DNA from: a virus
Strand: one strand, 5' to 3'
DNA: 64,000 bases
Virus record (IMG/VR): IMGVR_UViG_3300028867_000005
Coordinates: 1 to 64,000 of that record
The position numbers were made by a program, and so were the translations under genes. Positions 1 to 64,000 of the stretch are shown here, one piece after another. The notes beneath the pieces are model-generated. The model worked only from the letters and a program-made list of their open reading frames with translations, was not told the origin of the DNA and did not search any database. Positions within the stretch are counted from its first letter, which is position 1; each line of letters begins with the position of its first letter.

Positions 1-411
1 GAAATACTCGGCATCGCCAACTGAACAGCACACAACGAGATCCGCCTCGCGGTAGGCTTTGCGCTCGCACCGGGCGGTGTACTCGGTCCAGGAATCGCTG
101 CAATAGTCCGGCTGGCGCCCCAGGCGCTCGAGCTGCACGCGTACTTCGATATGATGCGACGAGTACACCAACTTTGCCGCGTTGTTGTGCTGCTTGATCA
201 GCCACTGGGCAGTGTGTACTAGCCAGGGAAACTCAAACATGATGGCATCGAAGGGGTAATCGGTCGATTGCAGCACGTCGCCATTGTTCATCACCACGTC
301 ATGCACGTCATGGCCGGCGCGGCGCAGCTGGTCGCCAAGGTGGTAGCAGCGCTGCTGACCGCCGTTGGTGCGAGCCCCCATGCCAAAGGGGAGTAAGCGC
401 AGGATGTTCAT
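1..411 (-). CDS. Glycosyltransferase, N-terminal part (cut by window edge)
   Basis: The minus strand reads open from an ATG at 411 to the left edge (137 codons), so the C-terminal catalytic half is missing. It begins MNILRLLPFGMGARTNGGQQ, continues with a segment like RCYHLGDQLRRAGHDVHDV, and later has ADLVVCCSVGDAEYF. These resemble the N-terminal Rossmann domain of GT-B glycosyltransferases (GT4-like), where a Gly-rich loop precedes an helix and a buried strand is followed by a serine. Its ATG overlaps the stop of the upstream small gene (ATGA), so it is the third gene of a minus-strand operon starting with the cytosine methyltransferase. The acceptor (phage DNA, host glycan or protein) cannot be told. 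Family confidence is moderate because only the N-terminus is present. Confidence 0.6.
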   Translation of the reverse strand, partial: MNILRLLPFGMGARTNGGQQRCYHLGDQLRRAGHDVHDVVMNNGDVLQSTDYPFDAIMFEFPWLVHTAQWLIKQHNNAAKLVYSSHHIEVRVQLERLGRQPDYCSDSWTEYTARCERKAYREADLVVCCSVGDAEYF

Positions 412-614
412 TCGGCCTCAGCAGCTGATATCAGCAGGTTGTTGATTACGTCGGTATTGGTGGCGCCCCAGGCGGAGCCGCGCAGGCGCTCCAGGGCTGC
501 ACTTGCATTCGGGTGGACCCTGACATGCAGGGTGATGATGCCTACAGCACGCTGGCGCTGGCGACGTTCACGGTCACGCTCCGCGCGGGGCTTGTCGGAT
601 GCTTTACGGCCCAT
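408..614 (-). CDS. Small basic ribbon-helix-helix-like protein
   Basis: A 68-residue protein with a very basic N-terminus (MGRKASDKPRAERDRERRQR), then an alternating segment IITLHVRVHPNAS followed by two predicted helices with TNTDVINNLLISAA. A short beta strand before two helices is the usual shape of Arc/CopG-type DNA-binding proteins, but no specific family is recognised. Its ATG lies immediately after the stop codon (615-617) that the upstream methyltransferase would use if its frame were intact, and its stop overlaps the ATG of the glycosyltransferase. This fits translational coupling inside one operon. A regulatory role for this operon is an inference. Confidence 0.65.
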   Translation of the reverse strand: MGRKASDKPRAERDRERRQRQRAVGIITLHVRVHPNASAALERLRGSAWGATNTDVINNLLISAAEAE

Positions 615-684
615 TTATAAAGACTCCTTTTCCAGCTCGATCAAAAGCCGCTCGCCAATCCAGCGCATGACAGGTATAGCCATA

Positions 685-1731
685 CTATTCCCGATTGCCT
701 TGTATCTGGCGGTATCTGGAACAATCGCTGGCTGCTGGCTGCTGGCTGCTGGCTGCTGGCTGCTGGTACATGGTCCAGTTATCAGGAAAACCCTGAATCC
801 TTTCCCCCTCGCGGGGTGTTATATAGCGCAGCCGACCATCCTGTATTACTGCCGGGAATCTGTTTTTTTCAGGAAGTGTCTGTTTTTTGAAAAGGACAGC
901 ATCCAGCGTTTGGCTTATTTGCCCTCCGTCCCACCAGCAAGAATCCATACTGCGCGGGTCTTCAGGCTGACTATATTCTTTGCCTCGAACCGGCGCCGTA
1001 TCCCTGCGAGAGCCCTCAAACTCAAAAATGACCCGGACTGGGCTGAAACCTTCTCGAGCACTGGCGATAACGAAGATACGGTTGCGCCGTTGTGGTACGC
1101 CGAAATGTTCGGCATTGAGCACCCTCCATGCGACTGCTCTTTGGGGTCCAAACACACAACCAGCGTCTGGCCAATTAGGAATGTGCTTGCTGGTGTCTTT
1201 GTTCCAGCGCCAGTATTTACTGGATTGGCCAGCAGCAGGCTGTGGCTCGGGTCCGAGCTCGGTGTCTTCTCCAGCAAGAGCTGCCAAAAAGCATCCGAAG
1301 GCATTATCTGTGCTGGTGAGGACGCCAGGGACGTTTTCCCAGCAGATGACACATTCTGGCTTTCCGTGTTTGCGCCGAACAGAGTCAATTGCATTCGCTA
1401 TCTCCACAAATGAAAGGGTAAGGCCGCCGCGGGCGTCACTAAGACCCTCCCGGAGCCCGCCAAGGCTGAATGCCTGGCAAGGCGTACCGCCAACAAGCAC
1501 AGGCGGGGCGGATATAGATTCGGCATGTATCATTGCCGAAAGCTTTGTCATGTCACCATGGTTTTTGGTGGCAGGAAAACGGTGCCTTAATATCCCAGCC
1601 GGGCCCGGCTCTATTTCAGCGAACCACGCTGCATGCCATCCCAACGGACCCCATGCCACACTGGCAGCTTCTATCCCGCTACATATACTGCCAAACTTGA
1701 TTTCTTCCACAGGATTCACCATATAACACAC
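685..1731 (-). CDS. DNA (cytosine-5) methyltransferase, C-terminus out of frame
   Basis: Methylates cytosine C5 in DNA; in phages this usually protects against host restriction. Motif I is FGSICSGIE (residues 13-21), motif IV GGTPCQAFS with catalytic Cys85, motif VI ENVPG (132-136), motif VIII QRRNRIFVIA (214-223) and motif IX RYITPREGERIQGFPDNWT (302-320). The open frame then enters a 7-bp tandem repeat and ends at 685 without motif X. The missing motif (ARYKAIGNSMAIPVMRWIG) is present downstream in the +1 frame and would end at 615, directly before the next ATG at 614. Removal of one repeat unit, or gain of two, restores a 369-residue enzyme. The start could also be the ATG three codons in. 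Family assignment is very secure; activity in this state is doubtful. Confidence 0.9.
   Translation of the reverse strand: MCYMVNPVEEIKFGSICSGIEAASVAWGPLGWHAAWFAEIEPGPAGILRHRFPATKNHGDMTKLSAMIHAESISAPPVLVGGTPCQAFSLGGLREGLSDARGGLTLSFVEIANAIDSVRRKHGKPECVICWENVPGVLTSTDNAFGCFLAALAGEDTELGPEPQPAAGQSSKYWRWNKDTSKHIPNWPDAGCVFGPQRAVAWRVLNAEHFGVPQRRNRIFVIASAREGFSPVRVIFEFEGSRRDTAPVRGKEYSQPEDPRSMDSCWWDGGQISQTLDAVLFKKQTLPEKNRFPAVIQDGRLRYITPREGERIQGFPDNWTMYQQPAASSQQPAASDCSRYRQIQGNRE
727..765. repeat. Heptanucleotide tandem repeat inside the methyltransferase gene
   Basis: Five perfect units of GCTGCTG (CAGCAGC on the coding strand) plus a 4-nt partial unit, 39 nt in all. The unit length is not a multiple of three, so any change in copy number shifts the reading frame between motif IX and motif X of the cytosine methyltransferase. 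Four or seven units would be in frame; five are not. This is the arrangement of a simple-sequence contingency locus. Confidence 0.9.
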
Positions 1732-1773
1732 CGTACATACAGTTATAGCACAAATAACGCACCGTACAGTGCG

Positions 1774-2337
1774 CTATTTGCCAGCCCACTGCTTAAAAAC
1801 GGTCGCTGCCTTGGCAAACTGCTCAGGAGTGAGCACGATGAATTCGCCGTCGGGCTTCTGGAATGCCACCTGCTGCACCCCGGTATAGACGATGCGCGGG
1901 GGCTGCCCGGTGGCGCCGGCCGTGGCGAACGGCTCCAGCGCCTCACGGAACTGGCGTACTGCCAGGGCAGCATCCCACAGCATCCCGGAATCCATACCAG
2001 GGTGGTTATTCTTTATGGCCGCGTGCACCAACTGGGCGATGATGGTCTGGTGCAGGCCGGACCCGGCGGCGCCGTCGGCGCGAACCATGATCTTGCCTTT
2101 GCCATTGCACTTGTTGCAGGTGGCCATCACCCCCATGCCTCCATGGTAGCGCTCACCTGCGCCATCGCAGCGGTTGCATGCCTTCTCTTCATAGACCGTG
2201 CCATCGTCTTTCAGGCTGGCCATGGACTTCAGGGTATTGCCGACCGTCTCCAGGTCACTGGCAATGGTGTGCAGGTGAGCCGCCCGGAGCTCGGCGGCGT
2301 GCTTCAGCAGGGTGTTTCCGGCTATTTCAAGGTCCAT
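1774..2337 (-). CDS. Hypothetical protein with DnaJ-type zinc-binding motifs
   Basis: A 187-residue protein of unknown function. Residues about 54-85 hold CNRCDGAGERYHGG and CNKCNGKGK, two CxxCxGxG motifs as in the DnaJ zinc centre, so one zinc ion is probably bound. The N-terminal 50 residues are predicted helical, and the C-terminal part (LTPEQFAKAATVFKQW) is also helical. It lies in the minus-strand block between the methyltransferase and several small genes. A related CxxCxGxG pair occurs in the protein at 26695-27702, so this zinc module recurs in the accessory genes. Nothing identifies a partner. Confidence 0.75.
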   Translation of the reverse strand: MDLEIAGNTLLKHAAELRAAHLHTIASDLETVGNTLKSMASLKDDGTVYEEKACNRCDGAGERYHGGMGVMATCNKCNGKGKIMVRADGAAGSGLHQTIIAQLVHAAIKNNHPGMDSGMLWDAALAVRQFREALEPFATAGATGQPPRIVYTGVQQVAFQKPDGEFIVLTPEQFAKAATVFKQWAGK

Positions 2338-2369
2338 GGTTGCTATCCAAAAAGGTATGTACAGTCGTT

Positions 2370-2528
2370 TTATTCGTCAGCCGGGGCCCGGTGGCGGCTG
2401 GAGTAGAGCCGGTTGCGCCGGCAATGCTCGCAGCTGCCATTGTGCTGGCAGGCCGTGGAGTGGTACTGGTGCTGGCCATCACGGATGGTCTGGCTTGTTT
2501 TGCGCTTGCGGCGCAGTGTCCTGCTCAT
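2370..2528 (-). CDS. Small basic protein with paired cysteines
   Basis: A 52-residue protein beginning MSRTLRRKRKTSQTIRDG and containing CQHNGSCEHCRRNR, a possible half zinc site. The start is set by the ATGA overlap with the stop of the upstream gene and a GGAG ribosome site about 9 nt before it. Very basic composition would suit nucleic-acid binding, which is an inference. No family recognised. Confidence 0.55.
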   Translation of the reverse strand: MSRTLRRKRKTSQTIRDGQHQYHSTACQHNGSCEHCRRNRLYSSRHRAPADE

Positions 2529-2710
2529 GGTGGTGGATCTCCTGTTGTCGGCAGCGCTTTGACGGCCAGCGCCAGCTGCACCTGGTCGCGCAGCCAGCGC
2601 GTGCCGCCCAGGGCGATGAAGGCCGCCCATTCGGCATCGGTGGCGCGGATACTGCGCTGGCGCCGGATTTCAGTGACCGGGGGCCGGCCGCGGTGGGGTT
2701 TATGTTCCAT
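2525..2710 (-). CDS. Small ribbon-helix-helix or helix-turn-helix-like protein
   Basis: A 61-residue protein starting MEHKPHRGRPPVTEIRRQ. A basic GRPP tail is followed by RSIRATDAEWAAFIALGG, then a second helix (WLRDQVQLALAV). Small phage proteins with GRPP, a short strand and DxEWxxF are often annotated as DNA-binding. The ATG lies inside the last codons of the upstream gene (11-nt overlap), and its stop overlaps the next ATG, so it is translated as part of the same message. DNA binding is inferred from the shape only. Confidence 0.6.
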   Translation of the reverse strand: MEHKPHRGRPPVTEIRRQRSIRATDAEWAAFIALGGTRWLRDQVQLALAVKALPTTGDPPP

Positions 2711-4055
2711 CGGGCAGATCCTCGTCGAAGGGAGCGCCCAACTCGGTGCCGGTGCGCAGGAAACTGTCCATGGCGAGGCGCTCGAGGTCATTCATGCCGC
2801 CCTGCATCAATTTGGCCTGCTCAATCGACAGAGCGGTTTTGGCTGATGGCTTCTTTTCATGGCCACCTTGCTGAAACCAGTCGGAGGGAAAGGGCGCGTT
2901 CCATTCCTCGTCGGCGGCGATGGTGCCGATACCAGATGCGGCTTCAATATCATCCACCATGGCAGCCTTCAGCCGACCGTACTCCATAACCGTATCACGA
3001 TCACCGGCCATGATGCTGCGAACCTGGTCAGCCGTGATTGGCTGCGCCGGCCGTGCAGCCTGCTGATTCCACTGCTCAGCGGTCAGTCCGCCGCAGGGCG
3101 CCTCGAGCGGAGCGCTGGTGCTGAGGTGACCCAACTCCTGCAAATCCTTGATGGTGAGCCCGTGGCGCGTGGCATCGAAAACCGAATCAAGTTCATGCGA
3201 TGGCACAGGGGCATGCTGGACGCTGAGACGCTTGGCGCGGCCACCGTACTCCTGCAATAAGACAGCATGTGACCTTGCCAGCCGACCGTACTCCCCCACT
3301 ATATCAAACTCACACGCCATGATATCGCGCACCTGCTCAGTCGTGAACGGCTGATCTAGTGGCGATGTATGCAAGAGGGCCTGCGTCAACAGCTTGCGCG
3401 CAATGCGGCTCCGCTCCGGGTCCGACCGATCGTCCTCGGCAATCATGGCCAGGGTGGCCTCGTCCAGCTCGATCAGGTCTTCTTCATGGTCCATGTGGAC
3501 CGGGGCCAACTGGCGGTTGGCGCTGTCATCATATGGCTTTCCGACAGGCCACTTCCAGTGATCAACATCACTCTGGAGGCTTGCAGCCAGAAACGGTTTA
3601 CCTGTCGAGAGGGAGTACCCCTTCACCACCTTTACCTCCAACTCGGGATTCTCGATCAGGTGACTGTTCATTTCGCGCAGGGCGGCATTCTCTTCGCGCA
3701 GCAGGCCGTTTTCGTGCAACAGGGTGTCGTACTTGAGCTCGGTCTGGTGGCGCTCCTGCTCCGCCCTGATGGCGCGCTCCAGCAGAGGATTCAGCAGGAG
3801 TTGGCGCCAGCGCGGGGCAATGTGGCTGATCGGCATACCCACGCAGGCGTTCCAGCAGGCCACCAGCCTCTCCGCCATATCAGCGTGCTCTGCCATCGCC
3901 AGGGTGCCCAGCCATGAATCAAACTCGTCGCCAATATCAGACGACTCCAGCACCAGCAGGTGGCGGACGGGAAAGGTGGTAGTGGCTTTGGCCAGGGTGT
4001 GGATTTTCAGGCGCTGATCGGTGGGTGGCGTTCCCAATGCGGTATTCTTTGTCAT
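2700..4055 (-). CDS. Ead/Ea22-like phage early protein
   Basis: A 451-residue protein of unknown biochemical role. Near the N-terminus it has AERLVACWNACVGM, a signature seen in many phage early proteins of the Ea22/Ead type, followed by a coiled-coil stretch (LERAIRAEQERHQTELKYD and LREENAALREMN). The C-terminal half carries internal repeats built on TxEQVRDIMACEFDIVGEYGRL and TADQVRSIMAGDRDTVMEYG, so part of it arose by duplication. The start at 4055 is preferred over a longer frame from 4103 because a GGAGAG site sits 7 nt upstream. It follows the small gene at 4159 in the leftward unit. Confidence 0.75.
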   Translation of the reverse strand: MTKNTALGTPPTDQRLKIHTLAKATTTFPVRHLLVLESSDIGDEFDSWLGTLAMAEHADMAERLVACWNACVGMPISHIAPRWRQLLLNPLLERAIRAEQERHQTELKYDTLLHENGLLREENAALREMNSHLIENPELEVKVVKGYSLSTGKPFLAASLQSDVDHWKWPVGKPYDDSANRQLAPVHMDHEEDLIELDEATLAMIAEDDRSDPERSRIARKLLTQALLHTSPLDQPFTTEQVRDIMACEFDIVGEYGRLARSHAVLLQEYGGRAKRLSVQHAPVPSHELDSVFDATRHGLTIKDLQELGHLSTSAPLEAPCGGLTAEQWNQQAARPAQPITADQVRSIMAGDRDTVMEYGRLKAAMVDDIEAASGIGTIAADEEWNAPFPSDWFQQGGHEKKPSAKTALSIEQAKLMQGGMNDLERLAMDSFLRTGTELGAPFDEDLPDGT

Positions 4056-4158
4056 GCTTTCTCTCCAGGCGCCCCATGCGCCAATCGGAGTTATTGTAAA
4101 CACATTAAATGCAATCGGCTATGGTATTTGCTCTTTTTTTAATATGCTTGCCGTATGG

Positions 4159-4347
4159 TCAGGGGATATCAATGGTGTCGTCGTTCAGTGCGGCATCTGC
4201 TAGCGCCTGACCAATCCCTTTTGCTGCATTGCCATTCCCGAGCTGTTTGGCTATCTCCCATTGATGATCGGACAAATACACACAGCGGGGCTTTCCTGCT
4301 CGCTCCCGGAGGGTGCGGCGGTCAATCTTTGGTGTGGCGTCTGGCAT
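4159..4347 (-). CDS. Small ribbon-helix-helix-like protein, first gene of leftward unit
   Basis: A 62-residue protein (MPDATPKIDRRTLRERAG, then PRCVYLSDHQWEIAKQLG and a helical tail with GIGQALADAAL). The strand-helix-helix pattern and basic N-terminus resemble small phage regulators. An AGGAGG site stands 8 nt before the ATG, partly inside a perfect DnaA box. As the gene nearest the repeat-rich divergent region, it is a natural candidate for a protein acting there. That link is inference. Confidence 0.65.
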   Translation of the reverse strand: MPDATPKIDRRTLRERAGKPRCVYLSDHQWEIAKQLGNGNAAKGIGQALADAALNDDTIDIP

Positions 4348-4362
4348 GGCTGTTTTTCCTCC

Positions 4363-4371
4363 TGTGGATAA
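4363..4371 (-). promoter_or_regulatory. DnaA box
   Basis: TTATCCACA on the minus strand is identical to the consensus DnaA-binding nonamer. It overlaps the leader of the gene starting at 4347 and borders the GGTNACC array. A single box can occur by chance about once in 130 kb for both strands, so its position next to the repeats and AT-rich DNA is what gives it weight. Confidence 0.5.
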
Positions 4372-4423
4372 CTTTTATTGGCACGCTACATGCTACGCGC
4401 GCGCATGTGACTGGTGTTTTTTG

Positions 4424-4840
4424 GGTTACCGCTAAAAAAAAGCACAATTCCATATATATCAATGCCTTATCGGTAACCTTGAGGTAACCTTAATACCCAC
4501 ATAGGTTACCTGTGTATTTTCTTGTCTGCATGACCCTGTTTTCAGGGGTAACTGAGGTAACCAAAATCGCTTTCTAGGTTACCTTTAAGGTTCCCGCGCA
4601 AGCTGATGAAATACATAAGGAAAGTGACGTTTTTTTGGTGAGGTAACCGGGTAACCCGGAAAACACTATATTATAGAGAAAATACACCCCATGTATAAGA
4701 TCATGTATATATATATTTCCCTGTATTTTTCTCTCTTATACTTATATATCTTGGTTACCTTGGTTACCTATATATAAAGGGATATGAATCAATGGTTTAG
4801 CGGTAACTTTTAAAGGTTACCTTTGGGTTACCAGGTTACC
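4424..4840. repeat. GGTNACC iteron-like array, candidate replication origin or operator
   Basis: Thirteen exact GGTTACC/GGTAACC copies start at 4424, 4472, 4483, 4504, 4556, 4577, 4642, 4650, 4753, 4762, 4815, 4826 and 4834, with near copies at 4547 and 4802. Many extend to AGGTAACC/GGTTACCT, and TGAGGTAACC occurs three times. The array contains a strongly AT-rich stretch (about 4660-4800) that could melt easily. It separates leftward genes (ending at 4347) from rightward genes (starting at 5047). Iterated sites plus AT-rich DNA plus a DnaA box is a typical origin layout; a multi-operator control region is the alternative. The binding protein is not identified. Confidence 0.6.
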
Positions 4841-5046
4841 GCGTTGATTTCAAAGAATAAATCGAAGTTTTTGGTTCCACGGTTCCACGGAGCGAAAAAT
4901 GAGCCGACGAACGGTATAAAATGCAGTTTTTATTACCAGATATTGCGCAAACGCTGGGTTTCAGGGATATTTGCATACATCGAGCAGGGCCACCGGCCAG
5001 GGCCTGCTCAAGAATAACGGCCGGGTGATCTTAAAAGAGCAAATCC
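4841..5046. other. Noncoding leader between array and rightward genes
   Basis: No convincing gene is seen. It holds a tandem GGTTCCACGGTTCCACGG near 4875 and a GC-rich inverted repeat at about 4982-5010 (arms GAGCAGG and CCTGCTC). Promoters for the rightward unit are expected here, but no clear sigma-70 pair could be chosen. Confidence 0.4.
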
Positions 5047-5712
5047 ATGCAAGGTCCAGCGTCAGGGGTGGAGTATTTCTCCATGCCGGAGTTGCCAGGT
5101 AAGGTCTTTTTCCGGTGCGATAAGCACCGCGCCAGTTTGTCCCTCGATTCCTGTAAAACGATGTACCAGGCCGGGCGTAAGGCCACTGAGGTCGATGATC
5201 GGCTGCACCCCTGCAATCGGTGTGTGATCGGTGCGGCGCATTGTGGGGTTTCGATAGGCGCATCGAAGAATACGGCTGCAAGTAAGGCGTGCTCACGTTG
5301 CCATCGCACACCCCCGCGACTTTTGAACGGATCTATATGCGTGAGCTGTTATAACCGGGAGCTTGAACTTGCCCATGGTCATAACTCCCGAGGCAAACTG
5401 CCAGGGAAGATCCGCCCGCTGCATCCCGTCATCCTGCACCTGCTGGACCTGGATGGTGAGCCCAAGACCATAGAATTTACAGTGCCCCGTGCGGTTGACA
5501 CCATGGAGGCCATCCTGACCGCCATCAAGCGCCAGCCTGGGGCCGTGTTCGGGTGGTTGGGGCACAAACCCACCCCCTACCAAGCAAGGCAGCTCCAGCT
5601 AGATTATGGCCAGCCCAGCAACTCTCTCGCAAATATCGCACGCAAATTGCAAATACGTCGCAACTCTCGCAAATCGCAAATCGCACGCACGCAATTGGAG
5701 CTGGGGCTATGA
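5047..5712 (+). CDS. Zinc-binding phage protein, unknown function
   Basis: A 221-residue protein at the head of the rightward unit. Cysteine pairs occur in CDKHRASLSLDSCK, CNRCVIGAAHC and CSRCHRTPPRLLNG followed by CVSCYNREL, suggesting two zinc knuckles in the first 115 residues. The C-terminal half has no cysteines and ends in a basic stretch (IARKLQIRRNSRKSQIART). This could be a transcriptional or nucleic-acid-binding protein, but no named family is recognised. The start has an AAGAG site 7 nt upstream. Its stop overlaps the next start (ATGA). Confidence 0.7.
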   Translation: MQGPASGVEYFSMPELPGKVFFRCDKHRASLSLDSCKTMYQAGRKATEVDDRLHPCNRCVIGAAHCGVSIGASKNTAASKACSRCHRTPPRLLNGSICVSCYNRELELAHGHNSRGKLPGKIRPLHPVILHLLDLDGEPKTIEFTVPRAVDTMEAILTAIKRQPGAVFGWLGHKPTPYQARQLQLDYGQPSNSLANIARKLQIRRNSRKSQIARTQLELGL

Positions 5713-6002
5713 GTTGGGAACTGCTCGACCATGTGTGCCGCCAGTGCTTCGGCCGTATCCTGTACAACACCACCACCACGGAGCACCGCTGCGCAGACTG
5801 CGGCGCCAGGGCTGGCAAGGGCTCCAGCGTGGACAGCCTGTGTGCCTGCGGGGCCCTGCTGACGCCACCCAAGCCCAAGAAGGAGAACCGCGCCGACGCC
5901 GATCTGCCGCGGCCGGCCCCCGTCCAGATTTTGCGCTGCGCTCGCAATTATGCAAAAAGTCCAGATTTCCCCGCTGAGGTCATTGCGGAGCAGGTGCGGT
6001 AG
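5709..6002 (+). CDS. Small zinc-ribbon phage protein
   Basis: A 97-residue protein starting MSWELLDHVCRQCFGRIL, with CRQC, CADCG and CACG pairs arranged as a zinc ribbon, then LRCARN and SPDFPAEVIAEQVR. This pattern (MSWxLLDHVCxxCxGR...) is widespread among proteobacterial phages and prophages as an uncharacterised early protein. The ATG overlaps the previous stop, which fixes the start although the frame is open further upstream. A DNA-binding or transcription-related role is plausible but unproven. Confidence 0.75.
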   Translation: MSWELLDHVCRQCFGRILYNTTTTEHRCADCGARAGKGSSVDSLCACGALLTPPKPKKENRADADLPRPAPVQILRCARNYAKSPDFPAEVIAEQVR

Positions 6003-6016
6003 CTGGTAGTCTTTAC

Positions 6017-6026
6017 TCAAATTTGA
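6017..6026. promoter_or_regulatory. Shared palindrome TCAAATTTGA (site 1)
   Basis: A perfect 10-bp palindrome within TTTACTCAAATTTGAT, 22 nt before the gene at 6048. The same 12-mer CTCAAATTTGAT occurs at 18530-18541 and, inverted, at 29155-29166, each time just upstream of a transcription unit. It is a candidate phage operator or promoter element. Confidence 0.5.
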
Positions 6027-6047
6027 TTATGTATTCAGGGGCACGAG

Positions 6048-6497
6048 ATGAGCGATACGAAGGGCCAGCAGGCGCCGGTATGGGACCATATTGATTCGCT
6101 GGCGTCGGTGTTGGGCATGGACCCAATCAGCAACACCGACGCCAGTATCTGTAAGGCGGCCATCCAGACCATTCAGGATTCGGACAGCGCTATCTGCAAG
6201 CTGGGCGACGAGTTGGCTGCTGTCGGCGAGCAGGCCCGCTACCTTGCCACCATCACCGGCGGCGAAGTGGTCTATGCCCGCGGTGGAGCGCCGGCTGTGA
6301 TGGCCTACGCGGGCACCTCCATCCGTATGCTTCAGGCTCAGGTGCGTGAGCTCAACGCCCATGTGGACCGTGATGCCGACCTGATGGATGCCCGCGCCCT
6401 GCTGCGCCGGGTGGACCACCATCTGTGGCTGTCGGTCATGATGATCATCACCGTTGCTGGCGCTGCCATGTGGGCAGCCGCACACCTGGGGCATTGA
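6048..6497 (+). CDS. Hypothetical membrane-anchored protein
   Basis: A 149-residue protein with a soluble helical N-terminal part and one C-terminal hydrophobic segment (LWLSVMMIITVAGAAMWAA) followed by HLGH, so it is probably a tail-anchored inner-membrane protein. No family is recognised. It is the first gene after the TCAAATTTGA motif and may begin a separate transcript. Confidence 0.65.
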   Translation: MSDTKGQQAPVWDHIDSLASVLGMDPISNTDASICKAAIQTIQDSDSAICKLGDELAAVGEQARYLATITGGEVVYARGGAPAVMAYAGTSIRMLQAQVRELNAHVDRDADLMDARALLRRVDHHLWLSVMMIITVAGAAMWAAAHLGH

Positions 6498-6500
6498 GCC

Positions 6501-6908
6501 ATGGCCGTGATGGTGTTTTTGGAGCGCACCCCTAGAGCTGATCTGGAGCCGGTGACCGTGCTCGACATTATGCCGCCCTACTTCCCTTGCGATGGGCACC
6601 AGTTCGTGCTGAAGACACTGGCCGCCTTCTCGTCGTTTTCTGTGAACGTGCAAAACCCATGGGATTCGACCGCCGTGGTCGATGTGTTGGTGACGTGCAT
6701 CAAGGCGCCAATGCTCCGCCCCGACGGTCGCCACTTGATGGATTTGCAGTCGGTCATCATCAATCGTGAGTTATTGGCCAATGCCATGAAGCCCATGCGG
6801 GAAGATGGCCGCCCTATCGGCTACAACGATGCAATGCATAGAATCACAACAACAACACGCTTCTGCGCCGCACTGATGGCGCATTTTTCGAGGATGCAAC
6901 CAGCATGA
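6501..6908 (+). CDS. Hypothetical protein
   Basis: A 135-residue protein starting 3 nt after the preceding stop. No motif is recognised; the sequence mixes strands and helices (VTVLDIMPPYFPCDGHQF; LQSVIINRELLANAM) and looks soluble. Its stop overlaps the next ATG, so it belongs to a chain of translationally coupled small genes. Confidence 0.65.
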   Translation: MAVMVFLERTPRADLEPVTVLDIMPPYFPCDGHQFVLKTLAAFSSFSVNVQNPWDSTAVVDVLVTCIKAPMLRPDGRHLMDLQSVIINRELLANAMKPMREDGRPIGYNDAMHRITTTTRFCAALMAHFSRMQPA

Positions 6909-7066
6909 AAGCCACCCTTCCCGGTCTTACAGATCCAGAGTTTGAACAGCGCGTGCGCACCTACCATCGCCAGCGCATCGTCCGTGACGCCATGCGCTGG
7001 GCGCTGGTGGTGTTTATCATTGCGGCCGCCCTCCACCATTTTGCGGATGCCCTGAACCATGTTTAA
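6905..7066 (+). CDS. Small single-span membrane protein
   Basis: A 53-residue protein (MKATLPGLTDPEFEQRVRTY...) with one hydrophobic helix, WALVVFIIAAALHHF, near its C-terminus. The start overlaps the previous stop (ATGA) and its last codons overlap the next gene by 8 nt, which supports real translation. Function unknown; a holin is possible but no lysis gene is adjacent. Confidence 0.6.
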   Translation: MKATLPGLTDPEFEQRVRTYHRQRIVRDAMRWALVVFIIAAALHHFADALNHV

Positions 7067-7346
7067 GGTGAAATTCAAATACGAGGGCAGTGTCTCGGTC
7101 AATGGCGTGCCATTCCAGCCTGTAAAGACCATGGAGGTTTGCTTCAGCCTGGAGGCGGGGGTGGGGGTGAACATCAATGGCGCCGGCTGGAAGTTCGGCA
7201 GCGTCCCTCGTCAGGCAAAGGGAGCCACCCCAGGGTTATCCATTGCCATGGTTGGCGAACTGGCCGACCTGGTATGCGATTGCGTCAAGGTGACGTTTTC
7301 GGGCGAGCTGATGTTGCTGGCGGATGTGAGGGTTCCCTTGGTATGA
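7059..7346 (+). CDS. Hypothetical beta-rich protein
   Basis: A 95-residue protein with alternating hydrophobic residues (MFKVKFKYEGSVSVNGVPF; VKVTFSGELMLLADVRV), suggesting a small beta barrel or sandwich. No family recognised. Overlaps both neighbours by a few bases. Confidence 0.65.
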   Translation: MFKVKFKYEGSVSVNGVPFQPVKTMEVCFSLEAGVGVNINGAGWKFGSVPRQAKGATPGLSIAMVGELADLVCDCVKVTFSGELMLLADVRVPLV

Positions 7347-7897
7347 AAAAGCGCAAACTGTGCCGGCCTGCGCCGGGCATGATCATATCCGTGCTTCGCC
7401 AAGAGGCGACAAACCGCAAGCTATGGGATGAGCTCCAGCGCTACCGCGCCAGCGACAAGGCAAACCGGGAGCTGGCATGCTACCTGCGCAGCAAGCTGTT
7501 TCACTTAGAGAGCCGGGTGGACCAGGCCCTCCATGTGTTTGGCCGCTTCAGCGCTCTGCAAGACCCTATTGACATGGCTCCGGTAGGCACCAAACCGCCT
7601 GAGCGCATACAAATCGGTGTACCTTTTGGCATTGAACAAAGGTTCACTTCCACGTCAGATCCGCTGCATGAGCCTGGCCTGACCGTTAAGGTCGAAATGC
7701 TGGAGCGGCTTTCGGTTAAATTTTTGCCGTCAAAAAATTGTTTAGGCAGAAACTTGCTCATGCGCTATGGCGAAGGGCAGGTATCTGCCTATTTCGATCA
7801 GGCCGCCTTCGACCTGAAACACCATGACGACATCGTGAAGGTCATCCTGCCCGATCTGCTGCGGCAGATGGTGGAAAAGCTGAGAGAGTACCGGTGA
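7343..7897 (+). CDS. Hypothetical protein
   Basis: A 184-residue protein beginning MKKRKLCRPAPGMIISVL. The N-terminal third is helical and basic (LWDELQRYRASDKANREL). The rest is mixed and unrecognised. The ATG overlaps the previous stop, and its stop overlaps the GTG start of the methyltransferase, so it is probably co-translated with that enzyme. A role linked to DNA modification is possible from position only. Confidence 0.65.
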   Translation: MKKRKLCRPAPGMIISVLRQEATNRKLWDELQRYRASDKANRELACYLRSKLFHLESRVDQALHVFGRFSALQDPIDMAPVGTKPPERIQIGVPFGIEQRFTSTSDPLHEPGLTVKVEMLERLSVKFLPSKNCLGRNLLMRYGEGQVSAYFDQAAFDLKHHDDIVKVILPDLLRQMVEKLREYR

Positions 7898-9060
7898 AAA
7901 TTACAACAGACACTGACAGCCAGTTTATCAGCGACCGCGCCACGCTGCTGCAGACCGATTGCCTGCTGGCGCTGCGCAACATGCCGGATAATCACGTCGA
8001 CAGCATCGTAGTGGACCCGCCCTACGGCCTGCGCTTCATGGGCCGCAAGTGGGATTACGCCGTCCCTGCGGTAGAGGTCTGGGCGGAGTGCCTGCGGGTA
8101 CTGAAGCCGGGCGGATACCTGTTGTGCTTCGCCGGCACGCGGACCCAGCACCGCATGACCTGCAACATCGAGGATGCTGGTTTCGAGATCCGCGACATGA
8201 TTGCCTGGGTATACGGGAGCGGCTTCCCGAAGTCCGTCAACCTGTCGGCCGCCTTGGGCGCCAAGGTGGACTATGCCGACCGCCAGCACCTGGAGGACTG
8301 GGGTACTGCGCTGAAGCCAGCCATGGAGCCGATTACCATGGCGCGCAAGCCCTTGATCGGGACCATTGCTGAAAACTGGATGGAGCATGGCACCGGCGCC
8401 CTGAATATCGGCGGATGCCGCATCGAAACCAATGGCGAGGCCCTGCGCGTGGGCGCCGAGGCTGGCCGCTGGCCGGCAAACCTGGTTCATGATGGCAGTG
8501 ACGAGGTGGTGGCGCACTTCCCGGACGAGGCTGGGCAGGCTGGGCAGTTGAATACTAGAAATTCAGATAAGCACCGCAATACCTATGGTGCTTTTGCTGG
8601 AGACGAAGACGCAAATTTCACTCCGCATGATGAGCGAGGTAATGCTGCACGCTTTTTCTACGCAGCCAAGGCCAGCGTGATGGACCGCGAGGAAGGGCTC
8701 GAGCTGTTCATGCGCCGGCCGCTGGCCTACGGTAATCAGGCCCAGGCGGAAGTGGCCCGCGGTAACATCGAGCACGCCGGCCTGTCGGGCATGAATACCG
8801 TGAAGATGCGCGCGAACATCCACCCCACTGTCAAGCCGACCAGTCTCATGCGCTGGCTGTGCCGGCTGGTAACGCCACCGGGCGGCCTGGTGCTGGACCC
8901 GTACGCAGGCAGCGGGAGTACCGGCAAAGCGGCCATGCTCGAGGGGTTTCGGTTCATCGGCATGGAATTGGAGAAAGAATACTTCCTGGTGGCTGTCGGT
9001 CGGGTGAAGTTCGGGTGGTATAACTGGCTGGCCGAGAATGCGCAGGGGAGTTTGTTTTGA
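7894..9060 (+). CDS. DNA N6-adenine/N4-cytosine methyltransferase, beta class
   Basis: A 388-residue SAM-dependent methyltransferase acting on an exocyclic amino group of a DNA base. The catalytic motif DPPYGLRFMG is at residues 41-50, and the SAM-binding motif DPYAGSGSTGKAA near 336-348 comes later, followed by GMELEKEYF. This IV-then-I order is that of beta-class enzymes, with the target-recognition region between. The DPPY form favours N6-adenine but does not prove it. It starts at a GTG overlapping the upstream TGA. With the cytosine-C5 enzyme on the left arm, the phage carries two independent modification activities. Adjacent small genes give no sign of a partner endonuclease. Confidence 0.9.
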   Translation: MKITTDTDSQFISDRATLLQTDCLLALRNMPDNHVDSIVVDPPYGLRFMGRKWDYAVPAVEVWAECLRVLKPGGYLLCFAGTRTQHRMTCNIEDAGFEIRDMIAWVYGSGFPKSVNLSAALGAKVDYADRQHLEDWGTALKPAMEPITMARKPLIGTIAENWMEHGTGALNIGGCRIETNGEALRVGAEAGRWPANLVHDGSDEVVAHFPDEAGQAGQLNTRNSDKHRNTYGAFAGDEDANFTPHDERGNAARFFYAAKASVMDREEGLELFMRRPLAYGNQAQAEVARGNIEHAGLSGMNTVKMRANIHPTVKPTSLMRWLCRLVTPPGGLVLDPYAGSGSTGKAAMLEGFRFIGMELEKEYFLVAVGRVKFGWYNWLAENAQGSLF

Positions 9061-9290
9061 TGGCTTTATTTGAGGATTTGAGTATGGACATTAAAAAAGA
9101 CCCGCCGCCTGTGGAGTTGGTTTCTCTCGTCGGAAGCCCTGCACCTGCCAATCCGATTCAGACCGTCATCACCACGCGCGGCTGGGAATACCTGCGCTGG
9201 GAAGTGGTGCGCCGCATCATGGGCAAGCTGGTAAACACTGACCGCGGCTTTAAAATCTGGAAACTCCACATTCGCATAGGATGGTACTGA
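9060..9290 (+). CDS. Hypothetical protein
   Basis: A 76-residue protein (MALFEDLSMDIKKDPPPVEL...) with an amphipathic C-terminal half (GWEYLRWEVVRRIMGKLV). The ATG overlaps the methyltransferase stop. No family recognised. Confidence 0.6.
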   Translation: MALFEDLSMDIKKDPPPVELVSLVGSPAPANPIQTVITTRGWEYLRWEVVRRIMGKLVNTDRGFKIWKLHIRIGWY

Positions 9291-9292
9291 TC

Positions 9293-9529
9293 ATGAATAT
9301 CAAAGAACTGATAGCGGCAGTTGCCACCTATCGTGATGGCACCAACGATTTGGCGCCAGAGGAAATCCATCTCATTACTGAAGGCATCAATGCTATCAGC
9401 CGTCGCATGATTGTGACGCAGTTGATAGCAGGGATGGCAGCAGCTGACGACTATACGCCTAGATTGATTGATAAAACTGATATAGATCATGCGGTGCGCA
9501 TTGCCGACCTGATTATCGAGGCAACATGA
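9293..9529 (+). CDS. Small helical protein
   Basis: A 78-residue, mostly helical protein (MNIKELIAAVATYRDG...; IDHAVRIADLIIEAT). The ATG at 9293 is preferred to one at 9281 because an AGGA site lies at a better distance. Its stop overlaps the next ATG. Function unknown. Confidence 0.6.
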   Translation: MNIKELIAAVATYRDGTNDLAPEEIHLITEGINAISRRMIVTQLIAGMAAADDYTPRLIDKTDIDHAVRIADLIIEAT

Positions 9530-9699
9530 CCCGCACTACTCACACCTACGCCGTGCTCGAGGTCAGCCCCGAGGCCTACGCTGAAATCAAGCGCGGGCTG
9601 CTGGCGGCCGGCTACGACCACGCCATTACCAAGGACGGCCGCGAGGCCGAAACCATCGACATGCACGGCATCGCATTGCAGGTGAAAGCTGATGACTGA
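9526..9699 (+). CDS. Small conserved-type phage protein
   Basis: A 57-residue protein (MTRTTHTYAVLEVSPEAYAE...; IDMHGIALQV). Short acidic proteins with the pattern AxLEVSxxAYxEI and IDMxGIAL are common in phage early regions and remain uncharacterised. Coupled to both neighbours by overlaps. Confidence 0.65.
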   Translation: MTRTTHTYAVLEVSPEAYAEIKRGLLAAGYDHAITKDGREAETIDMHGIALQVKADD

Positions 9700-10105
9700 C
9701 GCAGCCCTGATCACAATCAGCGAGCTCCCCATTACCAACCGAGCGCGCAATGCACTGGCGGTCGCCAATATCAGGACGGTGGCCGACCTGCTGCACTACA
9801 CGCCGACCCAGTTGCTGGCCGGTGTATCGGAATTCGGCAATACTTCCCTGAAGTCGGTGGAGGAAGCGATAGAGGCGCGCGGGTTCCAGCTCAAAACGGA
9901 AACCAGCCGCCCCATGCGCGTGAGCCGCGCTGACCACCTGATAAAGCACACGGCGGATCTCGCCGAAGACCTGCGGGCCCTGCGTGAGAAAAATGCAGAC
10001 CTGGAGGAAGACAACAAGCGCCTGCTGCGTGCGCTGGAAGTTTCCCGCCAGCAGATTGCTACCCTGACCACTACCATCAAAAACAACCAGAAAGAGAGGG
10101 CTTGA
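9692..10105 (+). CDS. RNA polymerase alpha-CTD-like protein with coiled coil
   Basis: A 137-residue protein. Residues about 9-64 (from LPITNRARNALAVANI to SVEEAIEARGFQL) align along their length with the C-terminal domain of the bacterial RNA polymerase alpha subunit, which contacts UP-element DNA and activators. The equivalents of E. coli Arg265, Asn268, Gly296 and Ser299 are kept, while Lys298 and Glu302 are replaced. Residues about 85-125 form a coiled coil rich in Glu, Lys and Leu, in place of the alpha N-terminal domain. A helix-hairpin-helix DNA-binding protein of other function is the alternative. Acting on host transcription is inferred from the fold and these residues. Confidence 0.75.
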   Translation: MTDAALITISELPITNRARNALAVANIRTVADLLHYTPTQLLAGVSEFGNTSLKSVEEAIEARGFQLKTETSRPMRVSRADHLIKHTADLAEDLRALREKNADLEEDNKRLLRALEVSRQQIATLTTTIKNNQKERA

Positions 10106-10106
10106 A

Positions 10107-10544
10107 ATGCTTACCATCCTGTTCCTGCTGCTGTTCGTGCACTACCTGGCCGACTACCCGCTTCAGGGTGATTTTCTGGCGAAGGCGAAAAACCATAATA
10201 CCCGGACGCTTCCTGATTATGCTGTCGGTGGTGGTGTGCCCGGTGTCCCCTGGTATCAGGCGCTGTTCGCTCACGCCTTCATTCAGGCAGGTTTCGTCTA
10301 CCTGGTGACCGGCTGCATGGGCTTTGCGCTGGCTGAGCTGGTGCTGCACTTTGCCATTGACTACTGCAAGTCGGCTGGAGGATTCCAGCTTTCAGGCATG
10401 GATGGCGCGTGCGCCCGGACACCGTGCCAGTGTGAAGCCTGCCTGCGCTTCGCCTACAACTTCGACCAGCTGGCGCACGTCGCATGCAAGGTGTGCTATG
10501 TGCTGATTGCCTATTATTCCGGCATCCATATGGGGCTTTTCTGA
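10107..10544 (+). CDS. DUF3307 family membrane protein
   Basis: A 145-residue membrane protein with the DUF3307 pattern: FVHYLADYPLQGDFLAKAK near the N-terminus, then VTGCMGFALAELVLHFAID and FNFDQ-like FDQLAHVACKV. Conserved His and Asp residues in H-x3-D and HxxxD positions suggest a buried polar site. Three or four hydrophobic segments are visible. The family is common in phages and plasmids, and its function is unknown. An extra Cys-containing loop (CARTPCQCEAC) between the last two segments is unusual. Confidence 0.8.
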   Translation: MLTILFLLLFVHYLADYPLQGDFLAKAKNHNTRTLPDYAVGGGVPGVPWYQALFAHAFIQAGFVYLVTGCMGFALAELVLHFAIDYCKSAGGFQLSGMDGACARTPCQCEACLRFAYNFDQLAHVACKVCYVLIAYYSGIHMGLF

Positions 10545-10768
10545 TGATCTGCTATCTGCTGGAGAGCCCGCAAACGCAGCCCTTTTATGTCGCGCTGCTT
10601 GAAAGGACGCTTGGCCGCGGCATGCCGTACTGGACGGCCAGCCCGCAAAAAGCGATACGCTTTGTGCGCAAACAGGACGCGGAATTGTTTCAGGTTCTGG
10701 TGTCTAGCTATCTGCCGGCCATGATTTGCCATGTAGTGACCCATGAGTTCGACGACCCCGCTGTGTGA
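10544..10768 (+). CDS. Hypothetical protein
   Basis: A 74-residue protein (MICYLLESPQTQPFYVALLE...) with no recognised motif. The start at 10544 overlaps the previous stop. The frame is open upstream, but that part is antisense-like and lies inside DUF3307. Confidence 0.6.
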   Translation: MICYLLESPQTQPFYVALLERTLGRGMPYWTASPQKAIRFVRKQDAELFQVLVSSYLPAMICHVVTHEFDDPAV

Positions 10769-10803
10769 TGCTATCTTGGCGAGGACCGCCAAGGGGGTGC
10801 ATC

Positions 10804-10998
10804 ATGCGCATGGAAGTGCGGATAGATACCAAGCACGGTACGCTGTTTCTGATGCACCCAGCCGCGCGCAGGGTGTTTTTTCTACCAAGCGCTGAGCTGG
10901 TGCAAAGACTCCAGCCGGCGCTGGCGGTTCTGCGCTTCATTCGTGACCCGCTCGGCCAGATTGTGCCGGGCCCGGAGGACGATGATGGGGTTCCGTGA
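10804..10998 (+). CDS. Small hypothetical protein
   Basis: A 64-residue protein (MRMEVRIDTKHGTLFLMHPA...). A GGGGGTG site 6 nt before the ATG at 10804 decides this start over one at 10768. No family recognised. Confidence 0.55.
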   Translation: MRMEVRIDTKHGTLFLMHPAARRVFFLPSAELVQRLQPALAVLRFIRDPLGQIVPGPEDDDGVP

Positions 10999-11227
10999 CC
11001 TGTATACCGAAAACGATGGCAAGACCTGGTGCCCTGTGCGCGTGGTCGGGATCTTGGGCTCCGCCCAGTTCCTGATCAATGAGCAGGTGCAGTTTATCAA
11101 GACCTGGACCATGGCCGCCGGCTATGGCACTGAACTGGCCCTGGTCATTGCCGCGGTTGGTACCGCCTTTGCGCTGAAGTCGATGCAGGAGAGCAAGGCA
11201 CCTTCGCCGACCGCTGACCCTGCCTGA
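10985..11227 (+). CDS. Small single-span membrane protein
   Basis: An 80-residue protein (MGFRDLYTENDGKTWCPVRV) with a hydrophobic helix GTELALVIAAVGTAFAL. A GGAGG site fits the second of two adjacent ATGs. The small size and one membrane span would suit a holin or a membrane regulator, but there is no lysis cassette around it. Confidence 0.6.
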   Translation: MGFRDLYTENDGKTWCPVRVVGILGSAQFLINEQVQFIKTWTMAAGYGTELALVIAAVGTAFALKSMQESKAPSPTADPA

Positions 11228-11264
11228 AAACAGCTGCCACGGATGGCGGCTTTGGAGAGAGAAA

Positions 11265-11468
11265 ATGACAGAGCCAATCGAGGTTCGCGTACCGATGATG
11301 CCGGGCATTATGTCCGACCATGAAATGCAGCAGACCATTGTTGACAAGCTGCTGGCCGCCGGTGTCCCAGTCGTAAGCACGATGCAGGGCGCCACCGTGA
11401 CCAAGGGCATCTTGCACAAAAGCACCAATCCGATGAATTTTGAAATGGTTTTCAGGTGGGAGCCATGA
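11265..11468 (+). CDS. Small hypothetical protein
   Basis: A 67-residue protein with a good GGAGAG site. No motif recognised; the pattern IVDKLLAAGVPVVSTM is a helix followed by a strand. Its stop overlaps the next start. Confidence 0.6.
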   Translation: MTEPIEVRVPMMPGIMSDHEMQQTIVDKLLAAGVPVVSTMQGATVTKGILHKSTNPMNFEMVFRWEP

Positions 11469-11782
11469 GCGAGCGTCCAAACCCAAGGTTCAGCCCCGGC
11501 GAGCCGGCTATCGTTGATGTGAGCGGCCTACCGCCTGGTGAATGGTCGCGTATGCACGGCTGGCGCGTAATCGTTATTGGTTCAATTTACGCAGAGAATG
11601 ATAAGGTTTTCGCATACGAGACAATGCCTGATACGTCTATTTTCGATGAAGGATATGGCTCTGATTTACTGATTTCAGAGAATGAATTGCGCCCCCTGCC
11701 GCCCGAGGAATCAATTCTCAAGGTGGTCACGGAAACCCTGCCGGTACCGGCGCAAGTGGCTGAAGACTGCCCTTTCTTCTGA
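11465..11782 (+). CDS. Hypothetical protein, small beta-barrel-like
   Basis: A 105-residue protein. FSPGEPAIVDVSGLPPGEW, GWRVIVIGSI and a later strand-rich segment look like a small SH3-like or OB-like barrel. No family recognised. Start fixed by ATGA overlap. Confidence 0.6.
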   Translation: MSERPNPRFSPGEPAIVDVSGLPPGEWSRMHGWRVIVIGSIYAENDKVFAYETMPDTSIFDEGYGSDLLISENELRPLPPEESILKVVTETLPVPAQVAEDCPFF

Positions 11783-11792
11783 GCGAGGCGCT

Positions 11793-12131
11793 ATGACTGT
11801 TTACGTCGATGACATGCGCGCCCAGTACGGTCGGCTGATCATGTGCCACATGCTGGCCGATACCGACGATGAGCTCCACACCATGGCCGCCCGCATTGGT
11901 GTGGCCCGCCGCTGGTGGCAGTCCCCGGAGAAAACCAGCGGGAGCCACTACGACATTGCCCTAAGTAAGCGCGCGTTGGCCGTCGCCGCCGGTGCCATGG
12001 AAATCACCATGCGGCAGGCCGCGGCTATGAACTTCAGGCGCAGGGTGTCCGGCGAGCTCGGCGACCCGGCCGGCGCTGTTGAATGGATGCTTTCATACAA
12101 AAAGGATAAGAGTAATGCTGCTGAAAATTAA
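11793..12131 (+). CDS. DUF4031 domain protein
   Basis: A 112-residue protein matching the DUF4031 pattern: MTVYVDDMRAQYGRLIMCHM, then ADTDDELHTMAARIGVARRW, HYDIALSKRALAV and a final GAMEITMRQ. This small domain is widespread in phages and actinobacteria and has no assigned function. The last 17 nt overlap the peptide deformylase gene, implying coupling. Confidence 0.85.
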   Translation: MTVYVDDMRAQYGRLIMCHMLADTDDELHTMAARIGVARRWWQSPEKTSGSHYDIALSKRALAVAAGAMEITMRQAAAMNFRRRVSGELGDPAGAVEWMLSYKKDKSNAAEN

Positions 12132-12579
12132 AAACGGGGCCAGCCCCATGCTTCGCCTGATCGCTGAGCCGGTGGCCGAGGTCACGTCGGATATCCGCAC
12201 GCTGGCAGCGGACATGCGCAAGACGATGTTTCGCGCCCGCGGCATCGGCTTGGCAGCGCCCCAGGTGGGCCGGTCCATCCGCATGATCGTGGTATGCGAG
12301 ACGCCGACCAAGGCGCTGGTGCTGATCAACCCGGAATATACCCCGGTGGGCGAGCTGACTACGGCCATGCCCGGCGGTGAGGGCTGCCTGTCGTTCCCTG
12401 GCCAGTTCGTGCACATCAAGCGCCTGACCACCATCGACGTGAAGGCCATTGATGAGAACGGCCTGCCCGTAGCTTTCCGCGCCACAGGCAAGCTGGCCAT
12501 CTGCATCCAGCATGAGGTCGACCACCTGGACGGAAAACTGATCGTTGACCATGTGCAGAAGAGGAAGCTCAATGGATGA
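12115..12579 (+). CDS. def: Peptide deformylase
   Basis: A 154-residue metalloenzyme that removes the formyl group from the N-terminal Met of nascent proteins. All three family motifs are complete: GIGLAAPQVG (43-52), EGCLSF with metal ligand Cys91, and QHEVDHLDG with His133, Glu134 and His137. Phage versions are short at the C-terminus, as here. It sits among early-type genes, just upstream of a metallopeptidase and the terminase. Known phage deformylases can take over nascent-chain processing from the host; whether this one does is inference. Confidence 0.93.
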   Translation: MLLKIKNGASPMLRLIAEPVAEVTSDIRTLAADMRKTMFRARGIGLAAPQVGRSIRMIVVCETPTKALVLINPEYTPVGELTTAMPGGEGCLSFPGQFVHIKRLTTIDVKAIDENGLPVAFRATGKLAICIQHEVDHLDGKLIVDHVQKRKLNG

Positions 12580-13114
12580 CTACGAAAAGTTCCTGATGCC
12601 GCCGGATGATGGAAGCGGCCTCGACCCGCTGGTGCATTACGCCAAGGTGGTCGCCATGCCCGAGCATAAGCACCTGGCCGAAGGCCGCCCCAGGGTGGCG
12701 TTCCTGCTGCGCGAAGACCCGAAAATCTGCCAGTGCAAGGTGGAGCTGGGGTCCGTGCACATGCCCAAAGTGCAGGGCTCGCTCAAGGACGTATTCACCT
12801 GGTCGCTGCGCCGCCTGCTGGGCTTCGCGCCTGATTACCTGATGATTCTGGACCGCGAATACTGGATGAGCTCGACTGACCGCCTGCGCGAGATCCTGAT
12901 TTTTCACGAAGCCAGCCACATGATCCAGAAGACCAACAAGGACGGCGACCCGAGCTATGACTCGGACGGCCTGCCGGTGTGGGGCCTGGTGGGGCACGAT
13001 ATCGAAGAGTTCGACTCTGTGGTCCGCCGGTATGGCGCCTACCATACGACGGTCAGCTCGTTTGTTGAGGCAGCGCTCGAGGGTGAGAGCAAGTTTCGGA
13101 GTGGTGGCGCGTGA
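12572..13114 (+). CDS. Putative phage metallopeptidase
   Basis: A 180-residue protein with the zincin motif HEASH (112-116) in ILIFHEASHMIQK and a downstream HDIEEF segment that could supply the third ligand. These features match the phage-metallopeptidase domain found widely next to terminase genes. Residues 75-100 (WSLRRLLGFAPDYLMILD) precede the active site in the usual way. The ATG overlaps the deformylase stop by 8 nt. The substrate is unknown. Confidence 0.75.
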   Translation: MDDYEKFLMPPDDGSGLDPLVHYAKVVAMPEHKHLAEGRPRVAFLLREDPKICQCKVELGSVHMPKVQGSLKDVFTWSLRRLLGFAPDYLMILDREYWMSSTDRLREILIFHEASHMIQKTNKDGDPSYDSDGLPVWGLVGHDIEEFDSVVRRYGAYHTTVSSFVEAALEGESKFRSGGA

Positions 13115-13833
13115 GCATACCCAAGCTGCGGATAAGTGATGTTGCGGAGGAAATCAAGGTAGCGCTGAAGCGCGGCGACTCCGCCCATCTGGAGCTCTAC
13201 GAGCGGTATCTGATCAAAATCCGCGCCGGTGAATTCCAGCCGCTGCATAAAGCCACATGGTTCCGCTGGGTGGCATCCATCCGGGGTGACCGGCCGGAGC
13301 GTGCCGCAGTCACTGCGCGCAAGGCCGCCAAGCACCTGCCCGCCGCGCCCCCGCCGGCCTACATCAACCAGTACCCCGGCCGTTCCGTGCGCAGCCTGGA
13401 CATTCTCGGCCGGCTCGATGAGCTGTACGAGGATGCCAAAAAGCTCCGCGACTATGCGCTGACGGAAGAGGGCAAGGTGAAGTCGCCGAAGTTCCTTGGC
13501 GAGAGCATCAAGATTCGCCGGGATCTGCTGGAGTCGGCGCTCGAGGCGGTTAAAGAGGTTTACAACCTGGAGCGCATGGAGGACTTCTACCGGATTATCC
13601 TGGAGGAAATATCGGATGAGTCGTCAGAGCTGGGTGGCCGCATCATTGACCGCCTGCGCCGTGCCAACGAAAAGCACATGATGACGCCCGACTGTGACCC
13701 GCGCGCACGCGACCACAACAAGCCTGCTGAGGCGCACATGCCGGAAATGCGTGAGCCTGCGCCGCCGGCTGAGCCTGAGTCGCCACCCCGGCCGGCGCCG
13801 GACCCGCTCGATGACGACGAGGCTATGTTTTAA
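13111..13833 (+). CDS. Candidate terminase small subunit
   Basis: A 240-residue protein directly before, and overlapping, the large terminase gene. The first 60 residues are helical and basic (ISDVAEEIKVALKRGD; HKATWFRWVASIRG), the middle is a long coiled coil (LDELYEDAKKLRDYAL; ALEAVKEVYNLE), and the C-terminus is a Pro/Glu-rich tail. DNA-binding head, coiled-coil oligomerisation region and flexible tail fit a small terminase, but the call rests mainly on position. It starts at GTG overlapping the previous TGA. Confidence 0.6.
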   Translation: MSIPKLRISDVAEEIKVALKRGDSAHLELYERYLIKIRAGEFQPLHKATWFRWVASIRGDRPERAAVTARKAAKHLPAAPPPAYINQYPGRSVRSLDILGRLDELYEDAKKLRDYALTEEGKVKSPKFLGESIKIRRDLLESALEAVKEVYNLERMEDFYRIILEEISDESSELGGRIIDRLRRANEKHMMTPDCDPRARDHNKPAEAHMPEMREPAPPAEPESPPRPAPDPLDDDEAMF

Positions 13834-15908
13834 TGGCATTCCCCTCGCTGCTCCGCAAGAAAGCCACATTCGGCGACATGACCGCCAAGCTCAATGAGCT
13901 GTGTGACCAGTTCGAGGGTATTACTGGTGGCGAGCTGACGGAGGCTATGCGCATTATCGGGCCCGCGGAGACGTTCCGGGAGTGGTGCCTGCGCTTGGCC
14001 GAAGAGGGGCTTGAGGTCGATAACAAGCCGTTCCGGCTGGATAACCGCAAATCCATGTGGTTCATCTACGACCAGATCCCCACCACCATCGAGGAAGCCT
14101 ACGGCAAGACGGTGGCGCTGATGAAGTGCGCCCAGGTGGGTTTCACGGTCATGGAAATGCTGGCGGCCATCTACATGGCCATCAAGTTTATGCCGTTGTC
14201 GGCCGGTATGTTCCTGCCCGACATGAAGCTGGCCGGCATCAAGTCCAGCCTGCGCTTTCTGCCGATCATTCGCACAATCCCTGCCGTCTACAACATGATG
14301 ATGGGTGAGAGCTCAGCGCCACCGGACCCGCGCCAGCCCCGCCGCGCGAAGACAGAAGGCAATGTGCTGACGCGCACGCTCGGCAAGTCCAAGTTTTTCT
14401 TCCTGTGGACCACCGGCAAGAGCATGACGGAATCCAACCCCATGGATTTCCTGTCGTTTGACGAAGTACAGAACATGCTCATCGCCGACATGGAAAAGGC
14501 GCGCGAGCGCTTGTCGGCCAGCCTGGTCAAGTTCACGCTGATGGGCTCGACTGCAAAATGGGAGGACGCGGATATCCACTACTGGTACATCCGCGGCGAC
14601 CAGCACCAGTTCCATACCCGCTGCCCGGCCTGCAATGTGCTGCAGGTGATGACGGACCACTTCCCCGGCTGCATATCCTACAACGTGAAGGACGAGGCCA
14701 CCGGCGAGCTGAAATGGCCGACGGCGCCAGAAGACGACTACATTTACACTTGCTTCAGCTGCAATGCTTACCTGGCTGATACCCAGGACGGCGAGTGGAT
14801 TCCGAAAAATCCGAAGGCCCGTATTCGCAGTCTCCAGTACCACCAGATGCTGAGCCCGACCATATCCGCGCGTGAAATGATTGAGGCTTATCGTGATGCT
14901 GAGGACATGCAGAATTTTTATAACCGCAAGCTTGGGCTGCCGTATAACGACCCGAGCCTGATACCGGTCAATCTGGCCATGCTGAACGAGTGCGCCGCCC
15001 AGGGCATGGCAATGGGGCTGGAGTGGAAACAGCGCGCAAAGGATACCTTTATGGGTATCGACCAGATGGGCGCGTTCAACGTGGTGATCATCAAGGAGCG
15101 CCTGCCCGATGGCCGCCAGGCTGTTATCCACCTGGAGTACATTTACAGCGATGACCCCTTCGCGCGCTGCGACGTGCTGATGAAGCAATACGGGGTGGCC
15201 GTGTGCGTAGTGGAAACCCTGCCGAATTACAATGACGCGAAGCGCTTTGCCACGCGCCACCCCGGCCGGGTGTTTCTGGCCGACTACGGCGACATTGCCG
15301 ACGACATGCTGCGCTGGGGTGACAGCCCGCTGAACCGCACCGACCGCAAGACGAGTGAGGCTGAGCGCGACCGCTACACGGTCAAGCTCGATCAGTACAA
15401 GTGCATGCAGGTGTCGATGATCAGGTTTGTAAAAACGCTGTGCCTATTCCCTGACCCCAAGGCGCTGGTGCAGGAAGTACTCGACAAGGGCATCCGCACC
15501 CTGGTCCCGGTATGCAAGGATCTCGCGTTCCTGCACTTTACGAAAACCGCCCTGGTTACCGAGAAGGACGAGGAACAGAAGCTTTACCGCCGCAAAGTTA
15601 TCAAGGTCGGTATCGACCCGCATACCAGCTACGCCAACATGCTTTGCGATGCCGCATACGCGCGCGCGCACGGCAACGCGACATTCCTTGTCCCGCCGGA
15701 GTCCAAAAACGTGACGCAAAAGAAAATTGAAGAGGCCCTGCCAGGCCTTAATCAAGGTGTGGTCAACATGATACAAGACCTGCCGCCCGGTGAAATTTGC
15801 GGCAATTGCCGGAACTTCGACGAAGATGGCAACATGTGCAATGCACGCGGCATGACGGTGCGCCCGCGCGACCCAGGGTGTATTCTTTTTTCATCAAATA
15901 GTGATTGA
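13833..15908 (+). CDS. terL: Terminase large subunit, GpA type
   Basis: A 691-residue DNA-packaging ATPase and nuclease. The ATPase motif is around residues 97-106 (MKCAQVGFT, a degenerate Walker A typical of the GpA group), and a DEVQ acidic motif is at 210-213. A zinc knuckle with CPAC and CFSC pairs lies at about residues 264-312, as in lambda GpA relatives. The C-terminus adds CGNCRNFDEDGNMC plus one more Cys, a second possible zinc site not typical of the family. The start ATG overlaps the stop of the candidate small subunit. Overall family confidence is high. Confidence 0.88.
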   Translation: MAFPSLLRKKATFGDMTAKLNELCDQFEGITGGELTEAMRIIGPAETFREWCLRLAEEGLEVDNKPFRLDNRKSMWFIYDQIPTTIEEAYGKTVALMKCAQVGFTVMEMLAAIYMAIKFMPLSAGMFLPDMKLAGIKSSLRFLPIIRTIPAVYNMMMGESSAPPDPRQPRRAKTEGNVLTRTLGKSKFFFLWTTGKSMTESNPMDFLSFDEVQNMLIADMEKARERLSASLVKFTLMGSTAKWEDADIHYWYIRGDQHQFHTRCPACNVLQVMTDHFPGCISYNVKDEATGELKWPTAPEDDYIYTCFSCNAYLADTQDGEWIPKNPKARIRSLQYHQMLSPTISAREMIEAYRDAEDMQNFYNRKLGLPYNDPSLIPVNLAMLNECAAQGMAMGLEWKQRAKDTFMGIDQMGAFNVVIIKERLPDGRQAVIHLEYIYSDDPFARCDVLMKQYGVAVCVVETLPNYNDAKRFATRHPGRVFLADYGDIADDMLRWGDSPLNRTDRKTSEAERDRYTVKLDQYKCMQVSMIRFVKTLCLFPDPKALVQEVLDKGIRTLVPVCKDLAFLHFTKTALVTEKDEEQKLYRRKVIKVGIDPHTSYANMLCDAAYARAHGNATFLVPPESKNVTQKKIEEALPGLNQGVVNMIQDLPPGEICGNCRNFDEDGNMCNARGMTVRPRDPGCILFSSNSD

Positions 15909-15966
15909 CAGGCGATATCTGTTTAATCAAAAATGAGCACACCAAGCCGCCACAAGCGGCAAGAAT

Positions 15967-16042
15967 GTCGGGGTGGAGCAGTTGGTAGCTCGTCTGGCTC
16001 ATAACCAGAAGGTCGCAGGTTCAAGTCCTGTCCCCGCCACCA
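15967..16042 (+). tRNA. tRNA-Met (CAT), initiator-like
   Basis: A 76-nt cloverleaf with anticodon CAT, T-arm GCAGG/CCTGT around TTCAAGT, and encoded CCA at 16040-16042. The D-arm and anticodon region (GGGGTGGAGCAG, TAGCTCGTC, GGCTCATAACC) closely follow bacterial initiator tRNA. The acceptor has a U2:C71 mismatch instead of the initiator's 1:72 mismatch. The anticodon stem has only two of the three G-C pairs that mark initiators. So it may be an initiator derivative or an elongator converted from one. Confidence 0.9.
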
Positions 16043-17180
16043 GTAAGGCTGGATGACGTTGGTGGTTTCAAGACGGCCTATAAATGTCCACGAAACCGCA
16101 CCGGTTGGCAGCTGGTAACTATGCCCCCTGAGCCTTGCAGGATTACAGAAAGGCGTGAACAACTTAAAGCAGCTGAGTCGCGGCCTCCAGCCTCGTAACT
16201 GGAGTGGACTTTCGGAATGTGATCCGCTAACCATTCCGCTGGACCGGCAGAAGGCGCACTGAAAGCCCTAGTGCAAAAGGCCCCGGATCGGTAGTTAGGC
16301 TTGACGCCTTGGAGAGACTGGGAGAATAAAACCCCGCCTGGGGGGAACCCCCCGTAATGTAAATCGGATATGAATAGGTCCGGGTGGGTAGAAGCAGACA
16401 CCATGCATGGGTGCGCACAGTAGCCATAACGTATGCGCGAAGACGCATCATGCTGGAAGATGCGGCGAGGACCGAAGCTACCGCGGTGACAGGCCGGAAA
16501 GACGGCCAACTTTTCTCCTGCTCGGTGTTGGGGAGCCACCCCCAGCGCAAAACACCGGGGCACAAATGCACTGTGCTACAAGTAGCCCGACTCCGGTAGG
16601 GTGTGCATACCGGATACCTTTTACAAGAACTTGCTCTTTGTTATCCGGCATTGACGGTCAGCCTTTGCCGGGTTGGCGCCCAGAGAGTAAGTCCTTGTGA
16701 GTGGTGAGTCGGGTCTTACCCGAGCTGTTGCAAGAGTAGATGGGTGCGGTGCCACGGTAATGCGTGGTTATCGTCCAGTATGGTAGCGGCAGGCTGGCAT
16801 TGAGGAAGCGCAACCGGGGTGCCAGACATATGGGCTGGACACCAAGGAAAGAAGCTTTGATCAGTGATGCCCACGTAAGTCCAGGTTCTGCCATAGGAGC
16901 CACCATTCACAACTCACAAGTGAGTGCTTTTCGTGGAATGCAGGGGCTGTCTACATTTGAGGCGACACCCCGTCCTTTGTCCACTAAGAGCATTCACTTG
17001 TGGGGAGTCAGTAGCTCAGCGGTAGAGTTTGGCATCTTCATTGCCAAGGTCACGGGTTCGAGTCCCGTCTGCTTCCTACAGCTCACAAAACTGCGTTCTG
17101 CATCTGGTACAAACCGTTTTCCAACCCTGGGCGGAGCGGCCTGCTGATAGAGCGCAGTTTTGTGGGTAGTGAATGCGCAG
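16043..17180 (+). ncRNA. Large structured noncoding RNA candidate (GOLLD/ROOL-like class)
   Basis: About 1.1 kb without a credible gene, starting at the CCA end of tRNA-Met and containing tRNA-Glu near its 3' end. Hairpins readable by eye: 16185-16204, 16213-16238, 16297-16309, 16433-16448, 16471-16487, 16492-16507, 16523-16557, 16592-16614, 16709-16723, 16752-16767, 16818-16843 and 16943-16971. A 9-bp helix, 16990-16998 with 17168-17176, encloses tRNA-Glu and a 12-bp perfect hairpin (17084-17095 with 17153-17164). Giant phage RNAs of the GOLLD and ROOL families have this size, this density of hairpins and a habit of neighbouring or containing tRNAs. No covariance search could be run, so the family name is a proposal. 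Confidence 0.5.
17005..17075 (+). tRNA. tRNA-Glu (TTC), aberrant
   Basis: A 71-nt cloverleaf with D-arm GCTC/GAGT, anticodon stem TGGCA/TGCCA, anticodon TTC and T-arm ACGGG/CCCGT around TTCGAGT. Acceptor GAGTCAG/CTGCTTC has a T4:C69 mismatch, and a further G:C pair is possible outside it (17004:17076). Position 33, nearly always U, reads C, and no CCA is encoded. It lies inside the candidate large RNA. It may be a decoding tRNA, a degenerate one, or a tRNA-like domain of the RNA. Confidence 0.7.
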
Positions 17181-17386
17181 GCTGATGCGCAGGTACAGCC
17201 TCCTTATTTATTCGTGAACTTGCGGCTAAAGGCACAAGATAGATCGGGCATTTAAGGAATGCCGGGTTCAGCGCCGGTGACTACCCGCTTCAAGTGGCAA
17301 AGTGTGTTAGCGTAGTCGGCATGGATGAGGCGGCGGCTTGAAACCGACGCCACCGGCCACAGCAATCAATCACCCAGGAGAAAAGC
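17181..17386 (+). other. Noncoding leader with small hairpins
   Basis: No gene is seen. One clear hairpin is GGCATTTAAGGAATGCC near 17248. The distal part before the GGAG site of the next gene is unremarkable. It may carry the 3' end or processing site of the large RNA, or the promoter of the next gene. Confidence 0.3.
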
Positions 17387-17836
17387 ATGAACGACAAAAT
17401 CCCTCTGATCACCCCCACTGTTGGGCGCGTAGTGTGGTTCCGCCCGAAAAACACGGAATTCCGTGGCGACAACGGCAATTGCCTGTGTCACGACGGCATT
17501 GCCCCGCTGGCCGCGCTGGTGGCCTATGTCCACAGCGATACCGTGGTAAATCTGTCCGTCATTGACCATGCCGGCCGGCAGTTCCCCGTCACGTCGGTAA
17601 CGCTGGTGCAGGATGGCGACCCGACCGAAAACCTTGCCTTCTACGCCGAGTGGATGCCCTATCAGAAGGGCCAGGCCGCGAAGACGGAAGCACTGGTGCA
17701 GGGTATCGCCAAACTGGAAACGGCTGCGGGGAAAACCTGCAAAGGCACCAATTGTGGCGCAACAGATGGCGTCTCGCACTCTCCTGAGTGCCTTGCTGAA
17801 CACGAAGTAGCCTGCGCTATCCGCGCTAGCACCTGA
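17387..17836 (+). CDS. Conserved phage protein of unknown function
   Basis: A 149-residue protein with the common phage pattern ITPTVGRVVWFRP, then LAALVAYVHSDTVVNLSVID, TSVTLVQDGD and EWMPYQKGQA. It occurs in many proteobacterial phages near structural or DNA-modification genes and remains uncharacterised. Residues from about 115 on (AGKTCKGTNCGATDG...) are an extra Cys-containing tail. A GGAG site is 7 nt upstream. Confidence 0.75.
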   Translation: MNDKIPLITPTVGRVVWFRPKNTEFRGDNGNCLCHDGIAPLAALVAYVHSDTVVNLSVIDHAGRQFPVTSVTLVQDGDPTENLAFYAEWMPYQKGQAAKTEALVQGIAKLETAAGKTCKGTNCGATDGVSHSPECLAEHEVACAIRAST

Positions 17837-17855
17837 TACCAGACCTCGCTGCGCC

Positions 17856-17885
17856 TTGACATCAGGGCGCAACCGGGTGTAGTAT
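17856..17885 (+). promoter_or_regulatory. Sigma-70-type promoter
   Basis: TTGACA (17856-17861) and TAGTAT (17880-17885) are 18 nt apart, 45 nt before the ATG at 17930. A perfect -35 and a 4/6 -10 make this the clearest host-type promoter in the window. Confidence 0.6.
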
Positions 17886-17929
17886 TTGCACTCCACGTTC
17901 TAACTTTTAGCAACCAAGGGTACAAAAAA

Positions 17930-18484
17930 ATGAAAGAACTCGTTTACTTCCGCCATGAACTGTCCGGACTGACAGTCCCTGCTGTCGTTGTTTTCAACCA
18001 TTCCGGGCCGTCCGACTTCCCGCAGCTGGTCGACCTGACCGTTGACCCCACCGGTGAAGCCGAATCCCTGACCAGCATCGCCTACTACGAATCCGATATT
18101 GGCGCGCACGGGATTGCCTTTGGTGCCAAGGATTTCAGCAATCCGGCGCCCCAGGAATTGACCCCCAGCGTGGCGGCCGGCTTTGACGCCCAGGCCACGG
18201 CTGCTGCTGCCGCTCCTGCTGCTGCCGTATTCAATGGCCTGCAGCAGGCTGCCTTTGCTGGCGAACCGGAGCCTGAGGTTAATCCCGAGGACACCGTTAT
18301 CGTGGAAAGCACAACCCCTTTGGTCGACGCCGAAGCCGCCCCGGCTGGTGCCAGCACTGGTGAAAATGCTCCGGCTGCTCCGGTCGACGCCACCTATGCT
18401 GCCGCTCCCGAGCAAGCTGAAGCTGCCGCCCCTATCGCTGAACCGGCCTCAGGCGACATCGCTGACGCTGCTCCTTCCGAATAA
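17930..18484 (+). CDS. Ala/Pro-rich phage structural-like protein
   Basis: A 184-residue protein. The N-terminal 75 residues are a folded domain (VYFRHELSGLTVPAVVVFNH), and the rest is a low-complexity Ala/Pro/Glu tail. Two similar tailed proteins occur at 51357 and 55189, suggesting a common design in which a small domain carries a flexible acidic tail. It has its own promoter and terminator, so it is probably expressed strongly and alone. Function unknown. Confidence 0.65.
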   Translation: MKELVYFRHELSGLTVPAVVVFNHSGPSDFPQLVDLTVDPTGEAESLTSIAYYESDIGAHGIAFGAKDFSNPAPQELTPSVAAGFDAQATAAAAAPAAAVFNGLQQAAFAGEPEPEVNPEDTVIVESTTPLVDAEAAPAGASTGENAPAAPVDATYAAAPEQAEAAAPIAEPASGDIADAAPSE

Positions 18485-18496
18485 TCCAGGCCAGTG

Positions 18497-18525
18497 AAAA
18501 AACCCGCTGTAATGGCGGGTTTTTT
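18497..18525 (+). terminator. Rho-independent terminator
   Basis: AAAAACCCGC and GCGGGTTTTTT form a perfect stem around TGTAATG, ending in six T. It closes the single-gene unit 17930-18484. Confidence 0.9.
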
Positions 18526-18530
18526 GTGTC

Positions 18531-18540
18531 TCAAATTTGA
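18531..18540. promoter_or_regulatory. Shared palindrome TCAAATTTGA (site 2)
   Basis: Second copy of the 12-mer CTCAAATTTGAT, directly after a terminator and before the unit starting at 18603. A TTGATG/CTATATT pair overlaps it but has poor spacing for a sigma-70 promoter. Confidence 0.5.
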
Positions 18541-18602
18541 TGAAACAGGACTGCTATCTTGCTATATTGGACAGGCCATATTTTTGCAACCGGAGAGAGA
18601 AA

Positions 18603-19484
18603 TTGAACGTCGAAGCCGTACAAGAAGAAGTAGAGCCCTGCACCCATACCGAGCGCCAGGTGCTGAATGCGCAGGAAACCATCGAGATTACCCTTGCCGG
18701 CCTGCGCGCCCGCTGTTTCACGGTGCAGCAGGGTGGCGTGATCGTGTTCCGCGTGCCCGAGAGCACGTTTGAGCAGGCCCGTGCTGTCTGGCCGATCATC
18801 CAGCAGACGCTGATGCCCCACAATGTCCGCGGCCTGCTGGTGTCCAATCTGATGACCGTCGATGCGCTGGACCGCGAGGATCTGCTGCAGGCCGGCCTTA
18901 CTCGCTTTGGGGTGCCCGACGCCAACAACCTGATTGTGGCGCTGGTGCAGGCCTCCATCGGGCTGGACAACGTGCCAGTGAACGTGAAGCTCCGCGATCT
19001 GCTGTGTGCTGCTGCCGAGGCCCTGGCCACCACGAAGCATGAACAGGACGTGCTCGAGGAAAAGCTGACCAGGGCCATGACCTATGAAGACGCCGTGCTG
19101 GATCCGTCCGAGCTGGTGACCCGCCGGGCCTGCCATAAGCAGTTGGCCAGCATCTACGAGCGCACGAAGGCCTACTTCATCGCCATCACGCAGCCCGGCA
19201 ACGAGGCGCAGGATATCGGTGACCGCTTCACTGCCATGCGCAAGCAGTCCCTCTTCGCGCGCCGGTTCCTGCTGGATACGCTGATTCAGGAAGTCAACGG
19301 CGAGGCCCTGGGCCAGCCTTACGGCCTGTTGCAGACCATGATGCTGTACATCGACCACATCCTGTCTGCCCTGAACAACAATGACCGCAACCAGATCAGC
19401 ATGGCCATGCAGGCGATGCGCGAAACCATGCTGAACGTGGAAAAGTACCTGAAGACCACGAAAGAAGAGGACATTCAGCATTGA
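18603..19484 (+). CDS. Hypothetical protein upstream of portal
   Basis: A 293-residue, mostly helical protein. The TTG at 18603 is taken as start because a GGAGAG site lies 7 nt upstream and the upstream open frame runs through the terminator-motif region. It contains ETIEITLAGLRARCFT and a long helical domain (HKQLASIYERTKAYFIAITQ; MMLYIDHILSALNNNDRNQ). Its place between the terminase and portal suggests a head-assembly or accessory role. No family recognised. Confidence 0.7.
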   Translation: MNVEAVQEEVEPCTHTERQVLNAQETIEITLAGLRARCFTVQQGGVIVFRVPESTFEQARAVWPIIQQTLMPHNVRGLLVSNLMTVDALDREDLLQAGLTRFGVPDANNLIVALVQASIGLDNVPVNVKLRDLLCAAAEALATTKHEQDVLEEKLTRAMTYEDAVLDPSELVTRRACHKQLASIYERTKAYFIAITQPGNEAQDIGDRFTAMRKQSLFARRFLLDTLIQEVNGEALGQPYGLLQTMMLYIDHILSALNNNDRNQISMAMQAMRETMLNVEKYLKTTKEEDIQH

Positions 19485-19672
19485 GTGGCCGCGACATGGA
19501 GGCAATGTCACTGGCCGGCCTGATCGGCGGCCGCGACCTGCGGGCAGCGATCCGCTCTGTGCGCTCCACTACCCCGCCGCGGAAGGAAGTACGCGAGGGT
19601 GCGTGGAGAAACGACATTTACCGGCTGGCCATGGCCGCCATAAAACCGATAGAGGTATCTCATCTGGAATAA
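19481..19672 (+). CDS. Small basic protein
   Basis: A 63-residue protein starting at TTG (overlapping the previous TGA) or at the ATG 15 nt later. MEAMSLAGLIGGRDLRAAIR is followed by a basic region. No family recognised. It is coupled to the upstream gene. Confidence 0.55.
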   Translation: MSGRDMEAMSLAGLIGGRDLRAAIRSVRSTTPPRKEVREGAWRNDIYRLAMAAIKPIEVSHLE

Positions 19673-19683
19673 CCCTGATTCTA

Positions 19684-19716
19684 CTGCCGCCTACGTGACA
19701 CTACAGTAGGCGGCAG
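19684..19716 (+). promoter_or_regulatory. Hairpin covering the portal ribosome site
   Basis: CTGCCGCCTAC (19684-19694) and GTAGGCGGCAG (19706-19716) form an 11-bp perfect stem with an 11-nt loop. No T-run follows, and the 3' arm runs into AGGAG, the portal ribosome-binding site. Translational control or RNA protection is more likely than termination. Confidence 0.55.
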
Positions 19717-19726
19717 GAGAGCATCT

Positions 19727-21652
19727 ATGTCCAAAACCCCCAATGATTCTGTTGAAGGAACTGCCTTTAATCAGGCAGCGCCCCTGGCTGAGCGCACGGA
19801 AGCGCTGGGCATCATGCAGAAGTCGTTTGCCCCGAAAGGTATCCGCGACCTGATCATGCCGCCGGATGAACTGGCACCCGTCATCGACTTCATCACTCAG
19901 CGGATGGAGGACGATGCGGTCAATAAGTCGCTGAACTACGGCAATATCATCCCTTTTCCCTCGCGCAACGCGGCTACCCATGCCCGCGGAATGCAGTCCG
20001 TGCAGTTGGACGAGTACCAGGTATCGGTGCAGGGCGACTTCTGGGAGCGGCCATCGCTGCTGAATTTTGAAAGCCTGCGCGCCATGGTCGACCAGACGCC
20101 GGTGCTGAATGCCGTCATCATGACCCGCCAGCGCCAGATAAGCCGGTTTTGCCGGGTGCAGGAATCCGGCGAGGGGCCGGGCTTCACTGTCCGCCACGTC
20201 GACAAAGAGCACCAGGTTACGGACACGGAGCAGGAGAGCATCAAGCTCCTGAATCGGTTCGTGACCAACTGCGGGTGGGAGTTCAATGCGCGCGAACGCA
20301 AGCGCCTGAAGCGTGATAATTTCAGTGCCTTCATGGCAAAGCTGACCCGCGACACGCTGACCTTCGATGCCATGGCCATCGAAACCGAAATGAAGCGGGA
20401 TAAGAAGCTGGGCATTGACGGCCTATATGCCGTCGACGGGGGCACCATTCGCCTCTGTGTGGAGGCCGGCTACCAGGGCCGCGACGAAATCACCAGTCTC
20501 CAGTTCGTGAACGGGAAGATCCGCGCGCTCTATACCTTTGATGACCTGATTTATGAGGTCCGCAACCCGCGTACCGACGTGCGCGCCTGCGGCTACGGCT
20601 ACAGCGAGACGGAGGTGCTGATTCGCGTGGTCACTGGCTTCCTGAACGCCATGACCTACAACATCAAGGGCTTCGACAGCAACGCCATCCCTCGCGGGAT
20701 GCTCCACCTGCGCGGCGAATACGCCAGCACGGACATTGATGCCTTCAAGCGCTACTGGAACAGCATGGTCAAGGGCATAAACAATGCCTGGACGCTGCCT
20801 GTCATGGTCAGCAGGGACGCGGACAGCGCCGCCTCCTTCGAGAGCTTTGGCGAGCAGTTCAACGAAATGTACTTTGCCAAGTGGATGTCGTTTCTCACCT
20901 CGATCATCTGCGCCATTTACGGCATGTCGCCGTCTGAAATCAATTTTGATAGCTTCTCGGGCGGCAATACCTCATCTCTGTCCGGTAGCGACACCGAGGC
21001 CAAGCTCGAGGACAGCAAGGACAAGGGTCTGCTCCCGCTGCTGTCTTTCTACGAAAACACTTTGACCGACTATGTGCTGTCGGCCTTCGGTGACAAGTTC
21101 GTGTTCCGCTTCACGGGTCTTGACGAGGAAGATCAGCAGGCCCGGCAGGAAATGCGCAAGCTGGTCCTGACCGTGAACGAGGCGCGCGCGCAGGAGGGAT
21201 TTGACGCCATGCCGGGCCCGGTGGGGGATGCCCCGCTGAATCCATCGTTGATCGCTCTGTATACGCAGACCATCACGCAGGACCAGGGCGATGAGCCGGG
21301 CGAGAAAGAGGACTTTGGAACGCCGCCACCGGATGGCGGTCAGGACGTGGCCGGAGGCCAATCAGCCCAGGATGGGCAGGGGGCTCCGCAGGGTAGCGGC
21401 GCACCGGGAAAAGGGACATCAGGCACGGATGCCTCTAATTTTTCTCAGCCAGGCCACGCGCCGGCCGCGCAGCAGCAGGGTGGCCGTCAGCCACCGGAGC
21501 AGCCCGATATCGCCACCGGCGCCGCCGGGTCTGAAGGCGATGAAAGCGGAAAGGCCGCAGCGCCCACGGAAGCTCTTGACTTCGGCAAGCAGGATGACGA
21601 AGAGGAAGACTTCGGCAAATCCTTCGGCCTGAACATTTACACGGTAGAGTGA
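19727..21652 (+). CDS. Portal protein
   Basis: A 641-residue protein forming the ring through which DNA enters the head. Portal-type features include PVLNAVIMTRQRQISRF near residue 125, a long central segment with GYGYSETEVLIRVVTGFLNA and IPRGMLHLRG, and FLTSIICAIYGMSPSEINF, the usual crown-proximal pattern of HK97-like portals. The last 130 residues are a low-complexity acidic tail ending in repeated DFGK motifs (DFGKQDDEEEDFGKS). A strong GGAG site precedes the ATG. Family confidence is high although the tail is unusual. Confidence 0.85.
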   Translation: MSKTPNDSVEGTAFNQAAPLAERTEALGIMQKSFAPKGIRDLIMPPDELAPVIDFITQRMEDDAVNKSLNYGNIIPFPSRNAATHARGMQSVQLDEYQVSVQGDFWERPSLLNFESLRAMVDQTPVLNAVIMTRQRQISRFCRVQESGEGPGFTVRHVDKEHQVTDTEQESIKLLNRFVTNCGWEFNARERKRLKRDNFSAFMAKLTRDTLTFDAMAIETEMKRDKKLGIDGLYAVDGGTIRLCVEAGYQGRDEITSLQFVNGKIRALYTFDDLIYEVRNPRTDVRACGYGYSETEVLIRVVTGFLNAMTYNIKGFDSNAIPRGMLHLRGEYASTDIDAFKRYWNSMVKGINNAWTLPVMVSRDADSAASFESFGEQFNEMYFAKWMSFLTSIICAIYGMSPSEINFDSFSGGNTSSLSGSDTEAKLEDSKDKGLLPLLSFYENTLTDYVLSAFGDKFVFRFTGLDEEDQQARQEMRKLVLTVNEARAQEGFDAMPGPVGDAPLNPSLIALYTQTITQDQGDEPGEKEDFGTPPPDGGQDVAGGQSAQDGQGAPQGSGAPGKGTSGTDASNFSQPGHAPAAQQQGGRQPPEQPDIATGAAGSEGDESGKAAAPTEALDFGKQDDEEEDFGKSFGLNIYTVE

Positions 21653-21654
21653 CC

Positions 21655-23175
21655 ATGCGGAAAGTGCTGAAGCCTGAGCCGGCAAAAAAGACGGCGCCAC
21701 CCAAGCCCGTTGAGCAGCCGCCTGATGTACAGCCGGGCGATAGCGTCTATTTCAGCCACCCTGAAAATGGCCCGATGTACGGCGCCGTCGTGTGCAAGGG
21801 CGTGCACGGCATGAAGGTGCGGGATGACGGCGGCACGCATCATGACGTGCACTGGGACCGTTTCCTGGGGCACCGTCAGCGGATGCAAAAGCGCTTCAAC
21901 ATTATTGATCACGGGGAAGACGGCGCCATCGCTCACGATGAGGACGGTAAAAAGGTTTTTGTCCGTGGGCAGATACCGGACCCATCGGGGGATGAAATGC
22001 CTACGTTTGAAAAGGCGCTTTTTTTCAAGGCCATGGACAAGAGCAAGCTCCAGCAGAAAACCATTACCGATAAAAACGGGGTGCAGTCAAAGCGCTGGGT
22101 CAGCAACGGACAGCCACCCCCTGTGCACCCTGTCGGTACGCATGTGAAGTTTCAAATGGGCTCGATGGCTGGCCAGGGCCACGTCACAGCTGCTGGCAAG
22201 CATGGCGGGCACGTCAAGGACGAAACAGGATTTGAGCACAAGGTAAAGTGGGGCCAGGTTACGCACCATGAGCAGGATGGGCCTGCCGATGGCGAGCAGG
22301 CGCCCGATAAGTTTGACGCTGCGGCATTTGCCAAGCTGCATGACCAGGCTGACGTATCGGTCGCATCGGTGCTGGCCGGATTCCCGGAAGACACCAAGGC
22401 CAAGATTGACAATGTGGAGGCCAAACTCAAAGGAGTGAAGCCGACTATCGAGTTATTCAAGAAGGACGGCAAATACACCCCGGAGCGTTTAGCGCTGCAC
22501 CAGACCATCATTGACAAGTTCCTAAGCCCTGAAAAGATTGCCGCCGCCCGCCCAGCCGATGGGACGCCTCCCTCGTTCACCATCCTGGGCGGTCGTGGTG
22601 GCAGTGGAAAAAGCAGCTTCAAGAACACGGTTTATGACCCAGGCAAGGCCGTGGTGCTGGACGCCGATGAAATCAAGCACATGCTGCCGGAGTACAAGGG
22701 GTGGAATGCCTTCGAGGTTCATGACGAGAGCGGGGATCTGTTCGATAAGATCACGGACCTGGCCAAGACCAATGGCCTGAACATCGTGCACGATGCCACC
22801 ATGAAGACGCCGGACAAGGCTGTATCGCTGGTGCACGGCTTCAAGTCGAGCGGGTACTCCGTGGCAGCCCACTACATGCATCTGCCCCGTCAGGAGGCCG
22901 CCAAGCGCGCCGTAGGGCGTTTCCTTGGGGGTGGCAATGAGGGCCGGTATGTCCCTGTCGACGTGGTACTGGGCAATACCAAGAACGAGCAGTCCTTTGA
23001 TGCCATCAAGCCACTGGTCGATGCCTGGTCTTTCCGCGACAACAACGTGCCCCGCGGCCAGCCGCCCAAGCTGATTGCGCAGTCCAAGGGCAAAACGACA
23101 GCTGCGCCGGCTGGCAAGCCCATGCACAAGGCGCTCGATGGTGCTATCATTGTGTTTCAGAGGAAAAATCCATGA
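21655..23175 (+). CDS. Head-region protein with zeta-toxin-like kinase domain
   Basis: A protein of about 506 residues. The C-terminal half is a zeta-toxin-type P-loop kinase: GGRGGSGKSSF near 312, VVLDADEIKHMLPEY, and HDATMKT near 379. The N-terminal part has two KOW/SH3-like segments (QPGDSVYFSHPENGPMYGAV; PVHPVGTHVKFQMG) flanking the linker EKALFFKAMDKSK and RWVSNGQ. Zeta enzymes phosphorylate UDP-sugars or related small molecules. No epsilon antitoxin is adjacent. The setting between portal and head genes suggests a virion-associated effector, which is inference. A GTG two codons upstream, overlapping the portal stop, is an alternative start. Confidence 0.78.
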   Translation: MRKVLKPEPAKKTAPPKPVEQPPDVQPGDSVYFSHPENGPMYGAVVCKGVHGMKVRDDGGTHHDVHWDRFLGHRQRMQKRFNIIDHGEDGAIAHDEDGKKVFVRGQIPDPSGDEMPTFEKALFFKAMDKSKLQQKTITDKNGVQSKRWVSNGQPPPVHPVGTHVKFQMGSMAGQGHVTAAGKHGGHVKDETGFEHKVKWGQVTHHEQDGPADGEQAPDKFDAAAFAKLHDQADVSVASVLAGFPEDTKAKIDNVEAKLKGVKPTIELFKKDGKYTPERLALHQTIIDKFLSPEKIAAARPADGTPPSFTILGGRGGSGKSSFKNTVYDPGKAVVLDADEIKHMLPEYKGWNAFEVHDESGDLFDKITDLAKTNGLNIVHDATMKTPDKAVSLVHGFKSSGYSVAAHYMHLPRQEAAKRAVGRFLGGGNEGRYVPVDVVLGNTKNEQSFDAIKPLVDAWSFRDNNVPRGQPPKLIAQSKGKTTAAPAGKPMHKALDGAIIVFQRKNP

Positions 23176-23339
23176 GCAAAGAGCAGGGTGCAAAGCCCAA
23201 CAATGATGGGGTGACGGAAGATCCGGCAGAGCGCGAAAACCCTGACGCCTTCGACTACGAGGATTGCCGACCGCTCCAGTCGGGGGATAAGACGGGCATC
23301 ACGCTCTCTGACGAGTTCATGGCCCGCTTCAAGCGCTAA
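23172..23339 (+). CDS. Small acidic hypothetical protein
   Basis: A 55-residue protein (MSKEQGAKPNNDGVTEDPAE...) with an AGAGGA site and an ATGA overlap with the zeta-like gene. It ends in LSDEFMARFKR. It could be a small partner of the upstream protein, judged by coupling only; it does not resemble epsilon antitoxin. Confidence 0.6.
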   Translation: MSKEQGAKPNNDGVTEDPAERENPDAFDYEDCRPLQSGDKTGITLSDEFMARFKR

Positions 23340-23366
23340 AAAAACCCCGGACATGCCGGGGTTTTT
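23340..23366. terminator. Bidirectional rho-independent terminator
   Basis: CCCCGG-ACATG-CCGGGG is flanked by A-runs on the left and T-runs on the right, so it can stop both the rightward head operon and the leftward block that ends at 23453. Confidence 0.9.
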
Positions 23367-23415
23367 CTTGTGTTCCTGTCAGCCGCATGCGGCCATCATT
23401 AGGTCATCGACCAAA

Positions 23416-23444
23416 GGTTCCCCCGCGCTCGCGGGGATAGGCCC
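23416..23444 (+). CRISPR. Solitary type I-E-like CRISPR repeat
   Basis: A 29-nt element beginning GGTTCCCCCGCGCTCGCGGG and ending GATAGGCCC. It has the geometry of E. coli type I-E repeats: 5-nt handle, CCCCGC / 4-nt loop GCTC / GCGGGG stem, and an 8-nt 3' part beginning ATA. About 21 of 29 positions match the E. coli repeat. There is no second repeat, leader or cas gene. It lies in a 110-bp convergent gap, downstream of the terminator on its sense strand. A chance hairpin is the alternative. Confidence 0.45.
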
Positions 23445-23452
23445 AAGTGTGC

Positions 23453-23908
23453 TCATGGCTGCACCTCGCCGCACCATTTGTCCAGCAACTCATCAAAAGG
23501 TACGCCGCTGCTGATGTTGGCCCGGAATAGGTCGGCAAACTGCGGCACGTTCATTTTGCGCATCTTCTCGTACCTGGCATGGCTTATTGTCAGCCGCTCC
23601 ACTTCCCCGATCAGGGCCAGGATTGCGGCGGGGTTGGCGAGGGCGATGTATTCAGAGTCACATTCAGGCCAAGAAAGGCTGGTTTCGCTGAATCTGACAA
23701 AATCACCGTCTATGCTCGCGGCACAAACTGCGCTTACCAATCCGCCGGGGACGCGGTGGGATATTGACGCGATTGGGGTAACTGGACTGCCATCTGCGCA
23801 GCGTAATTTCCGCATTTCATTTTTCCCGGCAAAAATATAGGCCCAAGGCCCCGGCGTTGCTTTTTCCGCCGCCGCCTTCAGTGCTGAAATCTGGTCAGGG
23901 GTCATCAT
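23453..23908 (-). CDS. Ead/Ea22-like protein
   Basis: A 151-residue protein and the last gene of the leftward block. LKAAAEKATPGPW near the N-terminus and YIALANPAAILALIGEVERL in the middle are the standard signature of Ead/Ea22-like phage early proteins, whose function is unknown. A GGAG site precedes the first of two adjacent ATGs. Confidence 0.8.
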   Translation of the reverse strand: MMTPDQISALKAAAEKATPGPWAYIFAGKNEMRKLRCADGSPVTPIASISHRVPGGLVSAVCAASIDGDFVRFSETSLSWPECDSEYIALANPAAILALIGEVERLTISHARYEKMRKMNVPQFADLFRANISSGVPFDELLDKWCGEVQP

Positions 23909-24186
23909 GGCTTGCGTTCTCCTATCAATTTTGTCAGCACTGCGCCAGTCTGGTGGATGGCGTCAACGCGATTCTTGTACGGGCCTTTGTACGGCAGGCC
24001 GGCAGCAGTGTCCATGTCGGCGTGGGCTTCATGCCAAGCGCCAATGGCGCCCCAGATGGCGTTAACGTCACGGGCATCATGTGCTGCCAGCGCCTCGCGC
24101 AGCGTGTGTGCTTCTGCATTCATGCAGCCCTGCGGAAAGTATGCATTCAGCAAGGCCCGCGCCGCTTCGGCAAGCTGGTCAGTCAT
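23905..24186 (-). CDS. Hypothetical protein
   Basis: A 93-residue protein (MTDQLAEAARALLNAYFPQG...), mostly helical, with an AGGAG site. No family recognised. It is coupled to its neighbours by 4- and 8-nt overlaps. Confidence 0.65.
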   Translation of the reverse strand: MTDQLAEAARALLNAYFPQGCMNAEAHTLREALAAHDARDVNAIWGAIGAWHEAHADMDTAAGLPYKGPYKNRVDAIHQTGAVLTKLIGERKP

Positions 24187-24496
24187 GGCCTTGCTCCTTT
24201 CGAGAAATGCCTATCTCAGTTGCCGCCTCGTAAAGCGCTTTCCAGCGCTCGGCAGACATTCTTTCTTCGGGGAAGTGCCGGATTCCGCAGCAAGCACAAT
24301 TTATTGTGTGCTCGTAAAACACCACAAAAGGTAAAAGCGCATTTCGCAACATGGCAAGCTGGTACTCGTATTCCTTTTTCTGGTAGGCTGCGCCGGATAG
24401 ATAGTGCCTGGCAATGCCCCGCATGGATTCAGGGCTATATTCCACCTCAACGCTTGCATATTCATTCGCTCTAGCTTGTGCCTTAGTCGTCATCAC
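24179..24496 (-). CDS. Hypothetical protein with CxxC
   Basis: A 105-residue protein. ARANEYASVEVEYSPESMRG is followed by a helical region and CACCGIRHFPEER. The single Cys cluster could bind a metal together with nearby His. No family recognised. Confidence 0.62.
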   Translation of the reverse strand: MMTTKAQARANEYASVEVEYSPESMRGIARHYLSGAAYQKKEYEYQLAMLRNALLPFVVFYEHTINCACCGIRHFPEERMSAERWKALYEAATEIGISRKEQGHD

Positions 24497-24846
24497 CCCA
24501 CCTCCTTCTTCATCGCATCCAGCACCGCGTCAAGCGGCGTGGGGCCGCTGCCTTGCGCGGACATGTCACCCTTAGTCGTCAAGTTAACAACATAGCATTT
24601 GTACGGCTCTAAATTAATCCGCTCAAAAATGACCCGCTTGGCTTTCGCATATCCGTTTTCCAGCAGCCACTCCAGCGCCCGCTCTTTTTCTTCGAGGGCG
24701 GCGATTTTATTGGCTATTTCAGCTTTGATAATATTCGCCCTTGCCGCCTCTTCGCCACACAGTCCGAAGTTGCAGCCTTCCAGCGCCACCCCGGAGCCTC
24801 TGCAGCGCGTACCGTACTGCTCAACCAACTCCGTAATCTTGCTCAC
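24493..24846 (-). CDS. Hypothetical protein
   Basis: A 117-residue protein starting at GTG that overlaps the upstream TGA. Residues 30-65 are a coiled coil (ANIIKAEIANKIAALEEKER). The C-terminus, TPLDAVLDAMKKEVG, is a helix common to phage early proteins. The frame is open upstream but there it overlaps a real gene. Confidence 0.62.
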   Translation of the reverse strand: MSKITELVEQYGTRCRGSGVALEGCNFGLCGEEAARANIIKAEIANKIAALEEKERALEWLLENGYAKAKRVIFERINLEPYKCYVVNLTTKGDMSAQGSGPTPLDAVLDAMKKEVG

Positions 24847-25163
24847 GTCCCTACTCCTGCGCCATCTTCTACCCACGAAAACTCGGCGACCGGGAAATGG
24901 GCGCGGCAACCAACGCAAAAAGTGCCACTGTAGAAAAATGGGTCTCTTGCGTATGTTTCGCACAGCGCCAGTCCCATTTTTGTCTCGGTTCCACACTTTG
25001 AATGGATGTAGGCCCGACGAAGTGGGCGAATAAACCCCTTGGCGCGTTCTTCCGGTGTCAGCACTACATACGCCTTTTGCATCCCGGTGGCAGGGTCTAT
25101 CTCTCTGTGGTCTGGTGTCACTGGTCTGCCGTCAGTAAGACATGTTTTAGTCTCGTTTTGCAT
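24843..25163 (-). CDS. Conserved phage zinc-binding protein
   Basis: A 106-residue protein with the conserved phage pattern PVTPDHREIDPATGMQKAYV, then SKCGTETKMGLALCETYARD, FFYSGTFCVGCRAHFPVAEF and DGAGVGT. The CG and CVGC cysteines probably bind zinc. This family is common in proteobacterial phages and has no assigned function. The ATG at 25163 is supported by the conserved N-terminus; longer reading overlaps the previous gene. Confidence 0.78.
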   Translation of the reverse strand: MQNETKTCLTDGRPVTPDHREIDPATGMQKAYVVLTPEERAKGFIRPLRRAYIHSKCGTETKMGLALCETYARDPFFYSGTFCVGCRAHFPVAEFSWVEDGAGVGT

Positions 25164-25356
25164 TTTCACACTCCGTATTAGCGGCTTCGATGATGGGCGA
25201 AAGATCAGACACCCATTCGTATTCGACTTTGAGCAAAACGTAATCCTTGGTAATGCCGGGATGTTGCGTGTAGACCCGCTTTGCTCGATCAAGATGCTTT
25301 ATGAAGATTCCCAGTTTCCACCCATCAATCATAACAGCGGCTTTTTTAGCCATCAC
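25147..25356 (-). CDS. Small hypothetical protein
   Basis: A 69-residue protein (MMAKKAAVMIDGWKLGIFIK...) with a strand-helix pattern. MIDGWKLGIF followed by FxKHLDRA resembles small phage proteins of unknown function. Overlaps both neighbours. Confidence 0.6.
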   Translation of the reverse strand: MMAKKAAVMIDGWKLGIFIKHLDRAKRVYTQHPGITKDYVLLKVEYEWVSDLSPIIEAANTECENAKRD

Positions 25357-26132
25357 TCACCCCCTGCCGCATCTTGGCCGGCCATTGCGGCGTCGATTGC
25401 TGCTTCGACCATTTCGATGGTTTTGTTAACGCAGCCGTTGCCGAAAAAGTCGATTACCAAACTTACTTCATAGTGCTTGCGTAGCCACTGATACCGCCGC
25501 GCATCCTTCACATCTGCCGCCGTGATGGTGGTGCACAAGCTTTCATCGGTCATGGAGTGTCGAAGTGCCACTTGAAGCCACGGTGCGTAGTTCTGCGCCA
25601 GCAACGTATCCTTTACGGCTTTTGCATCCCATTCCAGCGGACTAGTTACAGTCATGAGCCATTCCTTCCCGTTGAACACGTCCCATAGGGCACATACCAT
25701 CTCGGGATATTCCGGCAGCACCACCACGCACCGGTTCGCCTCAAGATCAGCGATGCGCTTGCTAAGTCTGCCTATTTCGCCCTGTTTATCGTCGCACTTG
25801 TACGCCTCGATATACGCCACGTAACCGTGTGCCCGATGGCAGACAACGTGCATGGTTCCTGCCAGCGTTTTCTCGCCGCGCAGTAGCTGGGTGTCGGCAG
25901 GAAGTTTCAGTTTTTCTCTGATCCACCGGGCTTCGTATTCCAACTCAGCGATACGCGCCTGCAAGGCGTCGATCTCGGGCTGGCGCAATTTCCAAGCCTT
26001 CCACGCACCGCGCAGCCAGTGGTCGCAGTAGCCTTCCGGCCCTGCGTCGCGCTCGTTGTTGAAGAACGTAGTCGAGACGTACCCGACAGCCACAAGTGCC
26101 GCCTCAAACTCCGCCCGCATCTTCTCGCTCAT
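25353..26132 (-). CDS. Ead-like phage protein
   Basis: A 259-residue protein. The N-terminus (MSEKMRAEFEAALVAVGY) and WKAWKLRQ are typical of phage early proteins with a repeated modular tail. A coiled coil follows (IDALQARIAELEYEARW). DARRYQWLRKHYE and VEAAIDAAMAG form the characteristic Ead-type C-terminus. Function unknown. Confidence 0.75.
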   Translation of the reverse strand: MSEKMRAEFEAALVAVGYVSTTFFNNERDAGPEGYCDHWLRGAWKAWKLRQPEIDALQARIAELEYEARWIREKLKLPADTQLLRGEKTLAGTMHVVCHRAHGYVAYIEAYKCDDKQGEIGRLSKRIADLEANRCVVVLPEYPEMVCALWDVFNGKEWLMTVTSPLEWDAKAVKDTLLAQNYAPWLQVALRHSMTDESLCTTITAADVKDARRYQWLRKHYEVSLVIDFFGNGCVNKTIEMVEAAIDAAMAGQDAAGGE

Positions 26133-26698
26133 GATTTCACCTGTTTCAGTGCTTCGATTGCTCTTTCGAGCGCGCGCGACAGCCAGCGGATACGGTCCTT
26201 GGCAGCTGTCAGGTAGACAATCGGCATTTTTGCCTTACCGGCAATCACGTCATCCATCTTCGGATACTCATTGCCATGCATGAAGACGGCATTGGCAAGC
26301 TCGTCATCCGTCATATTGCCCAGCGAAAGCTGCGAGCGCTCACCGTCATAATGGCCTGCGTGCGGGTCTTTCTCTCCGGTCACTTTCCAGTGAGAGGATG
26401 GGGTGCTACCGCTATCAGCTAGCGGCGCAGCTTCGAGCATGGCTCTGTAGATATTTTTGGTGTCGCCGTCGCCGGTCAGTGTATGTTTCGGCAAGATAAA
26501 TACCGCGCGCAGCATCGCCTCTGTCGGCTCGACCGGCACAATCCGATGTGTTGCCATGTTTATGGCAGAGTCCCGCAGCCGCTCCAACTCATCGATCAGA
26601 GCAAGCAGTTCTTCCGGGGTAATAATGACGATTTTTGGATTAGAACGAAGCCCACTGTTTGCAATGCGCCGCAGCGATTCAATCTTATCGTGGGTCAT
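26129..26698 (-). CDS. Ead-like phage protein
   Basis: A 189-residue protein. It has ITPEELLALIDELERLRD, then THRIVPVEPTEAMLRAV and YRAMLEAAP, a module recurrent in phage early proteins, and a helical C-terminus (LSRALERAIEALKQV). Function unknown. Coupled to both neighbours. Confidence 0.72.
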   Translation of the reverse strand: MTHDKIESLRRIANSGLRSNPKIVIITPEELLALIDELERLRDSAINMATHRIVPVEPTEAMLRAVFILPKHTLTGDGDTKNIYRAMLEAAPLADSGSTPSSHWKVTGEKDPHAGHYDGERSQLSLGNMTDDELANAVFMHGNEYPKMDDVIAGKAKMPIVYLTAAKDRIRWLSRALERAIEALKQVKS

Positions 26699-27702
26699 GA
26701 CTTTACTCCTTCCATCTGCCGAACCCCTGCAAAAGCCACCATGCGCTTATAGATATCCTTGATCGTAGTCCAGGGGATATCCTTCTTGTTGGTCACCGTG
26801 CCTTCGTTGTCGCAGGTGGTGCAGGCCGTCTGCGAGAGGCCATCGTCAACGAAGCCGGAGCCGCCGCAGTCCTGACACTCTTCGTCAACATCGACATGAA
26901 ACTCGCCGATGCACTCCCGCTTCATTTTGTTGGTCACGTCGGCATCGCCGTTCGCGCGAATCAAAACGGCTTTGGCTTTCCATCCCTTGGGTATGGCAGC
27001 CTGCATCTTAATAAAGGCCTGCAGGAAGCGGGATGCGTAGGCCGTGGTCGATTCGACGGTGTTGTAGGCATCATCTTCATGGCCAACAGCGATGGTCTTC
27101 TCATAACCCAGCAAGGAATTCGCTGTATCTGCAATATCGCCGAGTTCAAAGCCTTCAGGAAGCACCATAAGCGCTTCTCTTTTTTCCGTTAACTGTTCGG
27201 TCAATATTTTCACGCTATCAGTGGCTTGCTTATCGCGCATAATCATCCAGTCACGAACAGCATTTACTGATTCAGCAGTTCCATAAACGTAAAGGCCGCT
27301 TTCGCTTTCACCAACCTCAAGACGATTGACCGTTGTTGTCCATCCATCAGGAACGACGATACCCATAGCCGTCATGGCCAGCGTGAAAAACCGGTCAAAA
27401 AACTTCGGAACCATGGTTTCATATTCAGGCCGGCCGCTGACAGGAAAACCCAATTCCGTATCAAGATGATCAGTCAGGGCCTGCGTGCCATCGTGTACCG
27501 CATGCCATGCCTCGTCGAAGTCAAGACGCACGCTGTCGGTATCTCCGCCATGGATGGCCGCCACCATGAAACGGCAGAGCTGATCGTGCATATGCGCCTT
27601 GAGCGCTCCATCCTCGCGGCCGTCAGCATTGGAAATCAGATACTGCGTACAATCGCGCTCGAGGGCGGCCCAGCAGGCATTTTTCAGGTAGGTGAGGCTC
27701 AT
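26695..27702 (-). CDS. Hypothetical protein with CxxCxGxG zinc motif
   Basis: A 335-residue protein starting MSLTYLKNACWAALERDC. Most of it is helical and unrecognised. Near residue 285, CQDCGGSGFVDDG and CTTCDNEGTV form a DnaJ-like zinc pair. The internal start at 27702 is chosen over an upstream one that lies inside the previous gene. A related zinc pair is found in the protein at 1774-2337. Confidence 0.7.
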   Translation of the reverse strand: MSLTYLKNACWAALERDCTQYLISNADGREDGALKAHMHDQLCRFMVAAIHGGDTDSVRLDFDEAWHAVHDGTQALTDHLDTELGFPVSGRPEYETMVPKFFDRFFTLAMTAMGIVVPDGWTTTVNRLEVGESESGLYVYGTAESVNAVRDWMIMRDKQATDSVKILTEQLTEKREALMVLPEGFELGDIADTANSLLGYEKTIAVGHEDDAYNTVESTTAYASRFLQAFIKMQAAIPKGWKAKAVLIRANGDADVTNKMKRECIGEFHVDVDEECQDCGGSGFVDDGLSQTACTTCDNEGTVTNKKDIPWTTIKDIYKRMVAFAGVRQMEGVKS

Positions 27703-27863
27703 TTTGTGGTTTCCATCTTGTAGGCGCCTATCTTTCCTTCGCCACACGCGCATTTATAAAAACCGCGCTTTGAAAGCTGAATAGTGCTGAGTGATTCCTG
27801 CCGGATGGTCACGTTTTTTACGAACGTCCATTTATGGCGAGTACCATTGGTACATTTTTTCAT
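27699..27863 (-). CDS. Small Cys-containing protein
   Basis: A 54-residue protein (MKKCTNGTRHKWTFVKN...) with CACG near its C-terminus, suggesting a small zinc ribbon together with the first Cys and a His. An AGGTGA site supports the start. No family recognised. Confidence 0.6.
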   Translation of the reverse strand: MKKCTNGTRHKWTFVKNVTIRQESLSTIQLSKRGFYKCACGEGKIGAYKMETTK

Positions 27864-28096
27864 TTCGTCACCTTTCTTGCCGCCTTGCGCTCCGCCTTCT
27901 CGCGCTCGGTATAAACCCGGTGGCACTCCGCGCTGCAAAAGCTTTTGTTATGCTGCGCGTGCACCTTTCCGCATTCGAGACAGGACTTTTTCCCGTCTCC
28001 CTTTTTATTGAACTGGGGCTGGCGCTCGGCTGGCATACCGCCAAACATGGCGCCAGTCATCCCAGCGATAAGCCTTAAAATGCTGATTCTTGCCAT
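27860..28096 (-). CDS. Small zinc-finger protein
   Basis: A 78-residue protein. A hydrophobic N-terminus (ISILRLIAGMTGAMFGG) may be a membrane helix. CLECGKVHAQHNKSFC and SAECHRVY form a likely zinc finger, and the C-terminus is basic and helical. Function unknown. Confidence 0.6.
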   Translation of the reverse strand: MARISILRLIAGMTGAMFGGMPAERQPQFNKKGDGKKSCLECGKVHAQHNKSFCSAECHRVYTEREKAERKAARKVTK

Positions 28097-28103
28097 TGTT
28101 ACC

Positions 28104-29120
28104 TCAGAAGGGGATATCGCTTTCGCTGAGCACGGCATTGCTGCCGTACTGCTCAATGCGGTCCAACTCGTAGGTGGCGCGCGGGCCAAACGCCAGCTTC
28201 AGCCACAGGCGGCGGAAAACTTCGATGGAGTCGCGGCCACGCTCCAGAATCATCGTGGTGGCCGTGGTCACTTCACAGAAGCAAACCCCCATGATGTACT
28301 TGATGCAGATGGAGTAGTTGTCGGCTTCAACGAGAGTAGGCAGGATGCGCTGGAACATGCCCAGGTTATCCGGGTCACCATGGGCCGCATAAAGCTTCTC
28401 GAAAACATTACCGACCATCACGCCATCCATCTGGTCGACGGTGCGCCGCGTGGATGGGTCGGATTTGTCTAGCGAGTTGGCGTGATCGGCGATGATGGGG
28501 GCCAGCATCCGCAGCAGTGTGCGCGTCTGCTCGTCCAGCAGGTAGAGCACGTTATTCAGCTTCTTGGCCTCGTCATGGTCAAGCTCTGCCAGTCGGGCCT
28601 TCAGCGCGTTCAGCATGGACGAGTAGTACCAGCCGATTTCAAAGGCGCCAGCGCCGAAAGCCTTCAGCGATTCCTTGCCTGAAGCCTTGAGTCCGTCAAT
28701 GGTATCGCTGACGTTGTGCAGCTTGTCGGCCGCGATAACCAGCAGCGCATTGTCCTGCACATACACAGGATTGTGCATACACAGCAAATAGGACTGCTTG
28801 CGGTCCATCCAACTGCGCTTTTTTCCAAAGCTATCGAACTTCTTTTCAGAGCACGAAATGACAATGTTTTTTACGGCGATGTCGAGTTCACCAACCAATT
28901 TCCAGTAGTGCGGCTCACAATCCTCCTTCACATCATGAAGGAGCGCAGCAGCTATCTGGGCTTCTGACCCGCCAGCCATTGCCACGATGCTGGCGACCGC
29001 GACAGGGTGCCCGATGTAGGGCACGCCGCTGACTTTGCGGACCTGGCCAGCATGGGCGGCCTCGGCCACTTGCATTGCCGCCACTGTGAGCGGTGTCGTA
29101 CAGAAGGAAGGGGTTATCAT
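28104..29120 (-). CDS. SpoT/RelA-type HD hydrolase-like protein
   Basis: A 338-residue protein. The first 140 residues follow the Mn-dependent (p)ppGpp hydrolase domain: AHAGQVRKVSGVPYIGHP with His23 and His38, ALLHDVKED with His62-Asp63, Glu66 and Asp67, and ADKLHNVSD with Asp132 and Asn136. These are the metal- and base-binding positions of SpoT and the small alarmone hydrolases. No synthetase domain is present. The remaining 200 residues are helical and unrecognised. It is the first gene of the leftward block, has a GGAG site, and is preceded by the TCAAATTTGA motif. Clearing alarmone during infection is an inference; another nucleotide could be the substrate. Confidence 0.78.
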   Translation of the reverse strand: MITPSFCTTPLTVAAMQVAEAAHAGQVRKVSGVPYIGHPVAVASIVAMAGGSEAQIAAALLHDVKEDCEPHYWKLVGELDIAVKNIVISCSEKKFDSFGKKRSWMDRKQSYLLCMHNPVYVQDNALLVIAADKLHNVSDTIDGLKASGKESLKAFGAGAFEIGWYYSSMLNALKARLAELDHDEAKKLNNVLYLLDEQTRTLLRMLAPIIADHANSLDKSDPSTRRTVDQMDGVMVGNVFEKLYAAHGDPDNLGMFQRILPTLVEADNYSICIKYIMGVCFCEVTTATTMILERGRDSIEVFRRLWLKLAFGPRATYELDRIEQYGSNAVLSESDIPF

Positions 29121-29155
29121 GTGATTGCTCTCCGGTTATCCATTGCTCGACTTTA

Positions 29156-29165
29156 TCAAATTTGA
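29156..29165. promoter_or_regulatory. Shared palindrome TCAAATTTGA (site 3)
   Basis: Inverted copy of CTCAAATTTGAT in the 126-bp divergent gap, 36 nt before the ATG at 29120. On the minus strand it shares the 16-mer TTTACTCAAATTTGAT with site 1. It could control the leftward block, the rightward gpF unit, or both. Confidence 0.5.
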
Positions 29166-29246
29166 GTAAACACAAGCAAGCGGTAATGTATAAAAAAAGA
29201 TGAAACGCGCTGCCTTCCGTTCGGTTGGGACGGTATTCTTGATGCC

Positions 29247-30440
29247 ATGAAGATAGCCAAGCCACTGCTCATAGATATAGGTTCGCTCGCTCCCGGCCGG
29301 ACAGACCAGGTGCTGGACGTGATGTATAAGGCCATCGGCGACCCGCCCGGCGAGGATGCCGATATCTGGCATGAGCACCCGTCTGCCTTCGTGCGCCTGC
29401 TGGTGGAACTCTTTACTAAGCGCGGCCTGACGCGGATAGCTGGCATTCACGCGGAGTTGTCCGCATGGCTGGCCGGCGAGAAGCACAATCCGTCCCTGCG
29501 CCGGGAGCCCCGGCCCGGCGAGGTGGCGCGCTGGACCCCGGCTGAGTTGAAGCTGGCGCGGCTGTACCTGGAAAGCCTGCCCCGCGACCAGTGGACGCTG
29601 GACGATTGGAGCCTGTTGATAGATTGCACGGTCGAGCGCTACATGCCGACCGTGGTGGTGCGCGAGGAAGCACAGTGGCTGGCGGCCAAGGCCTTCATGA
29701 TGGGCGCCGTGCAGGCTGCCATGGGCACTGTAACGGACCCGCAGGCAGCGGTTGTCGTCAAACATCTCCCGTCCTCTGTGGATAAAGCAGTGGATGAATT
29801 CGGGCTGAGCAAGCTTCAGTCTTCTGTTTTGCGGTATGGAGCCGCCCGGTGCGCGGAGAATGTCCGTAACATGGGCGATGCTGTCCGCCACCGGCTCCGT
29901 ACAGTCATCATGGCGCACCAGGAAGGGGTCATGCTGGGTGACAAGCTGGCGACTGCTCATAGTCTCCAGACTCAGCTTTTTGACGCTTTTGGTAGCCTGA
30001 ACCGGGACTGGCGCCGCATTGCGGTAACAGAAGCCGGCGAGAATGCGAACCAGGGCCTGATAGCCAGCCTGGCGCCCGGCGCGCGCGTGCAGCGAGTGGA
30101 GCGGTATGCTGGGGCCTGCCCCTTCTGCCGCAAGATAAACGGTGTCATCATGCGCGTGGCCAGCGCCAGCGATGAGACACTGGACGGTGACACTCAGGTA
30201 TGGCCCGGCAAGACCAACATCGGCCGGTCAGCGGCGCCGCGCAAGCGCGTGGGTGATGTGCTGATTGAGCGCTCCGCGGCTGAGCGCTGGTGGGTGGCGG
30301 CCGGCGTGCAGCATCCGCATTGCCGGGGAACTTGGCTGTCGCTGCCAGGCATGACGGACGTGATGACGGATGCTGACGCAGCGCGCCAGTCCAGAATGGA
30401 TAAGTGGCTGTCTGAACTTAATTTGCAGGATTTGAAATGA
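29247..30440 (+). CDS. Mu gpF-like minor head protein
   Basis: A 397-residue head-morphogenesis protein of the Mu gpF / SPP1 gp7 family, thought to sit near the portal. The signature is in the C-terminal third: a helix with IAVTEAGENANQGLI, then CPFCRKINGVI near residue 291, and HPHCRGTW near 357. Cys and His there probably bind a metal. It starts a rightward unit and overlaps the next gene by 4 nt. The N-terminal 200 residues are helical and not recognised. Confidence 0.8.
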   Translation: MKIAKPLLIDIGSLAPGRTDQVLDVMYKAIGDPPGEDADIWHEHPSAFVRLLVELFTKRGLTRIAGIHAELSAWLAGEKHNPSLRREPRPGEVARWTPAELKLARLYLESLPRDQWTLDDWSLLIDCTVERYMPTVVVREEAQWLAAKAFMMGAVQAAMGTVTDPQAAVVVKHLPSSVDKAVDEFGLSKLQSSVLRYGAARCAENVRNMGDAVRHRLRTVIMAHQEGVMLGDKLATAHSLQTQLFDAFGSLNRDWRRIAVTEAGENANQGLIASLAPGARVQRVERYAGACPFCRKINGVIMRVASASDETLDGDTQVWPGKTNIGRSAAPRKRVGDVLIERSAAERWWVAAGVQHPHCRGTWLSLPGMTDVMTDADAARQSRMDKWLSELNLQDLK

Positions 30441-31732
30441 TAATTTTCCTGAAGGGCCATGTTGATGAACACCAGCGCCACTTGAAAAACGGAAAGGTTG
30501 TGCTTGTCCGCGCGCATGATCGGCTGACTAATCCACAGAGCCATGAAGATATCCGTGAGGCGATTGGTCGCCATGCTGAGGCTATGGGATTGGAAACGGA
30601 TCGCCATAGCAGCGGTATTTCATCGTCACAATACCTGACGGTAACGCATCGTCTTAATGAAGACGATTCTGGTAAAGACTACAAAATCCGTATATCCGAC
30701 CATGTTTTGCCACCAACCTATAAAATGATGAATGGTGAGGCAGACTACGAAGTTTCGGTGCCAGGTAAAGAGCATCAGGATACCCACGGAGAATGGTCAG
30801 ATGCTATAGACTTTCTCTCTCGCCGTACCGGCAAGCCAGTACCAAAGACAGTACAGGCCCGCATTGATCGTCTCAAGCAGGAAGAGGCCGACAAACAAGC
30901 TATGCTGCGAAGATACCAAGAGGAAGCAGTTGCCAGGCTCAATGCAGGGCAGGCTGAAAAGGCAAATATGCTTGCTGCTGCCGAAAAGTCATCCAATCCA
31001 GAAGTGGTCGATGCTCTGCATGAATTGAATATCATTCTTGAGGAACTTAAAGACAAGAATGTTACGGGGAACCGTAGGAACAAACTGAATCTGCGCCGTG
31101 ATAAGAGACTTCTTGTAATAAAAGAATTACTGAGTGCACAACCAATGGCAAAGGCAATTGTATTCATGAAGGCCACAGCCGCAGAAGCTGCCGCCGTCAT
31201 CCGCGACATTCCCAAGCAGAAGAAAATCCCCATGGTGCTGGCGCCGGACGCCTTTACCCCCACCACTCTCCCTGCCCAGCCGGTCTACATGCTGACGTTT
31301 CAGGGCATCGACGTGGCTATTGAAAACCGCGAAGGTAGCGTGCGCTCCGGGGTAGATCCAGACGGCAAACCCTGGCAGACGCGGATGCTTTACCCCTACG
31401 GCTATGTCAGCCGCTCCGAAGGCGCCGATGGTGACGAGGTAGATTGCTATGTAGGGCCCAGCCAGCAGGCCGAGAATGTCTACGTCATCCACCAGCGCAA
31501 AGCCGGGAAGTGGACGGAGTATGACGAAGACAAGTGCATGCTGGGCTTCGATAGCATCGAGGACGCCAAGCTGGCCTACATGAAGCACTACAATGACCCG
31601 CGCTTTCTCGGTGAGGTAACGACAATCCCTGTCGCTGAGTTCAAGCGCAAGGTGGCGGCTACAAAGAAAGCACCCGGCATGATCAAGGCGCTTGTCGTGT
31701 TCCCAGCCGCGCAGACTGCTACAAAAAAATAA
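30437..31732 (+). CDS. Phage polyvalent-type protein with inorganic-pyrophosphatase domain
   Basis: A 431-residue protein. Residues about 295-400 match the pyrophosphatase-like domain of phage polyvalent proteins: GVDPDGKPWQTRM, YPYGYVSRSEGADGDEVDCY, VGPSQQ, YDEDKCMLGF and AKLAYMKHYNDPRF. The Asp/Glu clusters are the expected metal ligands. The N-terminal 235 residues are separate (GKVVLVRAHDRL, then a coiled coil). The short motif MIIFLKG at the start recurs as MAKAIVFMKA at 237 and IKALVVF at the end. This looks like a fusion of two tagged modules. Injection with the DNA is inferred. Confidence 0.78.
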   Translation: MIIFLKGHVDEHQRHLKNGKVVLVRAHDRLTNPQSHEDIREAIGRHAEAMGLETDRHSSGISSSQYLTVTHRLNEDDSGKDYKIRISDHVLPPTYKMMNGEADYEVSVPGKEHQDTHGEWSDAIDFLSRRTGKPVPKTVQARIDRLKQEEADKQAMLRRYQEEAVARLNAGQAEKANMLAAAEKSSNPEVVDALHELNIILEELKDKNVTGNRRNKLNLRRDKRLLVIKELLSAQPMAKAIVFMKATAAEAAAVIRDIPKQKKIPMVLAPDAFTPTTLPAQPVYMLTFQGIDVAIENREGSVRSGVDPDGKPWQTRMLYPYGYVSRSEGADGDEVDCYVGPSQQAENVYVIHQRKAGKWTEYDEDKCMLGFDSIEDAKLAYMKHYNDPRFLGEVTTIPVAEFKRKVAATKKAPGMIKALVVFPAAQTATKK

Positions 31733-31741
31733 GGGTGAGCC

Positions 31742-34700
31742 ATGATTGTCTTTCTCAAGGCTGAACAGTTTGGCCTGTTTGATGTTCCCACACTGGTCCA
31801 TGGCTCCGTGAGCAAGACCGGTGTGGTGACCGCTCCGCATGTGCGCATGCAGAAAAAGCGGCTGGACGTGCATGCGCACAAGCCTGCGCACGCTGCCATT
31901 GCAGAGCCTGACCTGTTTGCTGAGCCGCAGCCTATCGAGCCGGCACCAGCGCAACTGGCGGCAAAGCAGCCTGAGCCGGCCCCGGCCCCGGCCCCGCTGA
32001 CGCTGGAGGATATGGTGGCAAAGCTCGGCAAGGACCGTATTGCCCAGGTCATGGAGCGCGGCACCCCGGATGAGAAGGAGACATTGATTGGCCTGATCGC
32101 CAATGCTGTTGGTAAGCCCCACAAGGAAGCGCGCGCGGCGCTGGAGAGCATGTTTCCTATCGCTCTGGTGCCGGTGCCGAGCGAGTCAACCCTCGTCGAG
32201 CACGTCACCGGGCGAGGCAAGACCTTGCGTGGAGTGATCGCCTCCGACTGGTCGAAAGATGAGGCCATGCTGGTTGACCCCTATACCTTCAAAAAGGACG
32301 GCGGCTGGTTTGTCCGTGAAAAGCATCTTATCGATGGCCAGCTACCACCTCTGCCGTTGCCGTCTCCGGTCAACCCTACATCTCCCGCCTCCTTTGCTGC
32401 CCCGCGCGAACCTGAGCCTGAGCCGGCGCCGGCCGCGCGCTCCGTCGACCTGGAGCAGCCATTTGATGCTGCCGCAGCTCCAGCCTGGGGCGTGAGTGCC
32501 GGCGTCACCCAGTCCCAGCGCAAAGAGTACAACCGGCAGGCCCAGGCTATTGTCGCCAATGGTGGCCCCCAGGATGCGGCCGAGCGCCAGCTGCTGACCA
32601 TGTATTCCGGGAATGGCGGCATTGGTGACAGCCTCAACGAGTATTACACAGACCCCAAGGTCGCCGCGGCCATGTGGCGCGTGCTGCGCCAACTCGGCCT
32701 GAAGGAAAACGCCACGGTGCTCGAGCCGTCCTGCGCCACCGGGGTATTCCTGGAGACGGCGCCGGCTGCAGCTACCGTCACCGGCGTCGAGTTGGACCCG
32801 GTTAGCGCCAAGATTGGTCAGGCCCTGCACGGTGCCAAGCATGAGGTGCTGAATTCGAGCCTGGAGCGCTTCGCCACTCAGGATGGCCGCCAGTTTGATG
32901 CGGTGATTGGGAATGCGCCGTTCGGGCTGCGCGGCTCCATGCTGGCCGACGACAAGCGCCACCTGAAGACCGCTGAGGCCTATTTCCTGGATACCTCGCT
33001 GGACAAGTGCAAGTCTGGCGGTATCGTGGCCATGATCGTGCCCACCGGCGTCATGGACGGCAAGAATAACCGCGGTCTGCGTGAGCGCCTGCTGCGCAAG
33101 GGTGAGTTCCTGGGCGCCCAGCGTATGCCCAATACTGCCTTCGAGCACGGACATACCGAAGTTACTACCGATATCGTCTACCTGCGCAAGCGCCCGGAGG
33201 ATGTGGCGGCCGCCCTTGAGCGGGTAGAGCAGGCTGACCTGCAGCGCATTGGTGTATGGGATGCCGATTTTCTGGCCGGCAAATATTTCACCACCAGGGG
33301 TGCGCCCAATATCTTTGGCAAGCAGGAGGCCGGCTGGCGTGCAAAGGCCGGCATCGGCTCAGACATTACTGTCAATGGCAGCATGGAGGGGGTGCCTGAT
33401 GCGATTGCCGAGTTTGAGCCGGACAGCCGCGCGCAGGGCCCTGCCGACATGCCCAAGCTGCTAGAGCTGTTCCAGGAAAGCGACCATCCCCAGCTGATGG
33501 CCAACAGTCGGCGCCGCGCGTACACCGCGGCCAAGCCCGGCGACGTGCGCACTATTGATGGTGTGGCGTATGTCCTGCAGGGCGATCCGCCTCGCTGGCA
33601 CCGCGTTGAAGACGTAGCCGCCACCAGCGGCATGGCTGATGCCGCCCGGCTCGCCACGCAGATAGGCCAGTTGATTCAGGCGCACGAAGAGGGCGAGGAA
33701 ACCGACCATAAGCCCGTCATGCAGGCTCTGGAGGACTGGGTAAAGGCCCATGGTATCCCGTCGAAAAACCCTGAACTGCTGCTGGCCGCCAAGAGCGACA
33801 AGAGCCTGTATCGGCTGATTGGTTCGGTCGACCCCACCGGCAAGTTCTCCGATATCGTTTCCGGCAGAGCCCCGCGCAAGCTGGCCGGCGACTTTGATAC
33901 GGTGGCACAGGGTCTGGCGCTGCAAAAGGGATCGTTTACGGCTGGCGACCTGGCTGCCAAGCTCGGCCGCAAGGATGCTGATACCGTGCTGGATGAGCTG
34001 TACGCCTCGGCAGACTATGCCCTGCTGCCGGACTCCAGCTGGACCACCATGAACCAGTTCGCATCCGGTGACCTGTGGTTGCGCTATGACGCGATGAAAA
34101 AGGTTCTGGATAACGACAAGCTTCCGCCCGAGCAGCAGCGCAAGTTCTCCAGCCAGTTGGAAGCCATCGAGCAGGCTATCGACCCCAAGTCCCTTGAGGA
34201 TGTTGAAGTCGAGCTGAACAGCGCATTCCTGCCGCTGTATGTGCTGGAGGCCTTCCAGAACCACAAGCGCGATGAGTACCTGGAAAAATCCCCAGGCGCG
34301 ATATCCTGGCTGACCCCGACGGAAATCACGCTGGACCATGCCATGTACAAGGTGCATGGCGGCCTGAATGTCGATCTTCTGGAACGCTACCTGAACCGTA
34401 ACCGCGTGCAGAAAAAAGAGCTCCCCACCATCGAGGAATGGAATCAGGAGTTCAAAGAGTGGCTGTGCACGTCGGAGTATCGTGATTCGGTGGAGGCCCT
34501 GTATAACCGCAAGTTCCGCGGCTACCGGCCGGAAGTCTTCAGCGATGAGACGATGGATATTCCCGGCATGGTCACAGCCGGCCTGAAGCAATACCAGTAC
34601 GGCGGCCTGCGCTGGGCATTGCAGCGCGGCAAGGGCATTGTTGCTGCTGACGTTGGCCTGGGCAAGACCGTGCGCGGGCTGATGCTGGCGCGCATGGCGA

Positions 34701-37700
34701 AGATTACCGGACAGGCTAAGTGCCCAGCCCTGACGGTGCCGAAGTCGGTACTTGCCAACTGGGTATCCGAGGCAAACCGGTGGTTCCCCGGCTCCCGTAT
34801 TATGGTGATAGGCGAGACATACAGCACTGACAAGGATGGTGAGCTGAAGGGCGTCACCGATAGTCCCGACGTGCGCAATCGCAAGCTGCATGAGCTGACG
34901 CAGAACGATTACGACTTTGTGCTGTTTTCTGCCCCTGCGTTTGAAGATATCGATATCAATCCGATCATGAAGGAAGAATACGCGCAGCGGGACTTCTTTG
35001 ACCAGCGGGCAGCCGCACTGAAAAATGCCGGAGACAAAAAGCGCAATAAAATCCGCGAGGCATACAATCAGGCGCTGGCAAACCGCGATATCGGCAAGCG
35101 TACTGACGCCATTTACTTCGATGATCTGCCTATCGACATGCTGATCATCGACGAAGGCCATGCCTACAAGAACCTGTTTAAAGCCAAAAACCGTTACGGC
35201 GAGAGCCCGAAGTTCCTTGGCGGCCAGGGTGAGAGCCAGCGCGCCATGGATATGCACTTCAAATCCATGCATATTCTGGAAAAGTCTGGCGGCAAAAACA
35301 TGTACATGCTGACGGCCACCCCGACGAAAAACAGCCCGCTCGAGGTGTACTCGATGCTGAGCTATATTGCCCCTGAGGCCTTCGAGCGCATTGGTATTCG
35401 CAACTCCGAAGAATTCCTTGACCGCTTCTGCGTGTTCGATACCGATACCATCTACACTCTCAGTGGTGGCTTTGAGCCGGATACGCTGGTGACGACGGGC
35501 TTCAAGAACCTCGATGAACTGCGTGAAATCATGAGCCGGTACATTGACCGGAAGACGGCTGAGGATGTTGGCCTGGTGCTGCCGACCCGCGACGACAAGA
35601 TGCACTTCCTGGAAATGAGCGACATGCAGCGGTCGGTATACAACGGCCTGCGCGCGGAGCTGGCGGAATCACAGAAGGATGGCGATGCCACCGGCGATGC
35701 TCATATCTTCAGCATCATGAACCGGATGCGTCTGGCTGCGCTCGATCTGGAGTTGCTGGACCCGCATCTGTACAAAGGCCAGAAAAGCCCCAAGTACGAA
35801 GAGTTGGCGAAAAACGTCAAAGCCATGTGGGAGGGTGAGAAGGGCAGCCAGGTTATCTTTGCTGATGCCGTTGACGCACACGAAAAAATCCGTGATTCAC
35901 TGATTGCGCTGGGCATCCCAAAGCACAAGATTGCCATCGTCAATGCGGAAGTCGCCAAAACATCGATGCAGCGCCAGAATATTGCCGAAGGCTTCAACAA
36001 CGGCAAATATGACTTCGTGATCGGCAATACCGACGTGATGGGCGAGGGCATGAACCTCCAGAAGCGCACCACGGATATCCACCACCTGGATATTCCATGG
36101 AACGCGGCCATCATGCAGCAGCGCAATGGCCGCGGGCTGCGCCAGGGCAACATCAATGAGTCGATGCGTATCCACACCTACCTGAGTCGCGGCACGTTCG
36201 ACGGCTACCGCTGGCAGTCCATGAACGCGAAAAAGGACTGGCAGGATCTACTGTGGCACGGCGGCGACAAGGTGGAGAACCTGAACAAGGAAGGCGGCCC
36301 GGTCAGCAAAGATGAAATGATGATCATGCTGGCGGAAGACCCGGAAGCCGCGCGCGTGGCGATGAGCGAGAACAAGGCAGCTGTCACGGAGCGGTATGAC
36401 GCGCAGCAGCGTGCCAGCCTGGTCCATGAATTCAGCCGCTTTGCCACCCTGCGCTCCAGCTATGCCAAGGTGAAGGACAAGAGCTCCCCGTCGGCACTGC
36501 GCCTCAAGACCGCGATGGACCGGACCAAGAGCGCCTTGCAGGCCAATAAATACCTGGTCGACAAGGACGTGCTCGAGCACGCTGGCGCCGCCATCATCAA
36601 CCCGAATACCGGCAAGGCCTTGATGGTCGGCCGCGGGGTGGAGCGCATGGACGAGGCTAGCCAGCCTGAAAAGCTGGTAATTACCGGCGTCGATACATCC
36701 ACCGGTACCCTGAAGTGCCGCGCTTATGGCGTGCCTGATGCGCCTTCCATTTATGTGTCGCGTGATGAGCACCAGGGCCTGACTGACTTTGCTTATGACC
36801 CGGTGGAAGAGGGCCATATCATCGCGCGCAAGGTAGACGAGCAGATCAAGGATGGCAGCCTGAACGCCAGTAGCCCGTCTGAGCTGCGCAAGGTTCCGCA
36901 TCATGTCCTGACGGAGCTTTACCCCACGCTCCAGCAGCACCTGAAAGAGCGCGCCAAGAGCTGGAATTACGCCACCCGCGCGTCAGGGTTCGCCATGGTG
37001 AAGGACGGCAAGCCCTACATCGCAAAGACTGGTGAAGCTCGCAAGGTTCTGGATTCTGCCGATATCATGCTGCCTACCCCTGAGCATCGTGCGCTGGCTA
37101 TTCAGGGTTACATCGACCGGCAGAATGACCGCGAGTTAAAACAGGATTACACTGCCTCCAACTCGAGTCGTTCTGGTCATGGCTACAACATTCCCAGCCC
37201 GGTGAAAATAACAACATCGTATGGCATGAATGGCGGCGGCTATCGTGATGAGCACAAAAACCCATGGATTGATGCTGGCAAAGAGCTGTTTGGCTCTGAG
37301 TTCGAGGAAGAGGCGCACCAGGCATACATGCAGCACGCACTGGCCGCTGCCAACAAGGCAACTGACCTGAAGGGCGTGATATCTGCGCTGGCGCCGACCA
37401 TGAAGGTGGAGTACGGCAAGTACACATGGCCGAAAGAATCGCTGGCCTATATGTACCGCCGCGCGCAAGAGCATGGTGCCCTGCACCCGGATGCATTGCG
37501 GTCTGATCATATCCCGATGCTGACGAAGTATCAGAGCGAGGAAGCTCCGCTGCTGGGTAACTCAAAGTCGTCGCTGAGCACTCTTCTGCGCCTCGCCTTC
37601 ATGTCCGGCCATCATGACCTGGCCGCAGCGATGGTAGTGGCGGCAAAGGATATCCCGGCCAAAACCAAAGCCGATGCCCTGGACCAGTTGCTTGTCGGTA

Positions 37701-37930
37701 TCGACAGTGGCACCCGTAACCCGCTGGTGGGCGCCGTCAAGGCCGGCCATCGCCAGGCCATGGCCGTGCTCGAGGGCATGCGCCACCTACTAAAAAATGA
37801 CGATGGTAGTCTCGACGTACACGATATACTCGAAACTTCGATCAGCCATCAGTTTCCGAACCTGAAGGGGACACTGGGAGAGCGCATTGATTCCGCCATC
37901 AAAAAGTACAACGCAGGGGGTGAGGCATAA
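31742..37930 (+). CDS. Giant methyltransferase-SNF2 helicase protein (DarB-like)
   Basis: A 2062-residue protein joining a DNA-methylase-like domain to an SNF2-type helicase, as in P1 DarB and related antirestriction proteins. After a Pro/Ala-rich N-terminal 250 residues, the methylase has NATVLEPSCATGVFLE near 322 and GNAPFG near 390, where Ala replaces the usual second Pro. The helicase has ADVGLGKT near 970, IIDEGHAYKN near 1136, TATPTKNSPLE, DVMGEGMNLQ near 1431 and QQRNGRGLRQG near 1459. P1 DarB is packaged and injected to protect DNA in cis; that role here is inferred. The start MIVFLKAEQ repeats the tag seen in neighbouring proteins. Confidence 0.88.
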   Translation: MIVFLKAEQFGLFDVPTLVHGSVSKTGVVTAPHVRMQKKRLDVHAHKPAHAAIAEPDLFAEPQPIEPAPAQLAAKQPEPAPAPAPLTLEDMVAKLGKDRIAQVMERGTPDEKETLIGLIANAVGKPHKEARAALESMFPIALVPVPSESTLVEHVTGRGKTLRGVIASDWSKDEAMLVDPYTFKKDGGWFVREKHLIDGQLPPLPLPSPVNPTSPASFAAPREPEPEPAPAARSVDLEQPFDAAAAPAWGVSAGVTQSQRKEYNRQAQAIVANGGPQDAAERQLLTMYSGNGGIGDSLNEYYTDPKVAAAMWRVLRQLGLKENATVLEPSCATGVFLETAPAAATVTGVELDPVSAKIGQALHGAKHEVLNSSLERFATQDGRQFDAVIGNAPFGLRGSMLADDKRHLKTAEAYFLDTSLDKCKSGGIVAMIVPTGVMDGKNNRGLRERLLRKGEFLGAQRMPNTAFEHGHTEVTTDIVYLRKRPEDVAAALERVEQADLQRIGVWDADFLAGKYFTTRGAPNIFGKQEAGWRAKAGIGSDITVNGSMEGVPDAIAEFEPDSRAQGPADMPKLLELFQESDHPQLMANSRRRAYTAAKPGDVRTIDGVAYVLQGDPPRWHRVEDVAATSGMADAARLATQIGQLIQAHEEGEETDHKPVMQALEDWVKAHGIPSKNPELLLAAKSDKSLYRLIGSVDPTGKFSDIVSGRAPRKLAGDFDTVAQGLALQKGSFTAGDLAAKLGRKDADTVLDELYASADYALLPDSSWTTMNQFASGDLWLRYDAMKKVLDNDKLPPEQQRKFSSQLEAIEQAIDPKSLEDVEVELNSAFLPLYVLEAFQNHKRDEYLEKSPGAISWLTPTEITLDHAMYKVHGGLNVDLLERYLNRNRVQKKELPTIEEWNQEFKEWLCTSEYRDSVEALYNRKFRGYRPEVFSDETMDIPGMVTAGLKQYQYGGLRWALQRGKGIVAADVGLGKTVRGLMLARMAKITGQAKCPALTVPKSVLANWVSEANRWFPGSRIMVIGETYSTDKDGELKGVTDSPDVRNRKLHELTQNDYDFVLFSAPAFEDIDINPIMKEEYAQRDFFDQRAAALKNAGDKKRNKIREAYNQALANRDIGKRTDAIYFDDLPIDMLIIDEGHAYKNLFKAKNRYGESPKFLGGQGESQRAMDMHFKSMHILEKSGGKNMYMLTATPTKNSPLEVYSMLSYIAPEAFERIGIRNSEEFLDRFCVFDTDTIYTLSGGFEPDTLVTTGFKNLDELREIMSRYIDRKTAEDVGLVLPTRDDKMHFLEMSDMQRSVYNGLRAELAESQKDGDATGDAHIFSIMNRMRLAALDLELLDPHLYKGQKSPKYEELAKNVKAMWEGEKGSQVIFADAVDAHEKIRDSLIALGIPKHKIAIVNAEVAKTSMQRQNIAEGFNNGKYDFVIGNTDVMGEGMNLQKRTTDIHHLDIPWNAAIMQQRNGRGLRQGNINESMRIHTYLSRGTFDGYRWQSMNAKKDWQDLLWHGGDKVENLNKEGGPVSKDEMMIMLAEDPEAARVAMSENKAAVTERYDAQQRASLVHEFSRFATLRSSYAKVKDKSSPSALRLKTAMDRTKSALQANKYLVDKDVLEHAGAAIINPNTGKALMVGRGVERMDEASQPEKLVITGVDTSTGTLKCRAYGVPDAPSIYVSRDEHQGLTDFAYDPVEEGHIIARKVDEQIKDGSLNASSPSELRKVPHHVLTELYPTLQQHLKERAKSWNYATRASGFAMVKDGKPYIAKTGEARKVLDSADIMLPTPEHRALAIQGYIDRQNDRELKQDYTASNSSRSGHGYNIPSPVKITTSYGMNGGGYRDEHKNPWIDAGKELFGSEFEEEAHQAYMQHALAAANKATDLKGVISALAPTMKVEYGKYTWPKESLAYMYRRAQEHGALHPDALRSDHIPMLTKYQSEEAPLLGNSKSSLSTLLRLAFMSGHHDLAAAMVVAAKDIPAKTKADALDQLLVGIDSGTRNPLVGAVKAGHRQAMAVLEGMRHLLKNDDGSLDVHDILETSISHQFPNLKGTLGERIDSAIKKYNAGGEA

Positions 37931-38271
37931 TGGCTACTGAAGAGGAATTTATCCCGCCATCGAAGTTTGCCTTCTCCACGTTGCAGCTGCTGATGGAGCA
38001 GCCGGCCCGGTACCGGAATTACGGCGTGTACTGGTTCTTTGTGAAAGCGCTGCTCAAGGAGTTCTACACGAAAGAAAATCTGTACCTGCTGGGCGATTAC
38101 ATGAATCCGGCGGTGATCGCCATGATGCCGGAGCACAAAAACCTGCAGGAGGCCCTGCGCGCCACCATGGAAACCTATAACAATAACGCCACATGGAACA
38201 TGAACAGCCCATCAGTGACGGCACCCGATGGCGAGCAAATCACGCTCTATGACGAGGATGTTGGGCTGTAG
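37930..38271 (+). CDS. Hypothetical protein between the two helicases
   Basis: A 113-residue protein (MATEEEFIPPSKFAFSTLQL...; YWFFVKALLKEFYTKENLYL; LGDYMNPAVIAMMP). It is acidic and mostly helical and lies between the methylase-helicase and the second helicase, overlapping the first by 1 nt. It may be a small partner of one of them. No family is named. Confidence 0.7.
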   Translation: MATEEEFIPPSKFAFSTLQLLMEQPARYRNYGVYWFFVKALLKEFYTKENLYLLGDYMNPAVIAMMPEHKNLQEALRATMETYNNNATWNMNSPSVTAPDGEQITLYDEDVGL

Positions 38272-38376
38272 CTGCGTAGTGACAGCACAATAAGCTGGCC
38301 GGCCCCTGGGGCTACCTCTCTCCAGCCCATCATGGATGAAGCAGGGGCCGGACTGATTCCATACAGCGGACCGCGC

Positions 38377-41300
38377 ATGATTATTGCCCTTTTTAAATAC
38401 GCTATTCTCCCGGAGGCGATGGCTAAGGCCATGTCGCTGCCGGCTGGTGCCCGCTGGATAACCGTTCATCCAAACGGCAAGGAAGAAAAGGGCGTCCCGG
38501 TCATGATCCAGGAAACCGCCAGCGGTTCCGGCGTCTACCATGTGATCGGTGGCGCTGGGGGCAAGCTGAACTATCTGAAACTGCGCGGCGTTAAGTCCGA
38601 AAAGGACTATCAGCAGGACGTAGCACAGAAACAGCGTGATCGTCGTGAGGCTCAGCGCGAGCAGACCAAAAAGGACCGCGAGCAAGGTATCGCTCCAGCC
38701 AAGCAGGCCGCCAAGGAAGCTATCGACTTCCAGCATAAGCAGCAGCAGCAGAAGTTCATCAATACGGTGGCTGAGGCTGTTGGCTGGAAGCCCGAAGAGT
38801 TGACATTCAAAGAGGATGAGCACCCTGGGCTGTCTGACGCAGCGCTGGCGAAGGCCCGCGACATGCACCACCGTGCGCTGGTGGAAAAAGCCAATTCTAT
38901 TGTGGATAGCCAGCGCCAGGCCCTGCTGGCAGATGCTGAGACACGCGAGGAAGCTGGCCTTGGTGGTGTGCCGCTCGAGTCAACCTCTCCTGACAAAATA
39001 TCGGTTGCCGACCTGGACCCCGTGCGCACTGAGGATAAAGGGTTTGGTTTTGCCACGAACTACGGCGAGCGCGCAGAGGCGCAAGGCCTGTCCCCAGAAC
39101 ACCTGAAGGCAGAGGCGCAGCAGTTGCGCGAGGATAAGCTCGCCACCATGACTGCGCCCCAGCGCAAGGCCGCCATCCAGCGGGGCGAAACCGCCAAAAT
39201 GGTCAAGGAAGAGTTGCAGGGCCTGCGCCCGGATATCCCTGATGTAAAGGAACCCCTGGTGGACGCCAAAAAGGCCGTGGAGTTGCTGAAGGCACAGAAA
39301 GCGCTCCAGCAGGTGGCGCGCAAGGCTCAGCAGGCCAAAAAGGAGCTCAAGACGGCCACTGAGGTAAAGGCCTACGTGCTGGAGGTTGGCGCTGAGCCGG
39401 ATGAGGCGGCACTCAATGAAGACCTGATGAATGACTTGCGCACAATCAAGACCAGGGCGTTTTTATCTGAAATAGGCCGCACCGGCGCAGACCCGGAGGC
39501 GGTGCTCGGGAAGCATCTGGGTATTGGTGCCTTCAACTCCGTGAATGCGCTGGCGCTGGCCGCCGGTGGCGATGCACTGGTCGACCGGAGCGTGGTCGAC
39601 GTGCTTGGTGTGGCGGGCGCCGCCCAGGTACTGGCGCGTCGGCTGAAAACCGATCTTTCCCCGGATGAATACGAAAAGGTCACGGATGGTATGCAGGCCT
39701 TCCACCTGCACCATTACCTGTCGGCCACGGACGATGCCCTGAAAGAAGCGCGCGATCTCCAGGACGAGGCCAAGGATATCGTGCTTGGCGCAGCCGCCAC
39801 CGGCGACGACTTTGCCGCAGCGCAGGAACTGAACCGGCGCAAGGGGGAGGCACTGCGCACAGCGAATGCCATTCTTGGCCGTACCTTGGGTGAAATGGAG
39901 GCGAATGCTGCGCTGGTCGTTGCGCTCAAGCAGGGCGCCAAGAATCAGGTGCAGGTGCCGCTCGGCACCCTATCCCCGGAGGCTGCCATCAAGCAGGTGC
40001 GGGCTATCGGGCTCCAGCGGGGAGACTACACTCTGACAGCCGTTGGCAATGAGCGCTTCCTGACCGTCAATGGCGAGGGCATGGACCGGCTGGCAAAGCC
40101 AGTTGACCGTGCCAGCTTGCAGCAGGTGCGCAGGAACCTGAGCATCATGAAAGGGGCGCTGGATGAGGATGACTGGTTACCCAAAGGCTTTGCCTCTCGG
40201 CCTGACCTGGCGATGAGCGTCAAACCAGGTACTGCGCCAACGCTGGCCAAGCCGTTCGATGCCGCCGGGCCCGACCTGGAGCAGTCCCTGCAGGACTATA
40301 TTGGTGGCCGGGCAGCTGATGGCGACCTGCCATCGGCCATTCTCGCCGATGTGCAGTCAGCTGACTTCTTCCAGCGGGTGGGGCCGGAGCGGGCTGAGCA
40401 GTACCGTCAGGCGCTGGACGCCATCGCTCCGCTCAAGGATGCCGAGGGAAAACAGCAGACGGCCGAGTCGCTGGCTCCAGCTTTCGATAAGATGGCAGAC
40501 GCCTTTGTCGATAAGCATTACGGCAGCGCGCGCTCCCCGCTCAACAAGCAGCGCATCAACGTCGACCAGACATCGGTGGAAGCCCTGCACCGGGCGCTGG
40601 CGGCTGAGCCTGCCGGCGTTCCAGCCTATAAAGAGGTTGGCGAACTCACTCCGCAGGACCAGGGTGCGCTGCGTGACTTCTTCTATTCCCATGTCGCCAA
40701 AGAGGAACCGGGCGCCGCCGCCGCGCGCAAAGAGCTGGAGACACATGCTGCGGATGAGCCCGAAAAGGAAACCGTCGACATGTTTGGCGACAGCGCCATA
40801 AACCCTGACTGGCAAACCTGGAGCCAGCGCGGCGACGAGCTCAAGGCGCAGGCTGATGCCGGCCTGAACTGGTCGAAGTATGTGCAGGGTATGCGCAGTC
40901 CTGAGCACGCCTATTCCGCCATTCAAGACCTGGTGCGCTCCAAGATTGGCAAGGGCTTTGCTGATGCGCACAACCGCCTGCGCCCTGAGTCGCCTATAAA
41001 ACTGGGCAAGACCACGGTGCGGAATAACCGGGCCCACCTTGATACGGTAGATCCGGCCGCGCTTGAGGCGCGTATGCAGAAAGAGCGGGAGCTCGTTGAT
41101 ACCCTGCGTGAGCGTAACCAGGAACGGTATGCCGCCGGCTCCGTCGCCGACAAGCTGGACGCGGCCCGCGAGGAACAGGCTGCCTTCGAGCAGAGCCAGA
41201 TGGGTTTCTTCTCCAGTGAACCGCTGGCCGCGCAGGATGGCGGCTCCCCGGCAGATACCCCGCTGGGTGCCGATGAGCGCCACACACTAGGGCATGAGGC

Positions 41301-42939
41301 TGAGCGCCAGATTGCCGGCATGATGAGTGTGGTGGGCAAGAACTTCAAGCCAGGCCAGCCGGTCAAGCTGTGGCAGCCCACCATGAGCGGCGAGGGCGCC
41401 CCGCGCCAGCGCGCCATCAAGCTGCTGGCCGAGAATAAGCGGCTGGCTCTGGCCTTCGGGGTAGGTAGTGGTAAGACGGCAATCGGACTGGGGGCTTTCT
41501 CGCACCTGCACGAAACAGGGAAAGTGAAGCGAGGTATGTACCTTGTGCCAGCCATCGTGCAGGGGCAGTTCAGTTCTGAGGCCCTGCGTTTCCTGGAGCC
41601 TGGAAAGTTCAACTGGCACGCGCAGCCAGGCGCCAGCCGCTCCGAGCGCATTGCTGCCTACAAAAACCCGGAACACCATTTTACGGTGATGACACACCAG
41701 TCCTTCCGTGACGACATGCTGCACCTGGGCGCAAAGCATGCTGGCGTCACTGAGGGCGACATGCGCGACAAGCTGGCCGGCATGAGCAAGGCCGAGCGCA
41801 AGGACTGGATGCATGGAGTCATGGCCAAGGAAGGCATCAACTACGACTACCTGATGGTGGACGAAGGGCACGACCTACTGAACCGGGCCGGCAAGGAAAA
41901 CTCCGGCATGGCCAATGTGGTCGATTCACTGTCCGACAACACGCCTTACTACGTGAACGCATCCGGCGACCCGGTAAAAAATGACCCCAGCGAGGCCTTT
42001 GATGTGCTGGCCAAGATGGACCCGGCCAGGTATACCGACCGTGAGGCATTCATGCGCCGGTATGGCGCCGACACACTGGCGTCAAAGGATGAACTGCGCC
42101 GTGAAATGGCCCGGTACGTCTACCCCCAAAAGATTGATTCCGGCGTTCAGTCCCATGCCAGCGAGGTAAAAGTGGCGCTGACCGATGCCCAGCACCAGGC
42201 TCTGGCTGAAATGGATAGCAACATCGGCAAGGCCCGGCTGGCGCGCATGGCCGGCAAAGTGGATGTTGACGCCATGAAGGCGATATCGCCAAAGGCATTT
42301 GGGGGTGTACCGGATGACCAGCACGAAGCGCTGGCCCGCGACCTGCAAGCATCTATCGGTATCGTCAAGGACATGGCCATCCGCCGCATCATCAATGACC
42401 ACCCGCAGGGCGCCAAGCTGGAGGCCGTAAGCCAGTACGCCACCCAGCGCAAGGGCAAGCCCGGTGTCGTGTTCGCGCACTCGCGCGCGGCCGTCGAGCA
42501 GATCAAGCAGCGCCTGGAGGCCGATGGCCACCGGGTAGTGTCGATCACCGGCAGCGACACGGCGGCCGAGAAAGAGCGCAAGCGCTTGATGTTCAACCCG
42601 GAGAGCGGCGAAGCCCAGGCTGATATCCTGGTTGCCAGCGATGCTGCCGCCACAGGCATGAATGTGCAGCGTGGGCAGTGGCTGTGGCAGCACGATACTC
42701 CGCAGACCGCCAAAACCCACGCGCAGCGCCGCGGCCGTATCGACCGTGTTGGCCAGAAAAACGAGGTGGAGCTCGCTGACGCCATTGCCGACCATCCGCT
42801 CGAGCAGAAGGACCGCACCCGGCTCTCCACGAAGTACGGCCTGCGCGACATGATGACTTCGCCGCTCGATGGTATCGACGATACCGGGCTGGCATATTTC
42901 CTTCAGCAGCAGCACCAGCAGCAGGGAGCATTACTATGA
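38377..42939 (+). CDS. Giant SNF2-like helicase, polyvalent-type protein
   Basis: A protein of about 1520 residues. The first 1000 residues are helical and Ala/Lys/Glu-rich, with DWQTWSQRGDELKAQ and WSKYVQGMRSPEHAY near 815-850, a segment seen in other phage helicases of this type. The helicase has GVGSGKTA near 1028, VDEGHDLLNRAG near 1161, SDAAATGMNVQRG near 1421 and QRRGRIDRVGQ near 1450. No methylase motifs were found. The start is uncertain: the ATG at 38377 gives MIIALFKYA, matching the tag of neighbouring proteins, while 38332 is also open. Neither has a strong ribosome site. Together with the upstream protein it forms a helicase pair like the P1 Dar system; joint action is inferred. 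Confidence 0.82.
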   Translation: MIIALFKYAILPEAMAKAMSLPAGARWITVHPNGKEEKGVPVMIQETASGSGVYHVIGGAGGKLNYLKLRGVKSEKDYQQDVAQKQRDRREAQREQTKKDREQGIAPAKQAAKEAIDFQHKQQQQKFINTVAEAVGWKPEELTFKEDEHPGLSDAALAKARDMHHRALVEKANSIVDSQRQALLADAETREEAGLGGVPLESTSPDKISVADLDPVRTEDKGFGFATNYGERAEAQGLSPEHLKAEAQQLREDKLATMTAPQRKAAIQRGETAKMVKEELQGLRPDIPDVKEPLVDAKKAVELLKAQKALQQVARKAQQAKKELKTATEVKAYVLEVGAEPDEAALNEDLMNDLRTIKTRAFLSEIGRTGADPEAVLGKHLGIGAFNSVNALALAAGGDALVDRSVVDVLGVAGAAQVLARRLKTDLSPDEYEKVTDGMQAFHLHHYLSATDDALKEARDLQDEAKDIVLGAAATGDDFAAAQELNRRKGEALRTANAILGRTLGEMEANAALVVALKQGAKNQVQVPLGTLSPEAAIKQVRAIGLQRGDYTLTAVGNERFLTVNGEGMDRLAKPVDRASLQQVRRNLSIMKGALDEDDWLPKGFASRPDLAMSVKPGTAPTLAKPFDAAGPDLEQSLQDYIGGRAADGDLPSAILADVQSADFFQRVGPERAEQYRQALDAIAPLKDAEGKQQTAESLAPAFDKMADAFVDKHYGSARSPLNKQRINVDQTSVEALHRALAAEPAGVPAYKEVGELTPQDQGALRDFFYSHVAKEEPGAAAARKELETHAADEPEKETVDMFGDSAINPDWQTWSQRGDELKAQADAGLNWSKYVQGMRSPEHAYSAIQDLVRSKIGKGFADAHNRLRPESPIKLGKTTVRNNRAHLDTVDPAALEARMQKERELVDTLRERNQERYAAGSVADKLDAAREEQAAFEQSQMGFFSSEPLAAQDGGSPADTPLGADERHTLGHEAERQIAGMMSVVGKNFKPGQPVKLWQPTMSGEGAPRQRAIKLLAENKRLALAFGVGSGKTAIGLGAFSHLHETGKVKRGMYLVPAIVQGQFSSEALRFLEPGKFNWHAQPGASRSERIAAYKNPEHHFTVMTHQSFRDDMLHLGAKHAGVTEGDMRDKLAGMSKAERKDWMHGVMAKEGINYDYLMVDEGHDLLNRAGKENSGMANVVDSLSDNTPYYVNASGDPVKNDPSEAFDVLAKMDPARYTDREAFMRRYGADTLASKDELRREMARYVYPQKIDSGVQSHASEVKVALTDAQHQALAEMDSNIGKARLARMAGKVDVDAMKAISPKAFGGVPDDQHEALARDLQASIGIVKDMAIRRIINDHPQGAKLEAVSQYATQRKGKPGVVFAHSRAAVEQIKQRLEADGHRVVSITGSDTAAEKERKRLMFNPESGEAQADILVASDAAATGMNVQRGQWLWQHDTPQTAKTHAQRRGRIDRVGQKNEVELADAIADHPLEQKDRTRLSTKYGLRDMMTSPLDGIDDTGLAYFLQQQHQQQGALL

Positions 42940-43211
42940 ATCACGAAAACATGACCGCAGGCATCCGCGAGCAGATAGGCGCCGTCACCGGGCAGCAGAG
43001 CATGACCCGCAGGACAGGCCAAGCCATCCTGGATGGCGCTACCCAGCGCCTGGCGCAGGTACAAGAGCTGCTGGTGGGGCTGGCGCCTACATCGATCACA
43101 AATGCGGAGCATGGGCTCCAGTACAAGGCGTTGACGCTGGAGAAGGCCCGGCTTCAGTCGGTGATTCAGTCAGCCAAGGCTGATTTGGGGGTAACCGCGC
43201 AGGCTTCGTGA
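42936..43211 (+). CDS. Small helical protein
   Basis: A 91-residue helical protein (TGQAILDGATQRLAQVQELL; HGLQYKALTLEKARLQ), coupled to the helicase by an ATGA overlap. The amphipathic helices suggest a coiled-coil or oligomerising partner. No family recognised. Confidence 0.65.
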   Translation: MNHENMTAGIREQIGAVTGQQSMTRRTGQAILDGATQRLAQVQELLVGLAPTSITNAEHGLQYKALTLEKARLQSVIQSAKADLGVTAQAS

Positions 43212-43287
43212 CTGCAAAATGATGGGATTGGGATAATCATGCCTGCCAGTTTCACGGTAGCCGCCCCGCGACCATCTGGAGATGCCT

Positions 43288-43614
43288 GTGGATCCGCAAA
43301 TCATCTGCCATAAACGGGGTAGCGCCTTCGTCTTCCAGGCTACCTATTCAGTCAGTAATGTGCCCGTCAACCTGGATGGGTATGTCATTACGTCGCAAAT
43401 CCGTGACTCCGAAGGCAACTTGGTTGCTGATCTGGTAGTCACGATGGCTGATCAGGGGACGGCGCCCGGCCAGTATTCGATCAACTGCGACGACACCACA
43501 GAATGGACTCTGGGGGATCTCCGCTGGGATATCCGCTATTTGTCCGATTCGCGCCCGGTTATCACTGAAACCCTGATAATCCGCCTGGTGCGGCAGGTTA
43601 CTGAAGCGACATGA
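43288..43614 (+). CDS. Tail-fibre-associated beta-sandwich protein
   Basis: A 108-residue protein starting at GTG, favoured because a GGAG site lies 6 nt upstream (an ATG at 43282 is only 0 nt from it). The pattern GYVITSQIRDSEGNLVADL, then PGQYSINC, W-x-GDLRWDIRYL and TETLIIRLVRQVT matches small beta-sandwich proteins or domains found at phage tail tips and fibres. It overlaps the next fibre gene. Confidence 0.65.
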   Translation: MDPQIICHKRGSAFVFQATYSVSNVPVNLDGYVITSQIRDSEGNLVADLVVTMADQGTAPGQYSINCDDTTEWTLGDLRWDIRYLSDSRPVITETLIIRLVRQVTEAT

Positions 43615-44171
43615 CCACCACCCTGAAGTCGATTGTTGGAAAGACGACGCTGGCGCCGGCCGATGGTGGGCCAAAGCTTGTGCTTCAGTCCGCAGTGTTC
43701 GGGCCTCGCGGCCTTCCTGGTGTCAGCATTACCAATGTGGTCGTACGCGATGACGAACACCTGATTGTTTCCCTGAGCAATGGCAATCAGATTGACGCAG
43801 GTGTCACCTACACAAACCCCATGCTGCCCAAGCAGCCGTGGAGCATCGGCCCCGATCTTCCCGGCGGCTACGTCAACGGCAACCGCTTTATTCCTGATGG
43901 CGATTTCGACTGGACGCAGCCCGATGCCACTGTGCAGCACGTTTATGCCGGCGACACCTGCGAGGTGCGCATTGATGGCGCCAATGTGTGGCTGGACGTA
44001 ACGTATCCGCCGGCCAGCGTGGATAAGCGCGTAGCCATTGAGGCCGCGCGTGCTGAAGCGGCTGAAGCCGCGCTTGCCGAACAATTAGCCACTGAGGCCG
44101 CGCGTGCTGAAGCGGCTGAAGCCGCGCTTGCCGAACAATCCATTATTAACGCATTGATTTTTGGAGGCTAA
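43611..44171 (+). CDS. Tail-fibre-like protein with collagen-like and helical repeats
   Basis: A 186-residue protein. FGPRGLPGVS is a short collagen-like segment followed by a beta-rich domain (DDEHLIVSLSNG; CEVRIDGANVWLDVTYPP). The C-terminus has two 18-residue helical repeats containing EAARAEAAEAALAEQ. This suits a fibre or fibre-attachment protein. It precedes the large fibre gene by 5 nt. Confidence 0.65.
   Translation: MTTTLKSIVGKTTLAPADGGPKLVLQSAVFGPRGLPGVSITNVVVRDDEHLIVSLSNGNQIDAGVTYTNPMLPKQPWSIGPDLPGGYVNGNRFIPDGDFDWTQPDATVQHVYAGDTCEVRIDGANVWLDVTYPPASVDKRVAIEAARAEAAEAALAEQLATEAARAEAAEAALAEQSIINALIFGG
44040..44139 (+). repeat. 54-bp direct repeat, two copies
   Basis: Two identical 46-nt blocks (44040-44085, 44094-44139) with a period of 54 bp encode the 18-residue helical repeat at the end of the fibre-like protein. 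Copy number can change without breaking the frame. Confidence 0.85.
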
Positions 44172-44176
44172 TCCTG

Positions 44177-47100
44177 ATGAGCAAGACCATGTTGGGGACG
44201 TACCCTTTCAACGCATCTGCCAAGACTGTAGACCTGTCGAGCATCCCGGACTATACCTTTCAACAGTTGCGGCTCATCTACAACCTGACGGTACGGCTCC
44301 CCATTTACGTCAATACCAGCAGCACTTTCACGGGGTCGATGGATGGCGGCTCGCTGGTTTTCGACGCCAGCAATGCTGGAATGCAAAACACAGACGAACT
44401 GGAAATTATCTATGATGACCAGTCGGCACAGCCCGTATCTGTCACGAATCCCCCCGCTGACTATCCCTCGACCGAGACTGTTGCCGCAATTGCAGAGACG
44501 AACACCGCAATTGCCAATTTGCAGACAGTGCTCAGCGAATTTTCTGCTAATCTTGCTGAGGTCACGAAGAATGTTGCCGTCACGTTAAACGGGCGTGCAA
44601 CTACGGGTACTGGCGCCGTGGTATCAACTGACGGGAGTACGGTAACGTGGCCGCTTACCGGCGCATTGCTTAATGCGGTGCAGATGAGTAACACGCTCAT
44701 CACTCCTGACCAGGGGCCAGTATTCATTGCTGTGAGTTGGCCGGCTGGCACGGAGCCGGAGTATGGCGAGTTTCAGTCCGTTCTCGCAGGATTCGTCGCT
44801 GCATATTATGATCCTGATCAAGTTGTCTCTAACGGGCTGTCAGGAGGCGCGCTGCCTTTAGCTACCGCGCAGGGTACTGTTGCTATTAGCCTGCCCCATT
44901 CTGTTGAATTCAATAATGGGTCTGGTAGCACCTACGCAGCTGACTATGACTTCGGTCCCGAGTGGGTCGTATTCATCGGCTACAATCCTGTCAATGGTCA
45001 AGTATTTATCCGTTCAGTGAAAGGCAGCCACATCACGAATGCCGGGCCGTTTAATACTGGTCTAACGGGCCTGCCTGTGCAGGCGTTTATCGGCGTGAGC
45101 ATGTCCAGTTCGACGCCGGCCAATGCCGGGCTACAACTGCTGTCAAATGCCGGGCTTGCCGCTATTGCCGCATCATGGGGCGATTATTACTATGCGTGGC
45201 CAGGTTATACAAATGTAGCTGACCCTGACTTTCAGTTGCTGACCTATGACTATGAAACGCACGATGCGCTTGAGAGCATTGAAACAGCGCTGACAACAGC
45301 AGTATCAAAGCTTTCGACCATCGCCACTAATTTGCCCGCCAAAGGGAGCGCTAATTCGGCCGCATCAATGCCCGTCACTATCGCCACAGATGATGCGCAA
45401 TGGGGTACTGACGGCACCGGCATTACGCAGCCAACCGGCGGCAGTGGGGCACGTGGCTGGTGGAGTGGGATCTACTCACAGGCTCTGGCCATAGTCGCCA
45501 GCCTCGGCGGCGATGGGGCTGGCGAGTCTCCGGCGAACGGTACCGGCGTGCGCGGCTGGTTGCGATCCATTTATGATCGCTTGACGGCTGGCATCGGCCT
45601 CAATGCGGGCACCAATATTATCGGCAAGGTCGGCATTGACCAGACGACTCCGGGCACGACCAATGGCGTTGTCGTCAATAATTCCGCCCTGCCTGCCGGC
45701 GCAGCTACCGATACTTCCGTGCAGGCCATCACAACCAGCCTCGGCACAAAGGCGGACTCGGCTGCATCGACTGACACTGGTACATTCAGCCTGATAGCCC
45801 TCACAAAGCGGCTGCTGACAAAAATTCCCGTGCTTGGCGCAGCAGCCACAGCCAGCAGTATGCCGACTACAGTCGCTACTGACGATGCGCAATGGGGTAC
45901 TGACGGCACCGGCATTACGCAGCCTGCCGGCGGCAGTGGGGCACGTGGCTGGTGGAGTGGGATCTACTCACAGGCTCTGGCCATAGTCGCCAGCCTCGGC
46001 GGCGATGGGGCTGGCGAGTCTCCGGCGAACGGTACCGGCGTGCGCGGCTGGTTGCGATCCATTTATGATCGCTTGACGGCTGGCATCGGCCTCAATGCGG
46101 GCACCAATATTATCGGCAAGGTCGGCATTGACCAGACGACTCCGGGCACGACCAATGGCGTTGTCGTCAATAATTCCGCCCTGCCTGCCGGCGCAGCTAC
46201 CGATACTTCCGTGCAGGCCATCACAACCAGCCTCGGCACAAAGGCGGACTCGGCTGCATCGACTGACACTGGTACATTCAGCCTGATAGCCCTCACAAAG
46301 CGGCTGCTGACAAAAATTCCCGTGCTTGGCGCAGCAGCCACAGCCAGCAGTATGCCGACTACAGTCGCTACTGACGATGCGCAATGGGGTACTGACGGCA
46401 CCGGCATTACGCAGCCTGCCGGCGGCACCGGCATCCGGGGGTGGCTGAGCGGGATTTTTAACCTGCAAAACAGCACTGTCAGCGGCGGCCGAGTGCAGAC
46501 ACGCGCACTCACAGCGGCTACCGACACCGTGACTATTGTGGCTTCAGACACGACGCCCAGCACCCAGACCATTACAGCGGCCGATGCTGCAACAACATCC
46601 GCCACAGGACAGGGCAGCCAAATCATCTACACCGGCACACCGACAGCAAACAGCGTCGCGCAGTTCACGCTGGCTGGCCAGCAGACGGTCGGCCTTCAGC
46701 TTACAGGGGTCGTCGCAGGTAATCTGTACCAGGTCGAAGTCAGTATTGATGGCACCAACTGGTATCTACGCACGCTAACCCTAAGCGCCATAACCTGGGC
46801 CAACATTTCCGCGAATTGCCTGGGATCGGTCAATGTCGCCGGTATGAAATATCTGCGCGTCCGGTGCACGACGTATGTCAGCGGGACGGCAACCGTGGCA
46901 CTGACAGAAAGCCTGAATGAAAGCAATATTACGGTCAGCGCACCGGCAGACATCGTCTATCCGACAGCATCAATCACCGCTACCGGGTTTTATTTGTTTC
47001 CTGTTCCGCAGGGCTATCAGTCCGCGCAGTTTTCTATCTATGGCACTTTCTCTGCCACGATGACATTCGTCGGGACTGTAGATAGTGCTGGCGTCACTGC

Positions 47101-47827
47101 GTTTTCAGCGGGGGCCATCCTCACCAATGCGGTGTCCTCGACGGGGGGAACGAGCAGCACGACCGGCGCCGGCAACTTTGAGCTTGCTATTCCAGTTGGG
47201 TCGAAGTATGTCGGCGTGCTCGTTACTGCATACGCCTCTGGCACTGTCAGTCTCAGTGTTTCTTTGAGCACGAGAGCCGCTCGCGTGTATTCCACAGGCA
47301 GTTCTGTCAGCGTGACTTCCGCTACTGGCGGCATCCTCGGCCTGACAGGCACCGCCTCGGACGGCATGTCCATCAGCACGTCCGCCCTGAATGTTGCGCA
47401 GCAGATGAGCTACAACGGGTCGAATTATGACCGCCTGCGCAACAACACCAGCGGCACGATTACCGCGAGTGGTGCGATCACGTCGTCGGCCGGCTCAACC
47501 GCGCAGACCAATTACAATGCCAAGGGCGTCATTGTCACTCTGAACATCACCGCGTATTCCGGCACGTCGCCCACGATTACCCTGCAGTTGCAGACGCAAG
47601 ACGCGGCCGGCAACTGGGTCAACATCCCTGGCGCGGCTACCGCGACTATCTCAGCAGCCAATGGCAGCTACGTGCTGGTCCTTTATCCAGGCATCGCCGC
47701 CTATTCCACCTCGCCGGGGTGGGCTGTAAGCGGGGCCTTGCCGCGCAACTGGCGTGTGTACAGCACGATTGGAGGCAGCGGTTCTCCGTCGATAACCTGC
47801 TCGCTTGGTTACAACTACATTCTGTGA
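44177..47827 (+). CDS. Large tail fibre / receptor-binding protein with internal duplication
   Basis: A 1216-residue protein rich in Ser, Thr, Gly, Ala and Val with few Lys or Cys, typical of trimeric fibres. Residues about 1-110 are a virion-attachment-like domain, a coiled-coil segment follows near 95-130, and residues about 406-750 hold two copies of a 164-residue unit (QWGTDGTGITQP, GARGWWSGIYSQAL, GVRGWLRSIYDRL). The C-terminal 450 residues are beta-rich with repeats of Val/Ile strands and end in SLGYNYIL. No chaperone signature or enzymatic motif is seen. Its place with fibre-like genes supports the call; receptor specificity cannot be inferred. Confidence 0.78.
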   Translation: MSKTMLGTYPFNASAKTVDLSSIPDYTFQQLRLIYNLTVRLPIYVNTSSTFTGSMDGGSLVFDASNAGMQNTDELEIIYDDQSAQPVSVTNPPADYPSTETVAAIAETNTAIANLQTVLSEFSANLAEVTKNVAVTLNGRATTGTGAVVSTDGSTVTWPLTGALLNAVQMSNTLITPDQGPVFIAVSWPAGTEPEYGEFQSVLAGFVAAYYDPDQVVSNGLSGGALPLATAQGTVAISLPHSVEFNNGSGSTYAADYDFGPEWVVFIGYNPVNGQVFIRSVKGSHITNAGPFNTGLTGLPVQAFIGVSMSSSTPANAGLQLLSNAGLAAIAASWGDYYYAWPGYTNVADPDFQLLTYDYETHDALESIETALTTAVSKLSTIATNLPAKGSANSAASMPVTIATDDAQWGTDGTGITQPTGGSGARGWWSGIYSQALAIVASLGGDGAGESPANGTGVRGWLRSIYDRLTAGIGLNAGTNIIGKVGIDQTTPGTTNGVVVNNSALPAGAATDTSVQAITTSLGTKADSAASTDTGTFSLIALTKRLLTKIPVLGAAATASSMPTTVATDDAQWGTDGTGITQPAGGSGARGWWSGIYSQALAIVASLGGDGAGESPANGTGVRGWLRSIYDRLTAGIGLNAGTNIIGKVGIDQTTPGTTNGVVVNNSALPAGAATDTSVQAITTSLGTKADSAASTDTGTFSLIALTKRLLTKIPVLGAAATASSMPTTVATDDAQWGTDGTGITQPAGGTGIRGWLSGIFNLQNSTVSGGRVQTRALTAATDTVTIVASDTTPSTQTITAADAATTSATGQGSQIIYTGTPTANSVAQFTLAGQQTVGLQLTGVVAGNLYQVEVSIDGTNWYLRTLTLSAITWANISANCLGSVNVAGMKYLRVRCTTYVSGTATVALTESLNESNITVSAPADIVYPTASITATGFYLFPVPQGYQSAQFSIYGTFSATMTFVGTVDSAGVTAFSAGAILTNAVSSTGGTSSTTGAGNFELAIPVGSKYVGVLVTAYASGTVSLSVSLSTRAARVYSTGSSVSVTSATGGILGLTGTASDGMSISTSALNVAQQMSYNGSNYDRLRNNTSGTITASGAITSSAGSTAQTNYNAKGVIVTLNITAYSGTSPTITLQLQTQDAAGNWVNIPGAATATISAANGSYVLVLYPGIAAYSTSPGWAVSGALPRNWRVYSTIGGSGSPSITCSLGYNYIL
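45392..46427 (+). repeat. 492-bp tandem duplication in tail-fibre gene
   Basis: 45392-45883 and 45884-46375 are almost identical, 492 bp each, with the only difference noticed being near GCCAACC/GCCTGCC at the start. A third partial copy of about 52 bp follows at 46376. The unit is 164 codons and keeps the frame. The near identity points to a recent event or active conversion. Confidence 0.9.
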
Positions 47828-47834
47828 GGCCTAC

Positions 47835-48041
47835 ATGATCCTGACCGCCGTTTGTCAGTTTACGTACACCGACCCTGTGTCCGGCGACACCCAGCAAATC
47901 GCGCAGGGGCAGCAAATTGCGGACGACACAATGACCACGAATATCGTCGCGAATTACGTCAATGTGGCAGACCCGAATAATCCCGGATCGACAATCCAGA
48001 TCGACAACGTGATGCGCACCTACGTCGTTGTCAGCGGTTAA
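47835..48041 (+). CDS. Small structural-region protein
   Basis: A 68-residue protein (MILTAVCQFTYTDPVSGDTQ...; ANYVNVADPNNPGSTIQIDN), beta-rich, right after the fibre gene. It may be a small fibre or tail accessory protein. The ATG at 47835 is preferred because the longer frame runs inside the fibre gene. Confidence 0.6.
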   Translation: MILTAVCQFTYTDPVSGDTQQIAQGQQIADDTMTTNIVANYVNVADPNNPGSTIQIDNVMRTYVVVSG

Positions 48042-48140
48042 ATTTTTGGCGTAGCGTGGGCAGCCTGAACGAGATGTCCACCTGATTCCTTTAAACCTTT
48101 CGGGACTCCAGAATAGGCCTATCACGGATGTAGGCCTCCT

Positions 48141-49040
48141 ATGCAAGACCACGGTGCAGATAGCGGCTTTCTCAGCGTAACCGACATGCTCAAATCCACC
48201 CCCGTTATGGAGGGTGGTATCCGCTACGTCTACATCGAGGCCAGCAATGAGCACCTGGACTACCAGAACGAGGTCATTCTCGCTGAGGCCCTGGGCAACA
48301 GCGCTGACTACTATCTCAAATTTGGCAATCTGGACATCGACCACTTCACTCAGATTGGAGCCAAGCTCGGCATTCCAAACTACTCCTACTATGAAATTGG
48401 CCGGCCAGAAGAGGTCAAGGTAAAGGACGGCAAAACCTTCGTGAAGGGCCGTATCTTCACCGGCGAAGGCCCTGCAGCCGAACAGGCAAATGCCTTTTGG
48501 GCGTCCATCACCACTCTGAATCCTCCCCAGCGCTGGTATCCATCCGTTGGCGGCGTCGTCGAGGAACGGGAAGAAGGTATAGACCCTTCGACCAAAGCCA
48601 AGAGAGTGATCGTGCGCAAGGTGCGCTGGACAAACATAGGCTTCAGCAAGACCCCGGTGAACCTGAATGTCCCGTGCGTGGCCACAGTCCCGTTCGGTGT
48701 GCTGGCCAAATCGCTGATGGCCGGCTCCGCAAAACACTTCGGTATCGACCTGACCAAAGCGCTCGAGGCTGGCTACGGCACTGATTCAGCATCCCTTTCC
48801 GGCGGCGCAGCTCTGCGCAAACAGTCCCTGTATGGCAAGACAATCAACTACTGGGACTTCCGCGAGGGGTTAGCAAAAAATTTACGGGACAATAAAGTCG
48901 GACCTAATCCGGGCGCCGAAGACCTGTGTGGCCATGCGATGGCTACCTATGGTTTGTCCAAGGCAGATGCCGCGGAATATATCGAGCGGTTTATGGGCGA
49001 CCTGAAAACCGGAATGAAAAGCACACGGAGCAAGAAATGA
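48141..49040 (+). CDS. Prohead protease
   Basis: A 299-residue head-maturation protease. The core shows a GGIRYVYIEASNEHLDYQNE strand, LDIDH with probable catalytic His68 and YPSVGG with probable nucleophile Ser135, in the herpesvirus-assemblin-like arrangement of phage prohead proteases. It precedes scaffold and capsid in the usual order. Residues 206-230 repeat, with about 80 percent identity, residues 34-58 of the major capsid protein. That C-terminal segment may be a cleavage or docking site. The assignment rests on motifs and gene order. Confidence 0.75.
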   Translation: MQDHGADSGFLSVTDMLKSTPVMEGGIRYVYIEASNEHLDYQNEVILAEALGNSADYYLKFGNLDIDHFTQIGAKLGIPNYSYYEIGRPEEVKVKDGKTFVKGRIFTGEGPAAEQANAFWASITTLNPPQRWYPSVGGVVEEREEGIDPSTKAKRVIVRKVRWTNIGFSKTPVNLNVPCVATVPFGVLAKSLMAGSAKHFGIDLTKALEAGYGTDSASLSGGAALRKQSLYGKTINYWDFREGLAKNLRDNKVGPNPGAEDLCGHAMATYGLSKADAAEYIERFMGDLKTGMKSTRSKK

Positions 49041-49756
49041 GCGAATTTACCAAGCTGCTGGGCGAGTTGAAGGCTGAAACTGAAGCCCTGACCAAGGCGC
49101 TCCCCTCCGGCGAAAGCAATGCCGAAGACAAGACCGTCGCCGCTGCTGCTGCCGATGGCGCCGCTACCAGTGCTGCCGCCGCCAAGCCTGGCGAGAAGCC
49201 CGGTGCCGAAGGCGATGAAAACCCTCCCTCTGCCACCGCCGATGGCGATGACGATGACCTCACCATGGGCAAGTCCATGCAGGCCATTATCGACGGCAAG
49301 ACCGTTGATGTGGTCGATGGTACTGAAATGGTCAAGGCTCTCAACTCCAAGGTGCTGGCTGCCCAGGCTGACCTGGTGGCTGTAATGCCTGTCCTTCAGG
49401 CCCAGGCCAATCTGCTCAAGGCGCAGAACGCCACCATCGCTACCCTGACCGGCCGCGTCGGCGATATGCAGAAGGCGCTGAATGCATACGCCAACGGCGG
49501 TGCTGGCCGTCGCACTGCGCTGACTTCCGCCGCTCCTGCTGCTGACGGTGGTGCTGCCGCTGCTGCCTCCAGTGGTGGCGTCGATATGACCAAGGCCCTG
49601 GGCGGCCTGTCGGGCAAGGATTTTCTGGCCAAGTCGCTGGATGCCATGAAGGCCGGCAAGATTTCCGGGGACCAGCTGCGTATGGCTGAAACCACCCTCA
49701 ATCATGGCCAGCCCATGAATCCCGAGTTCGTCAAGCTGGTGCTTGGCGCGAAGTAA
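49037..49756 (+). CDS. Capsid scaffold-like protein
   Basis: A 239-residue protein between protease and capsid. The N-terminus is helical (FTKLLGELKAETEALTKAL), followed by an Ala/Asp/Glu-rich linker, a coiled coil (LQAQANLLKAQNATIATLTG) and a C-terminal helical region (AGKISGDQLRMAETTLNHG). Helical, acidic and placed next to the capsid gene, it fits a scaffold. Sequence alone does not prove it. A GGAG site and ATGA overlap fix the start. Confidence 0.65.
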   Translation: MSEFTKLLGELKAETEALTKALPSGESNAEDKTVAAAAADGAATSAAAAKPGEKPGAEGDENPPSATADGDDDDLTMGKSMQAIIDGKTVDVVDGTEMVKALNSKVLAAQADLVAVMPVLQAQANLLKAQNATIATLTGRVGDMQKALNAYANGGAGRRTALTSAAPAADGGAAAAASSGGVDMTKALGGLSGKDFLAKSLDAMKAGKISGDQLRMAETTLNHGQPMNPEFVKLVLGAK

Positions 49757-49797
49757 GCGGTACTGGCAAACATTGCAATAACAGGAGTTTAAATAGC

Positions 49798-51279
49798 ATG
49801 AATCTGAATCCGGGCATCCTGCCCAACATTGCAGCCGGTACTTCCACTTCCGGCTCCATGGGCGCTTCCGATTTCGACGGTATCGCCTCGCTGTACAAGG
49901 CCCTGGAAGCAGGCTATGGCACGGACGTTTCCACCCTGACCGGCGGCGCAGCTCTGCGTATCCAGTCCCTGGAAATGACCATGCTGTCGACGATCCAGGA
50001 AAACAAGCATTTTGCCCTCTTCAATGAGCTGGCGAAGACCAACGCAACGGCGACCGTGGATGAATGGACTGAGCAGTCCAGCGTCGGCGGCTTCCTCGGT
50101 GGCTCGACCAACACTGAAACCGGCAACATCAACAACGCGCAGGGCGTGTACAACCGTCGTGTTGGCCTGGTCAAGTACCTGATGACTCGCCGTGAAGTGT
50201 CTTTCGTGACCACCCTGGGTAACAACCTGGTTGGCTCGGAAGCCGTGGAACAGCAGAATGGTGCTCTCCAGCTCCTGACCGATGCCGAGTTCCTGTCTTT
50301 TGAGGGTGACAGCAACACGGTCCCGACCGAGTATGACGGCATCCGTTCGCAGATTGTGAACGCTGTCAATGCTGGCACCATCGACGGTACCCACGTCGTG
50401 GATGCGCAGGCCACCAGCCTGAACAGCGTCACACTGATCAGCAAGGCGGCTGCCGAAATCGCCGCTTACGGCAACTTCGGTACCCCGACCCACCTGTTCA
50501 TGTCCCAGCTCTGCCAGTCCGATTTTGACACCGGCCTGGACCCGGCTTTCCGCGTCCCGCTGACCGACATGCCCAATGGCGGTATCTCCATCGGCTCCCC
50601 GGTGGTCGGTATCCGCACTTCCTGGGGTAACATCAAGACCGTCCCGGACGTTTTCGTCCGTGACGGTGAGCAGATGCTGCCGTTTGAGCTGTCCTTCCCG
50701 ACGATTGCTGCTGCCAACACCTTTGTGCCGGCTGGCGTGACTGTCGATGCCTCGGCCACCGATGCCTCCAGCATGTTTGCCGGCGTCAGTGTTGGCCTGT
50801 ACTACTGGTATGTTGTCGGCGTGAACAATGCCGGTCAGTCCACCGGTGTGATGACTGCGCAGACTGCTGTTGCTGCCGGCAAGAAAGTGACGCTGACCAT
50901 TTCCAAGTCGGTCGCCGGCACTGAAACCGGTTACGTTATCTACCGCAGCCGTGTCGGTGGCACGAATGCTCTGGCTGACCTGCGCCAGATCCCGGTGCGC
51001 ATCCCTGCCACTGGCGCCACCACGGTCTATACCGATTACAACCGTGATATCCCCGGCACCACCACGGCTTATGTGCTGAACATGAGCCCCGGTGCCAAGG
51101 CGATCACCTGGCGCCAGCTGCTGCCCATGCTGAAGTTCCCCCTGTATCCTACTCAGGCGGCTACCGTGCCATGGGCTCAGCTGCTGTTCGGGTACCTGCG
51201 TATCGGCAAGCTGAAGCATCATGTGGTGATCAAGAACGTGCTGCCGAATGGCGCACCGTGGCGTCCGTTCAACGTCTAA
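49798..51279 (+). CDS. Major capsid protein
   Basis: A 493-residue protein with its own AGGAG site and a following terminator, as expected for the most abundant virion protein. The N-terminal arm ends with KALEAGYGTDVSTLTGGAAL (from residue 34), and the core has VGLVKYLMTRREVSFVTTLG and GNFGTPTHLFMSQLCQSDF, typical of HK97-like capsids of this group. Residues about 315-420 (YYWYVVGVNNAGQSTG; GYVIYRSRVGG) look like an inserted fibronectin/Ig-like domain that could decorate the surface. Position after protease and scaffold supports the call. Confidence 0.85.
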   Translation: MNLNPGILPNIAAGTSTSGSMGASDFDGIASLYKALEAGYGTDVSTLTGGAALRIQSLEMTMLSTIQENKHFALFNELAKTNATATVDEWTEQSSVGGFLGGSTNTETGNINNAQGVYNRRVGLVKYLMTRREVSFVTTLGNNLVGSEAVEQQNGALQLLTDAEFLSFEGDSNTVPTEYDGIRSQIVNAVNAGTIDGTHVVDAQATSLNSVTLISKAAAEIAAYGNFGTPTHLFMSQLCQSDFDTGLDPAFRVPLTDMPNGGISIGSPVVGIRTSWGNIKTVPDVFVRDGEQMLPFELSFPTIAAANTFVPAGVTVDASATDASSMFAGVSVGLYYWYVVGVNNAGQSTGVMTAQTAVAAGKKVTLTISKSVAGTETGYVIYRSRVGGTNALADLRQIPVRIPATGATTVYTDYNRDIPGTTTAYVLNMSPGAKAITWRQLLPMLKFPLYPTQAATVPWAQLLFGYLRIGKLKHHVVIKNVLPNGAPWRPFNV

Positions 51280-51305
51280 ACCAAGGCGTTGTGATGTAGC
51301 CCGAC

Positions 51306-51329
51306 AAGAGGCCCTTCGGGGCCTCTTTT
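51306..51329 (+). terminator. Rho-independent terminator after capsid gene
   Basis: AAGAGGCCC-TTCG-GGGCCTCTT with a UUCG tetraloop and a short T-run. It probably limits transcription after the capsid gene. Confidence 0.88.
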
Positions 51330-51356
51330 CATAAATGATGATAATGGAGAGAGAAA

Positions 51357-51707
51357 ATGGCACAGGTCCGCCTGCGTTGCACCACACCGAATGCATCCCT
51401 GCTGATCAGCGGAATTGCGTTCACGGCTGCTACTGACGCCCTCGGTGGCGTCGTTTCCGGTCCCATCGAAGACACGGATGCCGCTTACTTCAAGGACATC
51501 CCAGGTTTTATCATCGAGCCGCCCAACGGCCCGGTAAAGAAAAAGCTTGTGCCGCCGGCTACCCCGGTCGCTCCGCCGGCTATTACGCCTCCGGCTGAGG
51601 GCGGTGAACAGCAGACCCTGCAGGTCGATGGTGGCGATGGCGCCGCCATTGATCAGGGTAACGCTGCTGATACCGGCGCCCCGGTCGCTGGAGCCGAAGG
51701 CCAGTAA
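51357..51707 (+). CDS. Small structural-like protein with Pro/Gly-rich tail
   Basis: A 116-residue protein. The first 65 residues are beta-rich (VRLRCTTPNASLLISGIAF) and the rest is a Pro/Ala/Gly-rich tail. A good GGAGAG site is present. Its place after capsid suggests a decoration or neck accessory protein, without sequence proof. Confidence 0.6.
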   Translation: MAQVRLRCTTPNASLLISGIAFTAATDALGGVVSGPIEDTDAAYFKDIPGFIIEPPNGPVKKKLVPPATPVAPPAITPPAEGGEQQTLQVDGGDGAAIDQGNAADTGAPVAGAEGQ

Positions 51708-51779
51708 GATTTTGTTGGGTAGCCGTCCCCATCGCGGCTGCTCAACTCTGAATGATGGGTCTACAAGAAGGAAATGATC

Positions 51780-52025
51780 ATGCCTCTGATTACTATTGCA
51801 AACCCGCCCGGTCGTGACGTGATCCATGAGCTTGATCACAGCATGCCGGCCGCATTCCATGCTCAGCTCGGTCTGTTGCTCAAGACTATCGTGGCGCAGG
51901 TAAACGCCAACACCACAGCCATCAATGCTCTGGTGGCCAGTGTGAATGGCATCTGCGTGGCGCTGGATGCAGTGCCCGTCGCCGGCAGCTTCGTAGCTAC
52001 CTATGGCGACCTGACTGGCGTGTAA
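51780..52025 (+). CDS. Small hypothetical structural-region protein
   Basis: An 81-residue protein (MPLITIANPPGRDVIHELDH...; LLLKTIVAQVNANTTAINAL). The second ATG is favoured by the AAGGA site. Helical middle and hydrophobic ends; no family recognised. Confidence 0.6.
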   Translation: MPLITIANPPGRDVIHELDHSMPAAFHAQLGLLLKTIVAQVNANTTAINALVASVNGICVALDAVPVAGSFVATYGDLTGV

Positions 52026-52030
52026 AAACA

Positions 52031-52051
52031 GCCGGCCTGAAAGTGGCCGGC
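52031..52051 (+). terminator. Intergenic GC hairpin
   Basis: GCCGGCC and GGCCGGC form a 7-bp stem around TGAAAGT, 5 nt after the stop at 52025. No T-run follows, so it may act on mRNA stability rather than ending transcription. Confidence 0.45.
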
Positions 52052-52078
52052 CCCAATTCCATTCTCTTGGCGGCCATT

Positions 52079-52837
52079 ATGACGATTTTTACCAATATGG
52101 AAGTCGACGTAGCCAAGGTGAAGTCGCGCATCAATGGTGTGATTCTGGGGTATCTCGGCTGTATGCCGGCCGACGAGATTATCGAAGACGCACTTCTGGC
52201 TGCCGAAGGTGATGTAAAGCGCAAGCTTCGCGTCTTCCTCGAGCCCACATGGCTTATCCCTCCGTCTGATTTGGATAGCGTCCCCGCGCTTGATGAGGCC
52301 GGCACGGCTTATGAGCTGGAGCCAGGGTATGACTATGACCCGTCTTTCTTTGAAGGGGAGAAGTGGGGACTACTGGTGACCCGTCAGAACCGGATCATCC
52401 AGGTAACTGAGCTAAAATTTGTCTACCCACTGCCACTGACCACAGTTTGGTCGATCCCCATGGAGTGGCTGCGCATCGACAATAAGTATGGGCGCATCAA
52501 TCTAGTGCCTTCCACGGCAGCGTTCTCCGCGCCACTATCGGTCTACATAATGAATGTGCTGGGGGGTGGGCGCACCATTCCCCAGATGCTGCATTGCAAA
52601 TATCAGGCAGGCCTGAAAGATGTACGCAAGGACTGGCCCGACATTATATCGACCCTGTACCGCATGGCCATTCTGCGTATCCTGAATGACAATTTTGTGC
52701 CTCAGTCAGCATCTATCAGTGCCGACGGCCTCTCGCAGTCGCGTAGCCTGGACCTGAAGTCCTATGCAGATAGTATTGATACGACATTGGAGCGTATCCG
52801 ACAGGAACTCCACGGCGTGGTCATGGGGTTTGTATGA
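52079..52837 (+). CDS. Head-tail connector-type protein
   Basis: A 252-residue protein. The ATG at 52079 is taken rather than a GTG inside the upstream hairpin. It has PADEIIEDALLAAEGDVKRK, FVYPLPLTTVWSIPMEWLRI and a helical C-terminus. It lies in the neck gene position between capsid and tail and overlaps the next gene. The neck assignment is by position. Confidence 0.65.
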   Translation: MTIFTNMEVDVAKVKSRINGVILGYLGCMPADEIIEDALLAAEGDVKRKLRVFLEPTWLIPPSDLDSVPALDEAGTAYELEPGYDYDPSFFEGEKWGLLVTRQNRIIQVTELKFVYPLPLTTVWSIPMEWLRIDNKYGRINLVPSTAAFSAPLSVYIMNVLGGGRTIPQMLHCKYQAGLKDVRKDWPDIISTLYRMAILRILNDNFVPQSASISADGLSQSRSLDLKSYADSIDTTLERIRQELHGVVMGFV

Positions 52838-53469
52838 ACCTGAGCCCGCAGGATTTCAATAATTTCCTGGACGGCATTGGGCAGGATTTTCAATGGCGCA
52901 AGTCCTATGCCTGTCCCTGCATCAACCAAGCTACCGGATCGCCTCGCGGTGACTGCCTTCAGTGCGACGGGAAGGGGCGCCTATGGGTGGCACCGGTGCC
53001 AGGTACGGCTGGCGTGGCAGGCCAGTCTGTGCAGCGCAAATGGGCAAACTTTGGGCAGTATGAGTTGGGTGATTGCGTGGTAGCAGTAGGGAGCAATTCC
53101 CCGCTTTACGGCATAGGCCAGTTTGACCGGGCGCTGATGCTGGATAGTAACGAAGAGTTTTCGCTCTCTTTAATCCGCGGTGCCCGCAATGAGCGCCTGC
53201 GCTTCCCGGTTATCTGCATTGACCGAGTATTCTGGCTGAATGATAGCCAGGACATTGTCGAGGGGGGTCTGCCTGAACTTGATGCTGACGGCAACCCTAC
53301 TTGGCCCGAAGGGGGCGCTCCACCGGATAAAACCCAGTATTCTATTTCTGGGCGCCGCCAGGTCGAGTATTACTGCTGGGGCCAGCTCCCCAGCACGCGC
53401 AATGAGCACCACGGCCTACGTCTGCCGATAAAGTGTGTACTCCGGCGTTTTGACCTGTTCGGCCGCTGA
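52834..53469 (+). CDS. Neck/head-completion-type protein with zinc motif
   Basis: A 211-residue protein with CPCINQATGSPRGDCLQCDG near residues 27-46, a CxC...CxxCxGKG arrangement likely to bind zinc. Similar Cys-rich N-termini occur in phage neck proteins placed between capsid and sheath genes. The rest is beta-rich. Its last 54 nt overlap the 3' end of an opposite-strand gene. Confidence 0.65.
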   Translation: MNLSPQDFNNFLDGIGQDFQWRKSYACPCINQATGSPRGDCLQCDGKGRLWVAPVPGTAGVAGQSVQRKWANFGQYELGDCVVAVGSNSPLYGIGQFDRALMLDSNEEFSLSLIRGARNERLRFPVICIDRVFWLNDSQDIVEGGLPELDADGNPTWPEGGAPPDKTQYSISGRRQVEYYCWGQLPSTRNEHHGLRLPIKCVLRRFDLFGR

Positions 53470-54300
53470 GGTTATATCAATCTGCATAGCGGCTGAGAAT
53501 TCAGCTTCTGCCATCGGCCGTAAACTGTCTGTGAGCTTCTTGGCCAGGTGCAGTCCAGGCCGGGCCTTCACAATCCATCCCTTTGAGCCTTCCATCATAA
53601 TCCTGAACGTCAGGTAACTGCTGCTGGGCACCTTGCCGCCGGCTGTCGTGTCGAAGCGCACCATGCCCGCATATAGCCGCTTCGTAGCCTTTGACATGCG
53701 CTTGTCGGTCAGATGCAGGCGATCCCCCCAGTTGTAGACCTTTGATGCCACCATGAGCGTTTTTTTGGTGCCCGTATCGCTCATGAAGCGGGGCTGGCGC
53801 CGGGCAGGAGTCATGCCTGTGGTCGGTGACAGGTTCACGACCTGGCCGGCCGGGCGAAACGTATCACGTACCACTGTGGACGCATCCAGTCCCTTGGCAG
53901 CCGAATATACCGCAGAGGGCATGCTGTCGACGTTATGCCTCATTGGGATAACCAGGAACCGGCGCCCGTCTTTTGTCCTGCGGACCTTGGTGCTGGTGTT
54001 CAGCATCTTTTTCAAATCGTATGGCGGTCGGCCATTATCAATCTCGTAGGCATGCCTGTAGTCGCTCCAGATTTCGGCGCTGTAGTCGCCTGTCATCTTC
54101 CATTGCAGCGACTGCAGGTAGGCCGCTTTCTCTCCCTGCCATAGTGGGGCCTGCTGGACCAACTTGCTCCAGCCGGCATGCCCATATCTGGCTACATCAG
54201 CTACCGACTCGGAAAGATTGGCAAAAATAATCTTGCCGCTCGATGCCGGAAGCTCGAGCAGTTTTCCCATGTCAACGGTGATCTGGAAGTCAGTGGTCAT
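53416..54300 (-). CDS. Tail-completion-type protein on the opposite strand
   Basis: A 294-residue protein and the only minus-strand gene within the structural module. It contains YSAEIWSDYRHAYEIDNG, PPYDLKKML, RRTKDGRRFLVIPMRH and YLTFRIMMEGSKGWIVKARP, resembling HK97 gp10-like tail-completion proteins in type. The plus strand over this stretch has no credible gene. Overlap with the neck protein at 53416-53469 is tail-to-tail. The ribosome site is weak (CAGGG). The likely cause is a local inversion of a neck gene; expression would need its own promoter. Confidence 0.65.
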   Translation of the reverse strand: MTTDFQITVDMGKLLELPASSGKIIFANLSESVADVARYGHAGWSKLVQQAPLWQGEKAAYLQSLQWKMTGDYSAEIWSDYRHAYEIDNGRPPYDLKKMLNTSTKVRRTKDGRRFLVIPMRHNVDSMPSAVYSAAKGLDASTVVRDTFRPAGQVVNLSPTTGMTPARRQPRFMSDTGTKKTLMVASKVYNWGDRLHLTDKRMSKATKRLYAGMVRFDTTAGGKVPSSSYLTFRIMMEGSKGWIVKARPGLHLAKKLTDSLRPMAEAEFSAAMQIDITSAAEQVKTPEYTLYRQT

Positions 54301-54350
54301 GCCCTGATGATAATGTCCCGGCCCCCTTTCGGGACACTAAGATTGCCAAC

Positions 54351-55184
54351 ATGATAACGATGATTTTCGCGCTGGCCGTCGGTAATGCCCTGCGCATCAT
54401 GATGATGGTTCCTGCTGGCTCGCTCCGCTGGGTGGTTTTGCGTAGCACAACATCTGCATTTAGCGGCTGGAATGACCCATCAGCAGTGACCGTGTATGAC
54501 GGGGATGACTCATCGACGGTCTTGGATGTGACAGGCCTTGTAAATGGGACCGTCTATTACTACGGCATGTTTTATACCCTGGATGGTACCAGTTGGACGG
54601 CAAGCGCAATTGTGGCAGCCACACCAAACGCCATCTATACCGAGGCCTCATCGGATGTCCAGGAAGTCGTCAGGGAGCGGCTTCTGATCGGGCTTGCCAA
54701 TGAACTGCTGGCAGGCCGCGTCAAGAAAAAAGACGGTGAAATACAGGTGCTGAATGCGCCGCCGGTCTATGAAAATACCACTTTCCCTGTGGTTTCAGTG
54801 CACATGGACAGTGAAAGCCCCGTCAATCGCGCGATTGGTGAAGCCATTGGCGGTGAGTATGTGGATGCCGCAGGTAATGTTTTCGATGGTGAAGGCTGGT
54901 GGGTACGGGTCACACTGACCATTACCGCGTGGCTGTTGAATGGCGATGACCGCATTGATTTCCGTAAAGCCCTGCGGCGCTTGATCATCGCAAACCTGCC
55001 CGTATTCGATGATGCCGGCATGGTGGAAATTGAATTTTCGGCGCAAGACACAGAAGATTTTGAGTCTTTCGATTCGCCAATTTACATGAACAACTGCACG
55101 CTGACCTGCCTGGCTCCAGTCAACATCGTGCATGAAGTGCCCGCCATTACCGCGGTAAACGTAAACGTAATTTTTGAGGACTGA
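54351..55184 (+). CDS. Tail-terminator-type protein with FN3-like N-terminus
   Basis: A 277-residue protein. Residues about 20-95 look like a fibronectin-type domain (WVVLRSTTSAFSGWND; LVNGTVYYYGMFYTLDG). The C-terminal 160 residues (PVVSVHMDSESPVNRAIGE; DRIDFRKALRRLIIANLP) resemble tail-terminator or minor tail proteins found just before sheath genes. The join is unusual. No strong ribosome site is seen. Confidence 0.62.
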   Translation: MITMIFALAVGNALRIMMMVPAGSLRWVVLRSTTSAFSGWNDPSAVTVYDGDDSSTVLDVTGLVNGTVYYYGMFYTLDGTSWTASAIVAATPNAIYTEASSDVQEVVRERLLIGLANELLAGRVKKKDGEIQVLNAPPVYENTTFPVVSVHMDSESPVNRAIGEAIGGEYVDAAGNVFDGEGWWVRVTLTITAWLLNGDDRIDFRKALRRLIIANLPVFDDAGMVEIEFSAQDTEDFESFDSPIYMNNCTLTCLAPVNIVHEVPAITAVNVNVIFED

Positions 55185-55188
55185 GATC

Positions 55189-55581
55189 ATGCCTGAAGAT
55201 ACGAACAGCACCGGCGCCTCCGGCGCAGCTCCTGCACCGGCTCCTGCTGCCCAGGCTGCCCCGGCCCCTTCGGCGGCACCGGTAGCCACTGCTCCGGCAG
55301 CAAGCCCGGCTCAGGCGCCAGTGGCGCCAGCGGCACAGGTAGCGGTCGCGCCAGCGGTCAGCGTTGCCCCGCCTGCCATCACCTCGCCTACGCCTGTGGT
55401 TGATGCGCCTTCCCGCTTCCCGCTGTCGCTGGATCACTTCTGCACCAATCTGTCGAAGCGTGATCGCCGGGTGGAGCTGATCAGTGCCTTTCACTCGGAA
55501 GAAAAGCTGGCCGGCAAGGTCATGGATACCGATGCGGCTTTTCTTGAGCGCTTTGCAGCGTTCACGACCCGCAAGGTGTAA
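55189..55581 (+). CDS. Ala/Pro-rich structural-region protein
   Basis: A 130-residue protein with a 70-residue Ala/Pro tail at its N-terminus and a small helical domain (FPLSLDHFCTNLSKRDRRVE; LISAFHSEEKLAGKVMD) at its C-terminus. It lies directly before the sheath. The low-complexity tail is shared in style with the proteins at 17930 and 51357. The small domain may dock on the tail. Confidence 0.62.
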   Translation: MPEDTNSTGASGAAPAPAPAAQAAPAPSAAPVATAPAASPAQAPVAPAAQVAVAPAVSVAPPAITSPTPVVDAPSRFPLSLDHFCTNLSKRDRRVELISAFHSEEKLAGKVMDTDAAFLERFAAFTTRKV

Positions 55582-55617
55582 TGCGGCGCCCATATTGATT
55601 TTCAGGAGAATGCAGAC

Positions 55618-57327
55618 ATGCCAACCGGCGTATTTTTTAACGGTCGCCAGCTGACCACCCCGACCACGGCGAGTGCGGTAAATGACTCGGCCATGGCCAA
55701 CAAGAATTTGACCGTTGGCAATGTGGTCTGCCTCATCGGGCACTGCACCAGTGGTCAGCCGAAGGTCGCACTGAATTTTGGCGACCCCTCCACGGTAGCA
55801 GCCATTCTCGGCACCGGCGAGCTGGCGCAGGCTGTTATCAAGGCTTTCAACCCTTCCGATGAGTTGGAATCTCCGTCCTCGGTGATCGCTGTCCGTGTCG
55901 ACCCCGCCACGCAGGCAACGCTCAATCTTGGCCCGATCATTGTCAACTCGATTGATTATGGTCTGCGCGCCAATCAGGTGAAAATCAAGGTTGAGGCAGG
56001 CACGGACCTCGGTTTCCGCGTCACGACCCAGCTTGGCAATTCGTATACCGTTGGCGACGACATCAACTCCAAGGCGTTCAATATCCAGTTCGTCAATGGT
56101 GGCGACAGCGCCACCATGACGGTGAATGGAACCCATGTGATTTTGGCGACCAATGATGGATATACCACCACTACCACCACCATCGACCTGACCATTTATT
56201 CCACTGTGCAGGAGTTGGCGGATTATATTGGCACCATCACGGGTTGGACTTGCTCTGCCGTGGCAGGCGCTGAAAACAATCCAACCCTGGGCAGCCTGGA
56301 CCCGGTTACTAGCGAAAATGTCCTGGTGGCCTACACGGCGACCGCCAATGTCTGGGCCGTCCTCCAGTGGCTCAACTCGAGCGCCAGCCCGTTCGTTACC
56401 GGCGCCGTTGGCACTTATGGAACCCTCAGCTACAGCCCCTTCACTTACCTGACCGGTGGTACGCTGCCTTCGACTGATAACGGCGACTGGAGCGATTGCT
56501 TTGCCATGCTCCAGACCAAGGATGTGCAGTGGATTACCCCTCTGTCTTCGTCCCCCAGCATCTGGGCAATGACCGATGCGCATGTGCAGTACATGTCCTC
56601 TGTCGGGAAGCGTGAGCGCCGCGCGATTGTCGGTGACGCCATCGGTACCACGGATGCGGCGGCGGCTGCCGTTCCGGTCACCATTGGCAGCGACCGTACT
56701 TCGTATTGCCACCTGGGCTACTACGATTATGACTCCACCGGCAAGCTGGTCCTGCTGCCGCCCTATATGGCTGCTGCTGTTTACTCTGCTGCCTTTGCTG
56801 CTGCCGCCCCCGGCGTGGCGCTTACCAATGTCAGCATGACCTTCCGTGGCGTTGAGCGCGATCTGGTCGACCCGCTGGATACCGACCCGCTGATCAAAGC
56901 GGGCGTCTTCTGTATCCTGAACACTGATACCGGTTTCCGTGTGGCGCAGTCGATCAGTACCTGGCTGACCAACAACAACTACAACCGCGTGGAGCAGTCC
57001 ACCGGTGCTGCGGTTGACTTCGTGCAGCGCAACGTGCGCAACGCAGTGGAGCCCTATCGCGGCAAGGGCGGCTCCCCCGCCATCCTGGGCGCCATTGAAG
57101 CGGCTACTGAATCCGTCCTTCGCGCCTGCGCGGTGGCGGCCCCGAACGGCCCCGGCGTACTGGTTGGCGATGCTACCAATCCTGCCTACAAGAACATCAC
57201 TGTCGGTGTTGATGGTGATGTTTTCTCGATTCAGTACCAGGCCAGCCCGGTAATTCCGGGTAATTTCATCCTCTGCACGATGAATGCGGTGCCCTATGCT
57301 GGCAGCGTATCCCAGGCTGCGGGTTAA
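55618..57327 (+). CDS. Tail sheath protein
   Basis: A 569-residue protein and the defining gene of a contractile tail. The C-terminal domain has the conserved sheath pattern: FRGVERDLVDPLDTDPLIKA, GVFCILNTDTGFRVAQSIST, a variable linker, then DFVQRNVRNAVEPYRGKGG. The N-terminus, MPTGVFFNGRQLTTPTTASA, gives the strand for inter-subunit exchange. The tube gene follows at once, as in other myophages. An AGGAG site precedes the ATG. Confidence 0.88.
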   Translation: MPTGVFFNGRQLTTPTTASAVNDSAMANKNLTVGNVVCLIGHCTSGQPKVALNFGDPSTVAAILGTGELAQAVIKAFNPSDELESPSSVIAVRVDPATQATLNLGPIIVNSIDYGLRANQVKIKVEAGTDLGFRVTTQLGNSYTVGDDINSKAFNIQFVNGGDSATMTVNGTHVILATNDGYTTTTTTIDLTIYSTVQELADYIGTITGWTCSAVAGAENNPTLGSLDPVTSENVLVAYTATANVWAVLQWLNSSASPFVTGAVGTYGTLSYSPFTYLTGGTLPSTDNGDWSDCFAMLQTKDVQWITPLSSSPSIWAMTDAHVQYMSSVGKRERRAIVGDAIGTTDAAAAAVPVTIGSDRTSYCHLGYYDYDSTGKLVLLPPYMAAAVYSAAFAAAAPGVALTNVSMTFRGVERDLVDPLDTDPLIKAGVFCILNTDTGFRVAQSISTWLTNNNYNRVEQSTGAAVDFVQRNVRNAVEPYRGKGGSPAILGAIEAATESVLRACAVAAPNGPGVLVGDATNPAYKNITVGVDGDVFSIQYQASPVIPGNFILCTMNAVPYAGSVSQAAG

Positions 57328-57343
57328 TCAGGAGTAATAGGAC

Positions 57344-57772
57344 ATGCCAGTAGCAACCAATGTGAAAACTCAGACCGGTAACCGCATTATCGTGCAGCTG
57401 AACGGTATTGCGGTTGGCCTGGCCCGCGGCGTCGATATGAACGATGACTACGGACTGGAGCCGGCAACCGGTATTGGTGATATCCATGTGCAGGAGCATG
57501 TGCCGACGGTCGCGCGGCATAGCGTTGCGGTCAGCACAATGGTTCTGATCACAGGCAATTTGCGCCAGTTGGGTATTGCTGTTGAAAACGGCGACGGGGC
57601 GCTCAAAGGGCTCATTTTTGATATCGTGACGCTCTCGAAAGACACCGGCGCAGTACTGCGCAAATACATCGGCTGTTCGTATGGCAGCGGCTCCGTGAAC
57701 GTGCAGGCCAATGCTATCGTGGTCAGCAACAGCAACTTCATGGCTCTGGATGTGCAGGGTACTGGCCTGTAA
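57344..57772 (+). CDS. Tail tube protein
   Basis: A 142-residue beta-rich protein directly after the sheath, of the expected size and order for a myophage tube. It has GNRIIVQLNGIAVGLARGVD and a long internal strand pair. It forms the inner tube together with the baseplate and tape measure. The call rests on context and length. Confidence 0.82.
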   Translation: MPVATNVKTQTGNRIIVQLNGIAVGLARGVDMNDDYGLEPATGIGDIHVQEHVPTVARHSVAVSTMVLITGNLRQLGIAVENGDGALKGLIFDIVTLSKDTGAVLRKYIGCSYGSGSVNVQANAIVVSNSNFMALDVQGTGL

Positions 57773-57775
57773 TAG

Positions 57776-57816
57776 ATGGCGCAGACGGTTATATTTTGCC
57801 GCTGCGCCATTTTTTT
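57776..57816 (+). terminator. Rho-independent terminator after tube gene
   Basis: ATGGCGCAG (57776-57784) and CTGCGCCAT (57802-57810) form a 9-bp stem followed by TTTTTT. It separates sheath/tube from the downstream unit. Confidence 0.88.
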
Positions 57817-57857
57817 AATTATCTGCTGTTGAAAACGATTAAAACTGGTGAAAAACC

Positions 57858-58304
57858 ATGAACATGACTTACAGCAAGACAGGTGAGGCGCTGACTGAGG
57901 GTTTTGAAGGCTGCCGCCTGACGGCCTACCAGGATGTTGCCGGTGTCTGGACTATTGGCTATGGCACCACCGGCCCCGATGTTGTTGAGGGGTTGGTGAT
58001 TACCCAGGATGAGGCTGTCGTTCGCCTCGAGAAGGGGATCGCCTGGGCGGAAAGCGCCGTCAATCGCCTCGTCACTGTCGCTCTGACGCAGCCTGAATTT
58101 GATGCACTGGTTGATTTTGTCTACAACCTGGGCGTTGGCGCATTCGAGGGATCTACCCTGCTCAGCCTGCTCAACTCCGGCGATTTCCACGGCGCTGCAG
58201 ATCAGTTCGAGCGCTGGGACCATGCCGGGGGTGTGGTCGTGGCCGGTCTGCTCCGCCGTCGTGTAGCCGAAGAGACTGAATTCAATCAGGGCATTACGCC
58301 CTAA
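57858..58304 (+). CDS. Lysozyme, GH24 (T4-like endolysin)
   Basis: A 148-residue muramidase that cleaves peptidoglycan. The catalytic triad follows the E-8aa-D-5aa-T rule: Glu17 in EGCRL, Asp26 in AYQDV and Thr32 in WTIGYGTT. FVYNLGVGAFEGSTLLSLLN and RRRVAEETEF complete the fold. No signal-anchor sequence is seen, so export would need a holin, and none is adjacent. Located between the tube and tail chaperones rather than in a lysis cassette, it could also be a virion component. Confidence 0.92.
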   Translation: MNMTYSKTGEALTEGFEGCRLTAYQDVAGVWTIGYGTTGPDVVEGLVITQDEAVVRLEKGIAWAESAVNRLVTVALTQPEFDALVDFVYNLGVGAFEGSTLLSLLNSGDFHGAADQFERWDHAGGVVVAGLLRRRVAEETEFNQGITP

Positions 58305-58347
58305 TCCGGTGGCGCACGGACGCGCCGCCCATAACAGGAGAGATAGC

Positions 58348-58710
58348 ATGAAAATTTCACGCAGAGTCGCAGCAACAGATTTTGATGTTGCGGTAGATGG
58401 CATAGGCACATTCCGTTTTGGTCGCCGGACCTTCCGTGACCGCTTCTCGATTGCAGCCAAGTATTCTGAATTCACCGAGGGCGTCCAGACGCCGACTCCC
58501 TGGCTTGATTTCATGGCGTCGGCAGTCGCTGCAATTACCGTTTTGGCTGTCGCTGTTCCGCCCGATTTCGACATCAACATGGTTGATGCGTATGACGGTG
58601 AGTCCGACAAGGATATCCTCCGCATTTATACGGCGCTCGTCGCCAAGGAGGATGATTTTCGCAAAAACCCAGGAAAAGGAAGCGCGGAAACTGGGGAGAG
58701 CGTGGTCTGA
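58348..58710 (+). CDS. Tail assembly chaperone, upstream frame
   Basis: A 120-residue protein (MKISRRVAATDFDVAVDG...; GTFRFGRRTFRDRFSIAAKY; LRIYTALVAKEDDFRKNPG) in the position of phage tail-assembly chaperone 1, between the tube and tape measure. A strong AGGAG site precedes it. Its 3' end overlaps the next frame by 59 nt, as in G/GT-type pairs where a fraction of ribosomes shift frame. The chaperone role comes from position. Confidence 0.75.
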   Translation: MKISRRVAATDFDVAVDGIGTFRFGRRTFRDRFSIAAKYSEFTEGVQTPTPWLDFMASAVAAITVLAVAVPPDFDINMVDAYDGESDKDILRIYTALVAKEDDFRKNPGKGSAETGESVV

Positions 58711-58957
58711 AACCATCGCCTTTTGGTTCCGGCGACAATACAATCTAGCCCCAAACGATGATCGCTTCCTGAACATCACCCCGTATGAAATGGAAGCCGA
58801 TTACTGGGCGCATCAATATGCGGACAAAAAGGTAACCGAAACCTTCGAGGATGATGACTTTGACGAGGCTCAAATCCTGGAAGACATCAATAATGGTGAT
58901 TTGGACCTTTCCCAGTTTGACGACGTAATCCCTGATCAGGCTGGAGGTGCGCAATGA
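58652..58957 (+). CDS. Tail assembly chaperone, downstream frame
   Basis: The 101-codon downstream frame ending before the tape measure, with KTQEKEARKLGRAWSETIAF and an acidic C-terminus (FEDDDFDEAQILED). It lies in the +1 (equivalently -2) frame relative to the upstream chaperone. The likely product is a fusion made by frameshifting. An ATG at 58652 with an AGGAGG directly against it is too close for efficient initiation. Candidate slip sites in the overlap are AAAAA near 58662 and GGGG near 58694. The mechanism is not proven. Confidence 0.65.
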   Translation: MIFAKTQEKEARKLGRAWSETIAFWFRRQYNLAPNDDRFLNITPYEMEADYWAHQYADKKVTETFEDDDFDEAQILEDINNGDLDLSQFDDVIPDQAGGAQ

Positions 58958-61629
58958 CAGATGTACGGGTAGGCGTGACCGCCAACACCTCCGGCGCTGA
59001 AGCGGCCCTGACCGGCATGGGGAAGGCTTCCGATAAGGTAGCTGTTTCTGTTGAAAAAATCGGTGTAGCCTCCGACAAAACGGCGCAGGGCATAAAGAAA
59101 GTCACGATGAGCATGAAGGAATTGTTCAATGTGCAGAAAATGCTATCGACTGCCTTTGGCAAGCCCGTCTCCCGTACCAATGCTCTGCGCTTCGTCAATG
59201 GCTTCTCCGATATGCAGTCTGGCAGCGCCGGGCGCGGCATCATTGGGCTGTTCCCCTCTGCGGCGGAATGGGCAAATCAAAATGATTTGATGCACGGCTC
59301 TAAAAGTGCCGCTGACGCCTATTTCCGCCGTACCGTCAACCAGGCTGCCGCCCGCGGCGGAATGGGCATGCGCATTTCCCCTATCATGCCTGCCGCTCCA
59401 GCAGGTGGTCCTGCAGAACCCACCCCTGAGCCTGGCCCGGAACCCGAAGAAAAACAGCCTTACGACTATGGTGGCAAAGCCAAGAGCATGGCGCTGGACA
59501 TGTCCAAGGCTATGCTGGCGCTCGCTGGCATCCAGGGCATCATGGCGCTGGCTGGCCAGGCCATCAACCTCGGCACCACGGAGGCCATGCAGACGGATAC
59601 CCTGAAGCGCATGATGGGCGATACCGGCGTCGACTACACCTCGCTCCGTGATAGCTTCCGCAACAACCGTGACGGCCTCGGCCTCACCTCTGGTGATCTG
59701 GGGCGCCTCGGCCTCAACTATGCGCGCACGGCCGGCATAGACGGGTCTTCAGACATTGCCGGCGAGACGCGCACAGCTGCCGGCTTTGGCCGGTCCTACG
59801 GCATTGAGCCTGACGCCACTGTCGGGTTTTTCGGCAACATGCGCAAAGAGGGCATTACCTCAAACGACAGCAGCAACCGGCGCCTGGCGCTGATGATTGC
59901 TGAGGCCATGGACAAGGGCAAGGTCGGGAGCCGCACCGAGGAATTCCTGAGCGTGGTCAGCGGCTTCGTCCAGCGGGCCGCGCAGAGTTCGTTCCAGCAG
60001 GGCAATGTCGAGCAGTTCATGTCCTACCTGAGCACGCTGACGGGCATGGGCATCAAGGGTGTCGATATCGAGGGCGCAGCGGGCCTGATCAATCAGGCTG
60101 ATAGCAGCTATCGGCAGGGCGGGGGCAAGGGGGAGGCAAGCCTTAATGCAATCATGGCCTCTCTCCACCAGGCGCATCCTGGCCTCGATCCATTCCAGTT
60201 AAAATTCCTGATGGAGGGCGGCCTCGGTGGCACCATGCAGGGGGCATTTGGTAAGACTACCCTTGGTGCTGACTGGATTGGCAAAGGAAAACTGCCTCCT
60301 GGGATGGACAGCAATGAAACTAATGCTCAGGCTTTGTCGAATATGCTGCGGTCGAAAGGCATGCCTGAATGGCAAATTGCTGACTCGCTGGCAGGCATGT
60401 TTTTTGGAGGGAATGAGCATAAAGGCATGGCTCTTGATCTGTTAATGAAGGGTGCTGGTAATAAGTTTGGAGGCATGGCCGACTCACTAACAGCATCTGG
60501 CATTGATATCAACAATATGAGCGTCACCGGCTTCCAGACGATGGGCAAAGTCATGGGGGCTGATGCCGGTGGCCTAGAGCAGTTAAGGCAAGATTTTCTT
60601 CACCGCCAGGATATGCAGGGAGAGACTGGAAAACTTAATGACTTGGCAGGGAAAAGTCCTGATGAAATGAGGCGGGTTCTGTTGTCCTTAGCGGCTGCTC
60701 ATGGACAAGAATCGGACCCCGGAAAAGACTTGCTCAACGCAACAAAGGACATGGAGCAGTCGCTCACTGATCTTGGCAGTAAAAGTCTTGTCGTAATGAC
60801 GGATTTAAAGGAAATCGTATCTCGTATTGCAACAGTGCTTGGCGCTGATAGTACTTACAAAGATTCTGGAGCTTTGCCGCAATCCAAAATACTGAATGAT
60901 GCTCTTGGTACAGGAAAGCTGGGTCTTAGTGGTTGGGATACCAACCCAGAAAACCCTGACTATGCTGCTAATATTGCCGGCCTTGCTGATCTGAATGCGC
61001 GCCATGCAAAACTGCGAGGAACAGGCCGTAAGCTTCAGTTTAGCGCCAGTGAAGAAGCCGCTATTTCCGCAGCTGCTGGTGGCGATCCAGCCATTATAGA
61101 TATGATGAAAGCAAATCTTGGCGTCGAAGGCTGGGGTCATGGAAATCTAGATTATTCTGACACAAAAAATGGTGCATATAGCCCGGCGCAGATCCGGGAG
61201 AGTGCTATTCGTCAATATGGCGGAATGTATGGAATTACTGACCCTAAACAACTTTTAGGCAAGGGCGGCTTTAATGCTGCCATGCAAATTATGGCAGAAA
61301 TTGAGCGGCACAATCTTAAAGCCTTTGGTGGTGACAAGTTATCTGGAATGCTTGCCTATAATATGGGTGTCACTGGGCTTAGGGATTATCAAACTGGAGG
61401 GTCAGCCGGCACTGACGCCATGAAAGAGCATGGTATTGACTACATGCTTAAATTGGCTGCAACAGAGCGCAATAATGGTAATGCTGGGACAAAAATAAAT
61501 ATAGTCATCCAGAATACCGACGGCTCCAAGAAAAAGAGCGTATTTTCCTCGCCTCCCAAAGCCGCAGGTGTACCAGGGTCTGCGCAGATTGGCAGTAAGG
61601 ATCATGACACTTTCTGGGTGGGAAACTAA
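58954..61629 (+). CDS. Tape measure protein
   Basis: An 891-residue protein after the chaperones and before the baseplate hub, the normal tape-measure place. A Gly/Ala-rich helical N-terminus is followed by a hydrophobic helix pair near residues 175-205 (MLALAGIQGIMALAGQAINL) and a long helical body. The C-terminal 200 residues look like a lysozyme/transglycosylase-type domain (ESAIRQYGGMYGITDPKQLL; GMLAYNMGVTGLRDYQTGG). About 30 nm per 200 residues would imply a tail of roughly 130 nm. The start overlaps the chaperone stop. Confidence 0.82.
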   Translation: MTDVRVGVTANTSGAEAALTGMGKASDKVAVSVEKIGVASDKTAQGIKKVTMSMKELFNVQKMLSTAFGKPVSRTNALRFVNGFSDMQSGSAGRGIIGLFPSAAEWANQNDLMHGSKSAADAYFRRTVNQAAARGGMGMRISPIMPAAPAGGPAEPTPEPGPEPEEKQPYDYGGKAKSMALDMSKAMLALAGIQGIMALAGQAINLGTTEAMQTDTLKRMMGDTGVDYTSLRDSFRNNRDGLGLTSGDLGRLGLNYARTAGIDGSSDIAGETRTAAGFGRSYGIEPDATVGFFGNMRKEGITSNDSSNRRLALMIAEAMDKGKVGSRTEEFLSVVSGFVQRAAQSSFQQGNVEQFMSYLSTLTGMGIKGVDIEGAAGLINQADSSYRQGGGKGEASLNAIMASLHQAHPGLDPFQLKFLMEGGLGGTMQGAFGKTTLGADWIGKGKLPPGMDSNETNAQALSNMLRSKGMPEWQIADSLAGMFFGGNEHKGMALDLLMKGAGNKFGGMADSLTASGIDINNMSVTGFQTMGKVMGADAGGLEQLRQDFLHRQDMQGETGKLNDLAGKSPDEMRRVLLSLAAAHGQESDPGKDLLNATKDMEQSLTDLGSKSLVVMTDLKEIVSRIATVLGADSTYKDSGALPQSKILNDALGTGKLGLSGWDTNPENPDYAANIAGLADLNARHAKLRGTGRKLQFSASEEAAISAAAGGDPAIIDMMKANLGVEGWGHGNLDYSDTKNGAYSPAQIRESAIRQYGGMYGITDPKQLLGKGGFNAAMQIMAEIERHNLKAFGGDKLSGMLAYNMGVTGLRDYQTGGSAGTDAMKEHGIDYMLKLAATERNNGNAGTKINIVIQNTDGSKKKSVFSSPPKAAGVPGSAQIGSKDHDTFWVGN

Positions 61630-63260
61630 TGAACGTTGATCGTCCTGCTCTGTCAGTAAGGCTCTACAAAAATGTGGTGCGCACGACTATAGGCGGCAAC
61701 CTGGCCGCTTCTGACCGGGCACGCGCTGGTGCCTTCAATGTAGACCTGACTCCCTACATTACCGAAAACGGCCATGTGAAAACCAATAAAAGCCGGCAGA
61801 GCATCAGCGGTACGTTTGATATCATGCTGGCCGATATTATGCGGCCCGACACCATGGATTCGATTTATGCCAGCATCGAGCCCATGGACCTGATTGAAAT
61901 AAGGTTTTGTCGTAATCAGTCAGACCCAGCCTATAAATCCATTCCCGGCAATATCCCTGTCGTCATGCGCGGCTTTGTGAGCAAGATTACCCGCTCGCGC
62001 GCCATGTCAGCCGATGGGAAACCGTTTATGGGCGTGAGCATTAGCGGGCATGACTACGGGAAATTGTTTGAAATATTCCGCATTTTCTATGCCAACAATT
62101 ACATCATTGGTGACAATATAACCAGTGCGTTCCCTCTTTTTGAGAAGTTCGGGGCCTTCTTTAAAGTTGCTGTGTCAGCCGCTGAATTTGTCGATACGGT
62201 CAGGGATAAAATAATCAACAACCTCATCGACAAGATGCGGCAGGAGTCGCTAGTTATTGCGTCTGCAACCTCCACGTCTTCATTCATATCAGGGCTGAAT
62301 ACTACTGTGAATGGGCTGACGGCTGGCCAGCAAATCGCACTCCTGGGGGCTTCTCCGATACCGCCCTCCCCGATCATGCATATTCAGCCGTACACCCCAT
62401 ATTCTCCTGATCTTGTGAGCGCCAGCCAGAATCCTCTTAATCGGCCCAATGTAAGCTGCTTGGGCTTTCAGGGGTTCAATAATGGCTCCCTCTTCGACTT
62501 CATGTCGATCTATGGTGACGTGGGCGCCTTCAATGAGCTGTTTGTGCAGGACGAGGAAGCAGGCGTATTTCTGATGTACCGGCCGCTGCCTTACCGGGAT
62601 GTGTACGGGAATTTTATCAATGCGCTGCATACCACGCAGGTTCCGCAGCAGGTAAAAATAACGGCTGCCGACATTACCGATATCACGCTCAGCCGGTCTG
62701 ACGCCAGTGTCGCTAATTTTTACTGGGTGGATAACCCTGACTGGTACCCTGGCGATGCCAGCCTTCTCAAGATGCAGTCCGCTGTCGGTGGGCAGAATGA
62801 CTACACCTTGGACGGCTATAAAAACGCCACAAACCTGCTCTACGGCGTACGCAAGATGGAGGTACAAACGCACCAGCAGGGCAGTGCCACCAGCCGCGGC
62901 GGCCAGATGCAGGATGAAAGCGGGAGGCAGCAAGACCTGAGTTTCTTTTCAGGATGGCTTGGTGATAAGCTGGCCCAGTTGATCGCTCAGAACAAAGACA
63001 ACGTGGTCTTTGAAGAGGGCTCGCTGTCCCTGAAGGGCAATGAGAAGATAAAAATCGGCAATGAGCTCCTGGTGACAGAGGGGGCCATGAACTGGCAGGG
63101 TTACGTCGAGTCAGTTTCTCACGAATACATGCCGTTTCGGAGCTTCACTACTCACGTCTCTCTCGAGCGCGCCACCTCATTCATTGCCAGGTTGCAGGTG
63201 AAGGCCGGCGGCAAATCCCCGTACCTCTCTGAGCTGGGCGGAGCTTCGGCATATGACTAA
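61629..63260 (+). CDS. Baseplate hub protein (gpD-like)
   Basis: A 543-residue protein after the tape measure. KSRQSISGTFDIML, VSISGHDYGKLFEIFRIFY and a C-terminal segment (INELLVTEGAMNW-like IGNELLVTEGAMNWQGYVES) match the hub proteins of P2/Mu/T4-type baseplates. Its stop overlaps the spike start by 8 nt. Confidence 0.78.
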   Translation: MNVDRPALSVRLYKNVVRTTIGGNLAASDRARAGAFNVDLTPYITENGHVKTNKSRQSISGTFDIMLADIMRPDTMDSIYASIEPMDLIEIRFCRNQSDPAYKSIPGNIPVVMRGFVSKITRSRAMSADGKPFMGVSISGHDYGKLFEIFRIFYANNYIIGDNITSAFPLFEKFGAFFKVAVSAAEFVDTVRDKIINNLIDKMRQESLVIASATSTSSFISGLNTTVNGLTAGQQIALLGASPIPPSPIMHIQPYTPYSPDLVSASQNPLNRPNVSCLGFQGFNNGSLFDFMSIYGDVGAFNELFVQDEEAGVFLMYRPLPYRDVYGNFINALHTTQVPQQVKITAADITDITLSRSDASVANFYWVDNPDWYPGDASLLKMQSAVGGQNDYTLDGYKNATNLLYGVRKMEVQTHQQGSATSRGGQMQDESGRQQDLSFFSGWLGDKLAQLIAQNKDNVVFEEGSLSLKGNEKIKIGNELLVTEGAMNWQGYVESVSHEYMPFRSFTTHVSLERATSFIARLQVKAGGKSPYLSELGGASAYD

Positions 63261-64000
63261 TTTGCGCCTCGCCAAGGTCACAAACATGCACCCGGAAGGG
63301 ATATGCGCTGACCTGATCTGCTTGGACAATGGCGACCGCTATCCGGCTGTCATGATCATGGGCGAGCAGAGCCTCAGCGACTGCACAGGCACCGTTGACC
63401 TGACTGAGCCTGGGCTCCCGCCATCTGGATCTGCCGGGCAGTCTACGGACATAAACGACAGCACTACAGGACCAAACCTGATCGCCGTGTGCGGCACGCT
63501 TCGCCATGGTGGACTGATAATCCTGGGCTTCCTGTCTCCCCAGAAAAGCCAGATGTTCGTGGAGGCCGGGCGCCGGGTCCAGCGCCATGCTTCCGACGTT
63601 TACACCACAACGGATATTTTCGGGAATTTTGAGCTTTACCATCCTAGCGGCACCTATTTAAGGATAGGCGAATCGACAGCTCATGACGATCTGACTGGCC
63701 GCGATTTTAAAAAGCTGTGGGCTATCACCAAGAACACCGGGCGCCAGCCTCACATCCATATGAGTGTGGCGGTGGGAGGGGTATCACAGGCCAGCCTTGA
63801 TATGGCCCCCACTGGCCAGGTAACAGTTACGTCAGGCGCTGACACAGTTGTAAATGCCACTTCAAACGTCTATGTGACAGCCGCAAACGGAAATATCAAC
63901 GCAACTGCTACAACCGGCAATATCACAGTGTCTGCTCCGCTCGGGAACCTGAACATCCATGCAGCTACCGGGGCCGTGAACGTGCAGGCGGTAGACGTGA
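63253..64000 (+). CDS. Baseplate spike/puncturing protein (gpV-like), cut by window edge
   Basis: At least 249 residues from an ATG overlapping the hub gene. The first 130 residues form an OB-like domain (AKVTNMHPEGICADLICLDN; VCGTLRHGGLIILGFLS). From about 190 on there is a run of beta repeats (VTVTSGADTVVNATSNVYV; NGNINATATTGNITVSAPLG), as in a trimeric beta-helix spike. The end of the gene lies outside the window, so the tip sequence and any metal-binding HxH motif cannot be judged. Confidence 0.78.
   Translation, partial: MTNLRLAKVTNMHPEGICADLICLDNGDRYPAVMIMGEQSLSDCTGTVDLTEPGLPPSGSAGQSTDINDSTTGPNLIAVCGTLRHGGLIILGFLSPQKSQMFVEAGRRVQRHASDVYTTTDIFGNFELYHPSGTYLRIGESTAHDDLTGRDFKKLWAITKNTGRQPHIHMSVAVGGVSQASLDMAPTGQVTVTSGADTVVNATSNVYVTAANGNINATATTGNITVSAPLGNLNIHAATGAVNVQAVDV

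Follow-up and report, generated by a model that had tools for sequence, protein, structure and literature searches.

A large modular non-coding phage RNA with a conserved kissing-loop cloverleaf and a probable link to translation

We describe a large, folded non-coding RNA, encoded on the + strand of a phage genome, that is built of exchangeable units, is associated with tRNAs and carries towards its 3' end a cloverleaf module in which two loops kiss. So far as these tools show, the module represents a real, widespread and undescribed RNA family. Large phage RNAs associated with tRNAs are a known kind of molecule; the family of the module is a novel variant with an architectural link to STnc100. 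The function of the large folded RNA is probably related to translation. We see about an even chance that a large modular non-coding RNA, which mimics tRNA and acts on translation in trans, is encoded by the stretch. The window, i.e. the whole stretch of DNA analysed, comprises 64 kb out of an 88,278-bp IMG/VR virus record.

Results

A gene-free, structured stretch next to the terminase gene

The gene for the large terminase subunit (terL, 13833-15908; PHROG 675, E = 3.5e-83) is the 5' neighbour of a stretch that ends at 17387 with the start of a gene without assigned function; the portal gene lies further on at 19727. From the terL stop at 15908 to 17387 there are no genes, as the first-pass annotation had noted for about 1.1 kb between a tRNA-Met and a tRNA-Glu. 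Our main comparison was with L004, a relative with 90% terL identity that has the same RNA; its copy is ~80% identical to that of the window over the 5' part and 94% over the 3' part. Mismatches between the two are spread without bias over the codon positions (50/42/38) and indel lengths are not multiples of three. This rules out a coding role of the stretch; the ~1.3 kb at 16043-17386 are structured non-coding sequence on the + strand. The folding energy of the 961 nt at 16043-17003 is 3.5 standard deviations below shuffles (z = -3.5) on the + strand and 2.4 on the minus strand; three coding segments used as controls gave z of -1.2 to +0.3. Between 16601 and 17200, 200-nt windows reached z of about -3 to -3.6. 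When the whole stretch was compared with named phages by blastn, the matches listed contained only tRNAs, and a 50-nt match to RiverRider was found later.

Elsewhere in the window, 12079-12579 encodes a phage peptide deformylase (PHROG 2890, E = 2e-32), and the product of a gene 3' of the portal gene (21649-23175) is kinase/ATPase-like in its C-terminal half (PHROGs 24083, 16619, 2071, 505).

A kissing-loop cloverleaf is the most conserved element

Comparison of terL relatives revealed a common string, GAATGCGCAGGCTGATGCGC, in non-coding stretches that are otherwise unrelated. It occurs on both strands relative to terL and at varying distances, and in the window it lies within a module of the following parts:

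17164..17286, + strand: kissing-loop cloverleaf module, identified by covariation and by a covariance model built without the window
17164-17170/17280-17286, + strand: P1, followed by AAU before P2
17175-17179/17186-17190, + strand: P2, GCGCA-GGCUGA-UGCGC, covarying
17191-17260, + strand: variable arm between P2 and P3
17261-17265/17274-17278, + strand: P3, abutting P1'
17181-17185 x 17268-17272, + strand: predicted kissing contact GCUGA x UCAGC between P2 loop and P3 loop

The first-pass annotation had delimited the RNA as 16043-17180. This span is indeed structured, but its end cuts the module, most of which lies beyond that edge. The layout across copies is P1 (variable, mostly 6-8 bp), AAU, P2, an arm of mostly 30-170 nt, P3 and an almost gapless transition to P1'. 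Over 53 diverse homologous cores, 99.0% of the pair cells are paired, compared to 83.2 +/- 0.6% after shuffling and 28-47% after sliding (0/500 shuffles), and we counted 162 two-sided changes versus 36 +/- 4.5 in shuffles (0/500). P2 variants were searched with patterns that barred the usual P2 bases and allowed any of the other three as partner; 74 of the 76 variants are exact Watson-Crick compensations. G-U exceeds A-C in the module pairs by 35 to 3, and the selected molecule is therefore RNA, transcribed from this strand. A structural descriptor that left the loop sequence free gave 390 matches in 4.8 Mb versus 1 in shuffled DNA. Covariance model R2, built without the window, recovered 17161-17288 (41.3 bits, E = 1e-9) and relatives outside its building set (E = 1e-8 to 1e-16); other matches of models R1 and R2 in the window, at 40832, 18655 and 31851, are at chance level (E 0.05-1.8).

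The P2 loop GGCUGA is complementary to the P3 loop UCAGC/UCAGU. GGCCGA P2 loops are paired with P3 loops UCGGC, UCGGU or ACGGC (L395/L398, L396, L397, L400, L402; L394 is the exception), and in L392 the P2 loop GGUUGA is answered by UCAAC. Three GGAUGA loops lack compensation in the P3 loop. On balance, these loop sequences show that the P2 and P3 loops kiss. As the homologues were seeded by the P2 sequence, its conservation is partly a result of construction. It is nevertheless strong: two loop-variant scans yielded 7 and 9 loci with altered P2/P3 loops versus at least 120 canonical ones.

The module resembles STnc100

No Rfam family covers the module, and its P2 sequence was not found printed in the literature searched. 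The same layout is found in STnc100 (RF02076, gathering 47 bits), an expressed prophage RNA detected by Northern blot in EHEC (PMC5331693): P1 (UGGUG/CACCA), AAU, P2, one or more arms and P3 abutting P1', in L273 preceded by the same P0 helix as the module, AACAGGUAAGAGC...GCUCUUUCCGUUG. STnc100 differs in the sequences and loops of P2 and P3 (GUGCGG / AGGCA) and in its 3' end, a terminator-like hairpin with a U-run. No + strand terminator with a U-run was found 3' of the module in the window, and T-runs are not enriched 3' of the module among its copies (53/155 versus 67 in the control). The Rfam STnc100 model matches neither the window nor the canonical modules of L273, L241 and L274; in these three loci it recognises a separate downstream unit. 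Such units share the gene-free stretch with the module in L273 (2256-2378), L241 (998-1120), L274 (1314-1441), L200 (4322-4536) and also Klebsiella phage Madison, and L273 carries two canonical modules and one STnc100 unit in tandem. Model R1 aligns over its full length to STnc100 units (20 bits, E = 0.004). Because of the common layout, the shared stretches, the P0 helix of L273 and the R1 match, yet given the silence of the Rfam model, we regard the module as a sister family of STnc100 outside RF02076.

PasD has been described as abundant, Hfq-dependent and structurally similar to STnc100 (PMC8550237, PMC13192938); its likeness to the module runs via STnc100 and is taken from the published description. 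The module could be a base-pairing regulatory sRNA like STnc100/PasD, a prophage sRNA bound by Hfq, with the remainder of the stretch as transcript context. The P1-AAU-P2-arm-P3-P1' order, the P0 helix, the R1 alignment and the properties of PasD would agree with this reading, but neither the window nor the canonical module is matched by the STnc100 model, the window lacks the U-run terminator, and the strongest constraint falls on an internal kissing loop instead of a single-stranded seed. We consider it unlikely.

T4 stable RNAs C and D (rnaC/rnaD) likewise lie within a phage tRNA cluster, and rnaC has a T-arm-like hairpin; models R1 and R2 gave no match to them.

tRNAs, presumed transcript and exchangeable 5' units

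Upstream of the module, the stretch contains the following elements:

15905..15934, + strand: promoter-like site TTGACA-18-AAAAAT, a consensus match alone, with 0.8 expected in shuffles
15967..16042, + strand: tRNA-Met (CAU), found by ARAGORN and Rfam (63.5 bits); leading unit of the presumed transcript
16043..16621, + strand: 5' structured domain, from consensus fold and compensatory changes against L004
16064..16097, + strand: 5' hairpin, stem GGUUUC/GAAACC around AAGACGGCCUAUAAAUGUCCAC, from comparison with other phages
16492..16507, + strand: GAAAGA-loop hairpin GGCCG-GAAAGA-CGGCC, recurrent among relatives
16626..17082, + strand: insertable block (P0-type hairpin 1 and tRNA-Glu), missing from L004 in the alignment
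16915..17002, + strand: P0-type hairpin 1, 17 bp (16915-16931/16986-17002), abutting tRNA-Glu
17004..17077, + strand: tRNA-Glu (UUC), found by tRNA search and Rfam; CCA not encoded, acceptor stem with one mismatch
17083..17163, + strand: P0-type hairpin 2 (17083-17099/17149-17163), directly 5' of the module

The promoter-like site is the sole such match in 15700-17600 on both strands, and the transcript likely starts near 15940 and extends to ~17386. Rfam recognises in the stretch the tRNA-Met and tRNA-Glu alone; at E<=10 with lax filters only chance-level matches are added. Close to module homologues, 47 tRNAs lie on the same strand versus 1 on the opposite strand. Within the fetched flanks (-1500..+1200) a tRNA is present in 24 of 189 homologues, and tRNAs are therefore not obligatory.

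When the 5' domain was folded together with L004, the consensus energy was -164 compared to -118 +/- 7.6 in shuffles (0/100), with 11 compensatory pairs compared to 5.6 +/- 2.2 (1/100); one compensated stem changes from CGGAAUG/CAUUCCG to AAAUGUG/CACAUUU. Searched as a DNA pattern, the 5' piece matched only the window phage and L004, and the domain is known from these two only, save one hairpin common to others. The loop of this hairpin, AAGACGGYCUAUAAAUGUCCAC, is similar in Xanthomonas phage RiverRider, L026, L393 and L430, with different closing stems; the copy in L026 is located just 3' of a tRNA, and in both L393 and L430 a module lies downstream of the hairpin. Hairpins with GAAAGA loops have freely varying stems in relatives and lie on the same strand in 27 cases versus 0 on the opposite one. 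A further hairpin, CCGG-A..ACGUAA-CCGG, recurs in L029, L085, L089, L091, L200 and L253 (6 loci on the same strand versus 0); its loop contains the self-complementary ACGU.

L004 is devoid of a ~457-nt block that contains tRNA-Glu. It preserves the stem of P0-type hairpin 2 with a changed sequence. A P0 helix of at least 9 bp directly 5' of P1 was found in 41/153 copies versus 7/765 shuffled controls; in enteric relatives P0 reads ACAACAGGUAAGAGC...GCUCUUUCCGUUGUG and occurs multiple times per RNA. Both long hairpins of the window confirm the structured RNA with hairpins of the first-pass annotation, which had in addition proposed that a 9-bp helix (16990-16998/17168-17176) encloses tRNA-Glu. 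This complementarity exists, but the embrace is unsupported as both strands are used elsewhere: in the 17-bp hairpin 16990-16998 serves as the 3' strand, and 17168-17176 is taken up by P1/P2, for which 53 homologues show covariation. Moreover, L004 lost 16990-16998 along with tRNA-Glu and retains the 17168-17176 strand. A tRNA inside a module does occur in relatives L035 and L036, where, unlike in the helix proposed for the window, it sits in the variable arm of a second module.

RiverRider (L534) has the 5' hairpin of the window RNA and is without the module. Its region 840-3560 contains seven tRNAs; the gaps between them, up to several hundred nucleotides long, are free of genes and rich in hairpins, and a hammerhead-like sequence, CUGAUGAG-UCC-GUUA-GGA-CGAAAC, is located upstream of the tRNA array (1049-1098; 25 bits, below gathering).

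The RNA might play a passive part in a phage tRNA operon, as a structured spacer whose fold only separates tRNAs or guides cleavage by RNase P/E. Hairpins and module within a few nucleotides of tRNAs, the strand bias of these tRNAs and the similar gaps in RiverRider would fit such a role; however, 165/189 homologues are without a tRNA in the fetched flanks, and the P2/P3 loop sequence is conserved far past the needs of a spacer, given the few altered loci in the loop-variant scans. This makes the spacer reading quite doubtful.

Comparison with GOLLD and ROOL

The first-pass annotation had proposed a member of the GOLLD/ROOL type or a new class. GOLLD is, like the window RNA, a phage RNA of hundreds of nucleotides with tRNAs near or inside it, a conserved 3' and a variable 5' part, and ROOL likewise is a large phage RNA close to tRNA islands. 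The GOLLD model (RF02032, gathering 150 bits) gave no match at E<=10 in the window region, the whole record or six relatives, and the ROOL model (RF03087, gathering 99.1 bits) none at E<=10 on 1.5 kb of the window; a targeted ROOL search was negative as well, but its positive-control genomes were equally silent. Membership in either family is thus not upheld, and we treat both as apparent analogies in size and setting only. Group I and group II introns are ruled out, as the intron models give no match in the window. The covariation, the same-strand tRNAs and the lack of an Rfam family support the other proposal, a new class of large structured RNA in phages that lies next to tRNAs or contains them.

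GOLLD and ROOL cages are held together by intermolecular kissing loops (PMC12286853). An RNA-only scaffold or cage with copies joined in this way would explain the size, modularity, tRNA surroundings and kissing loops of the window RNA. Apart from the unrelated covariance models, the gene-free gap of phage HK629, just ~490 nt, speaks against it. As both partner loops are found within a single compact module, intramolecular pairing is the simpler reading. We regard a cage as improbable.

Distribution and mosaicism

At least 120 IMG/VR contigs (116 distinct contexts after collapsing) carry an exact 20-mer of the module, as do at least 119 bacterial genome stretches, nearly all of them from beta- and gammaproteobacteria (Enterobacterales, Pseudomonas, Xanthomonadales, Burkholderiales and others). 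Named phages with the module are mEp460, HK629, Klebsiella phage Madison, Bas79, ep3 and Aeromonas 2_D05. In HK629 it is located between Q/HNH and the holin gene, in Madison within a 3.2-kb gene-free stretch that precedes the tRNAs. The Bas79 copy overlaps an ORF of the opposite strand, Bas79_0054. A query of the HK629 type matches 363 of 5,426 complete E. coli genomes and is unannotated at its places among the matches listed. The module is a cassette that moves from phage to phage: even terL relatives differ in its position and strand, its arms are exchanged, and tandem copies occur. In E. coli prophages, matches to the HK629 type (L198 ~2923) often stop at the P2 hairpin (query ends 94, 108, 111), a pattern suggestive of an exchange of the variable arm at this point.

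A DNA-level element, i.e. an inverted-repeat mobile cassette or a packaging or recombination site, would account for P1 as terminal inverted repeats, for the mosaic positions and for either orientation to terL, but is very improbable given the G-U over A-C excess, unexpected for a DNA structure or the other strand, and the same-strand tRNAs.

tmRNA-like tag frames in enteric relatives

In enteric relatives, frames resembling tmRNA tags were found on the strand of the module 190-1100 nt upstream of it (L104 980-1012, L162 396-430, L200 2761-2793 and others). They comprise 10 codons each time and encode ANDDVVLMAA*, ANDDLMMVAA*, ANDDLMLMAA*, ANDDAVLMAA*, ANDNLMMVAA*, ANDEQFLAVA* and ANEEVYLAVA*. 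Matches of the tmRNA model to these relatives are weak and below gathering, and in L104 no tRNA-like domain of canonical form (T loop and CCA) was seen. The enteric RNA could possibly be a phage trans-translation RNA or a decoy. In the window, the tRNA/tmRNA finder and Rfam gave no tmRNA match. A frame right 3' of the module (GCA AAG TGT GTT AGC GTA GTC GGC ATG GAT GAG GCG GCG GCT TGA, 17296-17340), AKCVSVVGMDEAAA*, has a tag-like composition and was set aside as a tag as it is without evolutionary support. That the window RNA is a diverged phage tmRNA, with the module as tRNA-like part and a tag frame as messenger part, is hardly credible despite the same-strand enteric tags and weak model matches, as L104 lacks the canonical domain, the tag is missing in the window and most homologues, and the sole candidate frame of the window is unsupported.

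Discussion

The module is most likely a processed, stable phage RNA that mimics tRNA. Judging from the promoter-like site, the bias of strand and the way the units abut, a single precursor probably runs from just upstream of tRNA-Met to ~17386. This precursor would carry tRNA-Met at its 5' end and tRNA-Glu internally; host tRNA-processing enzymes probably excise both, which would leave a stable folded RNA. Its 3' unit has the topology of a tRNA cloverleaf: the 7-8 bp P1 corresponds to the acceptor stem, the 5-bp P2 to the D arm, the variable arm to the anticodon arm and the 5-bp P3, set on P1, to the T arm, with a pairing of the P2 and P3 loops, demonstrated by covariation, in place of the D/T elbow. 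By this mimicry the folded RNA would most likely act in trans on the translation machinery during infection.

The evidence for such an action is circumstantial and consists of the tRNA-like topology, the tRNAs or tRNA-like arms in these RNAs and the enteric tag frames; among the enteric relatives, some have tRNA-like arms, genuine tRNAs or a frame like a tmRNA tag within the stretch of the module. The module shares with tRNA and the tRNA-like domain of tmRNA the order of stems, a T-arm analogue set on an acceptor analogue and a contact between D-like and T-like loops. However, the likeness is topological: the contact is a 5-bp kissing helix, P3 has no T loop, no CCA follows P1', and the variable arm is long. 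The tRNA model RF00005 does not match the module and finds in the window only 15967-16039 and 17005-17076. It also speaks against a tRNA mimic that the window has no convincing tmRNA-like tag and that tRNAs accompany so few homologues. Furthermore, PasD, a relative of STnc100 and hence of the module, pairs with mRNAs (PMC8550237) and is Hfq-dependent, and therefore indicates a different function.

Beyond the tRNA mimic proposed for the window, we tentatively suggest, as a possibility that falls short of an even chance, a new RNA superfamily, widespread among beta- and gammaproteobacterial phages, that is assembled from swappable tRNA, tRNA-like, tmRNA-tag-like and kissing-cloverleaf units and acts during infection on the ribosomes of the host or on tRNA metabolism, with STnc100 and PasD as small offshoots. 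In conclusion, hundreds of phages, including lambdoid phages and coliphages of the BASEL collection, carry an unannotated structured RNA with very strong covariation. STnc100 and PasD gain a structural frame, since each resembles a single unit of a larger modular RNA, and the module offers a route to the long-standing question of the role of stable non-tRNA RNAs in phage tRNA clusters.

Follow-up and report, generated by a model that had tools for sequence, protein, structure and literature searches.

A solitary type I-E CRISPR repeat in an uncultured myovirus is a candidate RNA anti-CRISPR

Solitary CRISPR repeat units (SRUs) of viruses are a known class: 2,103 members have been described in collections that include IMG/VR3 and GTDB prophages, and two working RNA anti-CRISPRs (Racrs) directed against type I-E systems have been published (PMC10651486). 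RacrIE1 and RacrIE2 inhibited the I-E system of Pseudomonas aeruginosa; inhibition was shown for them, not the mechanism (PMC10651486). The mechanism was demonstrated for RacrIF1: Cas6f binds and cuts the RNA, the product upstream of the cut is inhibitory, and Cas7f joins an aberrant complex (PMC10651486).

Here, we describe a solitary I-E repeat in the virus record IMGVR_UViG_3300028867_000005. The record is 88,278 bases long, and its positions 1 to 64,000 constitute the window. The family of contigs to which the window belongs may already be among the 2,103 published SRUs.

The repeat and its identical counterparts in bacterial arrays

The 29-nucleotide element GGTTCCCCCGCGCTCGCGGGGATAGGCCC is located on the plus strand at positions 23416-23444 of the window. 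Its layout is 5-6-4-6-8: the segment GGTTC, the stem strand CCCCGC, the loop GCTC, the stem strand GCGGGG, and the eight-nucleotide handle-like segment ATAGGCCC. It is identical to the I-E repeat of E. coli in 21 of 29 positions. Both the geometry and the degree of identity to the E. coli repeat agree with a preliminary description of the locus, which had been made from the letters of the DNA. The predicted 6-bp stem forms in transcripts of 29, 86, and 146 nucleotides. The position at which Cas6e cuts is established for the E. coli I-E system; transferred to the SRU, the cut is predicted between 23436 (G) and 23437 (A).

The 29-mer is present in one copy in the 88,278-base record, and no second repeat matching it in at least 21 of 29 positions occurs elsewhere in the record. 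A mini-array at the locus is ruled out, since the best neighbouring 29-mer within 200 nucleotides, degenerate repeats included, matches in only 15 of 29 positions; at distances of 60-62 nucleotides to either side, there are at most nine matching positions. In tblastn searches, the proteins encoded near three I-E loci of repeat-bearing bacteria matched nothing in the 88 kb of the phage. The absence of an array and of cas genes, both stated in the preliminary description, was thereby corroborated. The SRU is intergenic, with zero ORFs of at least 60 amino acids overlapping it, and the stop codons of the flanking genes are at positions 23339 (plus strand) and 23453 (minus strand). The element has the properties by which SRUFinder recognizes SRUs: a match to a known repeat, an intergenic position, no second repeat nearby, and a virus without cas genes. 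The matches of the element in Rfam are all sub-threshold, including CRISPR-DR28 with 15.3 bits relative to a gathering score of 35. Shuffled versions of the window contain no match to the 29-mer at up to three mismatches. Estimated for a set of 17,823 known repeats, about 1e-8 chance matches of 29/29 to any of them are expected on both strands of 88 kb.

Genome contigs were scanned with the degenerate pattern TTCCCCCGCNNNNGCGGGGATAGRCC, which identified more than 100 stretches, mostly arrays with a period of 61 nucleotides. The exact 29-mer (29/29) is an array repeat in six genomes from the collection scan. It is the majority repeat in Halorhodospira abdelmalekii (43 of 56 units in the stretch), Thiohalocapsa halophila (32 of 36 units), and Rhabdaerophilum calidifontis (34 of 51 units), and also in the arrays of Thiocystis violacea, a Thiodictyon MAG, and a Chromatiaceae MAG. 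The array repeats of Candidatus Nitrotoga and Azoarcus are one base away from it. Within the order of Thiohalocapsa, the exact 29-mer is present in 6 of 195 genomes, always in multiple copies, and a reversed control pattern has no matches in the same 195 genomes. The identity to the array repeats extends to the flanks of the stem, GGTTC on the 5' side and ATAGGCCC on the 3' side. The gene casE (TIGR01907) was found in 12 of the 12 repeat-bearing genomes tested, in nine of them above the cut-off. Comparison with I-E repeats had been proposed in the preliminary description as a check, and the lack of any matching I-E repeat had been named there as the first of two grounds against its own proposal; in fact, identical repeats exist in arrays of casE-bearing bacteria. 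Judged by its sequence, the 29-mer is almost certainly a genuine I-E SRU. Its repeat is that of casE-bearing I-E systems, and the phage's own host may have such a system.

The DNA flanking the SRU does not resemble the leaders of I-E arrays, as it would after leader capture. Comparison of 2,744 spacers from I-E arrays with the phage provided no convincing match, and none better than those of reversed spacers.

The virus and the surroundings of the repeat

The virus is a tailed myovirus, as shown by the genes for portal, large terminase, major head, tail sheath, and baseplate proteins in the record. The nearest cultured portal proteins, with sequence identities of 54-57%, are those of Bordetella phage PHB04, Pseudomonas phage Dolphis, and Aeromonas phage ST4, which have genomes of 90-94 kb.

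The SRU is positioned between two convergent genes. The plus-strand structural operon upstream of it includes the gene of the portal protein (19727-21652) and downstream of it that of a 508-aa protein (21649-23175) with a zeta-toxin-like kinase/AAA_33 domain (PF06414, 9.2e-23) that also matches minor head protein families. The last gene of the operon, orf55 (23172-23339), encodes 55 aa and has no family match. The convergent gene on the minus strand (23453-23908) encodes an Ead/Ea22-like protein (PF13935), and its stop codon is 8 nucleotides from the SRU. Racrs often, but not always, occur together with acr genes; no known acr families were found among the genes nearest the SRU.

A bidirectional intrinsic terminator with an 11-bp stem, an A run on one side and a T run on the other, is located between the convergent genes at 23340-23366, 49 nucleotides upstream of the SRU. 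The preliminary description had placed a terminator shortly before the repeat on the sense strand, and had noted no visible promoter. Both observations hold, the second for the gap between the terminator and the SRU: no sigma-70 promoter was recognised in these 49 nucleotides (23367-23415, plus strand), from which the 5' portion of a Racr transcript would be derived. The gap contains the 12-nucleotide palindrome GCCGCATGCGGC (23382-23393), which occurs once in the window and was dropped as a signal because about one match at that stringency is expected by chance. A weak candidate promoter on the plus strand, TGCACA-16-TATCAT with a TG extension (9/12), is positioned at 23123-23150, just before orf55 and about 270 nucleotides upstream of the SRU, compared with the distance of up to about 250 nucleotides that is used as a mark of Racr promoters; chance alone should produce 1.3 sites as good as this one in the region. 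The candidate promoter precedes the terminator, and therefore transcription from it would reach the SRU only by read-through.

The minus-strand gene next to the SRU belongs to a group of small genes on the minus strand, comprising Ead/Ea22-like genes and orphans, that occupies 23453-29120 within an otherwise plus-strand operon. In PHB04, the plus-strand operon continues at this place, and therefore the junction is not common to the two phages. The region 28104-29120 of the window encodes an HD-domain protein resembling the hydrolase part of RelA/SpoT, and a (p)ppGpp synthetase/hydrolase is encoded near the corresponding position in PHB04. Farther downstream, a 431-aa protein (30437-31732) matches a PHROG annotated as DarB-like antirestriction, a 2062-aa protein (31742-37930) has N6-methylase, Eco57I, and SNF2/helicase domains in a DarB-like architecture, and a 1535-aa helicase is encoded at 38332-42939. 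The 2062-aa and 1535-aa proteins, about 8-15 kb from the SRU, have possible antirestriction functions.

Six contigs of the same phage from other samples carry the SRU unchanged. They are essentially identical around the locus, and therefore they provide no test of selection. The loci of about 40 sister phages with portal identities of 50-64% do not contain the element, and many of these sequences stop short of the equivalent junction. The conservation that the preliminary description had proposed to look for thus extends to six near-identical contigs, but not to the sisters. A relative with about 91% DNA identity (L144) ends about 500 bases before the SRU locus. Scans of viral contigs with the Ea22-like protein and its 352-aa neighbour matched only the same phage, and a 110-nucleotide query from the locus found no similarity to the flanking DNA in 50,697 phage records.

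Related solitary repeats in other phages

The I-E repeat subfamily to which the 29-mer belongs has further solitary members in the viral collection, at the loci L002/L008, L007/L010, L130, L134, and L136, which all differ in their flanks and have no neighbouring repeats. Together with that of the window, at least six unrelated phage lineages thus carry a solitary repeat of the subfamily. A mirror-image pattern with matched composition and stem has no matches in the viral collection. The L002/L008 repeat is identical (29/29) to those of arrays from Hydrogenophaga and other Comamonadaceae, the L134 repeat to those of several arrays (29/29), and the L136 repeat to that of Rhodomicrobium (29/29). 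The element of L132 matches in only 22 of 29 positions and lies inside an ORF, and was therefore left out of the solitary count.

When the 3' arm of the stem was left free in the search, all the solitary elements were found to keep a perfect GCGGGG, and there were two chance matches, both with unrelated arms. Among the few elements that this search, with its fixed 5' arm, could return, none had one or two of its pairs broken. Small as these numbers are, perfect arms would be expected if the repeats are maintained or are captured afresh time and again, but not if they are decaying relics.

The solitary repeats differ in their positions relative to genes. In L002 (1726-1754, minus strand) and L008, a strong terminator is located about 80 nucleotides downstream of the repeat. 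The L002/L008 element is a tidier Racr candidate than the SRU of the window. Spacer matches to L002 were partial only, one of them corresponding to a generic terminator, and were rejected. The repeats in L007 (12906-12934), L010 (333-361), and L130 (8990-9018) are positioned 3-15 nucleotides before a start codon, and that in L134 (5385-5413) tens of nucleotides before one. The adjacent phage genes in L007/L010, L130, and L136 have the same orientation as the repeat. Cas6e cutting in the leaders of L007/L010, L130, and L134 might also affect the mRNA of the following gene.

Contigs classed as viral also include L131/L133 (IMGVR_UViG_3300022181_000093) and L135, which carry I-E arrays of at least 24 repeats; either the arrays are truly viral, or the contigs are bacterial DNA that was misclassified. 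In L245 (1270-1335), two I-E repeats that are 28/29 alike are 36 nucleotides apart instead of 61.

Possible functions and comparison with known systems

The SRU is most likely an RNA anti-CRISPR decoy against I-E systems. We regard this reading as reasonably probable because of the identity of the repeat, its solitude, the lack of homologues of I-E-locus proteins in the phage, the recurrence of such repeats in unrelated phages, and the intact predicted hairpin. The preliminary description had suggested a Racr against an I-E system; the genuine I-E repeat unit stands, whereas the function is what we infer from it. The plus strand would be transcribed either by read-through of the terminator at 23340-23366 or from an unrecognised promoter within 23367-23415. 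Cas6e of the host would bind the hairpin in the RNA, cut after GCGGGG, and remain on the 3' hairpin after the cut. Cas7-type backbone subunits would load onto the phage RNA upstream of the hairpin, and the resulting dead-end complex would drain Cas6e and Cas7 away from real crRNAs.

The SRU could instead be an inert relic, a single host repeat that was gained by recombination and sits untranscribed and functionless in the convergent gap. This is unlikely, but carries some weight: the gap separating the terminator from the SRU has no recognised promoter, the diverged sister phages do not have the element, so that it is possibly recent, and the locus is clonal among the contigs that carry it. 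However, several unrelated phages also have intact solitary repeats of this subfamily, the free-arm search found no half-decayed copies, and no leader or spacer sequence of a host accompanied the repeat.

An improbable alternative places the function on the other strand. The stem is its own reverse complement, and therefore a minus-strand mRNA of the Ea22-like operon has the same CCCCGC/GCGGGG stem, which might titrate Cas6e or protect the mRNA end. The reverse strand is predicted to fold into this stem, and the SRU is positioned 8 nucleotides past the stop codon of the minus-strand gene and ahead of the bidirectional terminator, as a 3'-UTR element would be. However, the strand-specific flanks, GGTTC and ATAGGCCC, also match the arrays exactly, which a decoy made of the stem would not need, and the repeats of L007/L010, L130, and L136 are in sense with their adjacent genes.

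There is a slimmer chance that the SRU serves as a switch through which Cas6e acts on transcripts of the phage itself, instead of or besides being a titrating decoy. Binding and cutting by Cas6e would change the end or the leader of a phage mRNA, and the phage would in that case sense an active I-E host and adjust its gene expression. The idea is based on the position of the SRU between convergent genes with a bidirectional terminator, and on the repeats of L007/L010, L130, and L134 shortly before start codons.

It is very unlikely that the SRU works as a mini-array of one repeat, from which Cas6e would free the handle together with the downstream 32 nucleotides as a guide against a competing virus or the phage's own convergent gene. 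The eight-nucleotide handle preceding this pseudo-spacer is identical to that of array repeats, but there is no second repeat to close the guide, the 32 nucleotides are the end of the phage's own gene, and the 110-nucleotide query that covered them matched none of the 50,697 phage records.

A site for recombination with, or integration into, a host CRISPR array has a similarly low probability. Such a role was proposed for SRUs before Racrs were shown, in work cited by PMC10651486. A perfect match of 29 nucleotides is long enough for a core; however, no integrase was found among 30 larger ORFs tested and the 10 genes around the SRU, and the SRU is located between structural and Ea22-like genes. 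GC-rich phage DNA often contains short GC-rich hairpins, but a chance hairpin without relation to CRISPR is already refuted by the exact array matches, which include the loop and flanks and of which about 1e-8 are expected by chance; the empty mirror control also speaks against it.

The analysis adds a well-supported I-E SRU in a group of uncultured myoviruses with a size of roughly 90 kb. The exact match to the repeats of the cultured I-E bacteria Thiocystis violacea and Thiohalocapsa halophila makes the SRU directly testable with their Cas6e, and its placement behind a terminator raises the question of how such RNAs are made.

The I-E arrays of Chromatiales, Halorhodospira, and Rhabdaerophilum share with the phage an identical 29-nucleotide repeat; unlike the phage locus, they have multiple repeats, cas genes, and a TTTTCCCTTGTAGG-like leader. 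Virus-borne CRISPR mini-arrays resemble the SRU in that their repeats are identical to those of the host and cas genes are absent, but each of them has two or more repeats and a spacer directed at related viruses, whereas the SRU is one repeat and has no matching spacer (PMC11656645). RacrIF1, from a prophage of Thiocystis violascens, is likewise an intergenic repeat mimic of a phage, but it is of type I-F, has a strong native promoter, and acts by the demonstrated Cas6f/Cas7f mechanism (PMC10651486). T. violacea, in which the exact 29-mer is found, is another Thiocystis. In contrast to RacrIE1 and RacrIE2, the SRU is positioned between convergent genes, behind a bidirectional terminator and with no recognisable promoter, and is known here from sequence. 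It shares with them the single intergenic repeat matching that of a host, the absence of cas genes and of an array, the intact stem-loop, and the I-E type (PMC10651486).
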